From assembly GCF_001463765.1 (NCBI RefSeq), contig NZ_BBWK01000075.1, forward strand, positions 1 to 44,068: a stretch of DNA of 44,068 nucleotides. The letters are read 5' to 3'. The notes beneath the pieces were generated by a model, which did no database searches, was not told where the DNA came from, and saw only the letters and a program-made list of their open reading frames with translations. The stretch comes from Aureimonas sp. AU4 (lineage in GTDB: Bacteria; Pseudomonadota; Alphaproteobacteria; Rhizobiales; Rhizobiaceae). Below, one piece after another: positions 1-44,068 of the stretch (position 1 is the first letter of the stretch; each line of letters begins with the position of its first letter). Made by a program: the position numbers and the translations under genes.

Positions 1-2778
1 GTGGCGGGCGTCACCGCCGCTGTCGGCGCGCTCTGGTACATGACAAAGGGCCCCGAAGCCCGGTCGGCCGAGGAGAGCGTCAAGTCATTCGAGGGGGCGC
101 TCAAGCGCCTCGAAGCGGGATGGAAGGGCGCCGGTAACGCCGCCCGCGAGCACTACGAGCGAGCGCAGGGCCTTGCCGCCGGCAACCCGTCCGCTGCCCT
201 TCTCGATACGCAGGCCCGTGCCCGCGAGTTGCGCCAGGACTATCAGGCCGCCGTCCGCGACCTGAACAGCGCTCCAGGACTAACCGAGAACATCCTACGG
301 GCCCGCTCGGGCGGTATGTCCGACGCTCATCGCGAGATCCGGGATCTCTACACGGATCTGCGTAAGGGGCGGATCACGGCGAAGGAGTTCGCCGCTGAGA
401 TGCTGCGCATTCGGCTCGATCCCGCATCGCCGACCTTCGCAGCGCAATTCGCCGATCAGATTCGCATCGCCAGCGAGCGCGCCCAGGACCTCGAGCGGCA
501 GATCAATGCTGTGGCGGACGCTGCGGCGAAGCTCGGCGGCAAGGGCGGCAGGGTCACGTCCAACCCGAACGAGGCGAACCCCTTCGATCTGCGCGACCGC
601 TTCGGCGGCGTCACCGGAACGCTAGGCAAGCTCGATCCCGCAGCAATGGACGGCTTCCGCGATCAGCTGCGCGGTCAGCGCGAGGGCCTCGAGGCCTACA
701 CGGATGCGGCGAAGGCCGCGCAGAACGCACTCAGGAACTTCGACCTGTCGCCGGTCGAGCGGCAGCTCGCCGACACCGCACAGACGTATGACCAGCGGAT
801 TGCCGCCTACAAGCGCGCCACGACCGATACGATCGGTCTTGCCGCCCTGCAGGCAGAGAAGGAAGCTGCGCTCGCCTTGATCTCGAAGGAGGCGACCCGC
901 AGTGAGGAGACGCGCCGCGCCGGCTATGCGCTCGACCTGAAGGCGGTCGGTGACATCACCGCAGCGCAGAAGGCGGCCACCGCCGGTCAGCGTGCGTTCA
1001 ACGACGCAATCGGCCAGGGCTATGATCAGTCCTATGCCGCCGCACGATCTGCCGAGGCAAGCGCGCTGACGATGGCGCAGGCGCGCCAGCAGGCGAGCCA
1101 GGCCGCGACCGAACAGGCACGCGCGACGCAGCGCCAGATCGAGCAGGCGCAATTCGAGTACGACGTGGTCGGCAAGTCGGTCGGCGAGGTCGCGCGCCTA
1201 CGCGCCGAGTTCGAGCTGCTCGCCCAAGCGAAGGATGCGGCGCGCGCAGCGGGCTTCGATGACGCGACGGTCACGCTCACCGACAGCATGCGCCAGCAGG
1301 CCGAGCAGATCGGGCGCCTGACCGAGGCGACGCAGCGCCTGAACTTCGAGCGCGACCTGCTCTTTGACCGTCAGCAGGCAACGCGATCGCCGGAAGATCA
1401 GCGGATCGCCGATCAGCTTCGATCGATCGGCGTCGAGTTCGAGAGCGCACAAGGTAAGGCGGATGCGGCGCAGCTGCGGCTGAACAACCGCCTGCACGAG
1501 GCGAACGATCGCCTCTACGACATGCGCGATGCCGGTAAAAAGGCGTTCGGCGACCTGATCTCGTCCATCGGCGAGGGCGAAGGCGCGATCGACTCCATCG
1601 CGAAGGCCTTTGCGGGTCTCGGGCAGCAGTTGGCCAGCGCCGGCTTCGATCGTCTGTTCGGCAACCTGTTCGACGGCAAAAGCGGTGACGCCAAGGGCGG
1701 CGGTCTGGCTGGACTGCTCGGCCAGATCGGCACCACGCCTCCGCGCATTGCGGCGAACACGAACGCAGGCGGCGCGACCGGCTACGTTCCGACGCCGACC
1801 GCTCGCCCGACGGACTTCGGTCAGGCGGCAGCCGCCGTCAGCGGTCAAGTGATGACCTACGCCAAGCGCTTCAACTCCGGCGTCGACACGCGTCTGATGA
1901 CGATCCTTGAGACTGCGGCTCAGCGCTTCCCCGGCTACCGCGTGGAGGCCATCTCGGGCGTCGCCTCCCGGCCCGGGAACAAAGGGTTCCACCCCAAAGG
2001 CATGGCAGCTGACGTCCAAATCTACGACGCCAGCGGGCGGGCCCTGAACAACTACCAGAGCGCGGCCGACTTCCGTGTCTACGAGAAGCTGGCGCAGGTC
2101 GCGAAGGGGGTCCAGCAGGAGCTGTTTCCGGCGCTCGACAAGCTGTTCACGTTCGGCGGCTACTTTCAGGGGCCGAAGGGTAAGTACGGCGCGCTCGACT
2201 CCATGCACTTCGACCTCGGCGGCGCCAACCGCATGCAGGGCGGGTCATGGGCGAACGGCCTGACGGCCAAGCAGCGCGGATACTTCCCCGGCGTCGAGTC
2301 GGTCGGCATGGGCCTGGGCAGCAAGTCGCAGGACCAGCGCCTGATTGCCGGCGGCGTCAGCCAGGGCATGATGGACTATTCCCGTCGCGCCGGACCGGAA
2401 GGCTACGGCGGCGGACGCTTCGACGACGCGGGCGCCGGCAGCCTGCCGCAGATGACACGCGGTCAGGCCGGCTTTGGCGCGCTGACCGGCCTGCTCGGCA
2501 TCGCGGGCGCCGGCTACCAGTCCGGCAACGTCTTCTCGGGCGGCCTGTCCGGTCTCATGGGTGGTGCCGAGCTCGCCTCGCAGTTCGGCGGTGCGCTCGG
2601 CCTTGGATCGGCCGCCGGTCCGATCGGCATGGGCGTCGGCGCCGCCGTCGGCATCATCTCGTCCCCTCTCGGCAAACGCGGCCCCGCGACACGTGCGGAC
2701 ATGCGCCGTCGCTTTGCCGCGTACCAGGCACAGAAAGGAAACGGTCGTGACAGCGATCAATGCGTTCTTGCGGCGTGA
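1..2778 (+). CDS. Phage tail tape-measure protein with M15-type peptidase-like domain, 5' end cut by window
   Basis: Spans the tail lumen during virion assembly and fixes tail length. The first 560 or so residues are Ala/Gln/Arg/Glu-rich helical coiled coil, and the C-terminus (about 800-905) is Gly/Ala-rich and hydrophobic, both usual in tape-measure proteins. Between about 620 and 740 lies a compact domain with the pattern HxxGxAxD (H664, G667, A669, D671) and a later MHFD (H736, D738), which matches the zinc-binding plan of M15/VanY D,D-peptidases. It could cut peptidoglycan during DNA injection. The frame is open from base 1, so the true start is probably upstream. The 3' end overlaps the next gene by 32 bp. 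Tape-measure identity is fairly certain; the peptidase role rests on motif only. Confidence 0.8.
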   Translation: MAGVTAAVGALWYMTKGPEARSAEESVKSFEGALKRLEAGWKGAGNAAREHYERAQGLAAGNPSAALLDTQARARELRQDYQAAVRDLNSAPGLTENILRARSGGMSDAHREIRDLYTDLRKGRITAKEFAAEMLRIRLDPASPTFAAQFADQIRIASERAQDLERQINAVADAAAKLGGKGGRVTSNPNEANPFDLRDRFGGVTGTLGKLDPAAMDGFRDQLRGQREGLEAYTDAAKAAQNALRNFDLSPVERQLADTAQTYDQRIAAYKRATTDTIGLAALQAEKEAALALISKEATRSEETRRAGYALDLKAVGDITAAQKAATAGQRAFNDAIGQGYDQSYAAARSAEASALTMAQARQQASQAATEQARATQRQIEQAQFEYDVVGKSVGEVARLRAEFELLAQAKDAARAAGFDDATVTLTDSMRQQAEQIGRLTEATQRLNFERDLLFDRQQATRSPEDQRIADQLRSIGVEFESAQGKADAAQLRLNNRLHEANDRLYDMRDAGKKAFGDLISSIGEGEGAIDSIAKAFAGLGQQLASAGFDRLFGNLFDGKSGDAKGGGLAGLLGQIGTTPPRIAANTNAGGATGYVPTPTARPTDFGQAAAAVSGQVMTYAKRFNSGVDTRLMTILETAAQRFPGYRVEAISGVASRPGNKGFHPKGMAADVQIYDASGRALNNYQSAADFRVYEKLAQVAKGVQQELFPALDKLFTFGGYFQGPKGKYGALDSMHFDLGGANRMQGGSWANGLTAKQRGYFPGVESVGMGLGSKSQDQRLIAGGVSQGMMDYSRRAGPEGYGGGRFDDAGAGSLPQMTRGQAGFGALTGLLGIAGAGYQSGNVFSGGLSGLMGGAELASQFGGALGLGSAAGPIGMGVGAAVGIISSPLGKRGPATRADMRRRFAAYQAQKGNGRDSDQCVLAA

Positions 2779-3529
2779 CCGCGGCGTCCTGATGACCGAT
2801 GGCGCCTTCTACTCCGCGGCCGGCGTGCCGCTCGGGTTCGGCAGCAAGACGGTCTCGATCCCGAACCTGCATATGGCGATCGCCGCGCGTGGCTGTTCGG
2901 CGATCGCGCCGAGCCTGGCGCACCACATGAGCATCGGGTTCCGCGACATCGACGACGTCGCCGGGCGCGGCGAAGAGTTCCTCGGCGGCTGGGCGCTGGG
3001 CGCGGCCGAGTTCCTGGCGAACGCGGGCTTCCCCGACTTCGAGCTGCATATGATGGGTTGGTCGGCGAAGGACGAACGTCCGCGCCACCTCGTCTTCACG
3101 ACCCGGGCCGGCGGCGACTGGAAGGCCGGCGAGCTGACGGAGATCGAGGGCTACGTCCTGTGCCCCTACCTTGAGGACAACGAGGCGTTCGAGGCACTGC
3201 CCAAGCTCGGCCTCTTCGTGTCCGATCCGCAGTTCTGCGAGACCTTCGATCCGAAGATGCACGGCGTCCCAATCATGATGGCGCAGCGCCGGCAGATCGA
3301 CGAGCTGGACGGGCATGAGGAGAACGGGCGCGTCAGCGTCGTCGGTGGCCATGTGGAGGTAACCGAGATCACCGCAGACGGCATCTCGCAGCGCGTTCTG
3401 CATCGTTGGGCCGATCAGGTCGGCGTCGCAATGACCGAGCCGGAAGCATTGTCGCCGAAGGACGTCCTGCGCGCCCGCATCGCGGAGCGCAACCGGCGCG
3501 TAGCCGACGCGCTGAGGACGGCGGCATGA
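2747..3529 (+). CDS. Phage tail-region protein, possible Ntn-hydrolase-like fold
   Basis: 260-residue protein inside the tail gene run. The GTG start at 2747 is chosen because AAAGGAA lies 8-12 bases upstream and the reading frame before it only copies the tape-measure gene. The N-terminal part (LMTDGAFYSAAGVPLGFGSK) resembles proteasome-like Ntn-hydrolase proteins found near phage tail genes, which begin with a 'TDGA' strand followed by a turn and a G-x-K strand. I cannot identify a catalytic residue with confidence. The remainder is mixed alpha/beta with no motif I recognise. It overlaps the tape-measure gene by 32 bp and the next gene by 4 bp (ATGA), so it belongs to the late tail operon. 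Role in the virion unknown. Confidence 0.7.
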   Translation: MTAINAFLRRDRGVLMTDGAFYSAAGVPLGFGSKTVSIPNLHMAIAARGCSAIAPSLAHHMSIGFRDIDDVAGRGEEFLGGWALGAAEFLANAGFPDFELHMMGWSAKDERPRHLVFTTRAGGDWKAGELTEIEGYVLCPYLEDNEAFEALPKLGLFVSDPQFCETFDPKMHGVPIMMAQRRQIDELDGHEENGRVSVVGGHVEVTEITADGISQRVLHRWADQVGVAMTEPEALSPKDVLRARIAERNRRVADALRTAA

Positions 3530-4056
3530 CGTCGGAAGCGGTCAAGCTCGGACATCGGCTCTTGGCCGAGGCGGATGCGGATTGGCAGCGGCATCTCGCA
3601 GCCAAGCCCGAGGACGTCGGCGACCTCGTCGGCTTCTTCGGGCACCTTCGCGAGAGGGCCCACGGGCTGACCGAGACGGCGCGCCGCGAGCGGTTGCCGC
3701 GGTCGCTCGTCAAGGAGGCCTATCGGGCGGCAGCGGAAGCCAACGTGCGGGCGACCGTCACGGAGTGGATGGAGCTGGCCGATCGCGAGCACGACGTCTT
3801 CCAGATGGTGCTCGACAAGTTCATCCCCGCCGCCTCGCACGCCCTGATCTTCCCGAACGAGCCGCCCGCCACGCGCTGGGACGAGCGCATGTACGCGCTT
3901 CTCCACGAGTCCTTCCAGCGCATCGCCCGCGAAGTCGGCCTCGATGCGCCGGACCACGATCCGCCCGTGCGCGATCCCGCGCCGGACGACCCCCCCGCAC
4001 ACCTCAACCGCCGTGCCCGCCGAGCCTGGGCCGCACAGCATGGAAGGGCCGCCTGA
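3526..4056 (+). CDS. Phage tail-operon protein of unknown function
   Basis: 176 residues; not recognised. Start ATG 3526 overlaps the preceding stop (ATGA). The sequence is soluble and helix-rich with many charged residues, has no signal peptide or membrane segment, and ends in a Pro/Asp stretch followed by a basic tail (RRARRAWAAQHGR). A segment 'SHALIFPNEPPATRWDERMYALLHESFQ' is echoed in the next gene ('ASMALVFPEDCPPAVALDPSQYDAMRQLFE'), so the two adjacent proteins probably share a domain and may be diverged paralogues. Position and ATGA coupling place it in the tail operon. Confidence 0.65.
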   Translation: MTSEAVKLGHRLLAEADADWQRHLAAKPEDVGDLVGFFGHLRERAHGLTETARRERLPRSLVKEAYRAAAEANVRATVTEWMELADREHDVFQMVLDKFIPAASHALIFPNEPPATRWDERMYALLHESFQRIAREVGLDAPDHDPPVRDPAPDDPPAHLNRRARRAWAAQHGRAA

Positions 4057-4775
4057 TGACCAGCCGCCAGAAGCCGCAAACCCGCACCGCCAAGACCGCA
4101 CGAGCCGCGCCGAAGCGCGCCGCTCGGGCAAAGACGCTTGCACGACAGAATCCCGCGCCGACGGAGACGCCAGTCGGAGCCGAGGTCCAACCGCTCAACA
4201 CCTACACGGCGACGCTGATCGTCACGGCCGAGCAGTTCGGCCAGGATCTGTTCGAGACGACCAGCGACGAGCTCGTCCGGCTCTGTACGGCGAACCTGAT
4301 CTGGGTCGGCGATCTGATGACGCAGCTGACCTTGTTCCGCGAGCGGGGCAAGCTGATCGAGGCGCATGTCCGCGACAAGCTGCCGGTGCAGTTCACGGCC
4401 GGCAACCGCTTTGCCTGGGCGACGCTCGCCAAGGAACGGTACCGCAAGGGCGTGCAGGACCTGTTCACCCACATCCTTGAGGACTGGCGTGCTGGCATGA
4501 TGCTCGGCCGCCAGATCATCGACGACGCGATCGTGAACACCGTGCCGTTGGCGTCCATGGCGCTCGTCTTCCCGGAGGACTGTCCGCCGGCCGTCGCGCT
4601 CGACCCGTCACAGTACGACGCCATGCGTCAGCTGTTCGAGATCCTGGCGGACATCGCGGGCAAGCCGCGAGGCGAGCGCAGCGGGAGCCACTACCGCTTC
4701 GAGATCGAGCCCGAAGCGAAGCGCCCGCCGCTGTCGCCCGCCAACGACGTCGCGGGCCCGGCAACGCTGCAGTGA
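4056..4775 (+). CDS. Phage tail-operon protein of unknown function, paralogue-like to its upstream neighbour
   Basis: 239 residues. ATG at 4056 overlaps the TGA of the previous gene; a longer frame runs upstream but is only the shadow of that gene. The first 45 residues are Lys/Arg/Ala/Thr-rich and probably disordered. The body (about 48-215) is helical and shares with the upstream protein the local pattern x-A-L-hydrophobic-F-P-E/N-PP followed by a short loop and a Y/M-hydrophobic-F-E helix, suggesting duplication. No catalytic motif seen. The stop overlaps the next start (GTGA), so the five genes are translationally coupled. Function not known. Confidence 0.65.
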   Translation: MTSRQKPQTRTAKTARAAPKRAARAKTLARQNPAPTETPVGAEVQPLNTYTATLIVTAEQFGQDLFETTSDELVRLCTANLIWVGDLMTQLTLFRERGKLIEAHVRDKLPVQFTAGNRFAWATLAKERYRKGVQDLFTHILEDWRAGMMLGRQIIDDAIVNTVPLASMALVFPEDCPPAVALDPSQYDAMRQLFEILADIAGKPRGERSGSHYRFEIEPEAKRPPLSPANDVAGPATLQ

Positions 4776-5398
4776 CGGGCGACGCGTTCTCTCGCGAGAT
4801 CGCGCTCCTCGTCGACGAGTTCGCCAGCCCGAAGGCTCGCTCGAAGATGCTCGCGGACTTTGCCCGCGAGCAGATCGAGGTGACGACGATCGAGAACAGT
4901 CAGGCGCTCGGCCGGCTGATTGCAAAGCCCCGTGTCAGCGTCGACGGGCGTGCCGGTGCGCCGCTCGGCTCGGTGCGGCCGGACGGCAAGATCGTCGCCG
5001 TCTGGAACGTCGAGACGCAGGCCGTGCGCTGGATCCTGCAGGCGCTCGAAGAGGAGTCGCCGCGGCTGTCCGGCGCCTACCAGGACAGCCACACGGTCTT
5101 CGCCGACGGTGCCGAGCTGCGGCTCTCGTCGACCGGCGACATTCCCGACGCCCGTGAGTACGTCATCGCATCGGACCTGCCGTATGCTCGCAAACTGGAT
5201 CCGAAGGACGGGCTGCCGGCGCGCTCGAAGCAGGCGCCGCGCGGCGTCTACGCAGCCGTGGCGGCGGTCGCCTCGACCCGCTTCGACGGCGAGGCAGACA
5301 TCCGCTTCATGTTCCGCGAGGTCCCGCTCGAGAAGGGTGGGTCGAGCCGCAACCCGGCGATCGTGATCCGGCCGAGCGTCCGTGGCGGCGAGGTGTAG
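4772..5398 (+). CDS. Last gene of the tail operon, unknown function
   Basis: 208 residues, GTG start overlapping the previous stop. Not recognised. An N-terminal helical part (1-55) is followed by a beta-rich region with repeated 'V.DG...' and 'ADGAELR' turns, and the C-terminus has 'VVA..ARFDGEADIRFMFREV'-like strands (here AAVASTRFDGEADIRFMFRE). A small structural or tail-tip adaptor protein would fit, but that is inference from position. It ends just before a long hairpin-rich noncoding stretch, and GC content drops after that point, so it is the last gene of the conserved phage block before cargo. Confidence 0.6.
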   Translation: MTGDAFSREIALLVDEFASPKARSKMLADFAREQIEVTTIENSQALGRLIAKPRVSVDGRAGAPLGSVRPDGKIVAVWNVETQAVRWILQALEEESPRLSGAYQDSHTVFADGAELRLSSTGDIPDAREYVIASDLPYARKLDPKDGLPARSKQAPRGVYAAVAAVASTRFDGEADIRFMFREVPLEKGGSSRNPAIVIRPSVRGGEV

Positions 5399-5418
5399 GG
5401 GTATCCCACATCTGCGGA

Positions 5419-5625
5419 GACCCCGAAGGGTCTAACCAGACGTTACCCCCTTCGCCGGCGACGTATGCTCACTTCTGAGCAGACCCTTGAAGGGGGTCGC
5501 GGATCGCTATGCCCTTCGCCGGGGTGGGGTGCAGAATCTGCACCCCCTGGAATGGGGTATGCTGAAAACTCAGCACACTAGGCGAGGTGGTGAAATACCA
5601 CCCCATCGGATGGGGTCACGGATTG
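5419..5625. repeat. Array of seven short hairpins in two related units
   Basis: Stems seen: GACCC/GGGTC (5419-5432); TGCTCA-cttc-TGAGCA (5466-5481); GACCC/GGGTC (5482-5498); GGGGTGCAGA/TCTGCACCCC with a one-base centre (5526-5546); TGCTGA-aaac-TCAGCA (5560-5575); GGTGGT/ACCACC (5586-5602); ACCCCAT-cgg-ATGGGGT (5600-5616). Hairpins two and five are both preceded by GTA and differ by a compensated C-G to G-C pair, which argues that structure is selected. ACCCCCTTC (5445-5453) can also pair with GAAGGGGGT (5489-5497), enclosing hairpin two. Could be a structured RNA, a set of terminators or a DNA recognition region. Confidence 0.65.
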
Positions 5626-5698
5626 TAAGGTCACCGGTGGGCTAGCAAATTGCGACCCCTGCGTCGGTGGGATCTCCTCCGTTTTCAGCATACCCCAT
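5552..5698. repeat. 18-bp perfect inverted repeat enclosing 111 bp
   Basis: ATGGGGTATGCTGAAAAC at 5552-5569 is matched by its exact reverse complement at 5681-5698. The left arm overlaps the TGCTGA hairpin at 5560-5575, so the two structures exclude each other, as in a switch. The interior holds three further hairpin-type elements. The arms could be ends of a very small mobile element, protein-binding sites, or the closing stem of an RNA of about 150 nt. No flanking target duplication was recognised. Confidence 0.65.
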
Positions 5699-5803
5699 CA
5701 ACGCAGATCGTCTGTCAGCCGGTTTGGAATAAAGGCTTCAAGCGAAGCGTTCAGGACGCTCTCTGGTTGTCGACTCACTCGCCCAGATTTCTTTGAGGCG
5801 CTA

Positions 5804-6271
5804 TTGTTGAGAGGCGAATCAGCGTGGCAGCGGAGTATCTGGCTGAAAACCCCCGATCTTTCGGAGCAGTCTTTTATCGGCGCGTTGCTGATCGTCGGAT
5901 CCGCCGTGGGATCCGTGGTTGGCGTTGGCGCACTTATATTCGACGACGTGAAGACGCTTATCGGCCTTGCCGCGGGTTCGGCATGGACTCTCTGCATTTT
6001 CCTTCTCATTGCGAATAGCCGTGAGAGGAACCGCATTTCAGAACTGAAAAAAGACGTTGAGGTACTTAAGACTGAACTTGCGAACGCTAGACGGCAGGCT
6101 GATCATTGGAGTTCGACTGCCGAGAATGTTTCGCAATCAGTTCTGACGGTACTGCAAATGGGTTCAACGGGGGCGGCCAATCCCCCTCCACGACGGCGAC
6201 CGCGGAACCCAGCTCAGGCCGCTGCTATCAACGTCGGCGCGATCGGTGACGACGGAGTAGGTGAAGAATGA
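5804..6271 (+). CDS. Small membrane protein with coiled coil, cargo-module gene
   Basis: 155 residues. TTG start at 5804 has GAGG 7-10 bases upstream; no ATG start is available earlier in the frame. Two hydrophobic segments (about 23-47 and 50-69, the first rich in Gly/Val/Ser) are followed by a charged coiled coil (about 72-100: RERNRISELKKDVEVLKTEL) and a Pro/Arg then Ala/Gly/Asp tail. Not recognised as a named family. Its stop overlaps the ATG of the next gene, so it is co-expressed with the beta-family protein. Base composition is clearly lower in GC than the tail genes. A membrane anchor or effector paired with the next gene is a reasonable inference. Confidence 0.65.
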   Translation: MLRGESAWQRSIWLKTPDLSEQSFIGALLIVGSAVGSVVGVGALIFDDVKTLIGLAAGSAWTLCIFLLIANSRERNRISELKKDVEVLKTELANARRQADHWSSTAENVSQSVLTVLQMGSTGAANPPPRRRPRNPAQAAAINVGAIGDDGVGEE

Positions 6272-7329
6272 ACCTGCAAGGCCCCCAGCTTCTCGATGCG
6301 TTGCGCTACATCCCATCCATCCGGTCACGGCAAGCTGAGCTGCGCGGCTTCTCTGAATTGAGACCGGAAACTAAGGACGCCATTCATCCAATAGTCTCAC
6401 TCGGCAAAAATGGACGGATGGACCAATCAGAGCGCGTTGTAGAGGCAATCGCACAGAGGGTTGGTCAATGCTTCTTGGATTTGAATACGTATCCTGGACA
6501 AGCTTGTTCTGACTGGGAACGGTTGTGCGATCCAGCGAATGCGTACGGCAATTGGCGGGATTTACTGCAACGAGCGAACGGTGTGACACCGGTCGCGTTG
6601 CTACGCGAGGGGGTTCCAGGCCGAGCTTTCGTCCGCCAAGTCATACTCCTTGAGCGCGAATTTGGCGCGGTGGTCATCCGCTCCCGCCAGCCGGCACAGG
6701 ATCTGGCGGCGATGCAAGCTGCTCTTTCGGCTGTAGATGATGTGAACAATCTGCTGATCATTCTCGATCTCGGATACATCCGCGGCGCTGTGGACCCGAA
6801 AGAAACTGAAGCGAGGCGGATCATATCGGCGTTGCGGACGACTGATCCAACAGTTCGGGTCTGTGTCACGTCGTCCAGTTACCCCAAAGCCGTGTCCGTC
6901 TACGGTGAGTTTCAGGGATCACTCGAAATAATTGAGCGGGAACTACACGCACAAATTGGAGGCGATGAAGTCGCGATCTACGGCGATCACGCCTCAATTT
7001 ATCCTGAGCCCTTCGAGCCTGTCATTAGTCGCTTCGTCCCGCGTATTGACTACTGTTTGGAATACACCTGGCTATACCACCGGCGACGCGAGGATGCGGG
7101 CGGGTATGCCGAGTGCGCTCGTCAGATCGTAGCATCTGCGGATTGGGATCCAGCGTTCGCAAATGACGTTTGGGGTGCAGCATTGATCGCGCGAACTGCA
7201 CGTACCGGCGTCGTTGAGCCTGGTTTCGGATCGCCAGCAAATTGGATTGCGGTCCGCGTGAATATGCACATAGAGCGTCAAGCTAATTTAGCCGCGAGCA
7301 TCGCGGAGGGCATTGAGGAATTGTTCTAG
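6268..7329 (+). CDS. Beta family protein (sce7725-like)
   Basis: 353 residues. Resembles the 'Beta protein' family, which begins with a short strand and 'YIPSIRSRQAELRGFSEL' then 'IHPIVSL', and carries central 'LLIILDLGYI' and 'VRVCVTSSSYPKAV' strands; the pattern looks like a TIM-barrel-type layout. Biochemical function of the family is not known to me. Members often sit beside sce7726-type proteins in prophages and islands, and that is what is seen here: a convergent sce7726-like gene overlaps its stop by 4 bp. The start overlaps the preceding stop (ATGA). Codon use is looser and GC lower than the tail operon, consistent with recent acquisition as a moron. Confidence 0.65.
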   Translation: MNLQGPQLLDALRYIPSIRSRQAELRGFSELRPETKDAIHPIVSLGKNGRMDQSERVVEAIAQRVGQCFLDLNTYPGQACSDWERLCDPANAYGNWRDLLQRANGVTPVALLREGVPGRAFVRQVILLEREFGAVVIRSRQPAQDLAAMQAALSAVDDVNNLLIILDLGYIRGAVDPKETEARRIISALRTTDPTVRVCVTSSSYPKAVSVYGEFQGSLEIIERELHAQIGGDEVAIYGDHASIYPEPFEPVISRFVPRIDYCLEYTWLYHRRREDAGGYAECARQIVASADWDPAFANDVWGAALIARTARTGVVEPGFGSPANWIAVRVNMHIERQANLAASIAEGIEELF

Positions 7330-8195
7330 GAAGTCTTACGCCGCAACACCGGCCCACCAGGCGCCCACATGAACTGAGGGTGATCCGATGAGACCTCGTC
7401 GCACGCCTCATCGGTCAAGGTTTGCACCGGACGCTCCGAACCCGTTGCAATGACCAGCGATCGGGGGCGCTTCAGGCGAGGCATTGCCGCTAGGGTGCCA
7501 ATCGTATCGCGAATGCCTATGAACTCTGCATGTCTGCCGCGATAACGTCGTTTGATCGCTGCCCGCGCGGATCCAGCCAGGTCCGTTAGAGGAAGCTTCT
7601 CTGCCGACTCGACGAGCTGCAGACGGGTCGTCCCCTTCTTAACCTTCAAGCCGTTGCACGATAGGAGACTTGCGATCTCAGTAGCAGTCATGAGGGAAAG
7701 GTACGCCTGTTTCGTGAGTTTGAAACACCGAGGCGCCACCTTCTGCTTGATCTCGCCGTTGTCCTCGATCCAAAGTCCAACCCCTGGCGGGATCATGCTG
7801 CCAACCGCTGCCTCGAAGCGTTTGGCACTCACGACCACCAGCTTCTCAAAGTGCCTCCGGAACGTGTCGATCTGGCCAGGGAGGCGTGTCAGGTTATCGG
7901 CTTCTGATTTTACCTCGAAGCCCCACAAGTGGCCGTTCGCGAGAACGACATCAGCCCGACGCGACCAGTCGGCAACTGTCATTTCGGAGATGAGAACCGA
8001 GTCCGCATCAACATGGCAAGCGTCGACCAAACGGTCGATCACGGCCGCTTTGATACGATCCTCTGGCTTCGCCGATTCCTGAGTCACGATAACAGTACCA
8101 AATTCCAATCTCGCGGAACGTAGTGCGTTTTTGCAGCTGCCACTGCCATGTCGGCAAGGTTTCCGCAGTTCGTTCGACGCATTCCGCACGGCCAT
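7326..8195 (-). CDS. sce7726-like protein, probable nuclease-fold
   Basis: Up to 289 residues. The core (about 45-130) has the sce7726 plan: a DRIKAAVIDRL helix, 'LISEMTVADWSRRADVVLANGHLWGFEVKSEADNLTRLPGQ' strands and a helix leading to 'FEKLVVVSAKRF'. E-x..-R-x-D-x(12)-E-x-K (RADVVL, FEVKSE, then Q) is the arrangement of PD-(D/E)XK nucleases, so a DNA/RNA-cleaving or -binding role is likely by analogy. ATG 8195 gives the longest form; the family core starts near GTG 8087, and the first 36 residues look poor. Convergent with, and overlapping by 4 bp, the beta-family gene, a pairing known from other genomes. Candidate defence or exclusion gene; not proven. Confidence 0.65.
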   Translation of the reverse strand: MAVRNASNELRKPCRHGSGSCKNALRSARLEFGTVIVTQESAKPEDRIKAAVIDRLVDACHVDADSVLISEMTVADWSRRADVVLANGHLWGFEVKSEADNLTRLPGQIDTFRRHFEKLVVVSAKRFEAAVGSMIPPGVGLWIEDNGEIKQKVAPRCFKLTKQAYLSLMTATEIASLLSCNGLKVKKGTTRLQLVESAEKLPLTDLAGSARAAIKRRYRGRHAEFIGIRDTIGTLAAMPRLKRPRSLVIATGSERPVQTLTDEACDEVSSDHPQFMWAPGGPVLRRKTS

Positions 8196-8399
8196 GGCAT
8201 CGAAGGCACAGCCGAAAGATGTTCCTGATTTGTTCCAAACGCAAGATCTGACCGCAGTCCCACCTCATGCTCTCCTTGCTCACCTGCGGCATGGAACACT
8301 GCTAGTCCATCGGAAGCGATGAGTCAGGATCAGCCTCATAACGGCTGCTGCGGCGGATACGAGCGAGGTTCATAGCTAAGGAACAGGATGTGAACGCGC

Positions 8400-8430
8400 T
8401 GCTACCATTTTGCTACCCAACGCGGTAGCA
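8400..8430. repeat. Spaced TGCTACC repeats, possible recombinase arm sites
   Basis: TGCTACC occurs at 8400-8406 and again at 8411-8417, exactly 11 bp apart (one helical turn), and its inverse GGTAGCA at 8424-8430. They lie about 110 bp inside the tRNA-Ser half site. Tyrosine recombinases bind arm sites of this kind near an attachment core. No integrase gene lies beside them in this window; it would have to be at the other prophage end. Confidence 0.4.
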
Positions 8431-8536
8431 CGGTAAAGGAATAGGCAGGACGAAACCGGAAAGCGCAACGCGAGAAACCAGCAAACGTAGCACGTTAGCG
8501 GATGGTGGCGGACGATGTGGAACGCTCGCAAACGAA

Positions 8537-8575
8537 TTTCAAGACCGCTGCCTTAAACCACTCGGCCACCCATCC
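8537..8575 (-). tRNA. 5' half of tRNA-Ser(TGA), truncated; candidate attachment site
   Basis: Read on the minus strand from 8575, the sequence has the acceptor strand GGATGGG, then the type II D arm GGCCGAGTGGTTTAAGGC, then GCGGT-CTTGAAA with anticodon TGA. After the anticodon loop it diverges: the next five bases do not restore a proper anticodon stem, and no GTTCGAATC T-arm follows, though CCATCCGC about 30 bases on resembles a 3' acceptor remnant. The break in the anticodon loop is where many tyrosine-recombinase elements cross over. The left side (prophage) would then carry foreign sequence and the right side the original gene 5' end. Confidence 0.6.
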
Positions 8576-8870
8576 CGACTCGTCGTCTTCAGCACAGTCG
8601 AATCCGCCGCGTCCGACGAGAAGCGAGCGGCTGTTCGGTTGCCGATGAACGAGCGAGTACCATCGCGCTTTACCGCTCGTAGGGCCGGAGCGTCAATCGA
8701 CTCAACCCTACTGGCTCCCGGTCCAGCCATCGTCTCGTTTCCTGAGGGCGATCATTTCGCACTTCGCCCCCTAACTCGAAAGCGGCGTGTGCGCTCAGAA
8801 CGGACCGCGATTGACCTGTTCTCCATGCCATTTCGGCGCGCATGGCCGACAGAAATAGTTCCTCGGCAGG

Positions 8871-8895
8871 AAGGGCGGGATACAACTCCGCCCTT
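8871..8895 (-). terminator. Hairpin terminator downstream of the glycine-zipper gene
   Basis: AAGGGCGG (8871-8878) pairs perfectly with CCGCCCTT (8888-8895), 9-base loop, giving A/T-ended stems readable from either strand. It sits 31 bp past the stop of the minus-strand gene that ends at 8927. Confidence 0.55.
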
Positions 8896-8926
8896 TCCGC
8901 GCGACCCGCGAAAGCGAGGTGACTGG

Positions 8927-9172
8927 CTACTTGCCGGTCGCCGGTTGCGTCGTGGTCTGGGCTTGGGCTTCGGCTTGCTTCTTAGCCTCGACCTTGGCGC
9001 GATGGCGACCCACGACACATCCGACCGCCGCACCAGCGACTGCGTGTCCCTTACCGATGAAGTGACCCCCGACGCCGCCAACAGCTGCGCCTTTCAGGCA
9101 GCCGGCCGCGTAGGAAGGGGCCGAAGCCATCGTGATGATGGCGACGAGGATCGTTGATGTGACCTTGAACAT
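8927..9172 (-). CDS. Small secreted glycine-zipper protein
   Basis: 81 residues. ATG 9172 is chosen over longer options because GGAG stands 7-10 bases upstream and a clean signal peptide follows (MFKVTSTILVAIITMASAPSYA, cleavage after AYA-like SYAA). The mature part has a Gly/Ala-rich repeat (GAAVGGVGGHFIGKGHAVAGAAVGCVVG) typical of glycine-zipper membrane-inserting hairpins, then a Lys/Ala/Gln/Thr tail. Such proteins are often outer-membrane or stress-related lipoprotein-like factors, but the cysteine at about residue 25 is not in a lipobox I trust. First host gene outside the prophage boundary; own terminator downstream. Confidence 0.65.
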   Translation of the reverse strand: MFKVTSTILVAIITMASAPSYAAGCLKGAAVGGVGGHFIGKGHAVAGAAVGCVVGRHRAKVEAKKQAEAQAQTTTQPATGK

Positions 9173-9383
9173 CGATTTCTCCATACAATGTGCCGGATGT
9201 TTACCGGCGATTGTCGCCCTCGGTTCACCCGAAGAGCGCGCTCCATTGTTCCTAGGACCGGCAATCAGAAGGCATCCGTATGCAGACGGATGTGAATCCG
9301 CCTGCGTGATCCGGGTTCCGATATGCCGATCTCGGTGGCGTTGATTCATCGCTCGGGCGCGACGATGTACGATCGGCGCGACG

Positions 9384-10721
9384 TCATCCGAGATGGCGCA
9401 CGACATCCGCTGCAGCCGCCAACGTCAGGTCGACGTCCGTTTCGGTGTGTGCGAAAGACAGGAAGAGATTCTCGTAGGCGCCGGGATGGAAGAGGATTCC
9501 TCGCTCGATCATTCCCAGCCACCAGCGTCGAAACATGTCTTGGTCGGCGTGTCGCTCGGCGTCGCGGTAATTGCGGATCTGCGTTTTTGAGAACCATACC
9601 TGAAGCACCGGCCCGAGACCGACGACATGGGCCGGAAGCTTCTCGCGGGCGAAAATCTCCTCAAGACCCAAGCGCAGCCGATCCGAGATGGCGTAAAGCC
9701 GATCGTAGGCACCGGGGACGGCGAGTTCGTCGAGCGTCGCATTCGCGGCGGCCACCGCTATGCCGTTGGCCGTATAGGTTCCCGCAAGCGAGACCGTGCC
9801 GTCCGATACAAGGCTCATGATGTCGCGCCTTCCACCTATGGCCGCTACCGGGAAACCGCCGCCCAACCCCTTGGCGAAGACCGACAGGTCGGGCGTAATC
9901 CCAAAGACGCCTTGCGCGCCGGCCAGACTCAGACGGAAACCCGTGATCACCTCATCGAAGATGAGCAGGATGCCGGCGGCCGCGGTCATGTCGCGCATGG
10001 CCTCGAGATAGCCGGGTCCGGGTAGAATGCAGCCGGTGTTGCACATCATGGGTTCGGTCAGGACCGCCGCGATCTCGTGGCCATGAACGCGGATGGCGTT
10101 GCGCAAGGCCTCGATGTCGTTCCAGGGCAGGATCAGAAGGTTCTCCTCCACGCCTTTGGGCAAGCCGGGGCCCTGGGGAACGGGGATCGGGCTTCCATCC
10201 GGGCCGGCATCGGCGATCTTCGGATGCTTGCTCCAGTAAACGGCGTCCGAGAACCCATGGTACATGCCCTCAAAGCGAACGATACGCCGACGACCGGTGA
10301 AGGCCCGAGCGAGGCGAGTCGCGTAGAGCACGGCTTCGGTGCCGGTGTTCGAGAGACGCACCTGCTCCACGCTCGGCACGGCCGCGATGATCTTGCTCGC
10401 GAGTTCGGCTTCCGCTGCGGCCGGTAGCGCAAATACCGTACCGACATTCTCGATCTGGTTGACGACCGCTCGCGTGACGCGCGGCGGGCGGTGCCCCAGC
10501 AGCATCGGTCCGAGCCCAAGCAGGTAGTCGACATAGTCGTTGCCGTCCGCATCGACGACATGCGAGCCGTAGCCGCTCGAGACGAAAAGCGGATAGGGCT
10601 CCCAGCCGGACCACGTTGCGCGTGCGGTGGAGTTGACGCCGCCCGGGATCACGTCCTGGGCCTTCGCGAACAGGCTCGCGCTCATGACGGTCTCGCGCTG
10701 CATCTTCAGGGCGACGTTCAT
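9384..10721 (-). CDS. Class III PLP aminotransferase, glutamate-1-semialdehyde aminomutase-like
   Basis: 445 residues, the usual length of HemL-type enzymes. Moves an amino group using PLP in the cytoplasm. Visible landmarks: IPGGVNS near 25-31, LSNTGTEAVLYA (123-134) for phosphate binding, MYHGF (153-157), LIFDEVITGFR (253-263) with the pyridine-binding Asp, and FAKGLGGGFP with Schiff-base Lys284. True HemL serves haem synthesis, but here the gene faces an eight-gene operon across a shared sigma54 control region, so a dedicated role in that pathway is more likely than tetrapyrrole synthesis. ATG 10721 is chosen because the frame upstream runs into the regulatory DNA. Substrate unknown. Confidence 0.8.
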   Translation of the reverse strand: MNVALKMQRETVMSASLFAKAQDVIPGGVNSTARATWSGWEPYPLFVSSGYGSHVVDADGNDYVDYLLGLGPMLLGHRPPRVTRAVVNQIENVGTVFALPAAAEAELASKIIAAVPSVEQVRLSNTGTEAVLYATRLARAFTGRRRIVRFEGMYHGFSDAVYWSKHPKIADAGPDGSPIPVPQGPGLPKGVEENLLILPWNDIEALRNAIRVHGHEIAAVLTEPMMCNTGCILPGPGYLEAMRDMTAAAGILLIFDEVITGFRLSLAGAQGVFGITPDLSVFAKGLGGGFPVAAIGGRRDIMSLVSDGTVSLAGTYTANGIAVAAANATLDELAVPGAYDRLYAISDRLRLGLEEIFAREKLPAHVVGLGPVLQVWFSKTQIRNYRDAERHADQDMFRRWWLGMIERGILFHPGAYENLFLSFAHTETDVDLTLAAAADVVRHLG

Positions 10722-10740
10722 CGCATATCTCCGACAGGGA

Positions 10741-10771
10741 CCGGGTAAGTCCCGGCCGATCGCCATCGGCC
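10741..10771 (-). promoter_or_regulatory. Two adjacent leader hairpins of the aminotransferase mRNA
   Basis: CCGGG-taagt-CCCGG (10741-10755) abuts and shares two bases with GGCCGAT-cgcc-ATCGGCC (10754-10771). Both lie between the predicted minus-strand sigma54 start and the ATG at 10721, hence in the 5' untranslated RNA. Perfect stems of 5 and 7 bp. They could stabilise the mRNA or act in attenuation; no run of U follows closely. Confidence 0.45.
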
Positions 10772-10802
10772 GATACGGCGCGGATGGTCTGCCAGAGCGC
10801 TT

Positions 10803-10818
10803 TGCAACCCTCGTGCCA
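10803..10818 (-). promoter_or_regulatory. Sigma54 promoter driving the aminotransferase
   Basis: On the minus strand TGGCACGAGGGTTGCA fits the -24/-12 consensus TGGCAC-N5-TTGCW exactly. The -12 GC lies about 85 bp before the ATG at 10721, leaving a leader of roughly 70 nt. Confidence 0.8.
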
Positions 10819-10902
10819 GATCGTGGAAAGGCCTGCCTCGACGAGGCTTGAAGCCGGAGTCGCTCCTGACCGCCGCAGACGCAGCCACAGGATGCGTGGA
10901 TA

Positions 10903-10919
10903 CCTCCATAATTTGGAGG
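10903..10919. promoter_or_regulatory. Upstream activator palindrome 1
   Basis: CCTCCATAATTTGGAGG, a 6-bp inverted repeat around 5 bp. Its core CTCCATAATTTGGAG differs from the second copy (10997-11011) at two positions. The centre is about 94 bp from the minus-strand -24 element, a normal distance for an NtrC-type enhancer. Probable site for the Fis-type HTH of the activator at the operon end. Confidence 0.65.
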
Positions 10920-10996
10920 ATCGCATGGATTCACATGTCACCCCCGGGGCTTACGCGGGATCTAGGCTTCACGACCCGCGTTTGCGGTGGCCCGAT

Positions 10997-11011
10997 CTCC
11001 AAAGTTTGGAG
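10997..11011. promoter_or_regulatory. Upstream activator palindrome 2
   Basis: CTCCAAAGTTTGGAG, a perfect 7+1+7 palindrome, matching the first copy at 13 of 15 positions. Its centre is 93 bp from that of copy 1 and about 75 bp upstream of the plus-strand -24 element. Confidence 0.65.
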
Positions 11012-11077
11012 GGGGTTCACGACCCGGATCATCATGGGTTAGCCGGTGGGACCGGCTCGGCACCCATCGTGTCGATC

Positions 11078-11093
11078 TGGCATGGTGCTTGCA
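11078..11093 (+). promoter_or_regulatory. Sigma54 promoter driving the eight-gene operon
   Basis: TGGCATGGTGCTTGCA matches TGGCAC-N5-TTGCW with one substitution outside the invariant GG and GC, which are correctly spaced. It lies about 47 bp before the ATG at 11140. Confidence 0.75.
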
Positions 11094-11139
11094 GCGGAGT
11101 ATGCCGAGGGCGCGAGACGCCCACAGCAAGGGCCGGTCC

Positions 11140-11808
11140 ATGGCATTCGACATTCTCTGCGACTTCGACGGCACGATTACGACCCGCGACGTGACGGACT
11201 TCCTTCTGGAACGCTTCGCGGCACCCGGCTGGCGCGATTGGGAGGCGCGTTGGGAGGGTGGTGAGATAGGGTCGCGCGAGTGCATGGCCCGTCAGATCGA
11301 ACTTCTCCGCTGTTCGCTCGCCGAGTTGGAAACGTCGCTCGCGGACGTGGGGATCGATCCGGGTTTTCCAACCTTTCTGGGTCTTGCGCGCAGTCTCGGC
11401 GCACGTCTGGCGGTGGTCAGCGACGGGATCGACTATGCCATCCGCTCGATCCTCAGCAACGTCGGTGCCGGTGACGTACCAGTCTTGGCAAACCGGCTCG
11501 TGAGGGAGGGTGAGCGGCGCTTCCGGCTCGAGCACCCCCACGCTCGCACAGACTGCGCTTCCGTGGCCGGTACCTGCAAATGCGCCGCCGCGGCCAGGCA
11601 GCGGACGGGCACTCCGGTCATCATGATCGGCGACGGACGCTCGGACTTCTGCGCCAGCTCGGCCGTCGATCTCGTCTTCGCCAAAGGCGCGTTGGCAGAC
11701 CATTGCGAGCGCGAGAAGCGACCGTACCTTCGCTTCGAGACGTTTGCAGACCTCGCGGCCATGCTGCCGGGCGCGCTCATCCACCTGCGAGGGCGGGAGG
11801 CGGCATGA
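11140..11808 (+). CDS. HAD-IB family phosphatase, MtnX-like
   Basis: 222 residues. Removes phosphate from a small metabolite by an aspartyl-phosphate route in the cytoplasm. Motif I DFDGTIT holds nucleophile Asp8 and acid Asp10; motif II is VVSDG; motif IV is IGDGRSDFCAS with the two Mg-binding Asp. A cluster TDCASVAGTCKC between motifs is typical of MtnX-like sequences, but no other methionine-salvage gene is present, so that pathway is unlikely. The ATG at 11140 is the first that gives a proper motif I at the N-terminus and sits 47 bp after the sigma54 element. The stop overlaps the next start (ATGA). First gene of the operon; physiological substrate unknown. Confidence 0.8.
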   Translation: MAFDILCDFDGTITTRDVTDFLLERFAAPGWRDWEARWEGGEIGSRECMARQIELLRCSLAELETSLADVGIDPGFPTFLGLARSLGARLAVVSDGIDYAIRSILSNVGAGDVPVLANRLVREGERRFRLEHPHARTDCASVAGTCKCAAAARQRTGTPVIMIGDGRSDFCASSAVDLVFAKGALADHCEREKRPYLRFETFADLAAMLPGALIHLRGREAA

Positions 11809-12740
11809 TCGCATCCCCTATTCGCGTCCTCGACCTCGACGGAAGCCTTACGCGCCAGTCACCCATACGCGAGCGTCTCCACGACGGGCGCGCGGCGCAG
11901 CTGGACCTTGCCGCCCTTGGGCCGCGTCTGAGGCTCTGGTCGAACACAGACAGTTGGGACCGACTGATGGAAGCGCTCGGCGAAGCGGATGCCGCTGGTC
12001 AGATGCCCCGTTTGACCATGGTCGGCTCCGGCGACTTCCATCACGTTACGGCGGCCCTTCTCGCGCGCGCGCCTGGGCCCCTTACGGTCGTTCACTTCGA
12101 CAATCATCCCGACTGGTGCCGCTGCTTCCCCTCCCGTCATTGCGGAGCCTGGGTCAACATGGCCTTGGAGATGGAGCATGTCCGTCGCGTCGTGACGATT
12201 GGTCCCTGTTCCGACGACCTCGACCGGCCGGATCGCAAACGCGCCAATCTCGGCGCCCTGTCTGAGGGGCGACATCAGGTTTTTGCCTGGCGACGAGCGC
12301 CTACGACAACCCGTTTCCCGGTCACCTGCGGCGAGGGTCACGATTGCCGTGGGGGCCTTCTGTCATGGCGCAACGTCGCGGACGAGGACTTTGCGGCCTT
12401 CATGCAAGGCGTCGTCGAGCGGATCCCGACCGCGCGCGTCTGGATAACCGTCGATAAGGACGTGCTTGCCCCTGCCGAAGCTCTAACGAACTGGGATCAA
12501 GGTCTCATGCCGCTCGAGCGTCTGACCGAGGCCCTACGCATCGTCGCCGATGCGCGACGGATCGTCGGCGCCGACATTTGCGGAGAGTATGCCCCGCTGC
12601 GCCATCACAACCCGATGAAGATCGCCGAATGCCTCGTCGACCAGCCAAGTCGTCCGTCCGAAGCCTGTCTGGAAGCAGGTCTCCTGCGCAATGCCGAGAC
12701 GAACCGTATCCTGCTTGATGCCTTCGAGGCCTTGTTGTGA
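11805..12740 (+). CDS. Arginase/ureohydrolase-fold metalloenzyme
   Basis: 311 residues, the normal length of arginases and agmatinases. All six expected metal ligands seem present: His79 in SGDFHH (for GGDH), Asp99, His101 and Asp103 in FDNHPD (for DAHxD), and Asp217 and Asp219 in TVDKDV (for SxDxDxxDP). The surroundings of these motifs differ from true arginases: the loop after DNHPD carries CRCFPSRHC and a later loop TCGEGHDC, four extra cysteines that might bind metal or form the substrate pocket. It probably hydrolyses a C-N bond (guanidino, formimino, or amide) on an amine intermediate. ATGA overlaps at both ends show strict co-translation. Substrate not deducible from sequence. Confidence 0.75.
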   Translation: MIASPIRVLDLDGSLTRQSPIRERLHDGRAAQLDLAALGPRLRLWSNTDSWDRLMEALGEADAAGQMPRLTMVGSGDFHHVTAALLARAPGPLTVVHFDNHPDWCRCFPSRHCGAWVNMALEMEHVRRVVTIGPCSDDLDRPDRKRANLGALSEGRHQVFAWRRAPTTTRFPVTCGEGHDCRGGLLSWRNVADEDFAAFMQGVVERIPTARVWITVDKDVLAPAEALTNWDQGLMPLERLTEALRIVADARRIVGADICGEYAPLRHHNPMKIAECLVDQPSRPSEACLEAGLLRNAETNRILLDAFEALL

Positions 12741-13093
12741 ACGCGGCCCTGCCAGTCCTGTGCGTCACAGTCATGCTCGACGTCGTCGGACAGCTTCTTT
12801 TCAAGCGGGGCCTGGATGGCTCGCACGAGGCTATTGAGGACAGCCTTATGTGCCGTGTCCTCGGCTCGCCCGCCATTCTGTGCGGCGTTCTCGTTTATGG
12901 CGCCGAGTTCACCGCCTGGCTCTTTGTTCTTTCGCGTCTCGACCTTTCGGAAGCCTTTCCGATCGCTACCCTCTCCTATGTCGGCGTCGTGCTCGCGAGC
13001 CGCTTCCTTCTCGGCGAGATGATTCCGCCCCGCCGGTGGATCGCCACCGTCATGATCGCTGCCGGCGCGGCCCTAGTCGGAGCCAATGCATGA
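12737..13093 (+). CDS. SMR-family transporter subunit 1
   Basis: 118 residues, four predicted membrane helices, the size of single-domain small multidrug resistance proteins and of ArnE/ArnF and MdtI/MdtJ. TM1 (LCVTVMLDVVGQLLFKRG) aligns with EmrE TM1 (AEVIGTTLMK) so that Asp15 stands at the position of essential Glu14. TM3 region LSEAFPIATLSYVGVVLASRFLLGE matches the family's AY/F..W.G signature region, and a final short helix ends in ALVGANA. A second SMR gene lies four genes on, so a heterodimer is likely. Moves an amine or lipid-linked head group across the inner membrane by inference. Overlaps both neighbours. Confidence 0.75.
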   Translation: MNAALPVLCVTVMLDVVGQLLFKRGLDGSHEAIEDSLMCRVLGSPAILCGVLVYGAEFTAWLFVLSRLDLSEAFPIATLSYVGVVLASRFLLGEMIPPRRWIATVMIAAGAALVGANA

Positions 13094-13962
13094 ACGCCCC
13101 ATTTCAAACGTCCGTGCCATCCGGCGAGGGCTTCCGTTTTCGCGGCGGCGATGCGGCTGTCCTGCTGATTCATGGCCTCGGCGGAACGCCTGCGGAGATG
13201 AAGATCGTTGGGAAACGCATCTCGCAGGCCGGGTTCACCGTGGAAGGACTGCGTCTTCCCGGCCATTGCGGTACGCAGGCGGATCTGGTCGCGACACGCT
13301 GGACGGATTGGGCGGATGCAGCCTGTGGGGCGGCGGAGCGACTGGCGGGGCTTCACGAGCGCGTCTTCGTCGGAGGACTGTCGATGGGCGCGCTCTTGTC
13401 CCTGATGGTTGCTGCCAAGTTAGGCGATCGCGTCGACGGAACGCTTCTCTACTCTCCGACCCTTTTCTACGACGGGTGGAGCATACCGCGCTCGCACGTC
13501 CTACTCTCCCCTGCCCTCGCGTTGGGCTTCAGCCGCTTCTGCACGTTTCGGGAAAGCTATCCCTTCGGCCTCAAGGACGATCGGCTGCGCGCGAAGATCG
13601 TCGCCGCCATGACGAAGGGGCACAGCGATGAGGCGGGGCTGCTCGACACGCCGGGGGCGAGTCTTCATGAACTCCTGAAGCTGATCCGCACCGTCAAACG
13701 CCGTCTTGGCGAGATCCGAACACCGAGCCTCGTCCTCCAAGCCAACGAGGACGACGTCAGCAGTCCGCGCAATGCCCGCTTCATAGCGCGTCGCAGTGGC
13801 GGTCCGGTCGAAACCCATCTCCTTCATGACAGCTACCACATGATCACTGTGGACCGGGAACGAGGAAGGGTCGCCGACCTGTCGGTGGACTTCATGCGGC
13901 GGCACGGGGCTCCGAGCGCCGTCGCGTCGGAGACCCTCCTTCGGGAGAGCTCACCAACATGA
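13090..13962 (+). CDS. Alpha/beta hydrolase, carboxylesterase or monoacylglycerol lipase-like
   Basis: 290 residues. Serine hydrolase with LLIHGLGGTP (oxyanion HG) at 26-34, nucleophile elbow GGLSMG with Ser98, a late acid in QANEDD and the catalytic His in SYHMITVD. Resembles bacterial carboxylesterases of the Est30 and monoglyceride lipase group that act on short- or medium-chain acyl esters. No signal peptide, so cytoplasmic. Start ATG overlaps the previous stop (ATGCATGA region) and the stop overlaps the N-acyltransferase start. Placed next to that acyltransferase it may release or transfer an acyl group, or hydrolyse an ester intermediate. Confidence 0.8.
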   Translation: MNAPFQTSVPSGEGFRFRGGDAAVLLIHGLGGTPAEMKIVGKRISQAGFTVEGLRLPGHCGTQADLVATRWTDWADAACGAAERLAGLHERVFVGGLSMGALLSLMVAAKLGDRVDGTLLYSPTLFYDGWSIPRSHVLLSPALALGFSRFCTFRESYPFGLKDDRLRAKIVAAMTKGHSDEAGLLDTPGASLHELLKLIRTVKRRLGEIRTPSLVLQANEDDVSSPRNARFIARRSGGPVETHLLHDSYHMITVDRERGRVADLSVDFMRRHGAPSAVASETLLRESSPT

Positions 13963-15095
13963 ACAAGCAATTCGCTCTTCACACGACCGTCGAAACGGTA
14001 GGGCGTGCGGCATGGGAAAGCTGTTTCCCGAACGAGGCGGAGAACTTCGACTTTTTCCTGGCTTGCGAAGAGGCCGGTCCGCCCGGCTTCATGTGGTTCT
14101 ACGCTGTTCTGTCGGATGAGGCGGGACCGCTCGCCATCGTGCCCGCCTTCGGCACGCGCTACCGACTGGACACCACCCTTCAGGGACCTCTACGTCGCGT
14201 CACCGACCGCTTCTACCGCTTCATCCCACGTTTGATGGAGGTGAGCCTCTTCGCGCTCGGCTCCCCGGTTGCCGAGATCTGTCAGGTCGGCATAGCCGCG
14301 CGCGCACCGGACCGGCTGGAGGCACTGCGCCGCCTCGTTGCGGCTGCCCGCACAGAGGCGGAAGGGCTTGGATACGGCTTGTTCGCCGTAAAGGATGCGG
14401 CCGAGGCAGATCGCGCGCTTTGGGAGCCGATCGCGAGCGAAAGCGGCTTCGCCTTGCTCCCGGGTCTGCCGACGGCCAGTCTCGATCTACCCTTTGCCAG
14501 CGTCGCGGACTATCTCGCGAGCCTTGGTCGCAACACGCGCAAGGACCTGAAACGCAAGTCCAAGGCGTTTAGCGGCGTCCGTGTCGAGCGCCGGCGCAGT
14601 ATCGACGACGTCGCCGACACGATCTACGCGTTGTACTGCCAGACCGTCGAAAGCAGCGAACTCCAGTTCGAGTACCTGCCGCGCGACTATTTTCCCGCCA
14701 TGCTCTCGCGGCTCGCGCCCAATGCCTCCATGGTCCTCTACTATCACGACGAGAGACTGTTCGGCTTCAACTTCGTCATCGAGACGCCGACACGGCTCAT
14801 CGACAAATATATCGGCATGGACTACGCCGTCGCACGGGATCTCAATTTCTACTTCAACAGTTGGATGGTGAACGTGGCCTGGTGCATCGAGAACCGGGTT
14901 CCCGTATATCAAAGCGGACAGGCGTTCTACGGGCCGAAGCTGCGGCTTGGCTGCCGACTGTCGCCGAACGAGCAGTATTTCCGGCATCGAAACCGTGCCG
15001 CCAACGCGCTCCTTCTTCAAATCGCTCGGTTTGTGCGCCTCGACCGCTTCGATCCCGCGATTGCCGATCTTGTCGACGCGAGAGAGGCAGGATGA
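13959..15095 (+). CDS. FemAB/GNAT-type N-acyltransferase
   Basis: 378 residues. Two GNAT-like halves, as in the Acetyltransf_6 / FemAB_like group: an N-terminal lobe (1-165) and a C-terminal lobe with YLASLGRNTRKDLKRKSKAF (about 186-205), a helix IYALYCQTVE, then strands MVLYYHDERLFGFNFVIET, KYIGMDYAVARDLNFYFNSW and a final YQSGQAFYGPKLRLGC turn. The group moves acyl or aminoacyl groups to an amine (peptidoglycan interpeptides, exosortase-linked systems, bacterial ceramides). Its presence beside an aminotransferase suggests an amine acceptor made by the pathway; that is inference. Overlaps upstream and downstream genes by 4 bp each. Confidence 0.7.
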   Translation: MNKQFALHTTVETVGRAAWESCFPNEAENFDFFLACEEAGPPGFMWFYAVLSDEAGPLAIVPAFGTRYRLDTTLQGPLRRVTDRFYRFIPRLMEVSLFALGSPVAEICQVGIAARAPDRLEALRRLVAAARTEAEGLGYGLFAVKDAAEADRALWEPIASESGFALLPGLPTASLDLPFASVADYLASLGRNTRKDLKRKSKAFSGVRVERRRSIDDVADTIYALYCQTVESSELQFEYLPRDYFPAMLSRLAPNASMVLYYHDERLFGFNFVIETPTRLIDKYIGMDYAVARDLNFYFNSWMVNVAWCIENRVPVYQSGQAFYGPKLRLGCRLSPNEQYFRHRNRAANALLLQIARFVRLDRFDPAIADLVDAREAG

Positions 15096-15490
15096 GTTCC
15101 GTTCAGGTTTCCTCGAAACCTCGATTGCGCCCGCGGACGTTCGCCGCCTGGAGCGGCCTCGTCATCTTCGAGACGCTCGCGCAGGCAGCCATGAAGGCAG
15201 GCGGCGCGGCGCTGTCCGGGCTTCCTTTCGGCCGAGCCTTCGTCGTCGCCGCAGTCGGAGAGCCGCTCGTGCTGGTCGGCGCGGTCGGTTATCTCCTGTC
15301 GTTTGCCGCCTGGATGATGATCCTCGACCGGGTGCCCTTGTCCCGGGGATTCCCCATGAGCTCGATCGTGACGCTCGCGATCGTCTCGGCTTCCGTGCTT
15401 TTCTTCGGCGAGGTCGTGGATGGCTGGCGCCTGTGCGGCATCGGCCTCATTCTTGGTGGTTTGTTTCTCATGGGCGACGAGAGCGAATGA
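15092..15490 (+). CDS. SMR/EamA-type transporter subunit 2
   Basis: 132 residues, four hydrophobic helices after a basic N-terminus (about 20 residues). TM1 (LVIFETLAQAAMKAG) places Glu27 at the EmrE Glu14 position, so unlike its partner it keeps glutamate rather than aspartate. TM3 carries VPLSRGFPMSSIVTLAIVSASVLFFGE, parallel to the partner's LSEAFPIATLSYVGVVLAS segment. Being a separate gene in the same operon with an acidic residue in TM1, it most likely forms an asymmetric heterodimer with the product of 12737-13093, in the manner of MdtIJ (spermidine) or ArnEF (lipid-linked aminoarabinose). The stop overlaps the kinase start. Confidence 0.75.
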   Translation: MSSVQVSSKPRLRPRTFAAWSGLVIFETLAQAAMKAGGAALSGLPFGRAFVVAAVGEPLVLVGAVGYLLSFAAWMMILDRVPLSRGFPMSSIVTLAIVSASVLFFGEVVDGWRLCGIGLILGGLFLMGDESE

Positions 15491-17247
15491 GGAGACCGTT
15501 CGGCTGGTGGCGCCGTTCGATCCGATGGAAGCTCGTGGCGATCCTCGCCATGGTCTGCGTCGTTCCAATGCTCATCACGTCGCAGATCGCGGCTTCCGTC
15601 GTGTCGGCGACTTACCAAGAAAACGTCGAATCCTGGCTGACGCAGATCGGCCGCTTCTTCCTGGCCGGCGTCGCGCGCGGCGGAACGGAGGCAGGTCGTG
15701 CGCTGGAGACCCCCGAAATCCGTCGCCGCGTCGATCATATCGCTTCCCGTGTGCGTACCGCGCGTTCGCTTGGGGGATGGAGGGAGGATTCGGAGCCATT
15801 CGGTTTCGACCTCCTGACACTGCGTGAGCCGGACGGGCGGCTCCTCTACTCGAACGAAAGCGTCGAGGAGCTCAAACGCCTTCCGTTTGAAGGCAGCCAG
15901 GCTGTGTATCTTTTCCGTGGAGACGGCCGCACGCTTCTCGTCACCGGGCGCGACCAACGTATCGATACGTCGACCGGACCTGTCGACGTCTTTCTCGGCA
16001 CCTTTCTCGATGCGTCGTTCATCGAGGATATCGATACGATCGGTTCGCTCGACCTCACGCTCTTCTATCGTATCGATGGATCGTTGACCCCGGTTTACTC
16101 GTCATCGGGTGCGCCCGCCGGAAATCGCCTGTCTACGGAAGTCCAGTCTCGGCTCGAGCAACTCGCGCCGGGCGACTATCTCGACACCCCGGGACGCTCT
16201 GACGGCTCGGCGATCGGAGTTTACCTGCCGATCGAGAATGGCGACCAGCTGAACGGCGTGATTGCCTGCTCGCTCGACCTCGATCTCGGAAGCCTTCCGA
16301 TCCTCGGATCGCACCGGCTGCTCCTTCTGGTCTTTGCCACGGGCATGGTTCTCGCCATGCTCGCCGGCATCGTCTTGTCGGCCTTCGTGACGAGACGCGT
16401 CGCGCAGCTGTCGGCCGGCGTCGGTGCGGTCGCGGCGGGTGACTTCACGCAGCGCATCGCCGTCTCGGGCGAGGATGAACTCGACCATCTCGCGATCGCA
16501 TTCAACGCCATGTCGGAGCAACTGCAGGACTATCGCCGTCTCCAAGGGCGGCTCAGACGCAAGGAACGCTTCGCGACGCTCGGAGAGATAGCGGCGGGCT
16601 TCGCACATGAGGTTCGCAACCCGCTCGGTATCATCAAGACGACCGCCGAACTCGTTCAGCGAGGGTCGAGCGTCGAGGCTGACCGGCGACGCCTTGGATA
16701 CGTCGCAGATGAGGTGCGACGCATCGACCGGCTGATCCGCGACTTCCTGGTCTTCGCGCGGCCCGTACAGCGCACGAGCTTGGTGACCTCCGATGAGCTG
16801 ATGCGTCATACGATGGCCTCCTGCCAGACGGCAGCGGACGGTCAGGGCATCGCGCTGATCGTCGAAAATAGGGCGGAAAGTGCTCTTCTGCGCGTCGATC
16901 TCGATCAGATCGTCCAGGCGTTCCTGAACCTCGTCATCAACGCTCTGCAGGCCATGGATAGCCGCGACGCCGGGCGCATCCGCATCGACGTCACCCGGCT
17001 GGCGGAACCCGGTTCGGTGTCCTTTCTCTTTGCGGACGAAGGTCCGGGCATCCCACCGGAACTTCTGGAGCGCATCTTCGACCCCTTCGTCACGACGAAG
17101 GAACAGGGAACCGGCCTCGGTCTTGCGACCGTCTTCGCGATCGTTGAGAGTCATGGCGGCTGGATCGAGGCGCGCAACGGCGAACGAGGGGGAGCGGTCT
17201 TCGAGATAACCCTGCCACTAGCCGAAGCTGCACTCACATCAACCTGA
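15487..17247 (+). CDS. Membrane sensor histidine kinase of NtrB type
   Basis: 586 residues. TM1 at about 17-37, a periplasmic sensing region of about 230 residues that resembles a Cache-type ligand domain, TM2 around 279-301, a HAMP linker (RVAQLSAGVGAVAAGDF), then HisKA with phosphoacceptor His374 in FAHEVRNPLG, N box NLVINALQAMD, G1 DEGPGIP and G2 GTGLGLATV. It passes phosphate to the sigma54 activator encoded 5 bp downstream. ATG 15487 overlaps the preceding stop, supporting it as start. The ligand is unknown; its periplasmic location implies that the signal is outside the cytoplasm, perhaps the exported product or its target. Confidence 0.85.
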   Translation: MRRPFGWWRRSIRWKLVAILAMVCVVPMLITSQIAASVVSATYQENVESWLTQIGRFFLAGVARGGTEAGRALETPEIRRRVDHIASRVRTARSLGGWREDSEPFGFDLLTLREPDGRLLYSNESVEELKRLPFEGSQAVYLFRGDGRTLLVTGRDQRIDTSTGPVDVFLGTFLDASFIEDIDTIGSLDLTLFYRIDGSLTPVYSSSGAPAGNRLSTEVQSRLEQLAPGDYLDTPGRSDGSAIGVYLPIENGDQLNGVIACSLDLDLGSLPILGSHRLLLLVFATGMVLAMLAGIVLSAFVTRRVAQLSAGVGAVAAGDFTQRIAVSGEDELDHLAIAFNAMSEQLQDYRRLQGRLRRKERFATLGEIAAGFAHEVRNPLGIIKTTAELVQRGSSVEADRRRLGYVADEVRRIDRLIRDFLVFARPVQRTSLVTSDELMRHTMASCQTAADGQGIALIVENRAESALLRVDLDQIVQAFLNLVINALQAMDSRDAGRIRIDVTRLAEPGSVSFLFADEGPGIPPELLERIFDPFVTTKEQGTGLGLATVFAIVESHGGWIEARNGERGGAVFEITLPLAEAALTST

Positions 17248-17252
17248 GGGCC

Positions 17253-18638
17253 ATGACACACACGATTCTGATCGTCGACGACGAGGAGCGGCTGCTCGAC
17301 GTTCTGGGAGGCATGCTGGAAAGTCTCGGCTATGGAATCGTTCAGGCTTCCAGCGGTGCGTCGGCGCTCGTAGCCTTGGAGCGTGAGCCGGTGGACCTCG
17401 TTCTCACCGATCTGAGGATGCCCGGCGTGTCGGGGCGAGAGCTCCTGGCCGAAATCCGCCGTGCTCACCCTATCCTGCCGGTCGTGGTGATGACCGCCTT
17501 CACGACGCTGCGCGAGGCGGTGCAACTGATCAAGGGGGGCGCCTTCGATTACATTGGCAAGCCGATCGAGCTGGATGAGCTGGAGGCGACCGTCGGCAAC
17601 GCTCTCAACCTCCACGATGCGCTTCGCGACAACGACCGGCTACGCCGCGAACTCGTCGGCCGCTACAGCATCGATGGCATGGTCGGCAATTCGCCCGCGA
17701 TGCAGGAGGTGATGAAGCTCGTCACCGAAGTCGCCTCTTCACGCACCACGGTTCTCGTGACGGGCGAGAGCGGGACCGGCAAGGAGGTCGTTGCGCGGGC
17801 GATCCACTTCAACGGGCCGCGGCAGCGCAAGCCCTTCGTGGCCGTGAACGCGGCCGCGATACCTGAGCAGCTTCTGGAGAGCGAGTTTTTCGGGCATGTG
17901 AAAGGTGCGTTCACGGGCGCGACCGCCAACCGCGTCGGGCGCTTCGCGCAGGCCGACGGCGGGACCTTATTTCTAGACGAGATCGGCGACATGCCGCTCT
18001 CTCTCCAAGCCAAGATCCTTCGCGTCCTGCAGGAGCGCCAGTTCGAGCCGGTCGGCTCTCCTCAGACACGCAATGTCGACGTCCGCATCGTTGCGGCTAC
18101 CAACCGCGATCTCAAGGCGATGGTCGCGGACGGGCGTTTTCGGGAAGATCTCTTCTATCGGCTCGCGGTGTTCCCGATCGCGCTTCCGCCCTTGCGTGAC
18201 CGGCGCGGCGACATCCCGCTTCTCCTTCAGCGCTTCACGGCGGAGATCGGACTTCAGGTCGGGCGCAGGGGCGTCGGCTTCAGCCCGGCGGCGACCGAGC
18301 ACCTGACGGACTACGGCTGGCCCGGCAACATCCGCGAGTTGCAGAACTGCGTCGAACGGTCGCTCATCACCTCGAAAGGCGCGACCATAGAGGTCGAGGA
18401 CTTGCCCCCCTATGTCGCCGACCGGCCGGCTGCCACCCTCGAAGAGACCCGACCGGTGTTTCCGATCGACCTCGATGCGGCGGTCGACGCTTTCGAGCGC
18501 GGTCGCATCCTCGCGGCGCTGCGCGAGACGAACGGCGTGCAAGTCGAGGCGGCTCGGCTTCTGGGTATCAACGAGCGCAGCCTCTGGCACCGTATCAAGA
18601 AGCATGGCGTCGTCGTGTCGAAGACCGTCGCCGCCTGA
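17253..18638 (+). CDS. NtrC-family sigma54-dependent response regulator
   Basis: 461 residues. Receiver domain with phosphorylated Asp53 in LTDLRMPG and Lys103; AAA+ domain with Walker A GESGTGKE (171-178), the sigma54-contacting GAFTGA (219-224), Walker B GGTLFLDEIG, and the arginine finger region; C-terminal Fis-type HTH (VEAARLLGINERSLWHRIKK). Complete, so it should activate sigma54 promoters. It ends the operon headed by a sigma54 promoter and probably binds the two CTCCAWARTTTGGAG palindromes 6 kb upstream, giving positive autoregulation and coordinated control of the divergent aminotransferase. Converges with the next gene 6 bp away without a clear terminator. Confidence 0.9.
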   Translation: MTHTILIVDDEERLLDVLGGMLESLGYGIVQASSGASALVALEREPVDLVLTDLRMPGVSGRELLAEIRRAHPILPVVVMTAFTTLREAVQLIKGGAFDYIGKPIELDELEATVGNALNLHDALRDNDRLRRELVGRYSIDGMVGNSPAMQEVMKLVTEVASSRTTVLVTGESGTGKEVVARAIHFNGPRQRKPFVAVNAAAIPEQLLESEFFGHVKGAFTGATANRVGRFAQADGGTLFLDEIGDMPLSLQAKILRVLQERQFEPVGSPQTRNVDVRIVAATNRDLKAMVADGRFREDLFYRLAVFPIALPPLRDRRGDIPLLLQRFTAEIGLQVGRRGVGFSPAATEHLTDYGWPGNIRELQNCVERSLITSKGATIEVEDLPPYVADRPAATLEETRPVFPIDLDAAVDAFERGRILAALRETNGVQVEAARLLGINERSLWHRIKKHGVVVSKTVAA

Positions 18639-18644
18639 CGTGGA

Positions 18645-19358
18645 TCAGCGAAGGCCAGACAGGCGAAAGGAAACGTCGAATTCCAGCCCGAGGGTGTTCT
18701 GGACGGCACCGTTTCGGGCGCCATTCCCCGCGAGCGGAACCTGTAATTCGTCGTAGGCTGTTATGGACAGCGTATCGTTGACGGGAACCTTCAGAACGGC
18801 GGTGGCTTCCGCATAGAAGCGATCGCTGACCGGGTTTCGCTCTCTCGTATCGGCCGTGGTGCGAAAATAATCCCGATCGCCGAGGGTCAGGCGCGGACCG
18901 ATCGACGCGGTCGCCGAGCGAATGGGAAATACGGCGTCGCTTCCGAAGGTGACGTGGCCGCCGCCGCCGCGTAGATCGTGGAGCGCCTCGATGCGCAGGC
19001 GCAAGCGATCTTCGACGGCCCAGTATTCGGCAAAGGCACCAGCGTCCAGAGCGAAGCGGCCATCCGCGTAGCGGAAATCGATTGCGGGACCGAACGTCAT
19101 GGGGCCGCTTTCCAACAGCGAGAGTCCCGAGGCATCGTCCGGCGCGCCGAACCCTGCGGGCTCGTCGGCGCGTCGGATATCGATCGTCGTAGGCAAGATC
19201 GACTTGCCACCGCCGGTCGCAACCTCGGCGCTCAATCCAAGCGTTGCGATCCAGCCGGGTGCCGCCATCGAAAGGCCGGCTTCCACGCCATCGTCGGCCC
19301 GCGCCCAACCGGACGCAACGATCATGGGTAGCAGGATGGCGATCCGAACTTTTCTCAT
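18645..19358 (-). CDS. MipA/OmpV-like outer-membrane protein
   Basis: 237 residues. Signal peptide MRKVRIAILLPMIVASGWARA (cleaved near residue 21), then alternating strands with aromatic girdles and a C-terminal strand (LGLEFDVSFRLSGL) in keeping with a beta barrel. Length and layout fit the MipA/OmpV group, whose members bind MltA or act as porins; identity is moderate. Convergent with the response regulator and only 6 bp apart. It might be an outlet for the neighbouring exported product, but it is oppositely oriented and has no visible sigma54 promoter, so that link is weak. Confidence 0.5.
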   Translation of the reverse strand: MRKVRIAILLPMIVASGWARADDGVEAGLSMAAPGWIATLGLSAEVATGGGKSILPTTIDIRRADEPAGFGAPDDASGLSLLESGPMTFGPAIDFRYADGRFALDAGAFAEYWAVEDRLRLRIEALHDLRGGGGHVTFGSDAVFPIRSATASIGPRLTLGDRDYFRTTADTRERNPVSDRFYAEATAVLKVPVNDTLSITAYDELQVPLAGNGARNGAVQNTLGLEFDVSFRLSGLR

Positions 19359-19602
19359 CGACGGTCCCGCTGCCGCTCGGCGTTCGCATCAGGGTTAAGG
19401 ACCAGCGCTCCAACCGGCACTACAGGCAGCACCGAATCAGTGGTTTGCACGGGACTCGTCCGAAATACTCCCTTCGACAACGCGAAATATCGGGGCGCAT
19501 GGTCCGAACTCAGTCCCATTCCACCATTGATGGTTCGCAGATAGGCTCAGACTACCGAAAAGCATTCGGCCACGACAGAGCCGGGCACTGAGTACGACCC
19601 GT

Positions 19603-20766
19603 TCAGCGACCGGGCATCGCATTACCGGCGGGAGTCGCGGAAGGGCGCATGTCCGGCCCAAGGGTTGTGGACGGTCCCGCCGTCGCGGCCCACGTCGCAA
19701 TGGCAATGAAGAACATTGCATAGAGTGCGGCGATGGAACGAAGCACCGATGGGTTCAGTCCGTCGATCACGCGGCGCAGGCGGCGGTAGAGCCAAACGTC
19801 AATTATGCCAAAGGGGATTGCGATGAGGAGTGGCACGACGATCGCCGCCACCCAGAGAAGCGGCGTTGGAAGCGGTGGGCGACCGATCAGCAGACCGATG
19901 ATCAGGGGAACGTGACAAAGGTAGAGCGCGTAGCTCCAGTCGCCGTACCGGTCGAGTATCCGCAGTCCTGCGGCCTGTCCCGTCGCCTCACCTTTCGATC
20001 GTGAGACGCAGAGACCGACGAGGACGACAGCCGCGAAGGCCGCAACCCAGCGATCGACCCCAAATCCCCCCATTCCAAAACCGAACGTGACGATGACGGC
20101 GACGGCCGCAACGACCGGGTTGAAGACGCCTCTTGCCCGAAGCGAGGGGATAAGTAGCCCCCCGGCGAATGCGGCGTTGACCGCCATGATCGGCATCAGA
20201 TCGATCGTCGGCGTCAGAATGGTCTGAGCGGCGGGAAACGCCCACGTCCCGCCGGCGGACACCAGAAGCCAGCCCCCTGCGACCAGTGGAAGGCGGTGCC
20301 GCAGCCCTAGTAGGGCGAGGCCATAGAGCAGGACATAGAAGGTGATCTCGAAAAGCAGGGTCCATTCGACCCCGAGATAATAGATCCGCCCCTCGCCGAT
20401 GGGCACGAGGCTGAGGGCGAGGACATCGAAATCGAGCCATTTGCGCCGCGCGAAATACAGCGCGCCGAAGATGATGAGGAAGATCGGGTAGATGCGCACC
20501 AAACGATGCACGAGGAAGGTCGCGGCGTCGGTTCTCGGCAGGATCTCGGCCATCAGATATCCCGACAGCGCGAAGAAGATGGCGACGCCGAGGAAGCCGA
20601 GCCGTCCGTCGAAGACCGCGGCGAAGCGGCTATCTCCCGTGAATCGCTCGAGATAAACGCCGGCGTGATAGACCACCACGCTGAGCGCGGCCACCGCGCG
20701 AAGCCACTGCAACTCACGGCTGCGCCGGCCACGGTCTCGCGTCAGCAAGCCGGGTGACAGGCTCAT
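19603..20766 (-). CDS. Membrane acyltransferase family 3 protein
   Basis: 387 residues with about ten membrane helices. Family landmarks: RELQWLRAVAALSVVVYHAG (first helix with catalytic His), FLGVAIFFALSGYLM, and RLVRIYPIFL. This family O-acylates sugars on exopolysaccharide, lipopolysaccharide, Nod factors or glucans at the inner membrane. ATG 20766 is preferred to longer options because it follows 13 bp after the stop of the phosphatidylcholine synthase gene, the usual spacing within an operon. Acceptor unknown. Confidence 0.8.
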   Translation of the reverse strand: MSLSPGLLTRDRGRRSRELQWLRAVAALSVVVYHAGVYLERFTGDSRFAAVFDGRLGFLGVAIFFALSGYLMAEILPRTDAATFLVHRLVRIYPIFLIIFGALYFARRKWLDFDVLALSLVPIGEGRIYYLGVEWTLLFEITFYVLLYGLALLGLRHRLPLVAGGWLLVSAGGTWAFPAAQTILTPTIDLMPIMAVNAAFAGGLLIPSLRARGVFNPVVAAVAVIVTFGFGMGGFGVDRWVAAFAAVVLVGLCVSRSKGEATGQAAGLRILDRYGDWSYALYLCHVPLIIGLLIGRPPLPTPLLWVAAIVVPLLIAIPFGIIDVWLYRRLRRVIDGLNPSVLRSIAALYAMFFIAIATWAATAGPSTTLGPDMRPSATPAGNAMPGR

Positions 20767-20779
20767 GCCGTCCGCCACC

Positions 20780-21532
20780 TCAAGGATGCGGAGAGCCACG
20801 GTGCGCCTTGAGGTGGTCCACGAGCTGGAGGACACCAGCGACGGCGAACAGATAGACACCCGTCAGCATGATCGCCACGCGCACGAAGGCCGGCGCATTG
20901 AACGACGTCGCCATGGCCCAGATGCCGAGGATCGCCCAGGCGGCGAAGACGGCGAGGTTGATGGGCCGCAGCCTGACGAAACGGACCGGATGCACGAACT
21001 TGATCGGCAAGAAGGTCGCGAGCGAGCAGAAGACGACGAAGAGAAAGGCCGTGAGTTCGTTCGGCCGCGTCGCGAAGAAGGTGAAGACGACCATATTCCA
21101 GGTCACAGGGAAGCCCCGGAAGGAGTTGTCCTTCGTCTTCATGCGCGTGTCGGCGTAGTAGACGGCGCTGGTGATGACGATCAGCGCGGCGGCGACGAAG
21201 CTGAGCGGCCGTCCGATGATGCCGGACTGATAAAGCGCGAAGGCCGGGATCAGGACGTAGGTCGAGTAGTCGATGATGTTGTCGAGCGTGTCGCCCGACC
21301 AGTTGGGCAGAACGCCCTTCACGTCGTAGCGGCGCGCCAGCGGGCCGTCGATCCCGTCGACGAAGAGGGCCAGGCCCAGCCATGCGAACATGTCGACCCA
21401 GTGGCCGTTTGCCGCGGCGATGATGGACATGAAGGCCCAGAACGCCCCGCTGGCGGTTAGGAGATGAACCGAGAAGGCCCGCCATTTCTGTGATTGAGTT
21501 GGCACGTCGGCTGCTCGGTGAGACGAATCCAT
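20780..21532 (-). CDS. pcs: Phosphatidylcholine synthase
   Basis: 250 residues. Condenses choline with CDP-diacylglycerol to form phosphatidylcholine in the inner membrane, the one-step route of rhizobia and relatives. The CDP-alcohol motif is clear: DGIDGPLARRYDVKG then WSGDTLDNIIDYSTY, with the Asp triad. Seven or eight hydrophobic helices. ATG 21532 gives the usual family length; the longer frame upstream has a poor N-terminus. Promoter must lie in the 115 bp shared with the divergent monooxygenase gene, which has no obvious sigma54 element. Upstream gene of an acyltransferase pair. Confidence 0.85.
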   Translation of the reverse strand: MDSSHRAADVPTQSQKWRAFSVHLLTASGAFWAFMSIIAAANGHWVDMFAWLGLALFVDGIDGPLARRYDVKGVLPNWSGDTLDNIIDYSTYVLIPAFALYQSGIIGRPLSFVAAALIVITSAVYYADTRMKTKDNSFRGFPVTWNMVVFTFFATRPNELTAFLFVVFCSLATFLPIKFVHPVRFVRLRPINLAVFAAWAILGIWAMATSFNAPAFVRVAIMLTGVYLFAVAGVLQLVDHLKAHRGSPHP

Positions 21533-21647
21533 CGCCGTCAGTATCGCAGGCGGGCTCCTATTGTCATCTCCAAGGGAGCCCGTATCTCCGTTGGCCACGG
21601 AGAGTTGCGCATTCGCAGCGAATGCCGGGACGAGAAGGGATCCTGCG

Positions 21648-22841
21648 ATGGAAACGAGACGCGACATCGTGGTCGTCGGCGGTGGCTTGGCGGGCTACGC
21701 GACAGCACTCGGCTGCGCGAGGCTCGGGTTGGAGACGCTGCTGCTTGCGCCCCCCGCTCCATCGGACGGACGCTCCACGGCCATTATTGGCGATTCGGTC
21801 TCGTACCTTCGGGGTCTTGGTATCGCTCTCGAGTCACTGGAACAGGCGCAACCGCTGGAGGCCATGCGCATCGTCGACGATACCGGACGCCTTCTGCGCG
21901 CGCAGAGCGTCGAGTTTCGCGCGTCCGAGATCGATCTGCCAGCGTTCGGATACAATGTTCTCAACGCGGATCTGGGTGCCGCGCTACGCAAGGCGGCGGA
22001 CGAGGTCGGCTTGCGTCTGGAGGTTCGCTCCGAAGCGGCGGAAGGTTTAGAGACGACGTCGGACCACGCGATCCTGCGGCTCGCGAACGCGACCGTCAGG
22101 ACCCGCCTCGTTATCGGAGCCGACGGTCGTCGTTCCATCGTCCGGAAACATGCGGGAATTTCTATCCGCGAATGGCGCTACCCGCAAACCGCGATCGTGC
22201 TCAACTTCGCGCACGACAAGAGCCACGACGGGGTTTCCACGGAGTTCCATACCCGGACCGGCCCCTTCACCACGGTTCCATTGCCCGGCCGACGCTCTTC
22301 GCTTGTCTGGGTCGAGTCTCCTGAGGAGGCTTTGCGCATTCAGGGTCGATCGCGTTCCGACCTGTCCCGCCTGGTCGAGGAGCGGATGCACTCGATCCTG
22401 GGTGCGGTCGAGATTGAGGACGGTTGGCAGGCCTTCCCGTTGCAGGGGGCGATCGCCAGCCGCATGACGGCTGGACGCGTCGCGCTTGTTGGAGAAGCGG
22501 CGCACGTATCGCCGCCGATCGGAGCACAGGGATTGAATCTGGGCTTGCGAGACGCCGCCGCCCTCGTCGCCGCACTCGGTCGCCACCGCGACGACCCAGG
22601 TGGTGCGTCGATGTTGGCCGACTACGAAGCGCAGCGCCGGATCGACGTCGCCACACGCAGCACCGGTGTCGACTGGTTGAACCGCTCCCTCCTGACCGAC
22701 CTCCTGCCCGTCCAGGCAGCCCGGTCCGTTGCGCTCGGGCTCGTCGGCCGCTCGTCGTTTCTGCGCCGTCTGATGATGCGGGAAGGTATGAGTCCCGGCT
22801 CGTCCCTGCGCGGCCACCGACACGACACGGCGTCGGTGTGA
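21648..22841 (+). CDS. UbiH/UbiF/COQ6-type FAD monooxygenase
   Basis: 397 residues. Hydroxylates the aromatic ring of a quinone precursor. N-terminal Rossmann motif VVVGGGLAGYATALGCARLG, the DG motif VIGADGRRS (about 161-169), and the second FAD motif VALVGEAAHVSPPIGAQGLNLGLRDAAAL (Glu replaces the common Asp in GDAAH). Probably the ubiquinone hydroxylase of the host (UbiL/COQ6 group). ATG 21648 follows AGAAGGGA about 12 bases upstream and gives the Rossmann motif at residue 7, as expected. Divergent to pcs. Confidence 0.8.
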   Translation: METRRDIVVVGGGLAGYATALGCARLGLETLLLAPPAPSDGRSTAIIGDSVSYLRGLGIALESLEQAQPLEAMRIVDDTGRLLRAQSVEFRASEIDLPAFGYNVLNADLGAALRKAADEVGLRLEVRSEAAEGLETTSDHAILRLANATVRTRLVIGADGRRSIVRKHAGISIREWRYPQTAIVLNFAHDKSHDGVSTEFHTRTGPFTTVPLPGRRSSLVWVESPEEALRIQGRSRSDLSRLVEERMHSILGAVEIEDGWQAFPLQGAIASRMTAGRVALVGEAAHVSPPIGAQGLNLGLRDAAALVAALGRHRDDPGGASMLADYEAQRRIDVATRSTGVDWLNRSLLTDLLPVQAARSVALGLVGRSSFLRRLMMREGMSPGSSLRGHRHDTASV

Positions 22842-22926
22842 TCGATCTTTGTATGGCGGTGACTGAGGGTTCGGGGATTGCGGGTTGGACTTGCCGCGCG
22901 AGGGTGGCGGGCGCTAACTCCTCGAC

Positions 22927-23265
22927 ATGAGCACGAACACGACGCAGACCGCCCGGTTCTTCATCGGCCAGATTGTCCGGCACCGGTTCTTCCCGTTCCG
23001 GGGCGTCATTTTCGATGTCGACCCGGAATTCGACAACACGGAAGAATGGTACCAGTCCATTCCCGCCGAGGTGCGCCCACGCAAGGACCAACCCTTCTAC
23101 CACCTCTTCGCCGAGAACGCCGAGAGCGAGTATGTGGCCTATGTCTCGGAACAGAACCTCGTTCCCGACTCGGAAGGCGGGGCCGTAAGGCATCCGCAGA
23201 TCGCCGAGCTGTTCGACGGGCCCTTCGAGGGGGTCTATCGGTTGAAGGAAACGCGGCGGAACTGA
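22927..23265 (+). CDS. hspQ: Heat shock protein HspQ
   Basis: 112 residues with the YccV-like beta barrel: ARFFIGQIVRHRFFPFRGVIFDVDPEF and WYQSIP, then FYHLFAENAESEYVAYVSEQNLVPDSEG, all typical. HspQ is a Lon specificity-enhancing factor that also aids turnover of DnaA in enterobacteria. Single gene ended by a strong terminator at 23280. Confidence 0.9.
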   Translation: MSTNTTQTARFFIGQIVRHRFFPFRGVIFDVDPEFDNTEEWYQSIPAEVRPRKDQPFYHLFAENAESEYVAYVSEQNLVPDSEGGAVRHPQIAELFDGPFEGVYRLKETRRN

Positions 23266-23279
23266 CCCGTCGGAACGAG

Positions 23280-23303
23280 AACGGCGGCCCGAAGGCCGCC
23301 GTT
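23280..23303. terminator. Bidirectional hairpin terminator between hspQ and the locus B gene
   Basis: AACGGCGGCC-cgaa-GGCCGCCGTT, a perfect 10-bp stem with a 4-base loop, followed by TTT. It sits between convergent genes and can end transcription from either side. Confidence 0.75.
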
Positions 23304-23331
23304 TCGATCGGTCGCTTGCGGCAGTCGAAGC

Positions 23332-23961
23332 TTACTGCGCCGAGGTCTGCTTGGCCTTGTTCTGCGCGTCCTCGAACTTCTGACGTCGGGCTTCGGCCTG
23401 GCTCTGCAGCGCGTCGTTGAGCTGCTGCTGGCGCTGGGCGATCTCGGGCTCGGCACGCGCCGGGCCGTCATAGGCCTGCTTGAAACCGGTGAGGGTGACG
23501 GTGATCGGGTTGGGCTGGCGCTGGAAGTTGACCGACGTGACCTTCAGCGTCTTGCCCTTCTTCATCGCGGCGACGATCGCGTCCGACAGCTCGACCTCGG
23601 CGATGCAGCGGTCCGGGAAGCAGACCGAGTAGTTCAGCGCTTGGGGCTTGTTCTCGTCGACCTGCAGCTGGACGCCGGCCGGGATGACGCGGCCCGTCGG
23701 GACGACGGCCTGCAGCACCTTCTGGTTGACCTTCCCCGTCACGTTGATGAGGTTCACGGCGGTGATGAGCTGACGGGTGTCGGCGATCATCGTGTACTGC
23801 GTGTTGCAGATGTTGTTGTCGCCCTGCGGAGAGCAGACCTTGAACCACTCCGCCGGCACCTGCTGCTGGGCGGCGGCCGCGCCCGACATGGCCGCTCCGG
23901 CGGCCGCAGCCAGTCCGGCCACGATCGCCACACGGCCGGCAATGTTGAAACGGGTTGTCAC
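23332..23961 (-). CDS. Invasion-associated locus B family protein
   Basis: 209 residues. Periplasmic protein named after Bartonella IalB; widely kept in Hyphomicrobiales, exact role unclear. Signal peptide (TTRFNIAGRVAIVAGLAAAAGAAMSGAAAA) then the family body VCSPQGDNNICNTQYTMIADTRQ...GKVNQKVLQAVVPTG, with conserved cysteines CSPQ..CNTQ and CFPDRC. The GTG at 23961 is taken as start since it begins the signal peptide and has no better upstream candidate; the open frame further upstream covers the opposite gene. C-terminus is Gln-rich and coiled. Confidence 0.8.
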   Translation of the reverse strand: MTTRFNIAGRVAIVAGLAAAAGAAMSGAAAAQQQVPAEWFKVCSPQGDNNICNTQYTMIADTRQLITAVNLINVTGKVNQKVLQAVVPTGRVIPAGVQLQVDENKPQALNYSVCFPDRCIAEVELSDAIVAAMKKGKTLKVTSVNFQRQPNPITVTLTGFKQAYDGPARAEPEIAQRQQQLNDALQSQAEARRQKFEDAQNKAKQTSAQ

Positions 23962-24150
23962 GGGATGGTCGTCCTTTTCTGGAGCGCGGTTCGGTCCGCC
24001 GGTTCGGGGCTGCATAACCGCCTGTCGGGTCTTCTGCAAATGAGGCCGTTTGAAGACCTGCGCGAAGCTGGACTCGACCGCGCCGCAGGTAGGCAAGCGG
24101 CTGACGATTCGATAGTTTTCGGCCGGAAATAACCGGAGACATCCCTCGAA

Positions 24151-26037
24151 ATGTTGGTTCCGAGCCTTGCGCCCAGCTTGCGACGCGCGCTTTCCGGCGC
24201 GGCTTTCGGCGTGTCGGCGCTTGCCCTCACCATTCCCGCACAAGCCGAGTTCCGGCACGGCATAGCGATGCAGGGCGAACCCGCGCTTGCACCCGATTTC
24301 GCAAACTTCCCCTATGCGGATCCGGCCGCGCCCAAGGGGGGACGGATGGTCTACGGCGTCTTCGGCTCGTTCGACAATCTGAACCCCGTCAGCGTGCAAG
24401 GAGCCCTGACCGCGGCGCGTGGCCTGTTCGCGGATCCCGAGTTCGGCAACCTCGTCTACGAGCCGCTCATGCAGCGCTCGGCTGACGAGGCGTTCACCTT
24501 CTACGGGCTTCTCGCGAAGTCGGTGGAGACCGATGACGAGCGCAGCTTCGTCGAGTTTCAGCTCGATCCGGCCGCGCGCTTCTCCGATGGGCGTCCCGTG
24601 CGACCGGAGGACGTGATCGCGACCGTCGACCTCCTGAAGGCGCAGGGCTCTGTGCGGCCGCAATACTCCAACTGGCTGTCGAAGGTGGCGCGCGTCGAGA
24701 AGCATGGCGATCTTGGCGTCCGCTTCACCTTCAACGAAAAGGCCGACCGCGAGTTGCCGCTTCTTCTCGCATCCCTTCCCGTCATACCGCAGGGCGCCTT
24801 CGACGCGACGACGATCGCCAAGACGACGCTGGACAAGCCGGTCGGCTCCGGACCCTATCTGGTCGAACGTGTCGAGCCGGGACAACGGATCGTGTACCGC
24901 CGGAATCCAGACTACTGGGGCCGGGATCTACCGACGAAGCGCGGGCTCGATAATTACGACGAGATCGTCGTGGAATATTTCCGCGACCAGAACGCCCAGT
25001 TCGAGGCGTTCAAGAAAGGCATCACCTACGTCTACTTCTACAATCAGCCGAACCCGCGCCATTGGCGCACCGCCTACGACTTTCCAGCCGTCACCAACGG
25101 CGATGTCGTCAAGGAGGTGTTCCAGACAGGCCGACCGGCAAATCTCAACGCCTTCTTCTTCAACACGCGTCGGCCCGTCTTCGCGGACGCGCGGGTTCGT
25201 GAAGCTTTATCCCGTCTGTTCGATTTCGAGTGGGTCAACCGGAATCTCTTCTACGGCGAGTATCAGCGCCTTGAGAGCTTCTTCGACAATTCGGAGCTCT
25301 CCAGCGTCGGGCGGCCGGCCGACGCGCGCGAGGAAGCGCTTCTAAAGCCCTTCGCCGCGAGCATTGGGCCGGGCGTTCTGGCCGGCACGTGGCGCGCGCC
25401 GAGCACAGACGGCTCCGGAAGCGACCGGACGGCGCTGCGATCCGCGATCGATGAGCTTGAGGCGGCCGGCTACCGCTTTGCGGACGGACGCATGGCTGAT
25501 TCCTCCGGCCAGCCCCTATCGTTCGAGATCATGGTCGCGACGTCCAACGAAAGCCGCATCGCGTTGGGCTACGCCCGAAGCCTGGCGCGCATCGGCGTCG
25601 AAGCGCGCGTACGTCAGGTGGACGACGCGCAGTACCAGAAGCGGAAACAGAGCTTCGACTATGACATGCTCATCGGAGCCTTCAGCGGAACGCTGTCGCC
25701 TGGCACGGAACAGGTGAACCGCTGGGGATCATCGGCGCGCGAGCGGCCCGGATCGTTCAATTACGCCGGCGTCGCCGATCCGGCGGTGGATGCCATGATC
25801 GCGGCGATGACCTCGGCGCGCACGCGCGAGGATTACCTTGCCGCCGTGCGCGCCTACGATCGGGTCCTGATCTCCGGTCACTATGTCATCCCGCTCTACT
25901 ACATCGGCGAGCAGTGGATGGCGCGCTGGCGCTTCATCCAGCACCCGGACACGACCCCGCTGACCGGTTTCTACCTCCCGGCCTTCTGGGACGAACGCGC
26001 CAAGGACCGAATGCTAACCGTCAGGCCGCCTTCTTGA
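24151..26037 (+). CDS. Extracellular oligopeptide/microcin-C-type substrate-binding protein (YejA-like)
   Basis: 628 residues. Binds a peptide-type ligand in the periplasm for an ABC importer (SBP family 5). Signal peptide (about 1-32, ending AQA), then the family motifs GGRMVYGVFGSFDNLNP, FVEFQLDPAARFSDGRPVRPEDV, VGSGPYLVERVEPGQRIVYRRNPDYWG and the C-terminal GHYVIPLYY. Length and the LNP/PDYWG pattern suit YejA. No yejBEF permease or ATPase is nearby, so it is an orphan in this window. Its last 17 bp overlap the 3' end of mfd on the other strand. Confidence 0.85.
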   Translation: MLVPSLAPSLRRALSGAAFGVSALALTIPAQAEFRHGIAMQGEPALAPDFANFPYADPAAPKGGRMVYGVFGSFDNLNPVSVQGALTAARGLFADPEFGNLVYEPLMQRSADEAFTFYGLLAKSVETDDERSFVEFQLDPAARFSDGRPVRPEDVIATVDLLKAQGSVRPQYSNWLSKVARVEKHGDLGVRFTFNEKADRELPLLLASLPVIPQGAFDATTIAKTTLDKPVGSGPYLVERVEPGQRIVYRRNPDYWGRDLPTKRGLDNYDEIVVEYFRDQNAQFEAFKKGITYVYFYNQPNPRHWRTAYDFPAVTNGDVVKEVFQTGRPANLNAFFFNTRRPVFADARVREALSRLFDFEWVNRNLFYGEYQRLESFFDNSELSSVGRPADAREEALLKPFAASIGPGVLAGTWRAPSTDGSGSDRTALRSAIDELEAAGYRFADGRMADSSGQPLSFEIMVATSNESRIALGYARSLARIGVEARVRQVDDAQYQKRKQSFDYDMLIGAFSGTLSPGTEQVNRWGSSARERPGSFNYAGVADPAVDAMIAAMTSARTREDYLAAVRAYDRVLISGHYVIPLYYIGEQWMARWRFIQHPDTTPLTGFYLPAFWDERAKDRMLTVRPPS

Positions 26038-29000
26038 GCCCCTCGTCGGCGAAGCGCGCGAGCTGGGTCGCGATGGTCGCCGCCCCGTTCAGCCGTTGCT
26101 CGGGTTTGGCCCAGTCGCGGATGAAGACGATCGACTGGTCCGGCCGGATCTTCGCCATGACGCCCTGTTCGCCGATGTAGCGCACGAGGGCGCCCGGATT
26201 CACGAAGGTCTTGTCGCGGAAGTTGACGACGAGCCCCTTCGGCCCGGCATCGAGCTTTTCGATGTTCGCGCGTCGGCAGAGCGCCTTGATGAAGACGACC
26301 TTCAGAAGGTGCTCGACCTCGGTCGGAAGCGCGCCGAAGCGGTCGATCAGCTCGGCGCCGAAGGCGTCGATCTCTCGCGCATCGCCAAGATCGGCGAGGC
26401 GCCGGTAGAGCGTCATGCGAAGCTGCAGGTCGGGGACGTAGCTTTCCGGGATCATGACGGCCGTGCCGAGAGTGATCTGCGGCGACCACGATCCATCGCT
26501 CTCCGGCTCGACGCCCTTCATCTCGGCGACGGCCTCCTCCAGCATCTGCTGATAGAGCTCGAAGCCGACTTCCTTGACGTGGCCGCTCTGTTCGTCACCC
26601 AAAAGATTGCCCGCGCCGCGCTGGTCGAGGTCGTGGCTCGCGAGTTGGAAGCCTGCGCCGAGCGTATCCAACGACTGCAGAACCTTCAGGCGGCGATCCG
26701 CGCCGGCGGTCGGTGTCTTGTTGGCGGGAATCGTCATGAGCGCGTAGGCGCGCTGCTTCGAGCGACCGACACGGCCACGGAGCTGGTAGAGCTGGGCCAA
26801 GCCGAACATGTCGGCCCGGTGGACGATCATCGTGTTGGCGGACGGGATGTCGAGGCCCGACTCCACGATCGTCGTCGAGAGCAGAACGTCGTATTGGCCC
26901 TCGTAGAAGGCGTTCATGATGTCGTCGAGCTCACCCGCCGGCATCTGGCCGTGGGCGAGCGCGACCTTGACCTCGGGTACCTGCTCCTCGAGGAACTCGC
27001 GGATGCCCGCCAGATCCGACAGTCGCGGAGCCACGTAGAAACTCTGGCCGCCGCGGTAGCGCTCGCGCAGCAGCGTCTCGCGCACGACGAGCGGGTCGAA
27101 CGGAGCGACGAAGGTGCGGACCGCCATGCGGTCCACGGGGGGCGTCGTGATGAGCGACAGTTCGCGCACGCCCGTCAGGGCCAATTGGAGTGTGCGTGGG
27201 ATGGGCGTCGCCGACAGCGTCAGGACGTGGACATCCGACTTCAGCTCCTTCAGCCGCTCCTTGTGCTTGACGCCGAAGTGCTGCTCCTCGTCGATGATGA
27301 GGAGACCAAGGTTCTTGAATTCGACGCCCTTGCCGAGCAGCGCGTGCGTGCCGACGACGATGTCGACGGTGCCGTTCGTCAGCCCCTTCTTGTTCTCGTT
27401 CAACTCCTTCGCCGTCACGAGGCGCGAAGCCTGGACGACGTTCAGCGGAAGGCCATGGAAGCGTTCCGTGAAGGTCTTGAAGTGCTGGCGTGCCAGAAGC
27501 GTCGTCGGCACGACGACCGCGACCTGCAGGCCGTTCATCGCCGCGATGAACGCCGCGCGCAGGGCGACTTCCGTCTTGCCGAATCCGACGTCGCCGCAGA
27601 CGAGGCGATCCATCGGTTTGCCGGCCGAAAGGTCGTCGGCCACCGCCTCGATGGCGTTGAGCTGGTCTTCCGTCTCCTCGTAGGGAAAGCGCGCCTGGAA
27701 CTCGCCCCAAAGACCCTCTGGCGGGACAAGCTTCGGCGCGCCGCGCATCTGGCGCTCGGCGGCGATGCGGATGAGGCCGCCGGCCATGTCGAGCAGGCGC
27801 TTCTTGAGCTTGGCCTTTCGGGCCTGCCAGGCGCCGCCTCCCAGCTTGTCGAGCACAGCCTCCGAGCCCTCGCCGCCGTAGCGCGACAAGAGCTCGATGT
27901 TCTCGACCGGCAGAAAGAGCCGGTCACCGCCCGCATAGGACAGCTCCAGGCAGTCGTGGGGCGCGCCCGCCGCCTCGATCGAACGAAGGCCGACGAAGCG
28001 CGCGATACCGTGATCGACGTGGACGACGATGTCGCCCTCGTCGAGGCCGGTCACCTCGGAGATGAAATCGGAACCGCGCTTCTTGCGCCGGCCACGGCGG
28101 ACAAGACGGTCTCCCAGGATATCCTGCTCGCCGACGACCGCGATCCGGTCCGTCTCGAAGCCGGCCTCTATTCCGAGCACGGCGGTCGCGACGATGTTGC
28201 GGCCGACCTCCAGCGCCTGTTTCAGCGTATCGACGGCTTTGATGTTGCCGAGGCCGTGCTCTTCCACGACCTGCGTCAGCCGTTCCCGCGACCCCTCGGA
28301 CCAGGCGGCAAGGATCACCTGCTTGCCGCCGGCACGCAGGTTCGAGATATGATCGACCGCCGCACCGAAGACGTTCACGTCGCCGGCCTGCCGCTCGCTG
28401 GCGAAGTTGCGCCCGCGTTGGATGTCGAGGTTCACGACGTCGGTCTGGAAGCCGGCGTCGGTCACGGCGTAGGAGGAGAGCCGGATCGGCTCGGCCGCAG
28501 CCAGCCGCTCGTTCAACTCCTCGTCCGTCAGGTAGAGTTCCTGCGGCGGCAGCGGATTGTAGGGCACGGCCTCGGCACTGCCCTCTGCCACTCCGCGCCG
28601 ACGGGCGTCGTAGTAGTCCAGCACGAGCTTACGTCGCTCGGCGACCGACTCCACCACGAGGTGATCGAGCACCAGCGGGAATCCCGCGACATAGTCGAAC
28701 AACGTGTCGACGCTCTCGTAGAAGAGCGGCAGCCAGTGCTCCATGCCGGAGAAGCGCCGGCCATCGCTTATCGAGGTGTAGAGCGCATCGTCACGCGAGG
28801 GTGCACCGAAGCGCCTCACGTAGTTCGAGCGGAAGCGCGAGATCGTCTCGTCCTTCAGCGTTACCTCCGAGACCGGCGCGAGCTCGAAGCTTTTGCGCTG
28901 ACCGCTGGTGCGCTGGGTCGAAGGGTCGAAGGCGCGGATGGACTCCAGCGTGTCGCCGAAGAAGTCGAGGCGGACCGGCTCCTCGTCGCCTGGCGCGAAG

Positions 29001-29533
29001 AGATCGAGGATGCCGCCTCGCACGGCGAACTCGCCGCGCTCACGGACGGTCGTCGTGCGCTCGAAACCGCCGCGCTGAAGTACGCGCACGATATGATCCA
29101 TCGAGATGCGGCCGCCTGCCTTCGCCGCAATCGTCTCCTCCTCGAGAACACGGAGCGGCGGCATGCGCTGGAGAAGCGCGTTGGCACTGGTCAGGATCAG
29201 GGCGCGGTGCGGCTCGCGTCGCAGCGCGCCGATCGCAGACATGGCGGATAGACGCCGCGCGGCCGCCTCCGAAGAGGGGCCGACGCGGTCGTAGGGCAGG
29301 CAGTCCCACGCGGGCAGCGTCAGGACCGGAAGGTCGGGCGCGACGAAGCGCAGCGCGTCCTCGAGCTCCGCCATGCGGTTGCCGTCCCGAAGGACGAAGA
29401 CGATCGGACCGCCCTGCCCGCGGTGTCGCGCGATCTCGGCCAGCAGGAACGCCTCGTAGCCGTCCAGAACGTTGCCGATCCGCAGACCGCCGCCCTTCTT
29501 CAGCGCCTTCTGGAGGACTGCCGTCGTGCTCAT
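26021..29533 (-). CDS. mfd: Transcription-repair coupling factor Mfd
   Basis: 1170 residues, the standard length. Pulls stalled RNA polymerase off DNA lesions and recruits UvrA. N-terminal UvrB-like domains, a CarD-like RNAP-interaction domain near residue 500 (GDIVVHVDHGIARFVGL), then the RecG-like motor with Walker A GDVGFGKTE, DEEQHFGV, SATPIPRTL and the QLRGRVGRS box, and the C-terminal TRCF domain. Complete. Its start at 29533 overlaps the stop of sdhE by 4 bp. Confidence 0.95.
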   Translation of the reverse strand: MSTTAVLQKALKKGGGLRIGNVLDGYEAFLLAEIARHRGQGGPIVFVLRDGNRMAELEDALRFVAPDLPVLTLPAWDCLPYDRVGPSSEAAARRLSAMSAIGALRREPHRALILTSANALLQRMPPLRVLEEETIAAKAGGRISMDHIVRVLQRGGFERTTTVRERGEFAVRGGILDLFAPGDEEPVRLDFFGDTLESIRAFDPSTQRTSGQRKSFELAPVSEVTLKDETISRFRSNYVRRFGAPSRDDALYTSISDGRRFSGMEHWLPLFYESVDTLFDYVAGFPLVLDHLVVESVAERRKLVLDYYDARRRGVAEGSAEAVPYNPLPPQELYLTDEELNERLAAAEPIRLSSYAVTDAGFQTDVVNLDIQRGRNFASERQAGDVNVFGAAVDHISNLRAGGKQVILAAWSEGSRERLTQVVEEHGLGNIKAVDTLKQALEVGRNIVATAVLGIEAGFETDRIAVVGEQDILGDRLVRRGRRKKRGSDFISEVTGLDEGDIVVHVDHGIARFVGLRSIEAAGAPHDCLELSYAGGDRLFLPVENIELLSRYGGEGSEAVLDKLGGGAWQARKAKLKKRLLDMAGGLIRIAAERQMRGAPKLVPPEGLWGEFQARFPYEETEDQLNAIEAVADDLSAGKPMDRLVCGDVGFGKTEVALRAAFIAAMNGLQVAVVVPTTLLARQHFKTFTERFHGLPLNVVQASRLVTAKELNENKKGLTNGTVDIVVGTHALLGKGVEFKNLGLLIIDEEQHFGVKHKERLKELKSDVHVLTLSATPIPRTLQLALTGVRELSLITTPPVDRMAVRTFVAPFDPLVVRETLLRERYRGGQSFYVAPRLSDLAGIREFLEEQVPEVKVALAHGQMPAGELDDIMNAFYEGQYDVLLSTTIVESGLDIPSANTMIVHRADMFGLAQLYQLRGRVGRSKQRAYALMTIPANKTPTAGADRRLKVLQSLDTLGAGFQLASHDLDQRGAGNLLGDEQSGHVKEVGFELYQQMLEEAVAEMKGVEPESDGSWSPQITLGTAVMIPESYVPDLQLRMTLYRRLADLGDAREIDAFGAELIDRFGALPTEVEHLLKVVFIKALCRRANIEKLDAGPKGLVVNFRDKTFVNPGALVRYIGEQGVMAKIRPDQSIVFIRDWAKPEQRLNGAATIATQLARFADEGLKKAA

Positions 29534-29826
29534 GCGTTCGTCTTGTCCTGCAATTCGTAGAAGCTACGGATTCGGCGGAAGACCGGTGTGTCGTAGTTTG
29601 CCGGCGTCTCGACCGACCCGGTCATCCACGAGAAGAGGTCGCGGTCCTGCGCCTCCATGAGCAACTCGAACACGCTCAGGTCGCCGTCATCCAAGTTATG
29701 GATCTCCGCATCGGCAAAACGCCCGAGGACCAAGTCCATCTCGCGCGTACCCCGATGCCAGGCATGGTAGAGCGCCTTGCGGCGCCGAAGGTCCAAGCCT
29801 TCCGACGAGCGCGTCATTCCCGTCAT
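29530..29826 (-). CDS. sdhE: Succinate dehydrogenase assembly factor SdhE
   Basis: 98 residues. Helps covalent attachment of FAD to SdhA. Small helical protein with the RGxxE signature in WHRGTREMDLVLGRFAD and the later FELLMEAQDRDLFSWMTG. ATG 29826 gives the family length; an earlier ATG adds a non-conserved basic extension. Stop overlaps the mfd start by 4 bp. The pair is common in Alphaproteobacteria. Divergent recG begins 120 bp away. Confidence 0.85.
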   Translation of the reverse strand: MTGMTRSSEGLDLRRRKALYHAWHRGTREMDLVLGRFADAEIHNLDDGDLSVFELLMEAQDRDLFSWMTGSVETPANYDTPVFRRIRSFYELQDKTNA

Positions 29827-29946
29827 GTCCGACGATCCGTTTCTTGATGCCGCCGGGCGGCGGCGCAGAGCCAAGTCCTGCATATAGTCGGCGGTTCCTG
29901 CAGTGTCAGCCTTGGCCGCCTCCTACTCGGCCGATAAACAACGCTC

Positions 29947-32052
29947 ATGCGACCATCCCTCCTCGATCCCCTGTTCGCCCCCGTCTCGGTGCTGCCTGGC
30001 ATCGGACCGAAGGTGGCCAAGCTCCTCGACGGACTCGTCGCCGCGCCGGGCGCGAGCGAAGCGCGCGTGCGAGACCTTCTGTTCCATCTCCCGACCGGAC
30101 TGATCGACCGCCGACGCCGTGAGGAGATCATGTCGGCTCCAGCAGGCACGCTCGTGACGCTGGAGCTGCGGATCGACCGGCATGTGATGCCTTCGCGCGA
30201 AGCCCGCAACCAACCCGCGCGCGTGCTGGCGCACGATGCGACGGGCGAGATCGCGCTCACCTACTTCCGTGCGAAGCCGCAGTGGCTGGAAAGCCTCCTG
30301 CCAGTCGGCGCGACGCTGCTCGTCTCGGGCCGCGTGGAATGGTTCAACGGTCGCGCCTCGATGATCCATCCGGACTTCGTCGGTGACGCGGAAAAAGCCG
30401 CGAGCCTGCCGCTCGTCGAGCCCGTCTATGCGATGACGGCGGGCCTGACAGGCAAGGTCCTGCGCAAGGCGATCGCCAATGCCCTGCCGCAGTTGCCGGT
30501 GCTTCCCGAATGGATCGAACCTGGCGTCGTGGGACGCGAGGCCTTTGCAGGCTTTGCCGCATCGATCGAGGCGCTTCATCATCCCGAGGACCCGGCGGAC
30601 CTTGCGCCGCAGAACCGGCACTATCGGCGGCTCGCCTACGACGAGTTCCTGGCCAGCCAGATGGCACTCGCCCTGTCGCGCCAGCGCATGCGCCGCCAGC
30701 GCGGGCGCGCGCTAGGCGGCGATGGCTCCATCCGTGCAAAGGCGGAGGCTGCCTTGCCGTTCCAGCTGACCGACGGCCAGCGTGAAGCGCTCCTCGAGAT
30801 CCACGCGGACATGGCGAAGCCCGACCGGATGCTTCGCCTGCTGCAGGGAGACGTCGGAGCGGGCAAGACGGTGGTTGCGCTTCTTGCCATGTCGGCAGCC
30901 AAGGAGTCGGACGCCCAGTCCGTCCTTCTCGCCCCGACGGAAATTCTCGCCCGCCAGCATTTCGCCGGCCTGACGCGCTGGTGCGAGGCTGCGGGCCTTT
31001 CCATTGCGCTCCTCACGGGCCGCGACAACGGCCGGACGCGCTCGACCAAGCTGGAGGCGATCGCCAGCGGTGAAATCGACGTCGTCGTCGGGACGCACGC
31101 GCTCTTCCAGGACGACGTCGCCTATCATGACCTCGGCCTCGTGGTCGTGGACGAGCAGCATCGCTTCGGCGTCCACCAGCGCCTCACGTTGACCCGCAAG
31201 GGCCGCGCGCCGGACCTTCTGGTCATGACCGCGACTCCGATCCCGCGAACGCTCGTCCTCGCCGCATTCGGTGACATGGATGTCTCCCGCCTTCACGGGA
31301 AGCCCGCCGGTCGCAAGCCGATCACGACGGTCGCCGTCCCGCTCGACCGGCTCGACGAGATCGTGGGGCGCATCGGACGCGCGATCGACGAGGGCGATAA
31401 GGTCTACTGGGTCTGCCCCCTGGTCGAGGAGTCCGACAAGAGCGAGCTCACCTCCGCGGAAGAACGAGCTGACGTCCTGCGCCAATTCTTCGGCGACCGG
31501 GTCGGGCTCGTGCACGGCCGCATGTCGGGCGATGAGAAGGACCGTGCAATGGCGGACTTCAAGTCCGGCGCCACGCGGGTCGTCGTCGCAACGACCGTCA
31601 TCGAGGTCGGTGTCGACGTGCCGGACGCGTCGATCATCGTCATTGAGCATGCCGAACGCTTCGGCCTCTCCCAGCTCCACCAGCTGCGCGGCCGCGTTGG
31701 ACGCGGCAGCAAGGCGTCGTCCTGCGTTCTTCTCTACAAGGCGCCGCTCGGCGAGACGGCCAAGGCACGGATCGGCGTGATGCGGGAGAGCGAGGACGGG
31801 TTCCGTATCGCCGAGGAAGACCTGAAGCTTCGTGGCGAGGGGGATCTTCTGGGCACGCGCCAGTCGGGCCTGCAGAGCTTCCGCATCGCCCGCCTCGACG
31901 AGCATGCCGACCTTCTCGAGATCGCACGCAACGACGCCCGCTTCCTGCTACACCAGGACCCCGAACTCGTCTCGCCGCGCGGCGAGGCGGTACGGATCCT
32001 CATGTATCTCTTCGGGAAGGACGATGCCGTCCGCCTGCTGCGCGCCGGCTAA
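29947..32052 (+). CDS. recG: ATP-dependent DNA helicase RecG
   Basis: 701 residues. Remodels stalled forks and branched DNA. N-terminal wedge (ALTYFRAKPQWLESLLPVGATLLVSGRVEW), motor with Walker A GDVGAGKTVVALLAM, DEQHRFGV, TATPIPRTL, and the QLRGRVGRG box; the C-terminal part includes GEGDLLGTRQSG, specific to RecG. The ORF begins right at ATG 29947, divergent to sdhE. Stop is 4 bp from the end of glmS on the other strand, with no visible terminator between. Confidence 0.95.
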   Translation: MRPSLLDPLFAPVSVLPGIGPKVAKLLDGLVAAPGASEARVRDLLFHLPTGLIDRRRREEIMSAPAGTLVTLELRIDRHVMPSREARNQPARVLAHDATGEIALTYFRAKPQWLESLLPVGATLLVSGRVEWFNGRASMIHPDFVGDAEKAASLPLVEPVYAMTAGLTGKVLRKAIANALPQLPVLPEWIEPGVVGREAFAGFAASIEALHHPEDPADLAPQNRHYRRLAYDEFLASQMALALSRQRMRRQRGRALGGDGSIRAKAEAALPFQLTDGQREALLEIHADMAKPDRMLRLLQGDVGAGKTVVALLAMSAAKESDAQSVLLAPTEILARQHFAGLTRWCEAAGLSIALLTGRDNGRTRSTKLEAIASGEIDVVVGTHALFQDDVAYHDLGLVVVDEQHRFGVHQRLTLTRKGRAPDLLVMTATPIPRTLVLAAFGDMDVSRLHGKPAGRKPITTVAVPLDRLDEIVGRIGRAIDEGDKVYWVCPLVEESDKSELTSAEERADVLRQFFGDRVGLVHGRMSGDEKDRAMADFKSGATRVVVATTVIEVGVDVPDASIIVIEHAERFGLSQLHQLRGRVGRGSKASSCVLLYKAPLGETAKARIGVMRESEDGFRIAEEDLKLRGEGDLLGTRQSGLQSFRIARLDEHADLLEIARNDARFLLHQDPELVSPRGEAVRILMYLFGKDDAVRLLRAG

Positions 32053-32055
32053 GCG

Positions 32056-33885
32056 CTATTCCACGGTCACGGACTTCGCCAGGTTTCGCGGCTGGTCGAC
32101 ATCCGTGCCCATCTGCACCGCCGTATGATAGGCGAGCAGCTGAAGGGGAACCGAGTAGACGATCGGCGTCAGGATCTCCGGCATGTCCGGCAGGGTAAGA
32201 ACCTGTGCGTTCCGGATCGCCTCGGCCCTCGCGCCCGTCTCGTCCGTGACGAGAATGATCTTGCCCCCGCGCGCGGCCACCTCCTGCATGTTCGAAACGG
32301 TCTTCTCGAAAACGCGGTCGTGAGGTGCGATCACGACGACAGGCATGGTGTCGTCGATCAGCGCGATGGGTCCGTGCTTGAGTTCGCCGGCGGCGTAGCC
32401 CTCGGCATGGATATAGCTGATTTCCTTCAGCTTGAGCGCGCCCTCCATGGCCAGCGGGAACGAGAAGCCGCGTCCGAGGAAGAGCGCATGGCGATGGGTC
32501 GCCATGTCGCGGGCCAGACTCTCGATCGCGTGCTCACGATGAAGTGCCTCGTTCACGAGGCGGGGCAACTCTGCCAATGCGCCCGTCAGCTCCAGCTCAC
32601 CATCGCCCGAGATGACGCCACGATCGACGCCGGCCCGCACCGCCAGGGCCGCCAACGCCGTCAGCTGGCATGTGAAAGCCTTCGTCGAGGCGACTCCGAT
32701 CTCCGGCCCGGCCAGCGTCGGAAACACGAGATCGGCCTCGCGCGCCATCGTCGACTCCGGCACGTTGACGACGACGGCGGTACGGATGCCAGCGTCGCGT
32801 GCATGGCGAAGCGAGGCCAGCGTATCCGCCGTCTCGCCCGACTGGGAGACGAAGAGCGCGAGATCTACATCATCAAGCGGACTTTCTCGGTAGCGAAACT
32901 CGGACGCGACATCGAGATCGCAGGCAATCCGCGCATAGCGCTCGAAATAGTATCGTCCGACCAGCGCCGCATAATATCCCGTACCGCAGGCGGACAAGGC
33001 GATGCGGCGGACCGACGAGAAGCTGAAGGCTTGGCCGCCTGGGATACGCGTGCGTCCCGTTGTCATGTCGACGAAGGCGCCGAGCGTGTGACCCAGCACC
33101 TCCGGCTGCTCGTAGATCTCCTTCTGCATGAAATGCCGATGGTTGCCCTTGTCGACATAGAAGGCCTTGCCGGTTGAGCGGCGCAAGGGACGCTCGACAG
33201 GCCTGTCCTCGGCATCGAAGATTTCGTGGCCGTTGTGGCGAACCACGATCCAGTCCCCGTCCTCGAGATAGCGGACCGCGTCCGTAAAGGGCGAGAGAGC
33301 GATCGCATCGGAGCCGAGGAACATCTCGCCCTCGCCCTCGCCGAGCGCCAGCGGGCTGCCTCGGCGTGCGCCGATCAAAAGATCGCTCGCGCCCTTGAAG
33401 AGAAACGCCAGCGAGTAGGCCCCTTCCAGTTGACGGAGCGAACGGGATACCGCCTCGCGCTCGCTGGCGCCGCGGTCCATCTCCCGCGTGACGAGCGCCG
33501 CCACGACTTCGCTGTCCGTCTCGCTGCTGAAGCGGTAGCCGTCGGCCTCGAGTTCGCCCTTCAATTCGCGGAAGTTCTCGATGATGCCGTTGTGAACGAC
33601 CGCGAGCCGGGCCGTGGCGTGCGGATGGGCGTTCGTCTCGTTGGGCACCCCGTGTGTGGCCCAGCGCGTATGGCCGATACCGATCGTGCCGCCGAGAGGC
33701 TCTTCGACAAGGCGCGCTTCTAGATTGCGCAGCTTTCCTTCCGCGCGCCTGCGTTCTAGCTCGCCTTCCGCCGTGAGCGTCGCGACGCCAGCCGAATCGT
33801 AGCCCCGGTACTCGAGCCGCTTCAACGCGTCGACAAGACGACCCGCCACGGATTCGTGGCTGATGATGCCGATGATGCCGCACAT
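32056..33885 (-). CDS. glmS: Glutamine-fructose-6-phosphate aminotransferase (isomerizing)
   Basis: 609 residues. Makes glucosamine-6-phosphate, first step to UDP-GlcNAc. N-terminal amidotransferase begins MCGIIGI with catalytic Cys2 after Met removal, then GHTRWATHG; two SIS domains follow with SACGTGYYA and SQSGETADT; the C-terminus is the standard NLAKSVTVE. Starts 71 bp after the stop of glmU on the same strand, so the two amino-sugar genes form an operon. No glmS ribozyme is seen upstream. Confidence 0.95.
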   Translation of the reverse strand: MCGIIGIISHESVAGRLVDALKRLEYRGYDSAGVATLTAEGELERRRAEGKLRNLEARLVEEPLGGTIGIGHTRWATHGVPNETNAHPHATARLAVVHNGIIENFRELKGELEADGYRFSSETDSEVVAALVTREMDRGASEREAVSRSLRQLEGAYSLAFLFKGASDLLIGARRGSPLALGEGEGEMFLGSDAIALSPFTDAVRYLEDGDWIVVRHNGHEIFDAEDRPVERPLRRSTGKAFYVDKGNHRHFMQKEIYEQPEVLGHTLGAFVDMTTGRTRIPGGQAFSFSSVRRIALSACGTGYYAALVGRYYFERYARIACDLDVASEFRYRESPLDDVDLALFVSQSGETADTLASLRHARDAGIRTAVVVNVPESTMAREADLVFPTLAGPEIGVASTKAFTCQLTALAALAVRAGVDRGVISGDGELELTGALAELPRLVNEALHREHAIESLARDMATHRHALFLGRGFSFPLAMEGALKLKEISYIHAEGYAAGELKHGPIALIDDTMPVVVIAPHDRVFEKTVSNMQEVAARGGKIILVTDETGARAEAIRNAQVLTLPDMPEILTPIVYSVPLQLLAYHTAVQMGTDVDQPRNLAKSVTVE

Positions 33886-33956
33886 GAACTTCGCTCCAGC
33901 TTCTCGCTCGAAGGGTAGATTGGTCGAAAAAGGTTACGGTTCGCCCGCCCCCTCCC

Positions 33957-35312
33957 TCACTTGCGGCTTTCGGCCTTTCGCGCGGCATTGCGTTCGTTGA
34001 TGATCCGCCCCCGATCGTCCTTGTTCACTTGGCGGGCGCGGCCGAGCGCTAGGGCGCCGCCGGGAACGTCCGCCGTCACAACGCTGCCGGACCCGACATA
34101 GGCGCCGTCCCCAATACGGACGGGCGCGACCAGCGAGGAGTTCGAGCCGACGAAGGCGTCGGCCCCTATCACCGTCCGGTACTTGTTGTAGCCATCGTAG
34201 TTGCAGGTGATGGTTCCGGCGCCGATGTTCGTTCGCTCGCCAATCTCGGCATCGCCAAGATAGGTCAGGTGGCTGACCTTTGCCCCGGCACCGATATCGG
34301 CACTTTTGGTTTCGACGAAGTTGCCGACTTTCGCATTCGCGCCGACCGTCGTGCCGGGCCGCAGCCGGGCGTAGGGCCCAATCGAGGCCCCTTCCCCGAC
34401 ATTCGCGCCTTCGAGATGGCTGAAAGCATGGATCACGCTTCCGGCCGCTATCCGGACGCCAGGGCCCATCACGACGTGGGGTTCGATGACGACGTCCGGC
34501 GCGATCTGCGTGTCGTAGGAGACAAATACGGTCTCCGGCGCGACAAGTGTGACGCCGGCGAGCATCAGTTCCGTCCTGCGCCTTGCCTGAAAGACCGCCT
34601 CGACCGCCGCGAGCTCAACGCGCGTGTTCACGCCGAGCACGTCATCGAAGGGCGCTTCGCTGACGCGAACGGACAATCCGCGCTCCCGCGCGAGCGCGAC
34701 GATGTCCGTGAGATAGTACTCGCCCTTCGCGTTACGATTGCCGACAGCCTCCAAGAGGGCCAGCGCATGCTCCCCGGCGATCGCCATGACACCGGCATTG
34801 CAGAGCTCGATACGCCGCTCGGCATCCGACGCATCCTTCTCCTCGCGGATCGCGACGAGTTCGTCGCCGGACATGACGAGCCGACCATAACCGGTCGGTT
34901 GGGACGTCTGAAAACCGACAACGCAGATTGCGGCGCCGTCCGCCAGGTGCCGCCGAGCGCGGTCGAGCGTGTCGGCCCTGACAAGCGGCGTGTCCCCGAA
35001 GAGAACGAGGACGTCGTCCCAGCCTTCGCGGATCGCATCGCGCGCACTAAGCACGGCATGGGCCGTTCCCAACCGCTCCGCCTGTACGAAGCAGGATATG
35101 CCGGCACCGGACGCTTCGACAAGCTTGGAGACGGGCTCGGCGTCACGACCGACCACGACCGCAATCCGCTCGGACCCGGCCCTGCGCGCTGCGGAAACCG
35201 CATGGAGAACCAGCGGCAGCCCCGCGACCTCGTGTAGGACCTTGGCCTTGCTCGATCGCATTCGGCTTCCCTCGCCGGCCGCCAGAACGATCGAAAGACT
35301 ACGTCGGGTCAT
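33957..35312 (-). CDS. glmU: Bifunctional UDP-N-acetylglucosamine pyrophosphorylase/glucosamine-1-phosphate acetyltransferase
   Basis: 451 residues. Acetylates glucosamine-1-P and transfers UMP to make UDP-GlcNAc. N-terminal [22 protein letters not shown] is the nucleotide-binding loop; the C-terminal left-handed beta helix shows hexapeptide repeats ([34 protein letters not shown]) and the acetyl-CoA site around [14 protein letters not shown]. Upstream member of glmU-glmS. Confidence 0.95.
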
Positions 35313-35366
35313 CGTGAAATCGGGCCTCGGCTTGGTACGGGCATGAAAAGCCCCTCGCCCGACCGT

Positions 35367-36104
35367 TTAGCCGATCGTTTGCAGCGCAGGAAACGTTTCG
35401 AGAAGCCAGAAGGAGATCGACTGCATGCCGCCGGTCAGAAACAGGACACCGGTGACGATCAAAAGGACACCGGTTGCCTGCTCGACGCGACGCATGTGAG
35501 TGCGCATTCGGGCCATCTGGGTCAGAATGAAGGCCGAGAAGGCTGCTGTCAGGATGAAAGGGATGCCGAGCCCAGCCGAGTAGAAGGCCAACATCACAGC
35601 GCCTTCCTGCGCCGTCTGGCGCGCACCGGCTAGTCCCAAGATCGTACCTAATACAGGTCCGATACAGGGCGTCCATCCGAATGCGAAGGCCAATCCCATG
35701 ACATAGGCTCCGCTGTAGCTGCGAGGGCTACCCCCTTGAAGACGCGCCTCCCGCGACAGGAAGCCAAGGCGGAAGACGCCGAGAAAATTCAATCCCATCG
35801 CGATGATGGCAAGCCCAGCCAGCATTCCGAGCCAAGTCAGATTCTGCCTCAGGAGAAGCCCGACCGAACTCGCGCCAACGCCCAAAAGGACGAAGACGGT
35901 CGAAAAACCAAGCACGAAGACGAGAGCGGCTGCGATCAGGCGATATTGAGCGCCTCGCGTCATCGCTTCCCGCGACTGCAGCGTCTCGCTCGAGACCCCG
36001 GTCATGTAGCAGAGATAGGGGGGTACCAGCGGGAGAACGCAAGGCGACAGGAACGATAGCGCCCCGGCCAAGACCGCAACGCTATAACTCACATCCATGA
36101 TCAT
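35367..36104 (-). CDS. CcdA/DsbD-type cytochrome c biogenesis membrane protein
   Basis: 245 residues with six predicted membrane helices. Carries electrons across the inner membrane to keep periplasmic thiols reduced for haem attachment. The two functional cysteines are visible: LSPCVLPLVPPYLCYM in TM1 and FGWTPCIGPVLGTIL in TM4. Two starts are possible (36104 and ATG 36098, six bases later); MDVSYSVAVL looks the more natural N-terminus. It ends 54 bp before the glmU start. No CcmG-like partner adjacent. Confidence 0.85.
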   Translation of the reverse strand: MIMDVSYSVAVLAGALSFLSPCVLPLVPPYLCYMTGVSSETLQSREAMTRGAQYRLIAAALVFVLGFSTVFVLLGVGASSVGLLLRQNLTWLGMLAGLAIIAMGLNFLGVFRLGFLSREARLQGGSPRSYSGAYVMGLAFAFGWTPCIGPVLGTILGLAGARQTAQEGAVMLAFYSAGLGIPFILTAAFSAFILTQMARMRTHMRRVEQATGVLLIVTGVLFLTGGMQSISFWLLETFPALQTIG

Positions 36105-36192
36105 GGGGGCCTATTCCCGTTCATTCGCAGTACCGAGATGCGTCATATCCCCCTGTTCTACCACGACGCAAACGTTGGGGTGCTCCGTACGG

Positions 36193-36220
36193 TTGACCGC
36201 ATGCGCCCCTGTGACTAAGT
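36193..36220 (+). promoter_or_regulatory. Possible housekeeping promoter for tRNA-Lys
   Basis: TTGACC (36193-36198) and CTAAGT (36215-36220), 16 bp apart, lie about 40 bp before the tRNA. The -35 matches well, the -10 only partly. Confidence 0.4.
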
Positions 36221-36262
36221 CTCGCGGCGCCGGGTGGATGGTTCATCGCATTCCACGCGTGC

Positions 36263-36338
36263 GAGCGCGTAGCTCAGTTGGTAGAGCACGTGACTTTTAA
36301 TCATGTGGTCGTGGGTTCGAGTCCCACCGCGCTCACCA
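36263..36338 (+). tRNA. tRNA-Lys(TTT)
   Basis: 76 nt, complete. Acceptor GAGCGCG pairs with CGCGCTC, D loop AGCTCAGTTGGTAGAGC, anticodon loop CTTTTAA (anticodon TTT), T arm GTGGGTTCGAGTCCCAC, encoded CCA 3' end. It borders an island of decayed genes, so it may have served as an integration site, but no second copy of its 3' end was found in the window. Confidence 0.95.
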
Positions 36339-36639
36339 AGACAGCCGATTCTAATCGCTGCCCTTGTGGTTTCCCACTGATCCGGTCGGTCGTTCGAGAC
36401 TGTCTTGGGTACACGATCGGGGACAGACGTAGGTCCGTTGAATGCTTCGGATCGGCGTTCACCGTCCCGGAAAGCGCCACCTGCTGGACAGACTTCAACC
36501 AGCATGGCTTCTCCGCAGCACCCATCGCGAACCGCCACCGAACCGGATCGGAAAAGGCTAAGACGGCGATGCTGACTCGCGATCGAATACGGAGACCCGC
36601 GCGATCACCGCCGACGAGACCCTGTAGGGCGTCCTGACC
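36339..36639 (+). other. Noncoding gap after tRNA-Lys
   Basis: 301 bp. I see no gene, RNA motif or strong repeat here. Short frames on both strands lack start signals and family resemblance. First DNA of the island. Confidence 0.45.
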
Positions 36640-37212
36640 TTGCAGACGCAGATCCATGAAGACGAACTCGGCCGGGTCTTCGCCGGACGCAAGTACGCCT
36701 TACTTGACATCTTGATGCGCGGCGGCCCGCCGACGGACGGCACGATCACGATCGATTTCCAGCCTATGGTCCGACAGCCTGCGGGGCGTCCACGATCTAT
36801 CCAAGGCGTTCAGATCCATTTGCTAATCGCCCGCACCGGCCTGCCGACCCTAGCGAGTCTCCGAATCCTGCACACCGTCATGCATCCTCACGAGAGAAAG
36901 TGGCTCGACGACTCGCTCGCCATCCACGGCGACACCGATACTGCCTGCCGGCTCTACGAGAGTGACCATAAGAAGCCTGACGTCTGGGCGGCGTTCGCCG
37001 TAGGCCTCAGGAGCCATTCCTACGCCATGTTCCGGTATTCGGACTGGCGTTGGCATGCCGGCGTCGAGTTCACGATCTCAACCGACGGTGTCGCGACGCG
37101 CTGGGAGCGCGCAAGGAGGCGACACGACGTCGTAATGGCGGTCATGGACTGGCGGCAGGTGTCGGGTAAACCAGATCCGTCCGAGTCCATCGAGGCGTCC
37201 AGGAGAGACTAG
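36640..37212 (+). CDS. Hypothetical protein
   Basis: 190 residues from a TTG start; no in-frame ATG lies near the beginning, so the start is unsure and the gene may be a 5'-truncated remnant. The sequence is plausible as a folded protein, with hydrophobic strands (GRKYALLDILMRGG, VQIHLLIARTGLPTLASLRILHTV) and aromatic segments (SYAMFRYSDWRWHAGVEF), but I do not recognise a family. No ribosome site is obvious. Next ORF follows with no gap. It is followed by obviously broken genes, so decay is possible here too. Confidence 0.4.
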   Translation: MQTQIHEDELGRVFAGRKYALLDILMRGGPPTDGTITIDFQPMVRQPAGRPRSIQGVQIHLLIARTGLPTLASLRILHTVMHPHERKWLDDSLAIHGDTDTACRLYESDHKKPDVWAAFAVGLRSHSYAMFRYSDWRWHAGVEFTISTDGVATRWERARRRHDVVMAVMDWRQVSGKPDPSESIEASRRD

Positions 37213-37626
37213 TTGCGGAACCTGATCACGATCGCCCGGACGCGCGACTACGAAGGTGAGGAGCGCAGGCGTGAGATTCTGGACGCCTCAAGGGAGTCAG
37301 AGGCAGCGCAGGCATCGGAGGATATCAAGGGTGGATTTGCCGCGGAGCACCTTATGGCCGAGGAGACGACCGCGGAACGCACTGAGCTTGCCGTCATCGT
37401 AGCGAGGAGGACTACCGAACCGGCAGTCGTGCAGGTCCATCCCGCGCAGGCCGCCGACGAGGCACCTTCCACGGTTCGTCATTCGTTGGGCCGCCACGTG
37501 CCGAATGTGCCGAGCCTCGTCGTGGTACCGAACGACGCGATGTCCTCGGAGAAGACGCACGTTTCGGGTGGATCGGAGGATCTCTGGGAGCCTCTCCAGC
37601 CGATCGTCAATGTCCGGCTCCCGTGA
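37213..37626 (+). CDS. Short hypothetical ORF, possibly the broken 5' part of the next gene
   Basis: 137 residues from TTG, directly after the previous stop. Charged and Glu/Ala-rich, not recognised. It is in the same frame as the AAA ATPase remnant downstream, separated by a TGA (37624-37626) and a stretch where the better reading shifts to another frame. It could therefore be the disabled N-terminal part of that ATPase rather than an independent gene. Confidence 0.3.
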   Translation: MRNLITIARTRDYEGEERRREILDASRESEAAQASEDIKGGFAAEHLMAEETTAERTELAVIVARRTTEPAVVQVHPAQAADEAPSTVRHSLGRHVPNVPSLVVVPNDAMSSEKTHVSGGSEDLWEPLQPIVNVRLP

Positions 37627-37662
37627 GGCTGGCGCACGTCGACATGTTCAAGATGGTCAAAG

Positions 37663-38397
37663 GTGCTTGGGGACGAGTATCTGTACGCCAGCGACCCGAT
37701 CGCAAGGCTGCTGCGGGGCGTGCGGACCGGTAGCCCCTGTACATTCGTCCGACGCTCCTCAACGGGTCGCCTAGAACAGGGCAAGACGTCGCTTCTCAAT
37801 AGTCTTCTCGATCACCACGTCGAGATGCCGAACGTCGTCTTCCCCTGCGCGTCCGTCGCTGATGGTTCGTTCGGCGGGATGCCCGTTCAGTGGGCGACGA
37901 AGCGGGTCTCCGCTCCGTTTGAACTGATCCGCCAGTCGAAGGTTGCTAACCCCGTCGTCGTCCTCGACGAGATCGAAAAGACGGGCAGTTCTACGTCGAA
38001 CGGCTCCTCACTCCACTCTCTTTTGCCGATACTAGAGCGACACACTTCGCCGGACTAATTCGAAGTCGGCATCGCGAGGACGGTCAACCTGAGCGCGGTC
38101 TCGTTCCTTGCGGCGGCCAACGAGGTGTCGACTATCCGGCCCCCTCTCCGAGACCGCTTCAGGATCCTCGAGATGCCCGATCCCGAATCGCAGCATGTCG
38201 GCGGTCTAGCGAAGCAGATCGTGGACGACCTCCGCAACGAGCGAGGACTGGACGACGGCTGGATGCTCTATCTGGCTGCCGACGAGATCCGCATCGTCCA
38301 GAAGACCTGGCGTGCCGGTTCGCTACGCCGCCTCCGTGTGGCCATCGAGGCGACAATCGAGGCTCACGAGACCATGCTTCGTGCGAGGCCGAGGTGA
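37663..38397 (+). pseudogene. Disrupted AAA+ ATPase gene
   Basis: Remnant of a MoxR/Lon-like AAA ATPase. Upstream of a TAA at 38056-38058 the frame gives EQGKTSLLNSLLDHH (Walker A end), VVVLDEIEK (Walker B) and SLHSLLPILERHTSPD; after the stop the same frame continues with FEVGIARTVNLSAVSFLAAANE, the arginine finger RPPLRDRFRILEMPDP and a C-terminal helical lid. The phosphate-binding loop itself is garbled (RSSTGRLEQGKT), which suggests small insertions/deletions too. In-frame stop plus a broken P-loop mean no active ATPase. Ends by overlapping a tiny ORF. Confidence 0.7.
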
Positions 38398-38498
38398 TCC
38401 TTGCTCCCCCGGCCGACGTCGTCGAGCGCCTCGACCACATCGAACGTACGGAAGGCGTTCCGCTCACCGAACTCGCCCACCGGGCTGTGTCGATCTGA
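38394..38498 (+). CDS. Tiny ORF after the AAA remnant
   Basis: 34 residues, VILAPPADVVERLDHIERTEGVPLTELAHRAVSI, GTG start overlapping the ATPase stop (GTGA). The overlap and the helical, protein-like sequence suggest a genuine partner gene of the old ATPase operon. Function unknown, and it may be a fragment. Confidence 0.3.
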   Translation: MILAPPADVVERLDHIERTEGVPLTELAHRAVSI

Positions 38499-38587
38499 TC
38501 CCAACTAACCGGACCGGAGCACCGGTCTCTCGGTCAGGTCGCCATGGGGATCGTCATGGAACGCCAATACAAAGGAGGTCACACGAG

Positions 38588-39401
38588 AAAATCTGGATCA
38601 TGTCGGACATCTACGACGACTTCTCTCGATCGGCGATATGGCGTCTGGCAGCCCCCGATCGACGTCAAGGCCAACATCCTGGTCGTCGCCGGCGACATCG
38701 CCGGCTGCTTGTCGATGATGGGCTAGGACTGGCTGGAAGACCAGCGTCGCCGCCTCGACATACCGATCGTTGTCGTCGCCGGAAACCGCAATTTTTCGAC
38801 TGCCAGCCTCGACCGCGCGATCCCCCGCGCCCGCGAGCGCCCTCAGGTCGACGGCATCCACGTACTTGACGGCGACGCGGTCAAGATCGGCGGTGTCCGC
38901 TTCGTCGGCGGCACCCTATGGACCGACTACGCGATCTGCCGTGACGGCACGCACAAGGCCAGATCAAGGCTCAGGCGTCGATGAACGGTTTCAGATACAC
39001 TCGGTTGGGCGTCGGGGTGGTGCGGTCCCGGCTTACCCTCCCAGCACCTCGCTGGCATCGACGCCAGGCACAAGGCAGCGATCGTCGACACCCTCACGAC
39101 GCCGATTGACGGGCCCACGGTCGTCGTGACGCACCACGCGCCCTACGTCCGGAATCAAGCACGGAGAGGTCCGGAAGCGTCTTGACGCGGCGCACGCGAG
39201 CAACCTCAGGACGTGCTGCACGACGGTCGACCGGCGATCCGTATCCGTGGGCACGTGCATTGCCATCGCGATTACACTTGCTTCGATACGCGGGCGATCT
39301 GCAATCGGATGGGATACGTCAGGTCAAAGATGGTCTTCGGTCAGGGCGTCGTGAAGCACGAGAACGCGGCCTTCGATCCCCGGCTCGTCGTGGAGGTCTG
39401 A
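38588..39401 (+). pseudogene. Disrupted calcineurin-like metallophosphoesterase gene
   Basis: Pieces of one phosphoesterase appear in order but across frames: IWIMSDIYDDF (for SDLH), DRRYGVWQPPIDVKANILVVAGDIAG, then after a TAG at 38724-38726 DWLEDQRRRLDIPIVVVAGNRNF (for GNHE), VKIGGVRFVGGTLWTDY, then a segment in another frame (AQASMNGFRYTRLG), IDARHKAAIVDTL and VVVTHHAPY, and finally RGHVHCHRDYT with AICNRMGY and FDPRLVVEV. In-frame stops at 38724, 38982 and 39183 plus at least two frame changes rule out function. The metal site is also damaged: SDIY for SDLH and GNRN for GNHE. Confidence 0.75.
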
Positions 39402-39429
39402 TGCGGCTCCGGATCTCGATGAGACCGAC

Positions 39430-39774
39430 GTGACGTATCTAACCGACGACGAGCGTCAGATCCTTGCCGGATATGTAAAGCGTGCTCGACAGGCAGCGTT
39501 GGAATACACCGTCGGCCTTCGTCAAACTCGGCGTGCAGCCGATATCCGAGCGAAGGCGGCGACAGAGATCCTTCGCCTGCTCCGCATGTGGGTCGACACC
39601 GTCGTGCTGTCGACGAAGGACTGCGAGACAACGTAGGCGATCGAGGATGCGATGGCAGTGAAGCGGGCCAAAGGCCTGGCGTTCATCGCCTTCCTTGGCC
39701 TGACTGACGACGAGAAAGTTTACGACAGGTTGTCCGGAAGATGGATGGTCACGCCTCGCCAGCCACTTAGATGA
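39430..39774 (+). pseudogene. Small gene interrupted by an in-frame TAG
   Basis: GTG start at 39430 gives 68 residues (TYLTDDERQILAGYVKRARQAALEY...), a TAG at 39634-39636, then the same frame stays open for 45 more protein-like codons (AIEDAMAVKRAKGLAFIAFL...) to TGA at 39772. The continuation reads as natural coding sequence, so a longer gene has probably gained a stop. Family unknown. Confidence 0.45.
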
Positions 39775-40018
39775 AAACGGCCGGCGAAGTCACGCTCCCG
39801 GCCACTCTCGACCCATCTAAGTCGTTCGAACGTTGTAAGCAACCACCCCAAAGCGGACGTCGGAGGATGTCACCTCGGCACGCAACCTCCCCGGCTTGTC
39901 GTCGTCGATGGCAGGGTTCCCGCTATCGCACCTCGAAGTGCCTCGACCGAGGGTTTGATCGAATTGATGGGGGCTTTCCCGTGCAAGGGTGTCGGGTGAG
40001 CCATGCGAGGTTGGGCCG

Positions 40019-40141
40019 ATGGGCGAGAAGCGCAAGGGTTCGAAGGAGGTTCGAAAGCCGAAGAAGGCCGCCGAGAAGACGATCGCCGCCGCACCGACCC
40101 TGAAGGGCGGCGAGGCCGCATCGGCCAAGAAGAAGGGCTGA
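40019..40141 (+). CDS. Very small Lys-rich conserved protein
   Basis: 40 residues: starts MGEKRKGSKEVRKPKKAAEK and ends in KKKG. The SKEVRKPKK core is one I associate with tiny conserved proteins in Methylobacterium-type genomes; function unknown, perhaps nucleic-acid binding because of its charge. Too short for most gene callers. No good ribosome site was seen. Confidence 0.5.
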   Translation: MGEKRKGSKEVRKPKKAAEKTIAAAPTLKGGEAASAKKKG

Positions 40142-40168
40142 CGTCTGTCCGCGGATCGGAGGCGCTTG

Positions 40169-40372
40169 ATGGATGACGAAGAACGTCAGGAACTCAGCGA
40201 CCGGATCGATGGTCTGCGCCTCATCATCGCCTCGCTGATCGAGGCGCTGCCCAACAGCACGGAGATCCTGTGGCGGTTGCAGCAGACGGAGGCGATGGCA
40301 CGCCGGCACAACCTGCCGGCCGGCGTTCTGAAGGAGTTGGTCGATCTGCGCGAGACGCTGGACGAACTTTGA
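40169..40372 (+). CDS. Small hypothetical helical protein
   Basis: 67 residues. ATG 40169 has GGAGG (40157-40161) at a good distance, so the start is firm. Two amphipathic helices: EERQELSDRIDGLRLIIASLIEAL and EILWRLQQTEAMARRH, with a Leu-rich tail. No cysteine, no signal sequence. Not recognised. Follows the Lys-rich gene on the same strand by 27 bp. Confidence 0.55.
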   Translation: MDDEERQELSDRIDGLRLIIASLIEALPNSTEILWRLQQTEAMARRHNLPAGVLKELVDLRETLDEL

Positions 40373-40440
40373 AGCCGACGCGCGCGCTGCTCGCCTGCCG
40401 AGAGCCGTATCCGATAAGCTCCATACGAACGAGGTCGATC

Positions 40441-40656
40441 ATGTCGGATCTACAGACCGTCTACCGCCCACCCAACGGCGATGACTGGTTCGTCGAGCGT
40501 CGGGCTGATGGCGGGGTTACTGCGGTCGTTCATCAGGCAAACCAGGCATCGGGTGGAACGCGGACGCGCATGCCGATCGACGAGTTCTTGAAGCGAAGCG
40601 GCAACGGACCGGAGGTCGTAGCGGTTCTGGCGGACATGGCGGCCGACGGCGGGTAG
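40441..40656 (+). CDS. Small hypothetical protein
   Basis: 71 residues from ATG 40441. Compact beta-rich sequence (VYRPPNGDDWFVERRADGGVTAVVHQANQASGGTRTRMPIDEFL) ending in a short helix. Layout resembles small conserved proteins of Methylobacteriaceae that have W-F-V strands, but I cannot name it. GAGG lies just upstream (about 40431). Confidence 0.5.
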   Translation: MSDLQTVYRPPNGDDWFVERRADGGVTAVVHQANQASGGTRTRMPIDEFLKRSGNGPEVVAVLADMAADGG

Positions 40657-40730
40657 TCAGTCTCACGGAACGTTCGCTCGCATCAGCGCTTCCCTCCCCC
40701 GAGCCTCGATCGCGGGGCGAGGACCCCGAC

Positions 40731-41000
40731 ATGCCCCCGACCGATCGCACGCAAGCTGTTCAGACCCACCCGGATCCCTCCAAACGCGCCGACGTGTTCT
40801 GGTCGTCCGGCAACCGCGGCGGGATGCACGAAGGAAAGATGCAGTTTCGATCGTTTCCGAGCTTGAACGAAGCGATCGATTTTGTCCGTTCTCAGACGGC
40901 CGGGACGAGAACTTCCTTGGGGTATACGATTGACACGGGCGATCACAGCTTGGAGGGCGCCGAGTTGAATGCGATTTTGTCAGGTCAAGACCAGCCATAG
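40731..41000 (+). CDS. Small hypothetical protein
   Basis: 89 residues from ATG 40731. Charged N-terminus, then HEGKMQFRSFPSLNEAIDFVRSQTAG, an alpha/beta unit, and a final LGYTIDTGDHSLEGAELNAILSG. Not recognised. A short stem CCTCG/CGAGG (within 40704-40722) lies directly before the start, where a ribosome site would be expected; none is clear. Confidence 0.45.
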   Translation: MPPTDRTQAVQTHPDPSKRADVFWSSGNRGGMHEGKMQFRSFPSLNEAIDFVRSQTAGTRTSLGYTIDTGDHSLEGAELNAILSGQDQP

Positions 41001-41139
41001 CGATCGCATTTTGGGAATATCGTTTGCTATCGGCTGGAATAGGTCTATCTCTCTTCTGAGGGTGTTGAAGAAGACGGGCTGCCGGGACGTTCGGCGGGGC
41101 CCATGCCTCTGGCGCTTCCACCCTGCGGAGCCCTGTTCC

Positions 41140-41358
41140 ATGTTCGGCTATCAAGGTGGCGAAAGCGACGAGACCGTCGCTCGCAAGCGCAGCTATGCAA
41201 CCGAGGCCCGCGAGCGCTGGCCGTTCCTGACCCGGTTCGACGTGACCACGATCCACAACGAGCAGCAGCTCGCGACGATGGTGCGCGACCGGCTGGGGCT
41301 GCGAAAGGACCAAGCGGACGCCGACGTCCATCGCTGGACGGAAGGCAAGCGCTTCTAA
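41140..41358 (+). CDS. Small hypothetical protein
   Basis: 72 residues from ATG 41140. Contains ARERWPFLTRFDVTTIHNEQQLATMVRDRLGLRKDQADADVHRW, a helical unit with a recognisable 'W-x-x-L...I-x-x-x-x-Q-L-A-x-x-V...L-x-x-D/E-A' pattern that recurs in short Methylobacterium proteins. GGAG is 12-15 bases upstream, a loose ribosome site. Confidence 0.5.
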   Translation: MFGYQGGESDETVARKRSYATEARERWPFLTRFDVTTIHNEQQLATMVRDRLGLRKDQADADVHRWTEGKRF

Positions 41359-41463
41359 GCCGATTGCCGCGGCGGAGCCCAGCGTTTGATCCGGTCAGCC
41401 ATGGCTGCGCCGGAGGAACCGGCTCGATCGTCCTTCCCCCATCCTCCTGCCAGCGAGTGTCCC

Positions 41464-41646
41464 ATGCCCCTCTCCTTCAAATCGACGAGGGTTCCCCATC
41501 TTCGGATCGTCGTCGAGCGCTTCCCCGGCCTTCACAGCCTCGAGATGCGCGATGCCATCGCAACGCTGGCCGAGAAGCGTCTGCGCCGCCTTCGCATGGA
41601 TCTGGAAGACAAAGCCAACGCCATCCTGCTTCCCATGCCTTCGTAA
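41464..41646 (+). CDS. Small hypothetical protein
   Basis: 60 residues from ATG 41464 (MPLSFKSTRVPHLRIVVERF...). Helical C-terminal half (EMRDAIATLAEKRLRRLRMDLEDKAN). The frame extends upstream but the extra residues are Pro/Ala/Ser-rich and unlikely. Separated by 10 bp from the next small gene, suggesting an operon. Function unknown. Confidence 0.45.
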   Translation: MPLSFKSTRVPHLRIVVERFPGLHSLEMRDAIATLAEKRLRRLRMDLEDKANAILLPMPS

Positions 41647-41656
41647 GGAAACCGCT

Positions 41657-41851
41657 ATGAAGACCATCAGCAGCCAGTTCTATCTGGATCGTGCGGCCGA
41701 GTGCCGTTTGGCGGCCGCCGGCGCATCTCTTGCGGAGGTTCGGCGCAAGTATGCCGATGCCGAGGAACGTTGGCAGGCGATGGCGTCGCTGGCCCGCACC
41801 CGCGAGGACGAAGGGAGGTCCACTCCGCATCGTCTGCGAAGCACGCATTGA
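41657..41851 (+). CDS. Small hypothetical helical protein
   Basis: 64 residues from ATG 41657, with AAGGAAA about 7 bases upstream. YLDRAAECRLAAAGASLAEVRRKYADAEERWQAMASLARTRE is a helical pair typical of short Rhizobiales proteins of unknown function ('RA.ECR..A..A.L..VR..Y..AE..W..MA'). Follows the previous gene by 10 bp. Mild confidence. Confidence 0.55.
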   Translation: MKTISSQFYLDRAAECRLAAAGASLAEVRRKYADAEERWQAMASLARTREDEGRSTPHRLRSTH

Positions 41852-42090
41852 CCATCGTTCAACGTCGCGCGTGCGGTTCGGGTAGCGCTGTTCCGCATGG
41901 CGTCAGACCTGCTTTCTTCGGAACCGGCAATCTCGGTGTCTCGGCGTCGTTCGTGCGAGGCGCTGCTCCCGTCAGATCCATCACGCTGGACTGCGTGAAC
42001 CGTGCGGATGCTCGGAGCGATGAGCCGGTCATCCGGGAACGATCTCCCGTAGCAGACCTCCCTTCCACACAGCCCACACGAGGTTCCGCC

Positions 42091-42387
42091 ATGCTGATCC
42101 CCCGCTCTTCGTGGGAGGGTGCCCGACCTGCATCCTCCGTTCCGACCATGCCCAATCCGGGCGTGCGCCTCGCGGCGCAGGACGCCTTGGCTCTGCAAGC
42201 GAAGCATCCCGAACACGCTGCCGATGCGGACCAAGCTGGTCAGGACGCAATCGAAGGGCGCAACACCGGGAAGCCGAACAGCCATCGCCGGGTGATCGGC
42301 ATCATGTTCGGTATTGACCCGCGGAACCTCTACGAAGCGCCGGGCGAGGCGCAAAGCCGCGACCAAGCCGTGCGGGATTTGGATTGA
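42091..42387 (+). CDS. Small hypothetical protein
   Basis: 98 residues from ATG 42091. Low-complexity N-terminus, then LALQAKHPEHAADADQAGQDAIEGRNTGKPNSHRRVIGIMFGIDPRNLYE. Not recognised. 239 bp of noncoding DNA precede it (41852-42090), where I see nothing defined. GAGG about 11 bases upstream. Confidence 0.4.
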   Translation: MLIPRSSWEGARPASSVPTMPNPGVRLAAQDALALQAKHPEHAADADQAGQDAIEGRNTGKPNSHRRVIGIMFGIDPRNLYEAPGEAQSRDQAVRDLD

Positions 42388-42466
42388 CACATCCCGCGCA
42401 CCCCTCGCCAACGTGTGTGCCGATCCGTTCGGCGCCACCCGACCATCTCCAACCCAAGGCCCGACC

Positions 42467-42673
42467 ATGATCGCATCTGCGTTGCTGCGCCTTCTTCGCC
42501 CCGTACGACGCTCACTTCGCGCCCTGCGCCGGGGATGGCGCTGGGAGAGTATCCCGTTCGATGAGCCGCGGCATCTGACCAACGGACGGATGAGCCGGGA
42601 CGATGGCGGGCAGATGTGGCGGCGGTGGAACGGCCGCGAGTACGACTTGGTCCAACTCGCGATGATGCCGTAG
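42467..42673 (+). CDS. Small basic hypothetical protein
   Basis: 68 residues from ATG 42467. Arg-rich amphipathic N-terminus (IASALLRLLRPVRRSLRALRRGWRWE) that could associate with membrane, followed by a polar part with two Trp. Not recognised; no ribosome site seen, so it is only a candidate. Confidence 0.35.
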   Translation: MIASALLRLLRPVRRSLRALRRGWRWESIPFDEPRHLTNGRMSRDDGGQMWRRWNGREYDLVQLAMMP

Positions 42674-42721
42674 CGCGTGTGCTGCGACGTCGATCCTAGA
42701 GGTAGAGCACAGGAGCCTGCG

Positions 42722-42919
42722 ATGTGGCTTGAACTGACGACCCTGCAGGGCGAGCCGACGCTGGTGAATATGAACCATGTCGTCACGATCTCGACGGAAG
42801 GCGATGGTAGCCGGTTGCATGTGACGCTGCCGGAATCCTCTGCCCATAGCGGTGTCGCGGTCCTGGTGCGGGAAACCCAAGCCGACATCCGAAACAAGCT
42901 CGTGAGTGGGCGCACATAA
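42722..42919 (+). CDS. Small hypothetical protein
   Basis: 65 residues from ATG 42722 with AGGAG 7-11 bases upstream. Strand-rich: WLELTTLQGEPTLVNMNHVVTISTEGDGSRLHVTLPESSAHSGVAVLVRETQADI. This looks like a small beta-sheet protein of the FlbD-type 'I-x-L-T..x-G..x-x-V-N...I' shape, the pattern of short FlbD/endoflagellar-like sequences, but no flagellar genes are near. Start well supported. Confidence 0.55.
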   Translation: MWLELTTLQGEPTLVNMNHVVTISTEGDGSRLHVTLPESSAHSGVAVLVRETQADIRNKLVSGRT

Positions 42920-43004
42920 CGGGCGTGCTCCACGACCCGACGCTTGGCCGCACGCGATCGCAAACGTCGCTAGCGAACTCAGGTCACCGCGGGGTGTCAT
43001 GGGA

Positions 43005-43235
43005 TCAGGCGACCGCCGACTGGTCTCTTCGGTCCATCAGTCGCTGCAGACCGTTGACCGACATCTCCATATTGGCGACGTTGTGCAAGGCCTCCGACAA
43101 CTCGCTCGCGTCGGGAGTCTCGTCCTCCCACAACGCGGCGAGAAGCCGTTCAAGATCCACTGTCATCTCGCGGAGCTGCTGGGTCCCCGGCCGGAGAGTA
43201 TGGTTGTCATCACACAGCATCGGGGCGGTTGTCAC
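43005..43235 (-). CDS. Small hypothetical helical protein
   Basis: 76 residues on the minus strand from 43235. Acidic helices (VDLERLLAALWEDETPDASELSEALHNVANMEMSVNGLQRLMDR). Plausible amphipathic pattern, no known family. Its start region abuts the frameshifted DUF6894-like gene (overlap 4 bp), so the two were once an operon. Confidence 0.45.
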   Translation of the reverse strand: MTTAPMLCDDNHTLRPGTQQLREMTVDLERLLAALWEDETPDASELSEALHNVANMEMSVNGLQRLMDRRDQSAVA

Positions 43236-43467
43236 GCTATAGGGATGGCGTCGCAGAACTGCAGATCCGAAATAACGCTGCCCCGGCCGTCGCGGATGAC
43301 GAAACGACAGTGGCCTCCCAACGGTTGCCCCCGCCGCAGCCGTTCGGCCATCATCTCGCGCGCCGCGAGAACGGCTTCGTGTTGAGCCTCCTCGCTCGAC
43401 GTAAGCTCACCCCCTCCGAGTCGGCGACCGCGGTGTCGCCGGTTGGGATAGCGAAGAAGAACCGCAT
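43232..43467 (-). pseudogene. DUF6894-like gene with a single-base frameshift
   Basis: From ATG 43467 one frame gives MRFFFAIPTGDTAVADSEG, and the next frame continues as GELTSSEEAQHEAVLAAREMMAERLRRGQPLGGHCRFVIRDGRGSVISDLQF. Together they form the DUF6894 pattern: an N-terminal Y/FFF strand, DDEG-like turn, A-x-x-E-A helix, and an R/F-x-I-R-D strand. The break falls in a run of G (near 43410), where adding one G restores a continuous reading. Loss by indel or a sequence error are equally possible. Confidence 0.55.
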
Positions 43468-43677
43468 GGTGGTCTCGGGTGATGCGTTGGACATCGCTCT
43501 GATGTGTCCGTTGCATCAGGACGCTTCCACGCAACCAGTCGTCCCCACATGGTAGCTGGACAAGGGCTGGAGCGCGGACGCAACGACGCCGATGAACGCA
43601 AGGTGCATCGCCCAAAGCGCCCATACTTATCTCCTGCGCTCGGCTTTGAACTCGATGGCGGTCGTACCACTGCCCGT

Positions 43678-44068
43678 TCAGAAGGCGACGAGCTTTCGCC
43701 TCGTGGGGTCCCACAAGGACAGCCCAACGCATTGAAGGCTTTCGCCGATCGTCAGGCGCGATAGGGAACTCAACGCTGGTTCCGCGTTCAGGCAGGCCTG
43801 CAGCCGGTAGTTCGGGATCCGCGGGTTCAGATGGTGAATGTGATGAAGACCGATATTGCCGGTGAACCACTGCAGCATCTTCGGCATCACGTAGTACGAG
43901 CTGCCACTGAGGGCTGCGCGTTGTTGGCTCCAGTCCGGCGACTCCTCCCAGTGCGTGTCCTCGAATTGATGTTGGACGAAGAACAACCAACCGCCAATCC
44001 AGGACGCGACGAAAGCCGTCGGCAGCACCGCGAGTGCGACAGAGACCGGACCGAGCACCAGCACCAAG
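43678..44068 (-). CDS. Fatty acid desaturase, 3' part, cut by window end
   Basis: About 130 C-terminal residues; the gene continues past the window. Iron-binding desaturase at the membrane that introduces a double bond in acyl lipids. Visible: a hydrophobic stretch (VALAVLPTAFVASWIGGWLFF), the second histidine box HQFEDTHW, and the third box GLHHIHHLNPRIPNYRL. These suit a delta-12-type membrane desaturase. Frame is clean to the stop at 43678. Confidence 0.85.
   Translation of the reverse strand, partial: LVLVLGPVSVALAVLPTAFVASWIGGWLFFVQHQFEDTHWEESPDWSQQRAALSGSSYYVMPKMLQWFTGNIGLHHIHHLNPRIPNYRLQACLNAEPALSSLSRLTIGESLQCVGLSLWDPTRRKLVAF

What the first reader, a model, noticed from the sequence alone, without database searches (positions are those of the whole stretch)
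9384..18638. Candidate undescribed pathway: amine synthesis, N-acylation and SMR export under two-component sigma54 control
Aminotransferase, HAD phosphatase, arginase-fold hydrolase, SMR subunit, serine hydrolase, FemAB/GNAT N-acyltransferase, second SMR subunit, sensor kinase and activator are arranged with ATGA/GTGA-type overlaps across nearly all joints. I know of no named pathway with this set. The enzymes fit production of a modified amine or acyl-amine, exported by a dedicated heterodimeric pump and sensed from the periplasm.
Basis: inference. Interest (0 to 1): 0.85.

Follow-up and report, generated by a model that had tools for sequence, protein, structure and literature searches.

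The report
Conserved amine-lipid synthesis and export operon
A block of enzyme and transporter genes with its own sensor system, kept together across many proteobacteria, looks like an undescribed pathway that makes a fatty, amine-bearing compound and moves it across the cell membrane, but its product is not yet known.

Summary
The gene set is real and conserved. One eight-gene operon, 11140-18638 (+): HAD-IB phosphatase, arginase-fold hydrolase (ARG), SMR, alpha/beta hydrolase, FemAB-like GNAT, SMR, sensor kinase, sigma54 activator; six of seven joints are 4-base overlaps. The GSAM-like aminotransferase (9384-10721) is divergent, not in that operon. The 418-base gap holds two exact outward sigma54 sites and two palindromes whose exact pattern occurs nowhere else in the genome; relatives keep this layout. 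Of 24 other sampled genomes with ARG, 16 carry the whole enzyme and SMR set together; so do 11 of 12 plasmid records opened. Relatives add a fatty-acid desaturase (10 of 36 loci), cyclopropane synthase (8 of 36), ACP plus ketoacyl synthase (3), and an FtsX-type ABC/TolC exporter (7 of 42): a lipid-like product is likely. The SMR pair is ArnE/F-like but keeps the membrane acid of EmrE/MdtIJ that ArnE/F lack, so a cationic amphiphile is the likelier cargo. Ten paper searches found no description. Product, reaction order, transport and signal are inference.

The parts
9384..10721 (-). GSAM-like class III aminotransferase (AT), divergent unit
   Evidence: Pfam Aminotran_3 E 4e-59; over the cut-off of the GSAM subfamily model NF000818 (441 of 398 bits), below the HemL equivalog (419 of 527) and GntE (400 of 525) cut-offs
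10803..10818 (-). sigma54 (-24/-12) promoter-like site in front of AT
   Evidence: exact consensus match; kept in relatives
10904..10918 (.). upstream palindrome 1 (CTCCATAATTTGGAG)
10997..11011 (.). upstream palindrome 2 (CTCCAAAGTTTGGAG)
   Evidence: spacing 93 here, 91-92 in three Aureimonas loci
11078..11093 (+). sigma54 promoter-like site in front of the operon
   Evidence: exact consensus match; kept in relatives
11140..11808 (+). MtnX-like HAD-IB phosphatase (HAD)
   Evidence: NCBIfam TIGR01489 102 bits, over cut-off 81.55
11805..12740 (+). arginase-fold metallohydrolase (ARG)
   Evidence: Pfam Arginase 34.7 bits over 22; metal-ligand positions invariant in 38 of 38 rows; fold search best agmatinase
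12737..13093 (+). SMR/EamA subunit 1
   Evidence: Asp15 at the EmrE Glu14 position
13090..13962 (+). alpha/beta hydrolase (ABH)
   Evidence: Pfam Hydrolase_4 66.7 bits over 27
13959..15095 (+). FemAB-like GNAT transferase (GNAT)
   Evidence: PF04339 and PF13480 over cut-off; fold search best FemX (model mean pLDDT only 57.6)
15092..15490 (+). SMR/EamA subunit 2
   Evidence: Glu27 at the EmrE Glu14 position
15487..17247 (+). HAMP sensor histidine kinase (HK)
   Evidence: HAMP, HisKA, HATPase_c over cut-off
17253..18638 (+). NtrC/AtoC-type sigma54-activating response regulator (RR)
   Evidence: Response_reg, Sigma54_activat, HTH_8; GAFTGA is in the sequence
18645..19358 (-). MipA/OmpV-like outer-membrane protein, convergent neighbour; possible part
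   Evidence: Pfam MipA E 1.2e-6; MipA-type gene in 14 of 36 loci

Best explanation
This is a dedicated, signal-controlled pathway that makes an acyl-chain-bearing amine (an aminolipid) and moves it across the inner membrane. Proposed mechanism. (1) The sensor kinase phosphorylates the NtrC-type regulator, which binds the two palindromes and fires two divergent sigma54 promoters (architecture shown; binding and activation inferred). (2) The aminotransferase and the HAD phosphatase turn a phosphorylated carbonyl precursor, for example a triose or sugar phosphate, into a small amino alcohol or diamine (inferred from enzyme class and pairing). (3) The FemAB-like GNAT joins a fatty acyl group to one amine, from acyl-CoA or acyl-ACP (inferred; ACP and ketoacyl synthase genes sit in three relatives). 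(4) The arginase-fold enzyme hydrolyses a guanidine, amidine or amide on the same molecule and leaves a free, positively charged amine; the alpha/beta hydrolase trims or releases an acyl ester (inferred). (5) The SMR heterodimer, which keeps the proton-coupling acid, moves the cationic amphiphile to the periplasmic leaflet (inferred). In relatives a desaturase, a cyclopropane synthase or an FtsX-type ABC/TolC exporter tailors the chain or carries the product further out (inferred from co-location).
For: Unit conservation: HAD, AT, ARG, two SMR, ABH and GNAT lie in one fetched stretch in 16 of 24 sampled genomes with ARG at E<=1e-15 (hits; neighbourhoods), in both Aureimonas loci from the GNAT search and in 11 of 12 plasmid records opened, of 49 matched. 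ARG and GNAT distances across 30 loci correlate at r=0.961. Lipid link: fatty-acid desaturase in 10 of 36 loci, CFA synthase in 8 of 36 (families checked on L017 proteins). In L017-L019 the desaturase lies between the sigma54 site and AT, and the CFA gene follows RR on the same strand. ACP plus FabF-like KAS in 3 loci. FtsX/ABC/HlyD/TolC exporter in 7 of 42 loci. Cationic cargo: acid at the EmrE Glu14 position in 58 of 66 SMR rows (two duplicate reference rows removed) and at least one per locus in 34 of 34 loci with an SMR hit; 4 of the 38 loci scanned had none. E. coli ArnE and ArnF have Ser and Ala there, EmrE, MdtI and MdtJ have Glu. PMC9574504 (passages) says lipid SMRs often have Asn there and may not be proton coupled. 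Metal ligands of ARG. Control region.
Against: In the window and the Aureimonas loci no desaturase, CFA, ACP or KAS gene was found next to the cluster, so the lipid link there is by homology only. The GNAT model is weak (mean pLDDT 57.6) and its best fold match, FemX, is an amino acid transferase. Eight second SMR subunits (L056, L071, L074, L076-L080) have Asn or Ser, as lipid SMRs do. ARG stands without the other genes in three genomes of one family (L020-L022), and one genome has a two-piece ARG without HAD, AT or GNAT beside it (L023). No substrate was identified. Correlated distances partly reflect shared ancestry, and the loci are not independent.
Confidence: 0.5

Rival explanations
1. 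Lipid aminoacylation: the FemAB-like protein transfers an amino acid from aminoacyl-tRNA to a lipid amine or hydroxyl whose head group AT and HAD make, and the SMR pair flips the product; the likely use is to lower the negative surface charge against cationic peptides.
For: Best Foldseek hits are FemX; lysyl- and alanyl-PG synthase structures appear lower (ranks 18 and 44). In A. fabrum 2788 the cluster lies next to genes for lipid A phosphoethanolamine transferase and diacylglycerol kinase. MipA/OmpV neighbours.
Against: Model confidence is low, and an acetyl-CoA-binding tandem GNAT also ranks high (2wpw/2wpx). ACP and KAS genes in three loci point to acyl-ACP. The phosphoethanolamine transferase neighbour was seen in 1 of the 11 opened plasmid records that carry annotation.
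Confidence: 0.2
2. A diffusible natural product (an N-acyl amine used as antibiotic, signal or metal carrier), not a membrane lipid: a small secondary-metabolite cluster with its own exporter.
For: Patchy distribution and plasmid location; ABC/TolC exporter in 7 and DegT aminotransferase in 11 of 42 loci; GSAM-like aminotransferases occur in secondary metabolism (GntE model 400 bits).
Against: Desaturase and CFA synthase genes recur, and CFA synthases act on membrane phospholipids (recalled). No synthetase or large assembly enzyme among the ten window proteins.
Confidence: 0.22
3. Undecaprenyl-linked sugar modification, a relative of the Ara4N (arn) route.
For: Among five E. coli SMR proteins both subunits match ArnE best (E 2.9e-9 and 7.8e-9), and the best NCBIfam models are ArnE for SMR1 and ArnF for SMR2. 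DegT aminotransferase in 11 of 42 loci. A UppP gene near two loci (L070 by annotation; L024 by a 34% match).
Against: No glycosyltransferase family among the ten window proteins, whereas arnC and arnT are in the E. coli operon. The membrane acid is present here and absent in ArnE/F.
Confidence: 0.05
4. Unrelated housekeeping genes that happen to lie together (AT for heme, HAD for methionine salvage, ARG for arginine).
For: Automatic names: glutamate-1-semialdehyde aminomutase (its subfamily model NF000818 is passed), MtnX-like, arginase.
Against: The genome has ALA synthase (657 bits) and no GluTR over cut-off. HemL, MtnX and agmatinase equivalog cut-offs are not reached. Conserved synteny and promoters.
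Confidence: 0.03

Closest known systems
arnBCADTEF (Ara4N lipid A modification), E. coli
   Same: Operon with an aminotransferase and a heterodimeric SMR pair of the ArnE/ArnF kind (PMC9574504 passages)
   Different: No glycosyltransferase found here; SMR subunits keep the central acid; arginase-fold, HAD, GNAT and ABH genes instead of the arnA, arnC, arnD and arnT enzymes
MdtIJ / EmrE SMR transporters
   Same: Membrane acid at the Glu14 position in both subunits; MdtIJ is an obligate pair (PMC9574504 passages)
   Different: Sequence nearer ArnE/ArnF; lies in a biosynthetic operon
Ureohydrolases (agmatinase, guanidinase, proclavaminate amidinohydrolase)
   Same: Fold and metal ligands
   Different: 23-24 bits to the agmatinase models, far below cut-off; own conserved motifs around GSGD-HH, DNHPD, DKD and NWDQG
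FemX and related tandem GNAT transferases
   Same: Predicted fold
   Different: 13-14% identity in the fold match; no significant PDB relative by sequence (best E 0.36)
Ornithine or glutamine lipid synthesis (OlsB-type; recalled)
   Same: A GNAT-superfamily N-acyltransferase makes an aminolipid (recalled)
   Different: Here only PF04339 and PF13480 were hit
GSAM/HemL and GntE (guanitoxin) aminotransferases
   Same: AT passes the GSAM subfamily model NF000818
   Different: Below the HemL and GntE equivalog cut-offs

Membership tests
Ara4N (arn) pathway | ArnE/ArnF-type SMR pair | tested here: inconclusive
   ArnE best of five E. coli SMR proteins, E 2.9e-9 and 7.8e-9, but the central acid differs; ArnE/ArnF equivalog cut-offs not reached
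Ara4N (arn) pathway | ArnC and ArnT glycosyltransferases in the operon | tested here: not met
   No glycosyltransferase family among the ten proteins scanned against Pfam
Heme C5 route (HemL) | HemL equivalog score, and glutamyl-tRNA reductase in the genome | tested here: not met
   419 of 527 bits for the equivalog, although the broader GSAM subfamily model is passed; GluTR model not over cut-off while ALAS is
Ureohydrolase (arginase) superfamily | fold and binuclear metal ligands | tested here: met
   Pfam over cut-off, ligand positions in 38 of 38 rows (assignment by recalled arginase motifs), fold hits
Agmatinase proper | equivalog score | tested here: not met
   22.8 of 174.3 bits
Ornithine-lipid type aminolipid synthesis | OlsB-type N-acyltransferase family (recalled) | tested here: not met
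   Only FemAB_like and Acetyltransf_6 reached the limit
NtrC/AtoC two-component sigma54 systems | receiver, AAA+ sigma54 domain, HTH_8; sigma54 sites with upstream palindromes | tested here: met
   activation itself not testable here
Aminolipid biosynthesis (functional claim) | an amine-bearing lipid lost on deletion | not testable with these tools
   needs lipid analysis of mutants
Bacterial ceramide/sphingolipid route | serine palmitoyltransferase | not tested
   none among the ten scanned proteins; the rest of the genome was not searched for it

The most novel reading that the evidence does not exclude
A previously undescribed class of bacterial membrane lipid: a cationic acyl-amine whose free amine is unmasked by an arginase-fold enzyme and which is flipped by a proton-coupled SMR heterodimer, so that an EmrE-type antiporter has become a lipid transporter. 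The same pathway runs with either of two distant class III aminotransferases and with different kinds of regulator, in at least Alpha- and Gammaproteobacteria.
Probability: 0.3. Interest if true: 0.85.

Novelty: new variant of a known kind. Interest (0 to 1): 0.63.

Why it matters
The cluster sits in Rhizobium, Agrobacterium, Sinorhizobium, Phyllobacterium, Aureimonas, Roseomonas, Azospirillum and Xanthomonas records under generic annotations. If it makes a cationic lipid, it is a new way to alter the bacterial surface and a rare case of an SMR pair with a proton-coupling acid serving lipid traffic. The gene set, the dedicated regulator and the promoters are defined well enough for a direct deletion and lipid-analysis test.

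Tried and rejected
Considered and rejected: AT as a heme enzyme (ALAS present, GluTR not over cut-off). RR as a global regulator through this palindrome: the exact pattern occurs only in this intergenic region; with one mismatch allowed there are 7+7 matches against 14+16 for the reversed control pattern. Viral copies of ARG: none confirmed. PDB relatives of the GNAT by sequence: none significant.

Papers: ten searches. Seven asked for combinations of the cluster's gene names, one for the FemAB-like family (84), one for bacterial ceramide synthase (83), one for SMR lipid flippases (100). None listed a paper on this gene set. I saw search listings only, except passages of PMC9574504 and PMC7835334. 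The library lacks most subscription papers and the search is by word, so this is weak evidence of absence.

Led nowhere: two GNAT homologues in the ARG-alone genome G139 (28% identical; L097, L098) lie in other surroundings. My gene-calling script misreads frames in places (for example antisense calls in L068), so presence counts use tblastn or raw ORFs. The TM prediction for SMR2 split the first helices, so I make no claim on the topology of the pair.

Dropped before counting: five weak ARG matches (E between 1e-15 and 1e-3: G001, G004, G046, G092, G114). 37 of the 49 plasmid matches were not opened. The named genome collection was scanned once, with one protein, and gave two Aureimonas loci. 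Close relatives are counted as separate loci throughout.
Full report
1. What is there. The window holds an operon of eight genes on the + strand, 11140-18638, and a divergent aminotransferase at 9384-10721. Six of seven joints are 4-base overlaps and the last is a 5-base gap. Families: MtnX-like HAD-IB phosphatase (over its cut-off), Arginase Pfam family (34.7 bits over 22), two EamA/SMR subunits, an alpha/beta hydrolase of the Hydrolase_4 kind, FemAB_like plus Acetyltransf_6, a HAMP histidine kinase and an NtrC/AtoC-type sigma54 activator. A convergent MipA-like gene follows (18645-19358).

2. Control region. The 418 bases between the aminotransferase and the phosphatase carry two exact sigma54 sites facing outward (2 found, 0.03 expected) and two palindromes, CTCCATAATTTGGAG and CTCCAAAGTTTGGAG. 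In the whole genome the exact pattern occurs only here; one-mismatch matches are not above the control pattern. In three Aureimonas loci (L024, L025, L069) both promoter sites and two palindromes are kept, with palindrome spacing 92, 91 and 92 against 93 here; the first palindrome of L069 is imperfect. In three genomes of another family (L017-L019) both promoter sites are kept and a different 25-base palindrome, GCGAGCTACAAAACTTGTAGCTCGC, lies between them. Roseomonas L070 and Azospirillum L075 have a shorter form of that palindrome; their sites are weaker on one side (L070) or both (L075). L055 has both promoter sites but no palindrome by this test. A wider scan asked for sites with at least 11 of 12 consensus positions in 14 loci with an NtrC-type regulator and 10 with a short regulator lacking the sigma54 domain (grouped by me from length and annotation). 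Of the 14, 13 have such a site directly in front of a cluster gene (L075 is the miss). Of the 10, four have a site somewhere (L056, L074, L077, L080; the L080 one scores 12) but none faces the start of the cluster. Control by this regulator is therefore well supported by architecture, not shown.

3. Conservation as a unit. ARG searches covered 199, 385 and 398 genomes of the order, class and phylum, the window's own included each time. At E<=1e-15, 24 other genomes had it (7, 2 and 15). In the fetched stretches (read) 16 of 24 hold HAD, an aminotransferase, ARG, two SMR, ABH and GNAT together. Two are cut by contig ends (L060, L067). Two are partial or split: L062 lacks HAD and AT in the stretch, and L065 has HAD, AT and ABH at a second locus, L099. 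Three, of one family, have ARG without the rest (L020-L022). One has a two-piece ARG with ABH, a kinase and the exporter only (L023). Both named Aureimonas loci from a GNAT search are complete. Of 49 plasmid records with ARG I opened 12, chosen: 11 complete, and Bartonella L073 with AT, GNAT and ARG only. Hosts of the opened records are Aureimonas, Roseomonas, Agrobacterium, Rhizobium, Sinorhizobium, Phyllobacterium, Azospirillum, Bartonella and Xanthomonas sacchari. Across 30 loci ARG and GNAT distances correlate at r=0.961 and the other pairs of ARG, GNAT, ABH and HAD at 0.74-0.86 (0 of 999 permutations as high); shared ancestry contributes.

4. Two interchangeable aminotransferases. Of 38 loci with ARG, 10 have the GSAM-like enzyme of the window (600 bits or more to it), 23 have another class III enzyme (22-26% identical to the window's; 670 bits or more to the L057 one), none has both, and five have neither (L020-L022, L062, L065). 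I read this as replacement at one step.

5. What relatives add. Of 36 loci: fatty-acid desaturase in 10, CFA synthase in 8, MipA-type gene in 14. With the six stretches (42 in all): DegT aminotransferase in 11, FtsX-type ABC exporter with HlyD and TolC genes in 7. ACP plus FabF-like KAS in 3 (L062, L063, L072). The families were checked on one representative each by Pfam, most also by NCBIfam. In L017-L019 the desaturase lies between the sigma54 site and AT, and the CFA gene follows the regulator on the same strand, so both are placed to belong to the regulon there. This is the main reason to think the product has an acyl chain. Close relatives are counted separately.

6. Enzyme evidence. ARG keeps His79 and His80, Asp99, His101, Asp103, Asp217 and Asp219 in 38 of 38 rows, the metal-binding set of arginases by recalled motifs; which His binds is not resolved. 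Its model (mean pLDDT 64.7) matches agmatinase best (E 7.3e-5), then arginase, metformin hydrolase and guanidinase. It is far below the agmatinase cut-off. The GNAT model is weak (57.6); its best matches are FemX and a tandem GNAT of the clavulanate pathway. The genome has ALA synthase and no GluTR over cut-off, so the aminotransferase, although it passes the GSAM subfamily model, is unlikely to serve heme.

7. Transporter evidence. The SMR subunits are of the ArnE/ArnF kind: ArnE is the best of five E. coli SMR proteins for both, and the best NCBIfam models are ArnE for SMR1 and ArnF for SMR2, below cut-off. But at the EmrE Glu14 position the window has Asp15 and Glu27; EmrE, MdtI and MdtJ have Glu; ArnE and ArnF have Ser and Ala. 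Across the 34 of 38 loci with an SMR hit, 58 of 66 subunits have Asp or Glu there; the other eight are second subunits whose partner has Glu. PMC9574504 (passages only) says the central glutamates bind cationic substrate and protons, that lipid SMRs often have Asn instead, and that a membrane portal lets alkyl tails extend into the bilayer. A proton-coupled carrier of a cationic amphiphile fits both facts.

8. Interpretation. The best reading is a regulated pathway for an amine-bearing acyl compound moved across the inner membrane by the SMR pair. Shown: gene set, synteny, promoter and palindrome layout, active-site residues, the SMR acid. Inferred: substrate, order of steps, acyl transfer, transport, inducing signal. 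The A. fabrum 2788 locus lies beside genes for lipid A phosphoethanolamine transferase and diacylglycerol kinase, which hints at envelope stress, but this is 1 of 11 opened plasmid records with annotation. Rivals: aminoacyl transfer to a lipid, a secreted small molecule, or an arn-like sugar route; the last is disfavoured by the lack of a glycosyltransferase.

9. Novelty. Ten paper searches found no description of the set (see Tried and rejected for what each asked). I rate it a new variant of a known kind (regulated lipid or amine modification operons), with a real chance that the product is a new lipid class.

Noticed in passing
L079:16874-18909: In Agrobacterium fabrum 2788 the cluster is followed by genes annotated as lipid A phosphoethanolamine transferase and diacylglycerol kinase, a hint of envelope remodelling.
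   Followed up: partly
L023, about 8250-11370: Genome G085 has the arginase-fold gene in two pieces beside ABH, a kinase and the ABC/TolC exporter, and no GNAT match in the genome: apparently a decayed copy.
   Followed up: partly
L020-L022, about 9200-11300: Arginase-fold gene without the cluster, next to a conserved gene of about 207 aa, in three genomes of one family; hydrogenase-type genes nearby in L020 and L021 are my reading by eye.
   Followed up: no
L073:7407-13410: The opened Bartonella plasmid (bat isolate) carries AT, GNAT and ARG only, beside an MBOAT O-acyltransferase gene.
   Followed up: no
L065 and L099: One genome (G773) has two loci of two sub-types: GNAT2-ARG2-SMR-SMR in L065, and HAD-AT-ABH-GNAT-kinase-regulator with a MipA gene in L099.
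   Followed up: partly
window 6268-7329: Beta_protein family gene (PF14350, E 4e-45) in the lowest-GC block of the window (0.567 at 6001-8000); it may mark a mobile insert.
   Followed up: no
window 19603-20859: Acyl_transf_3 family O-acyltransferase gene just beyond the MipA-like gene.
   Followed up: no
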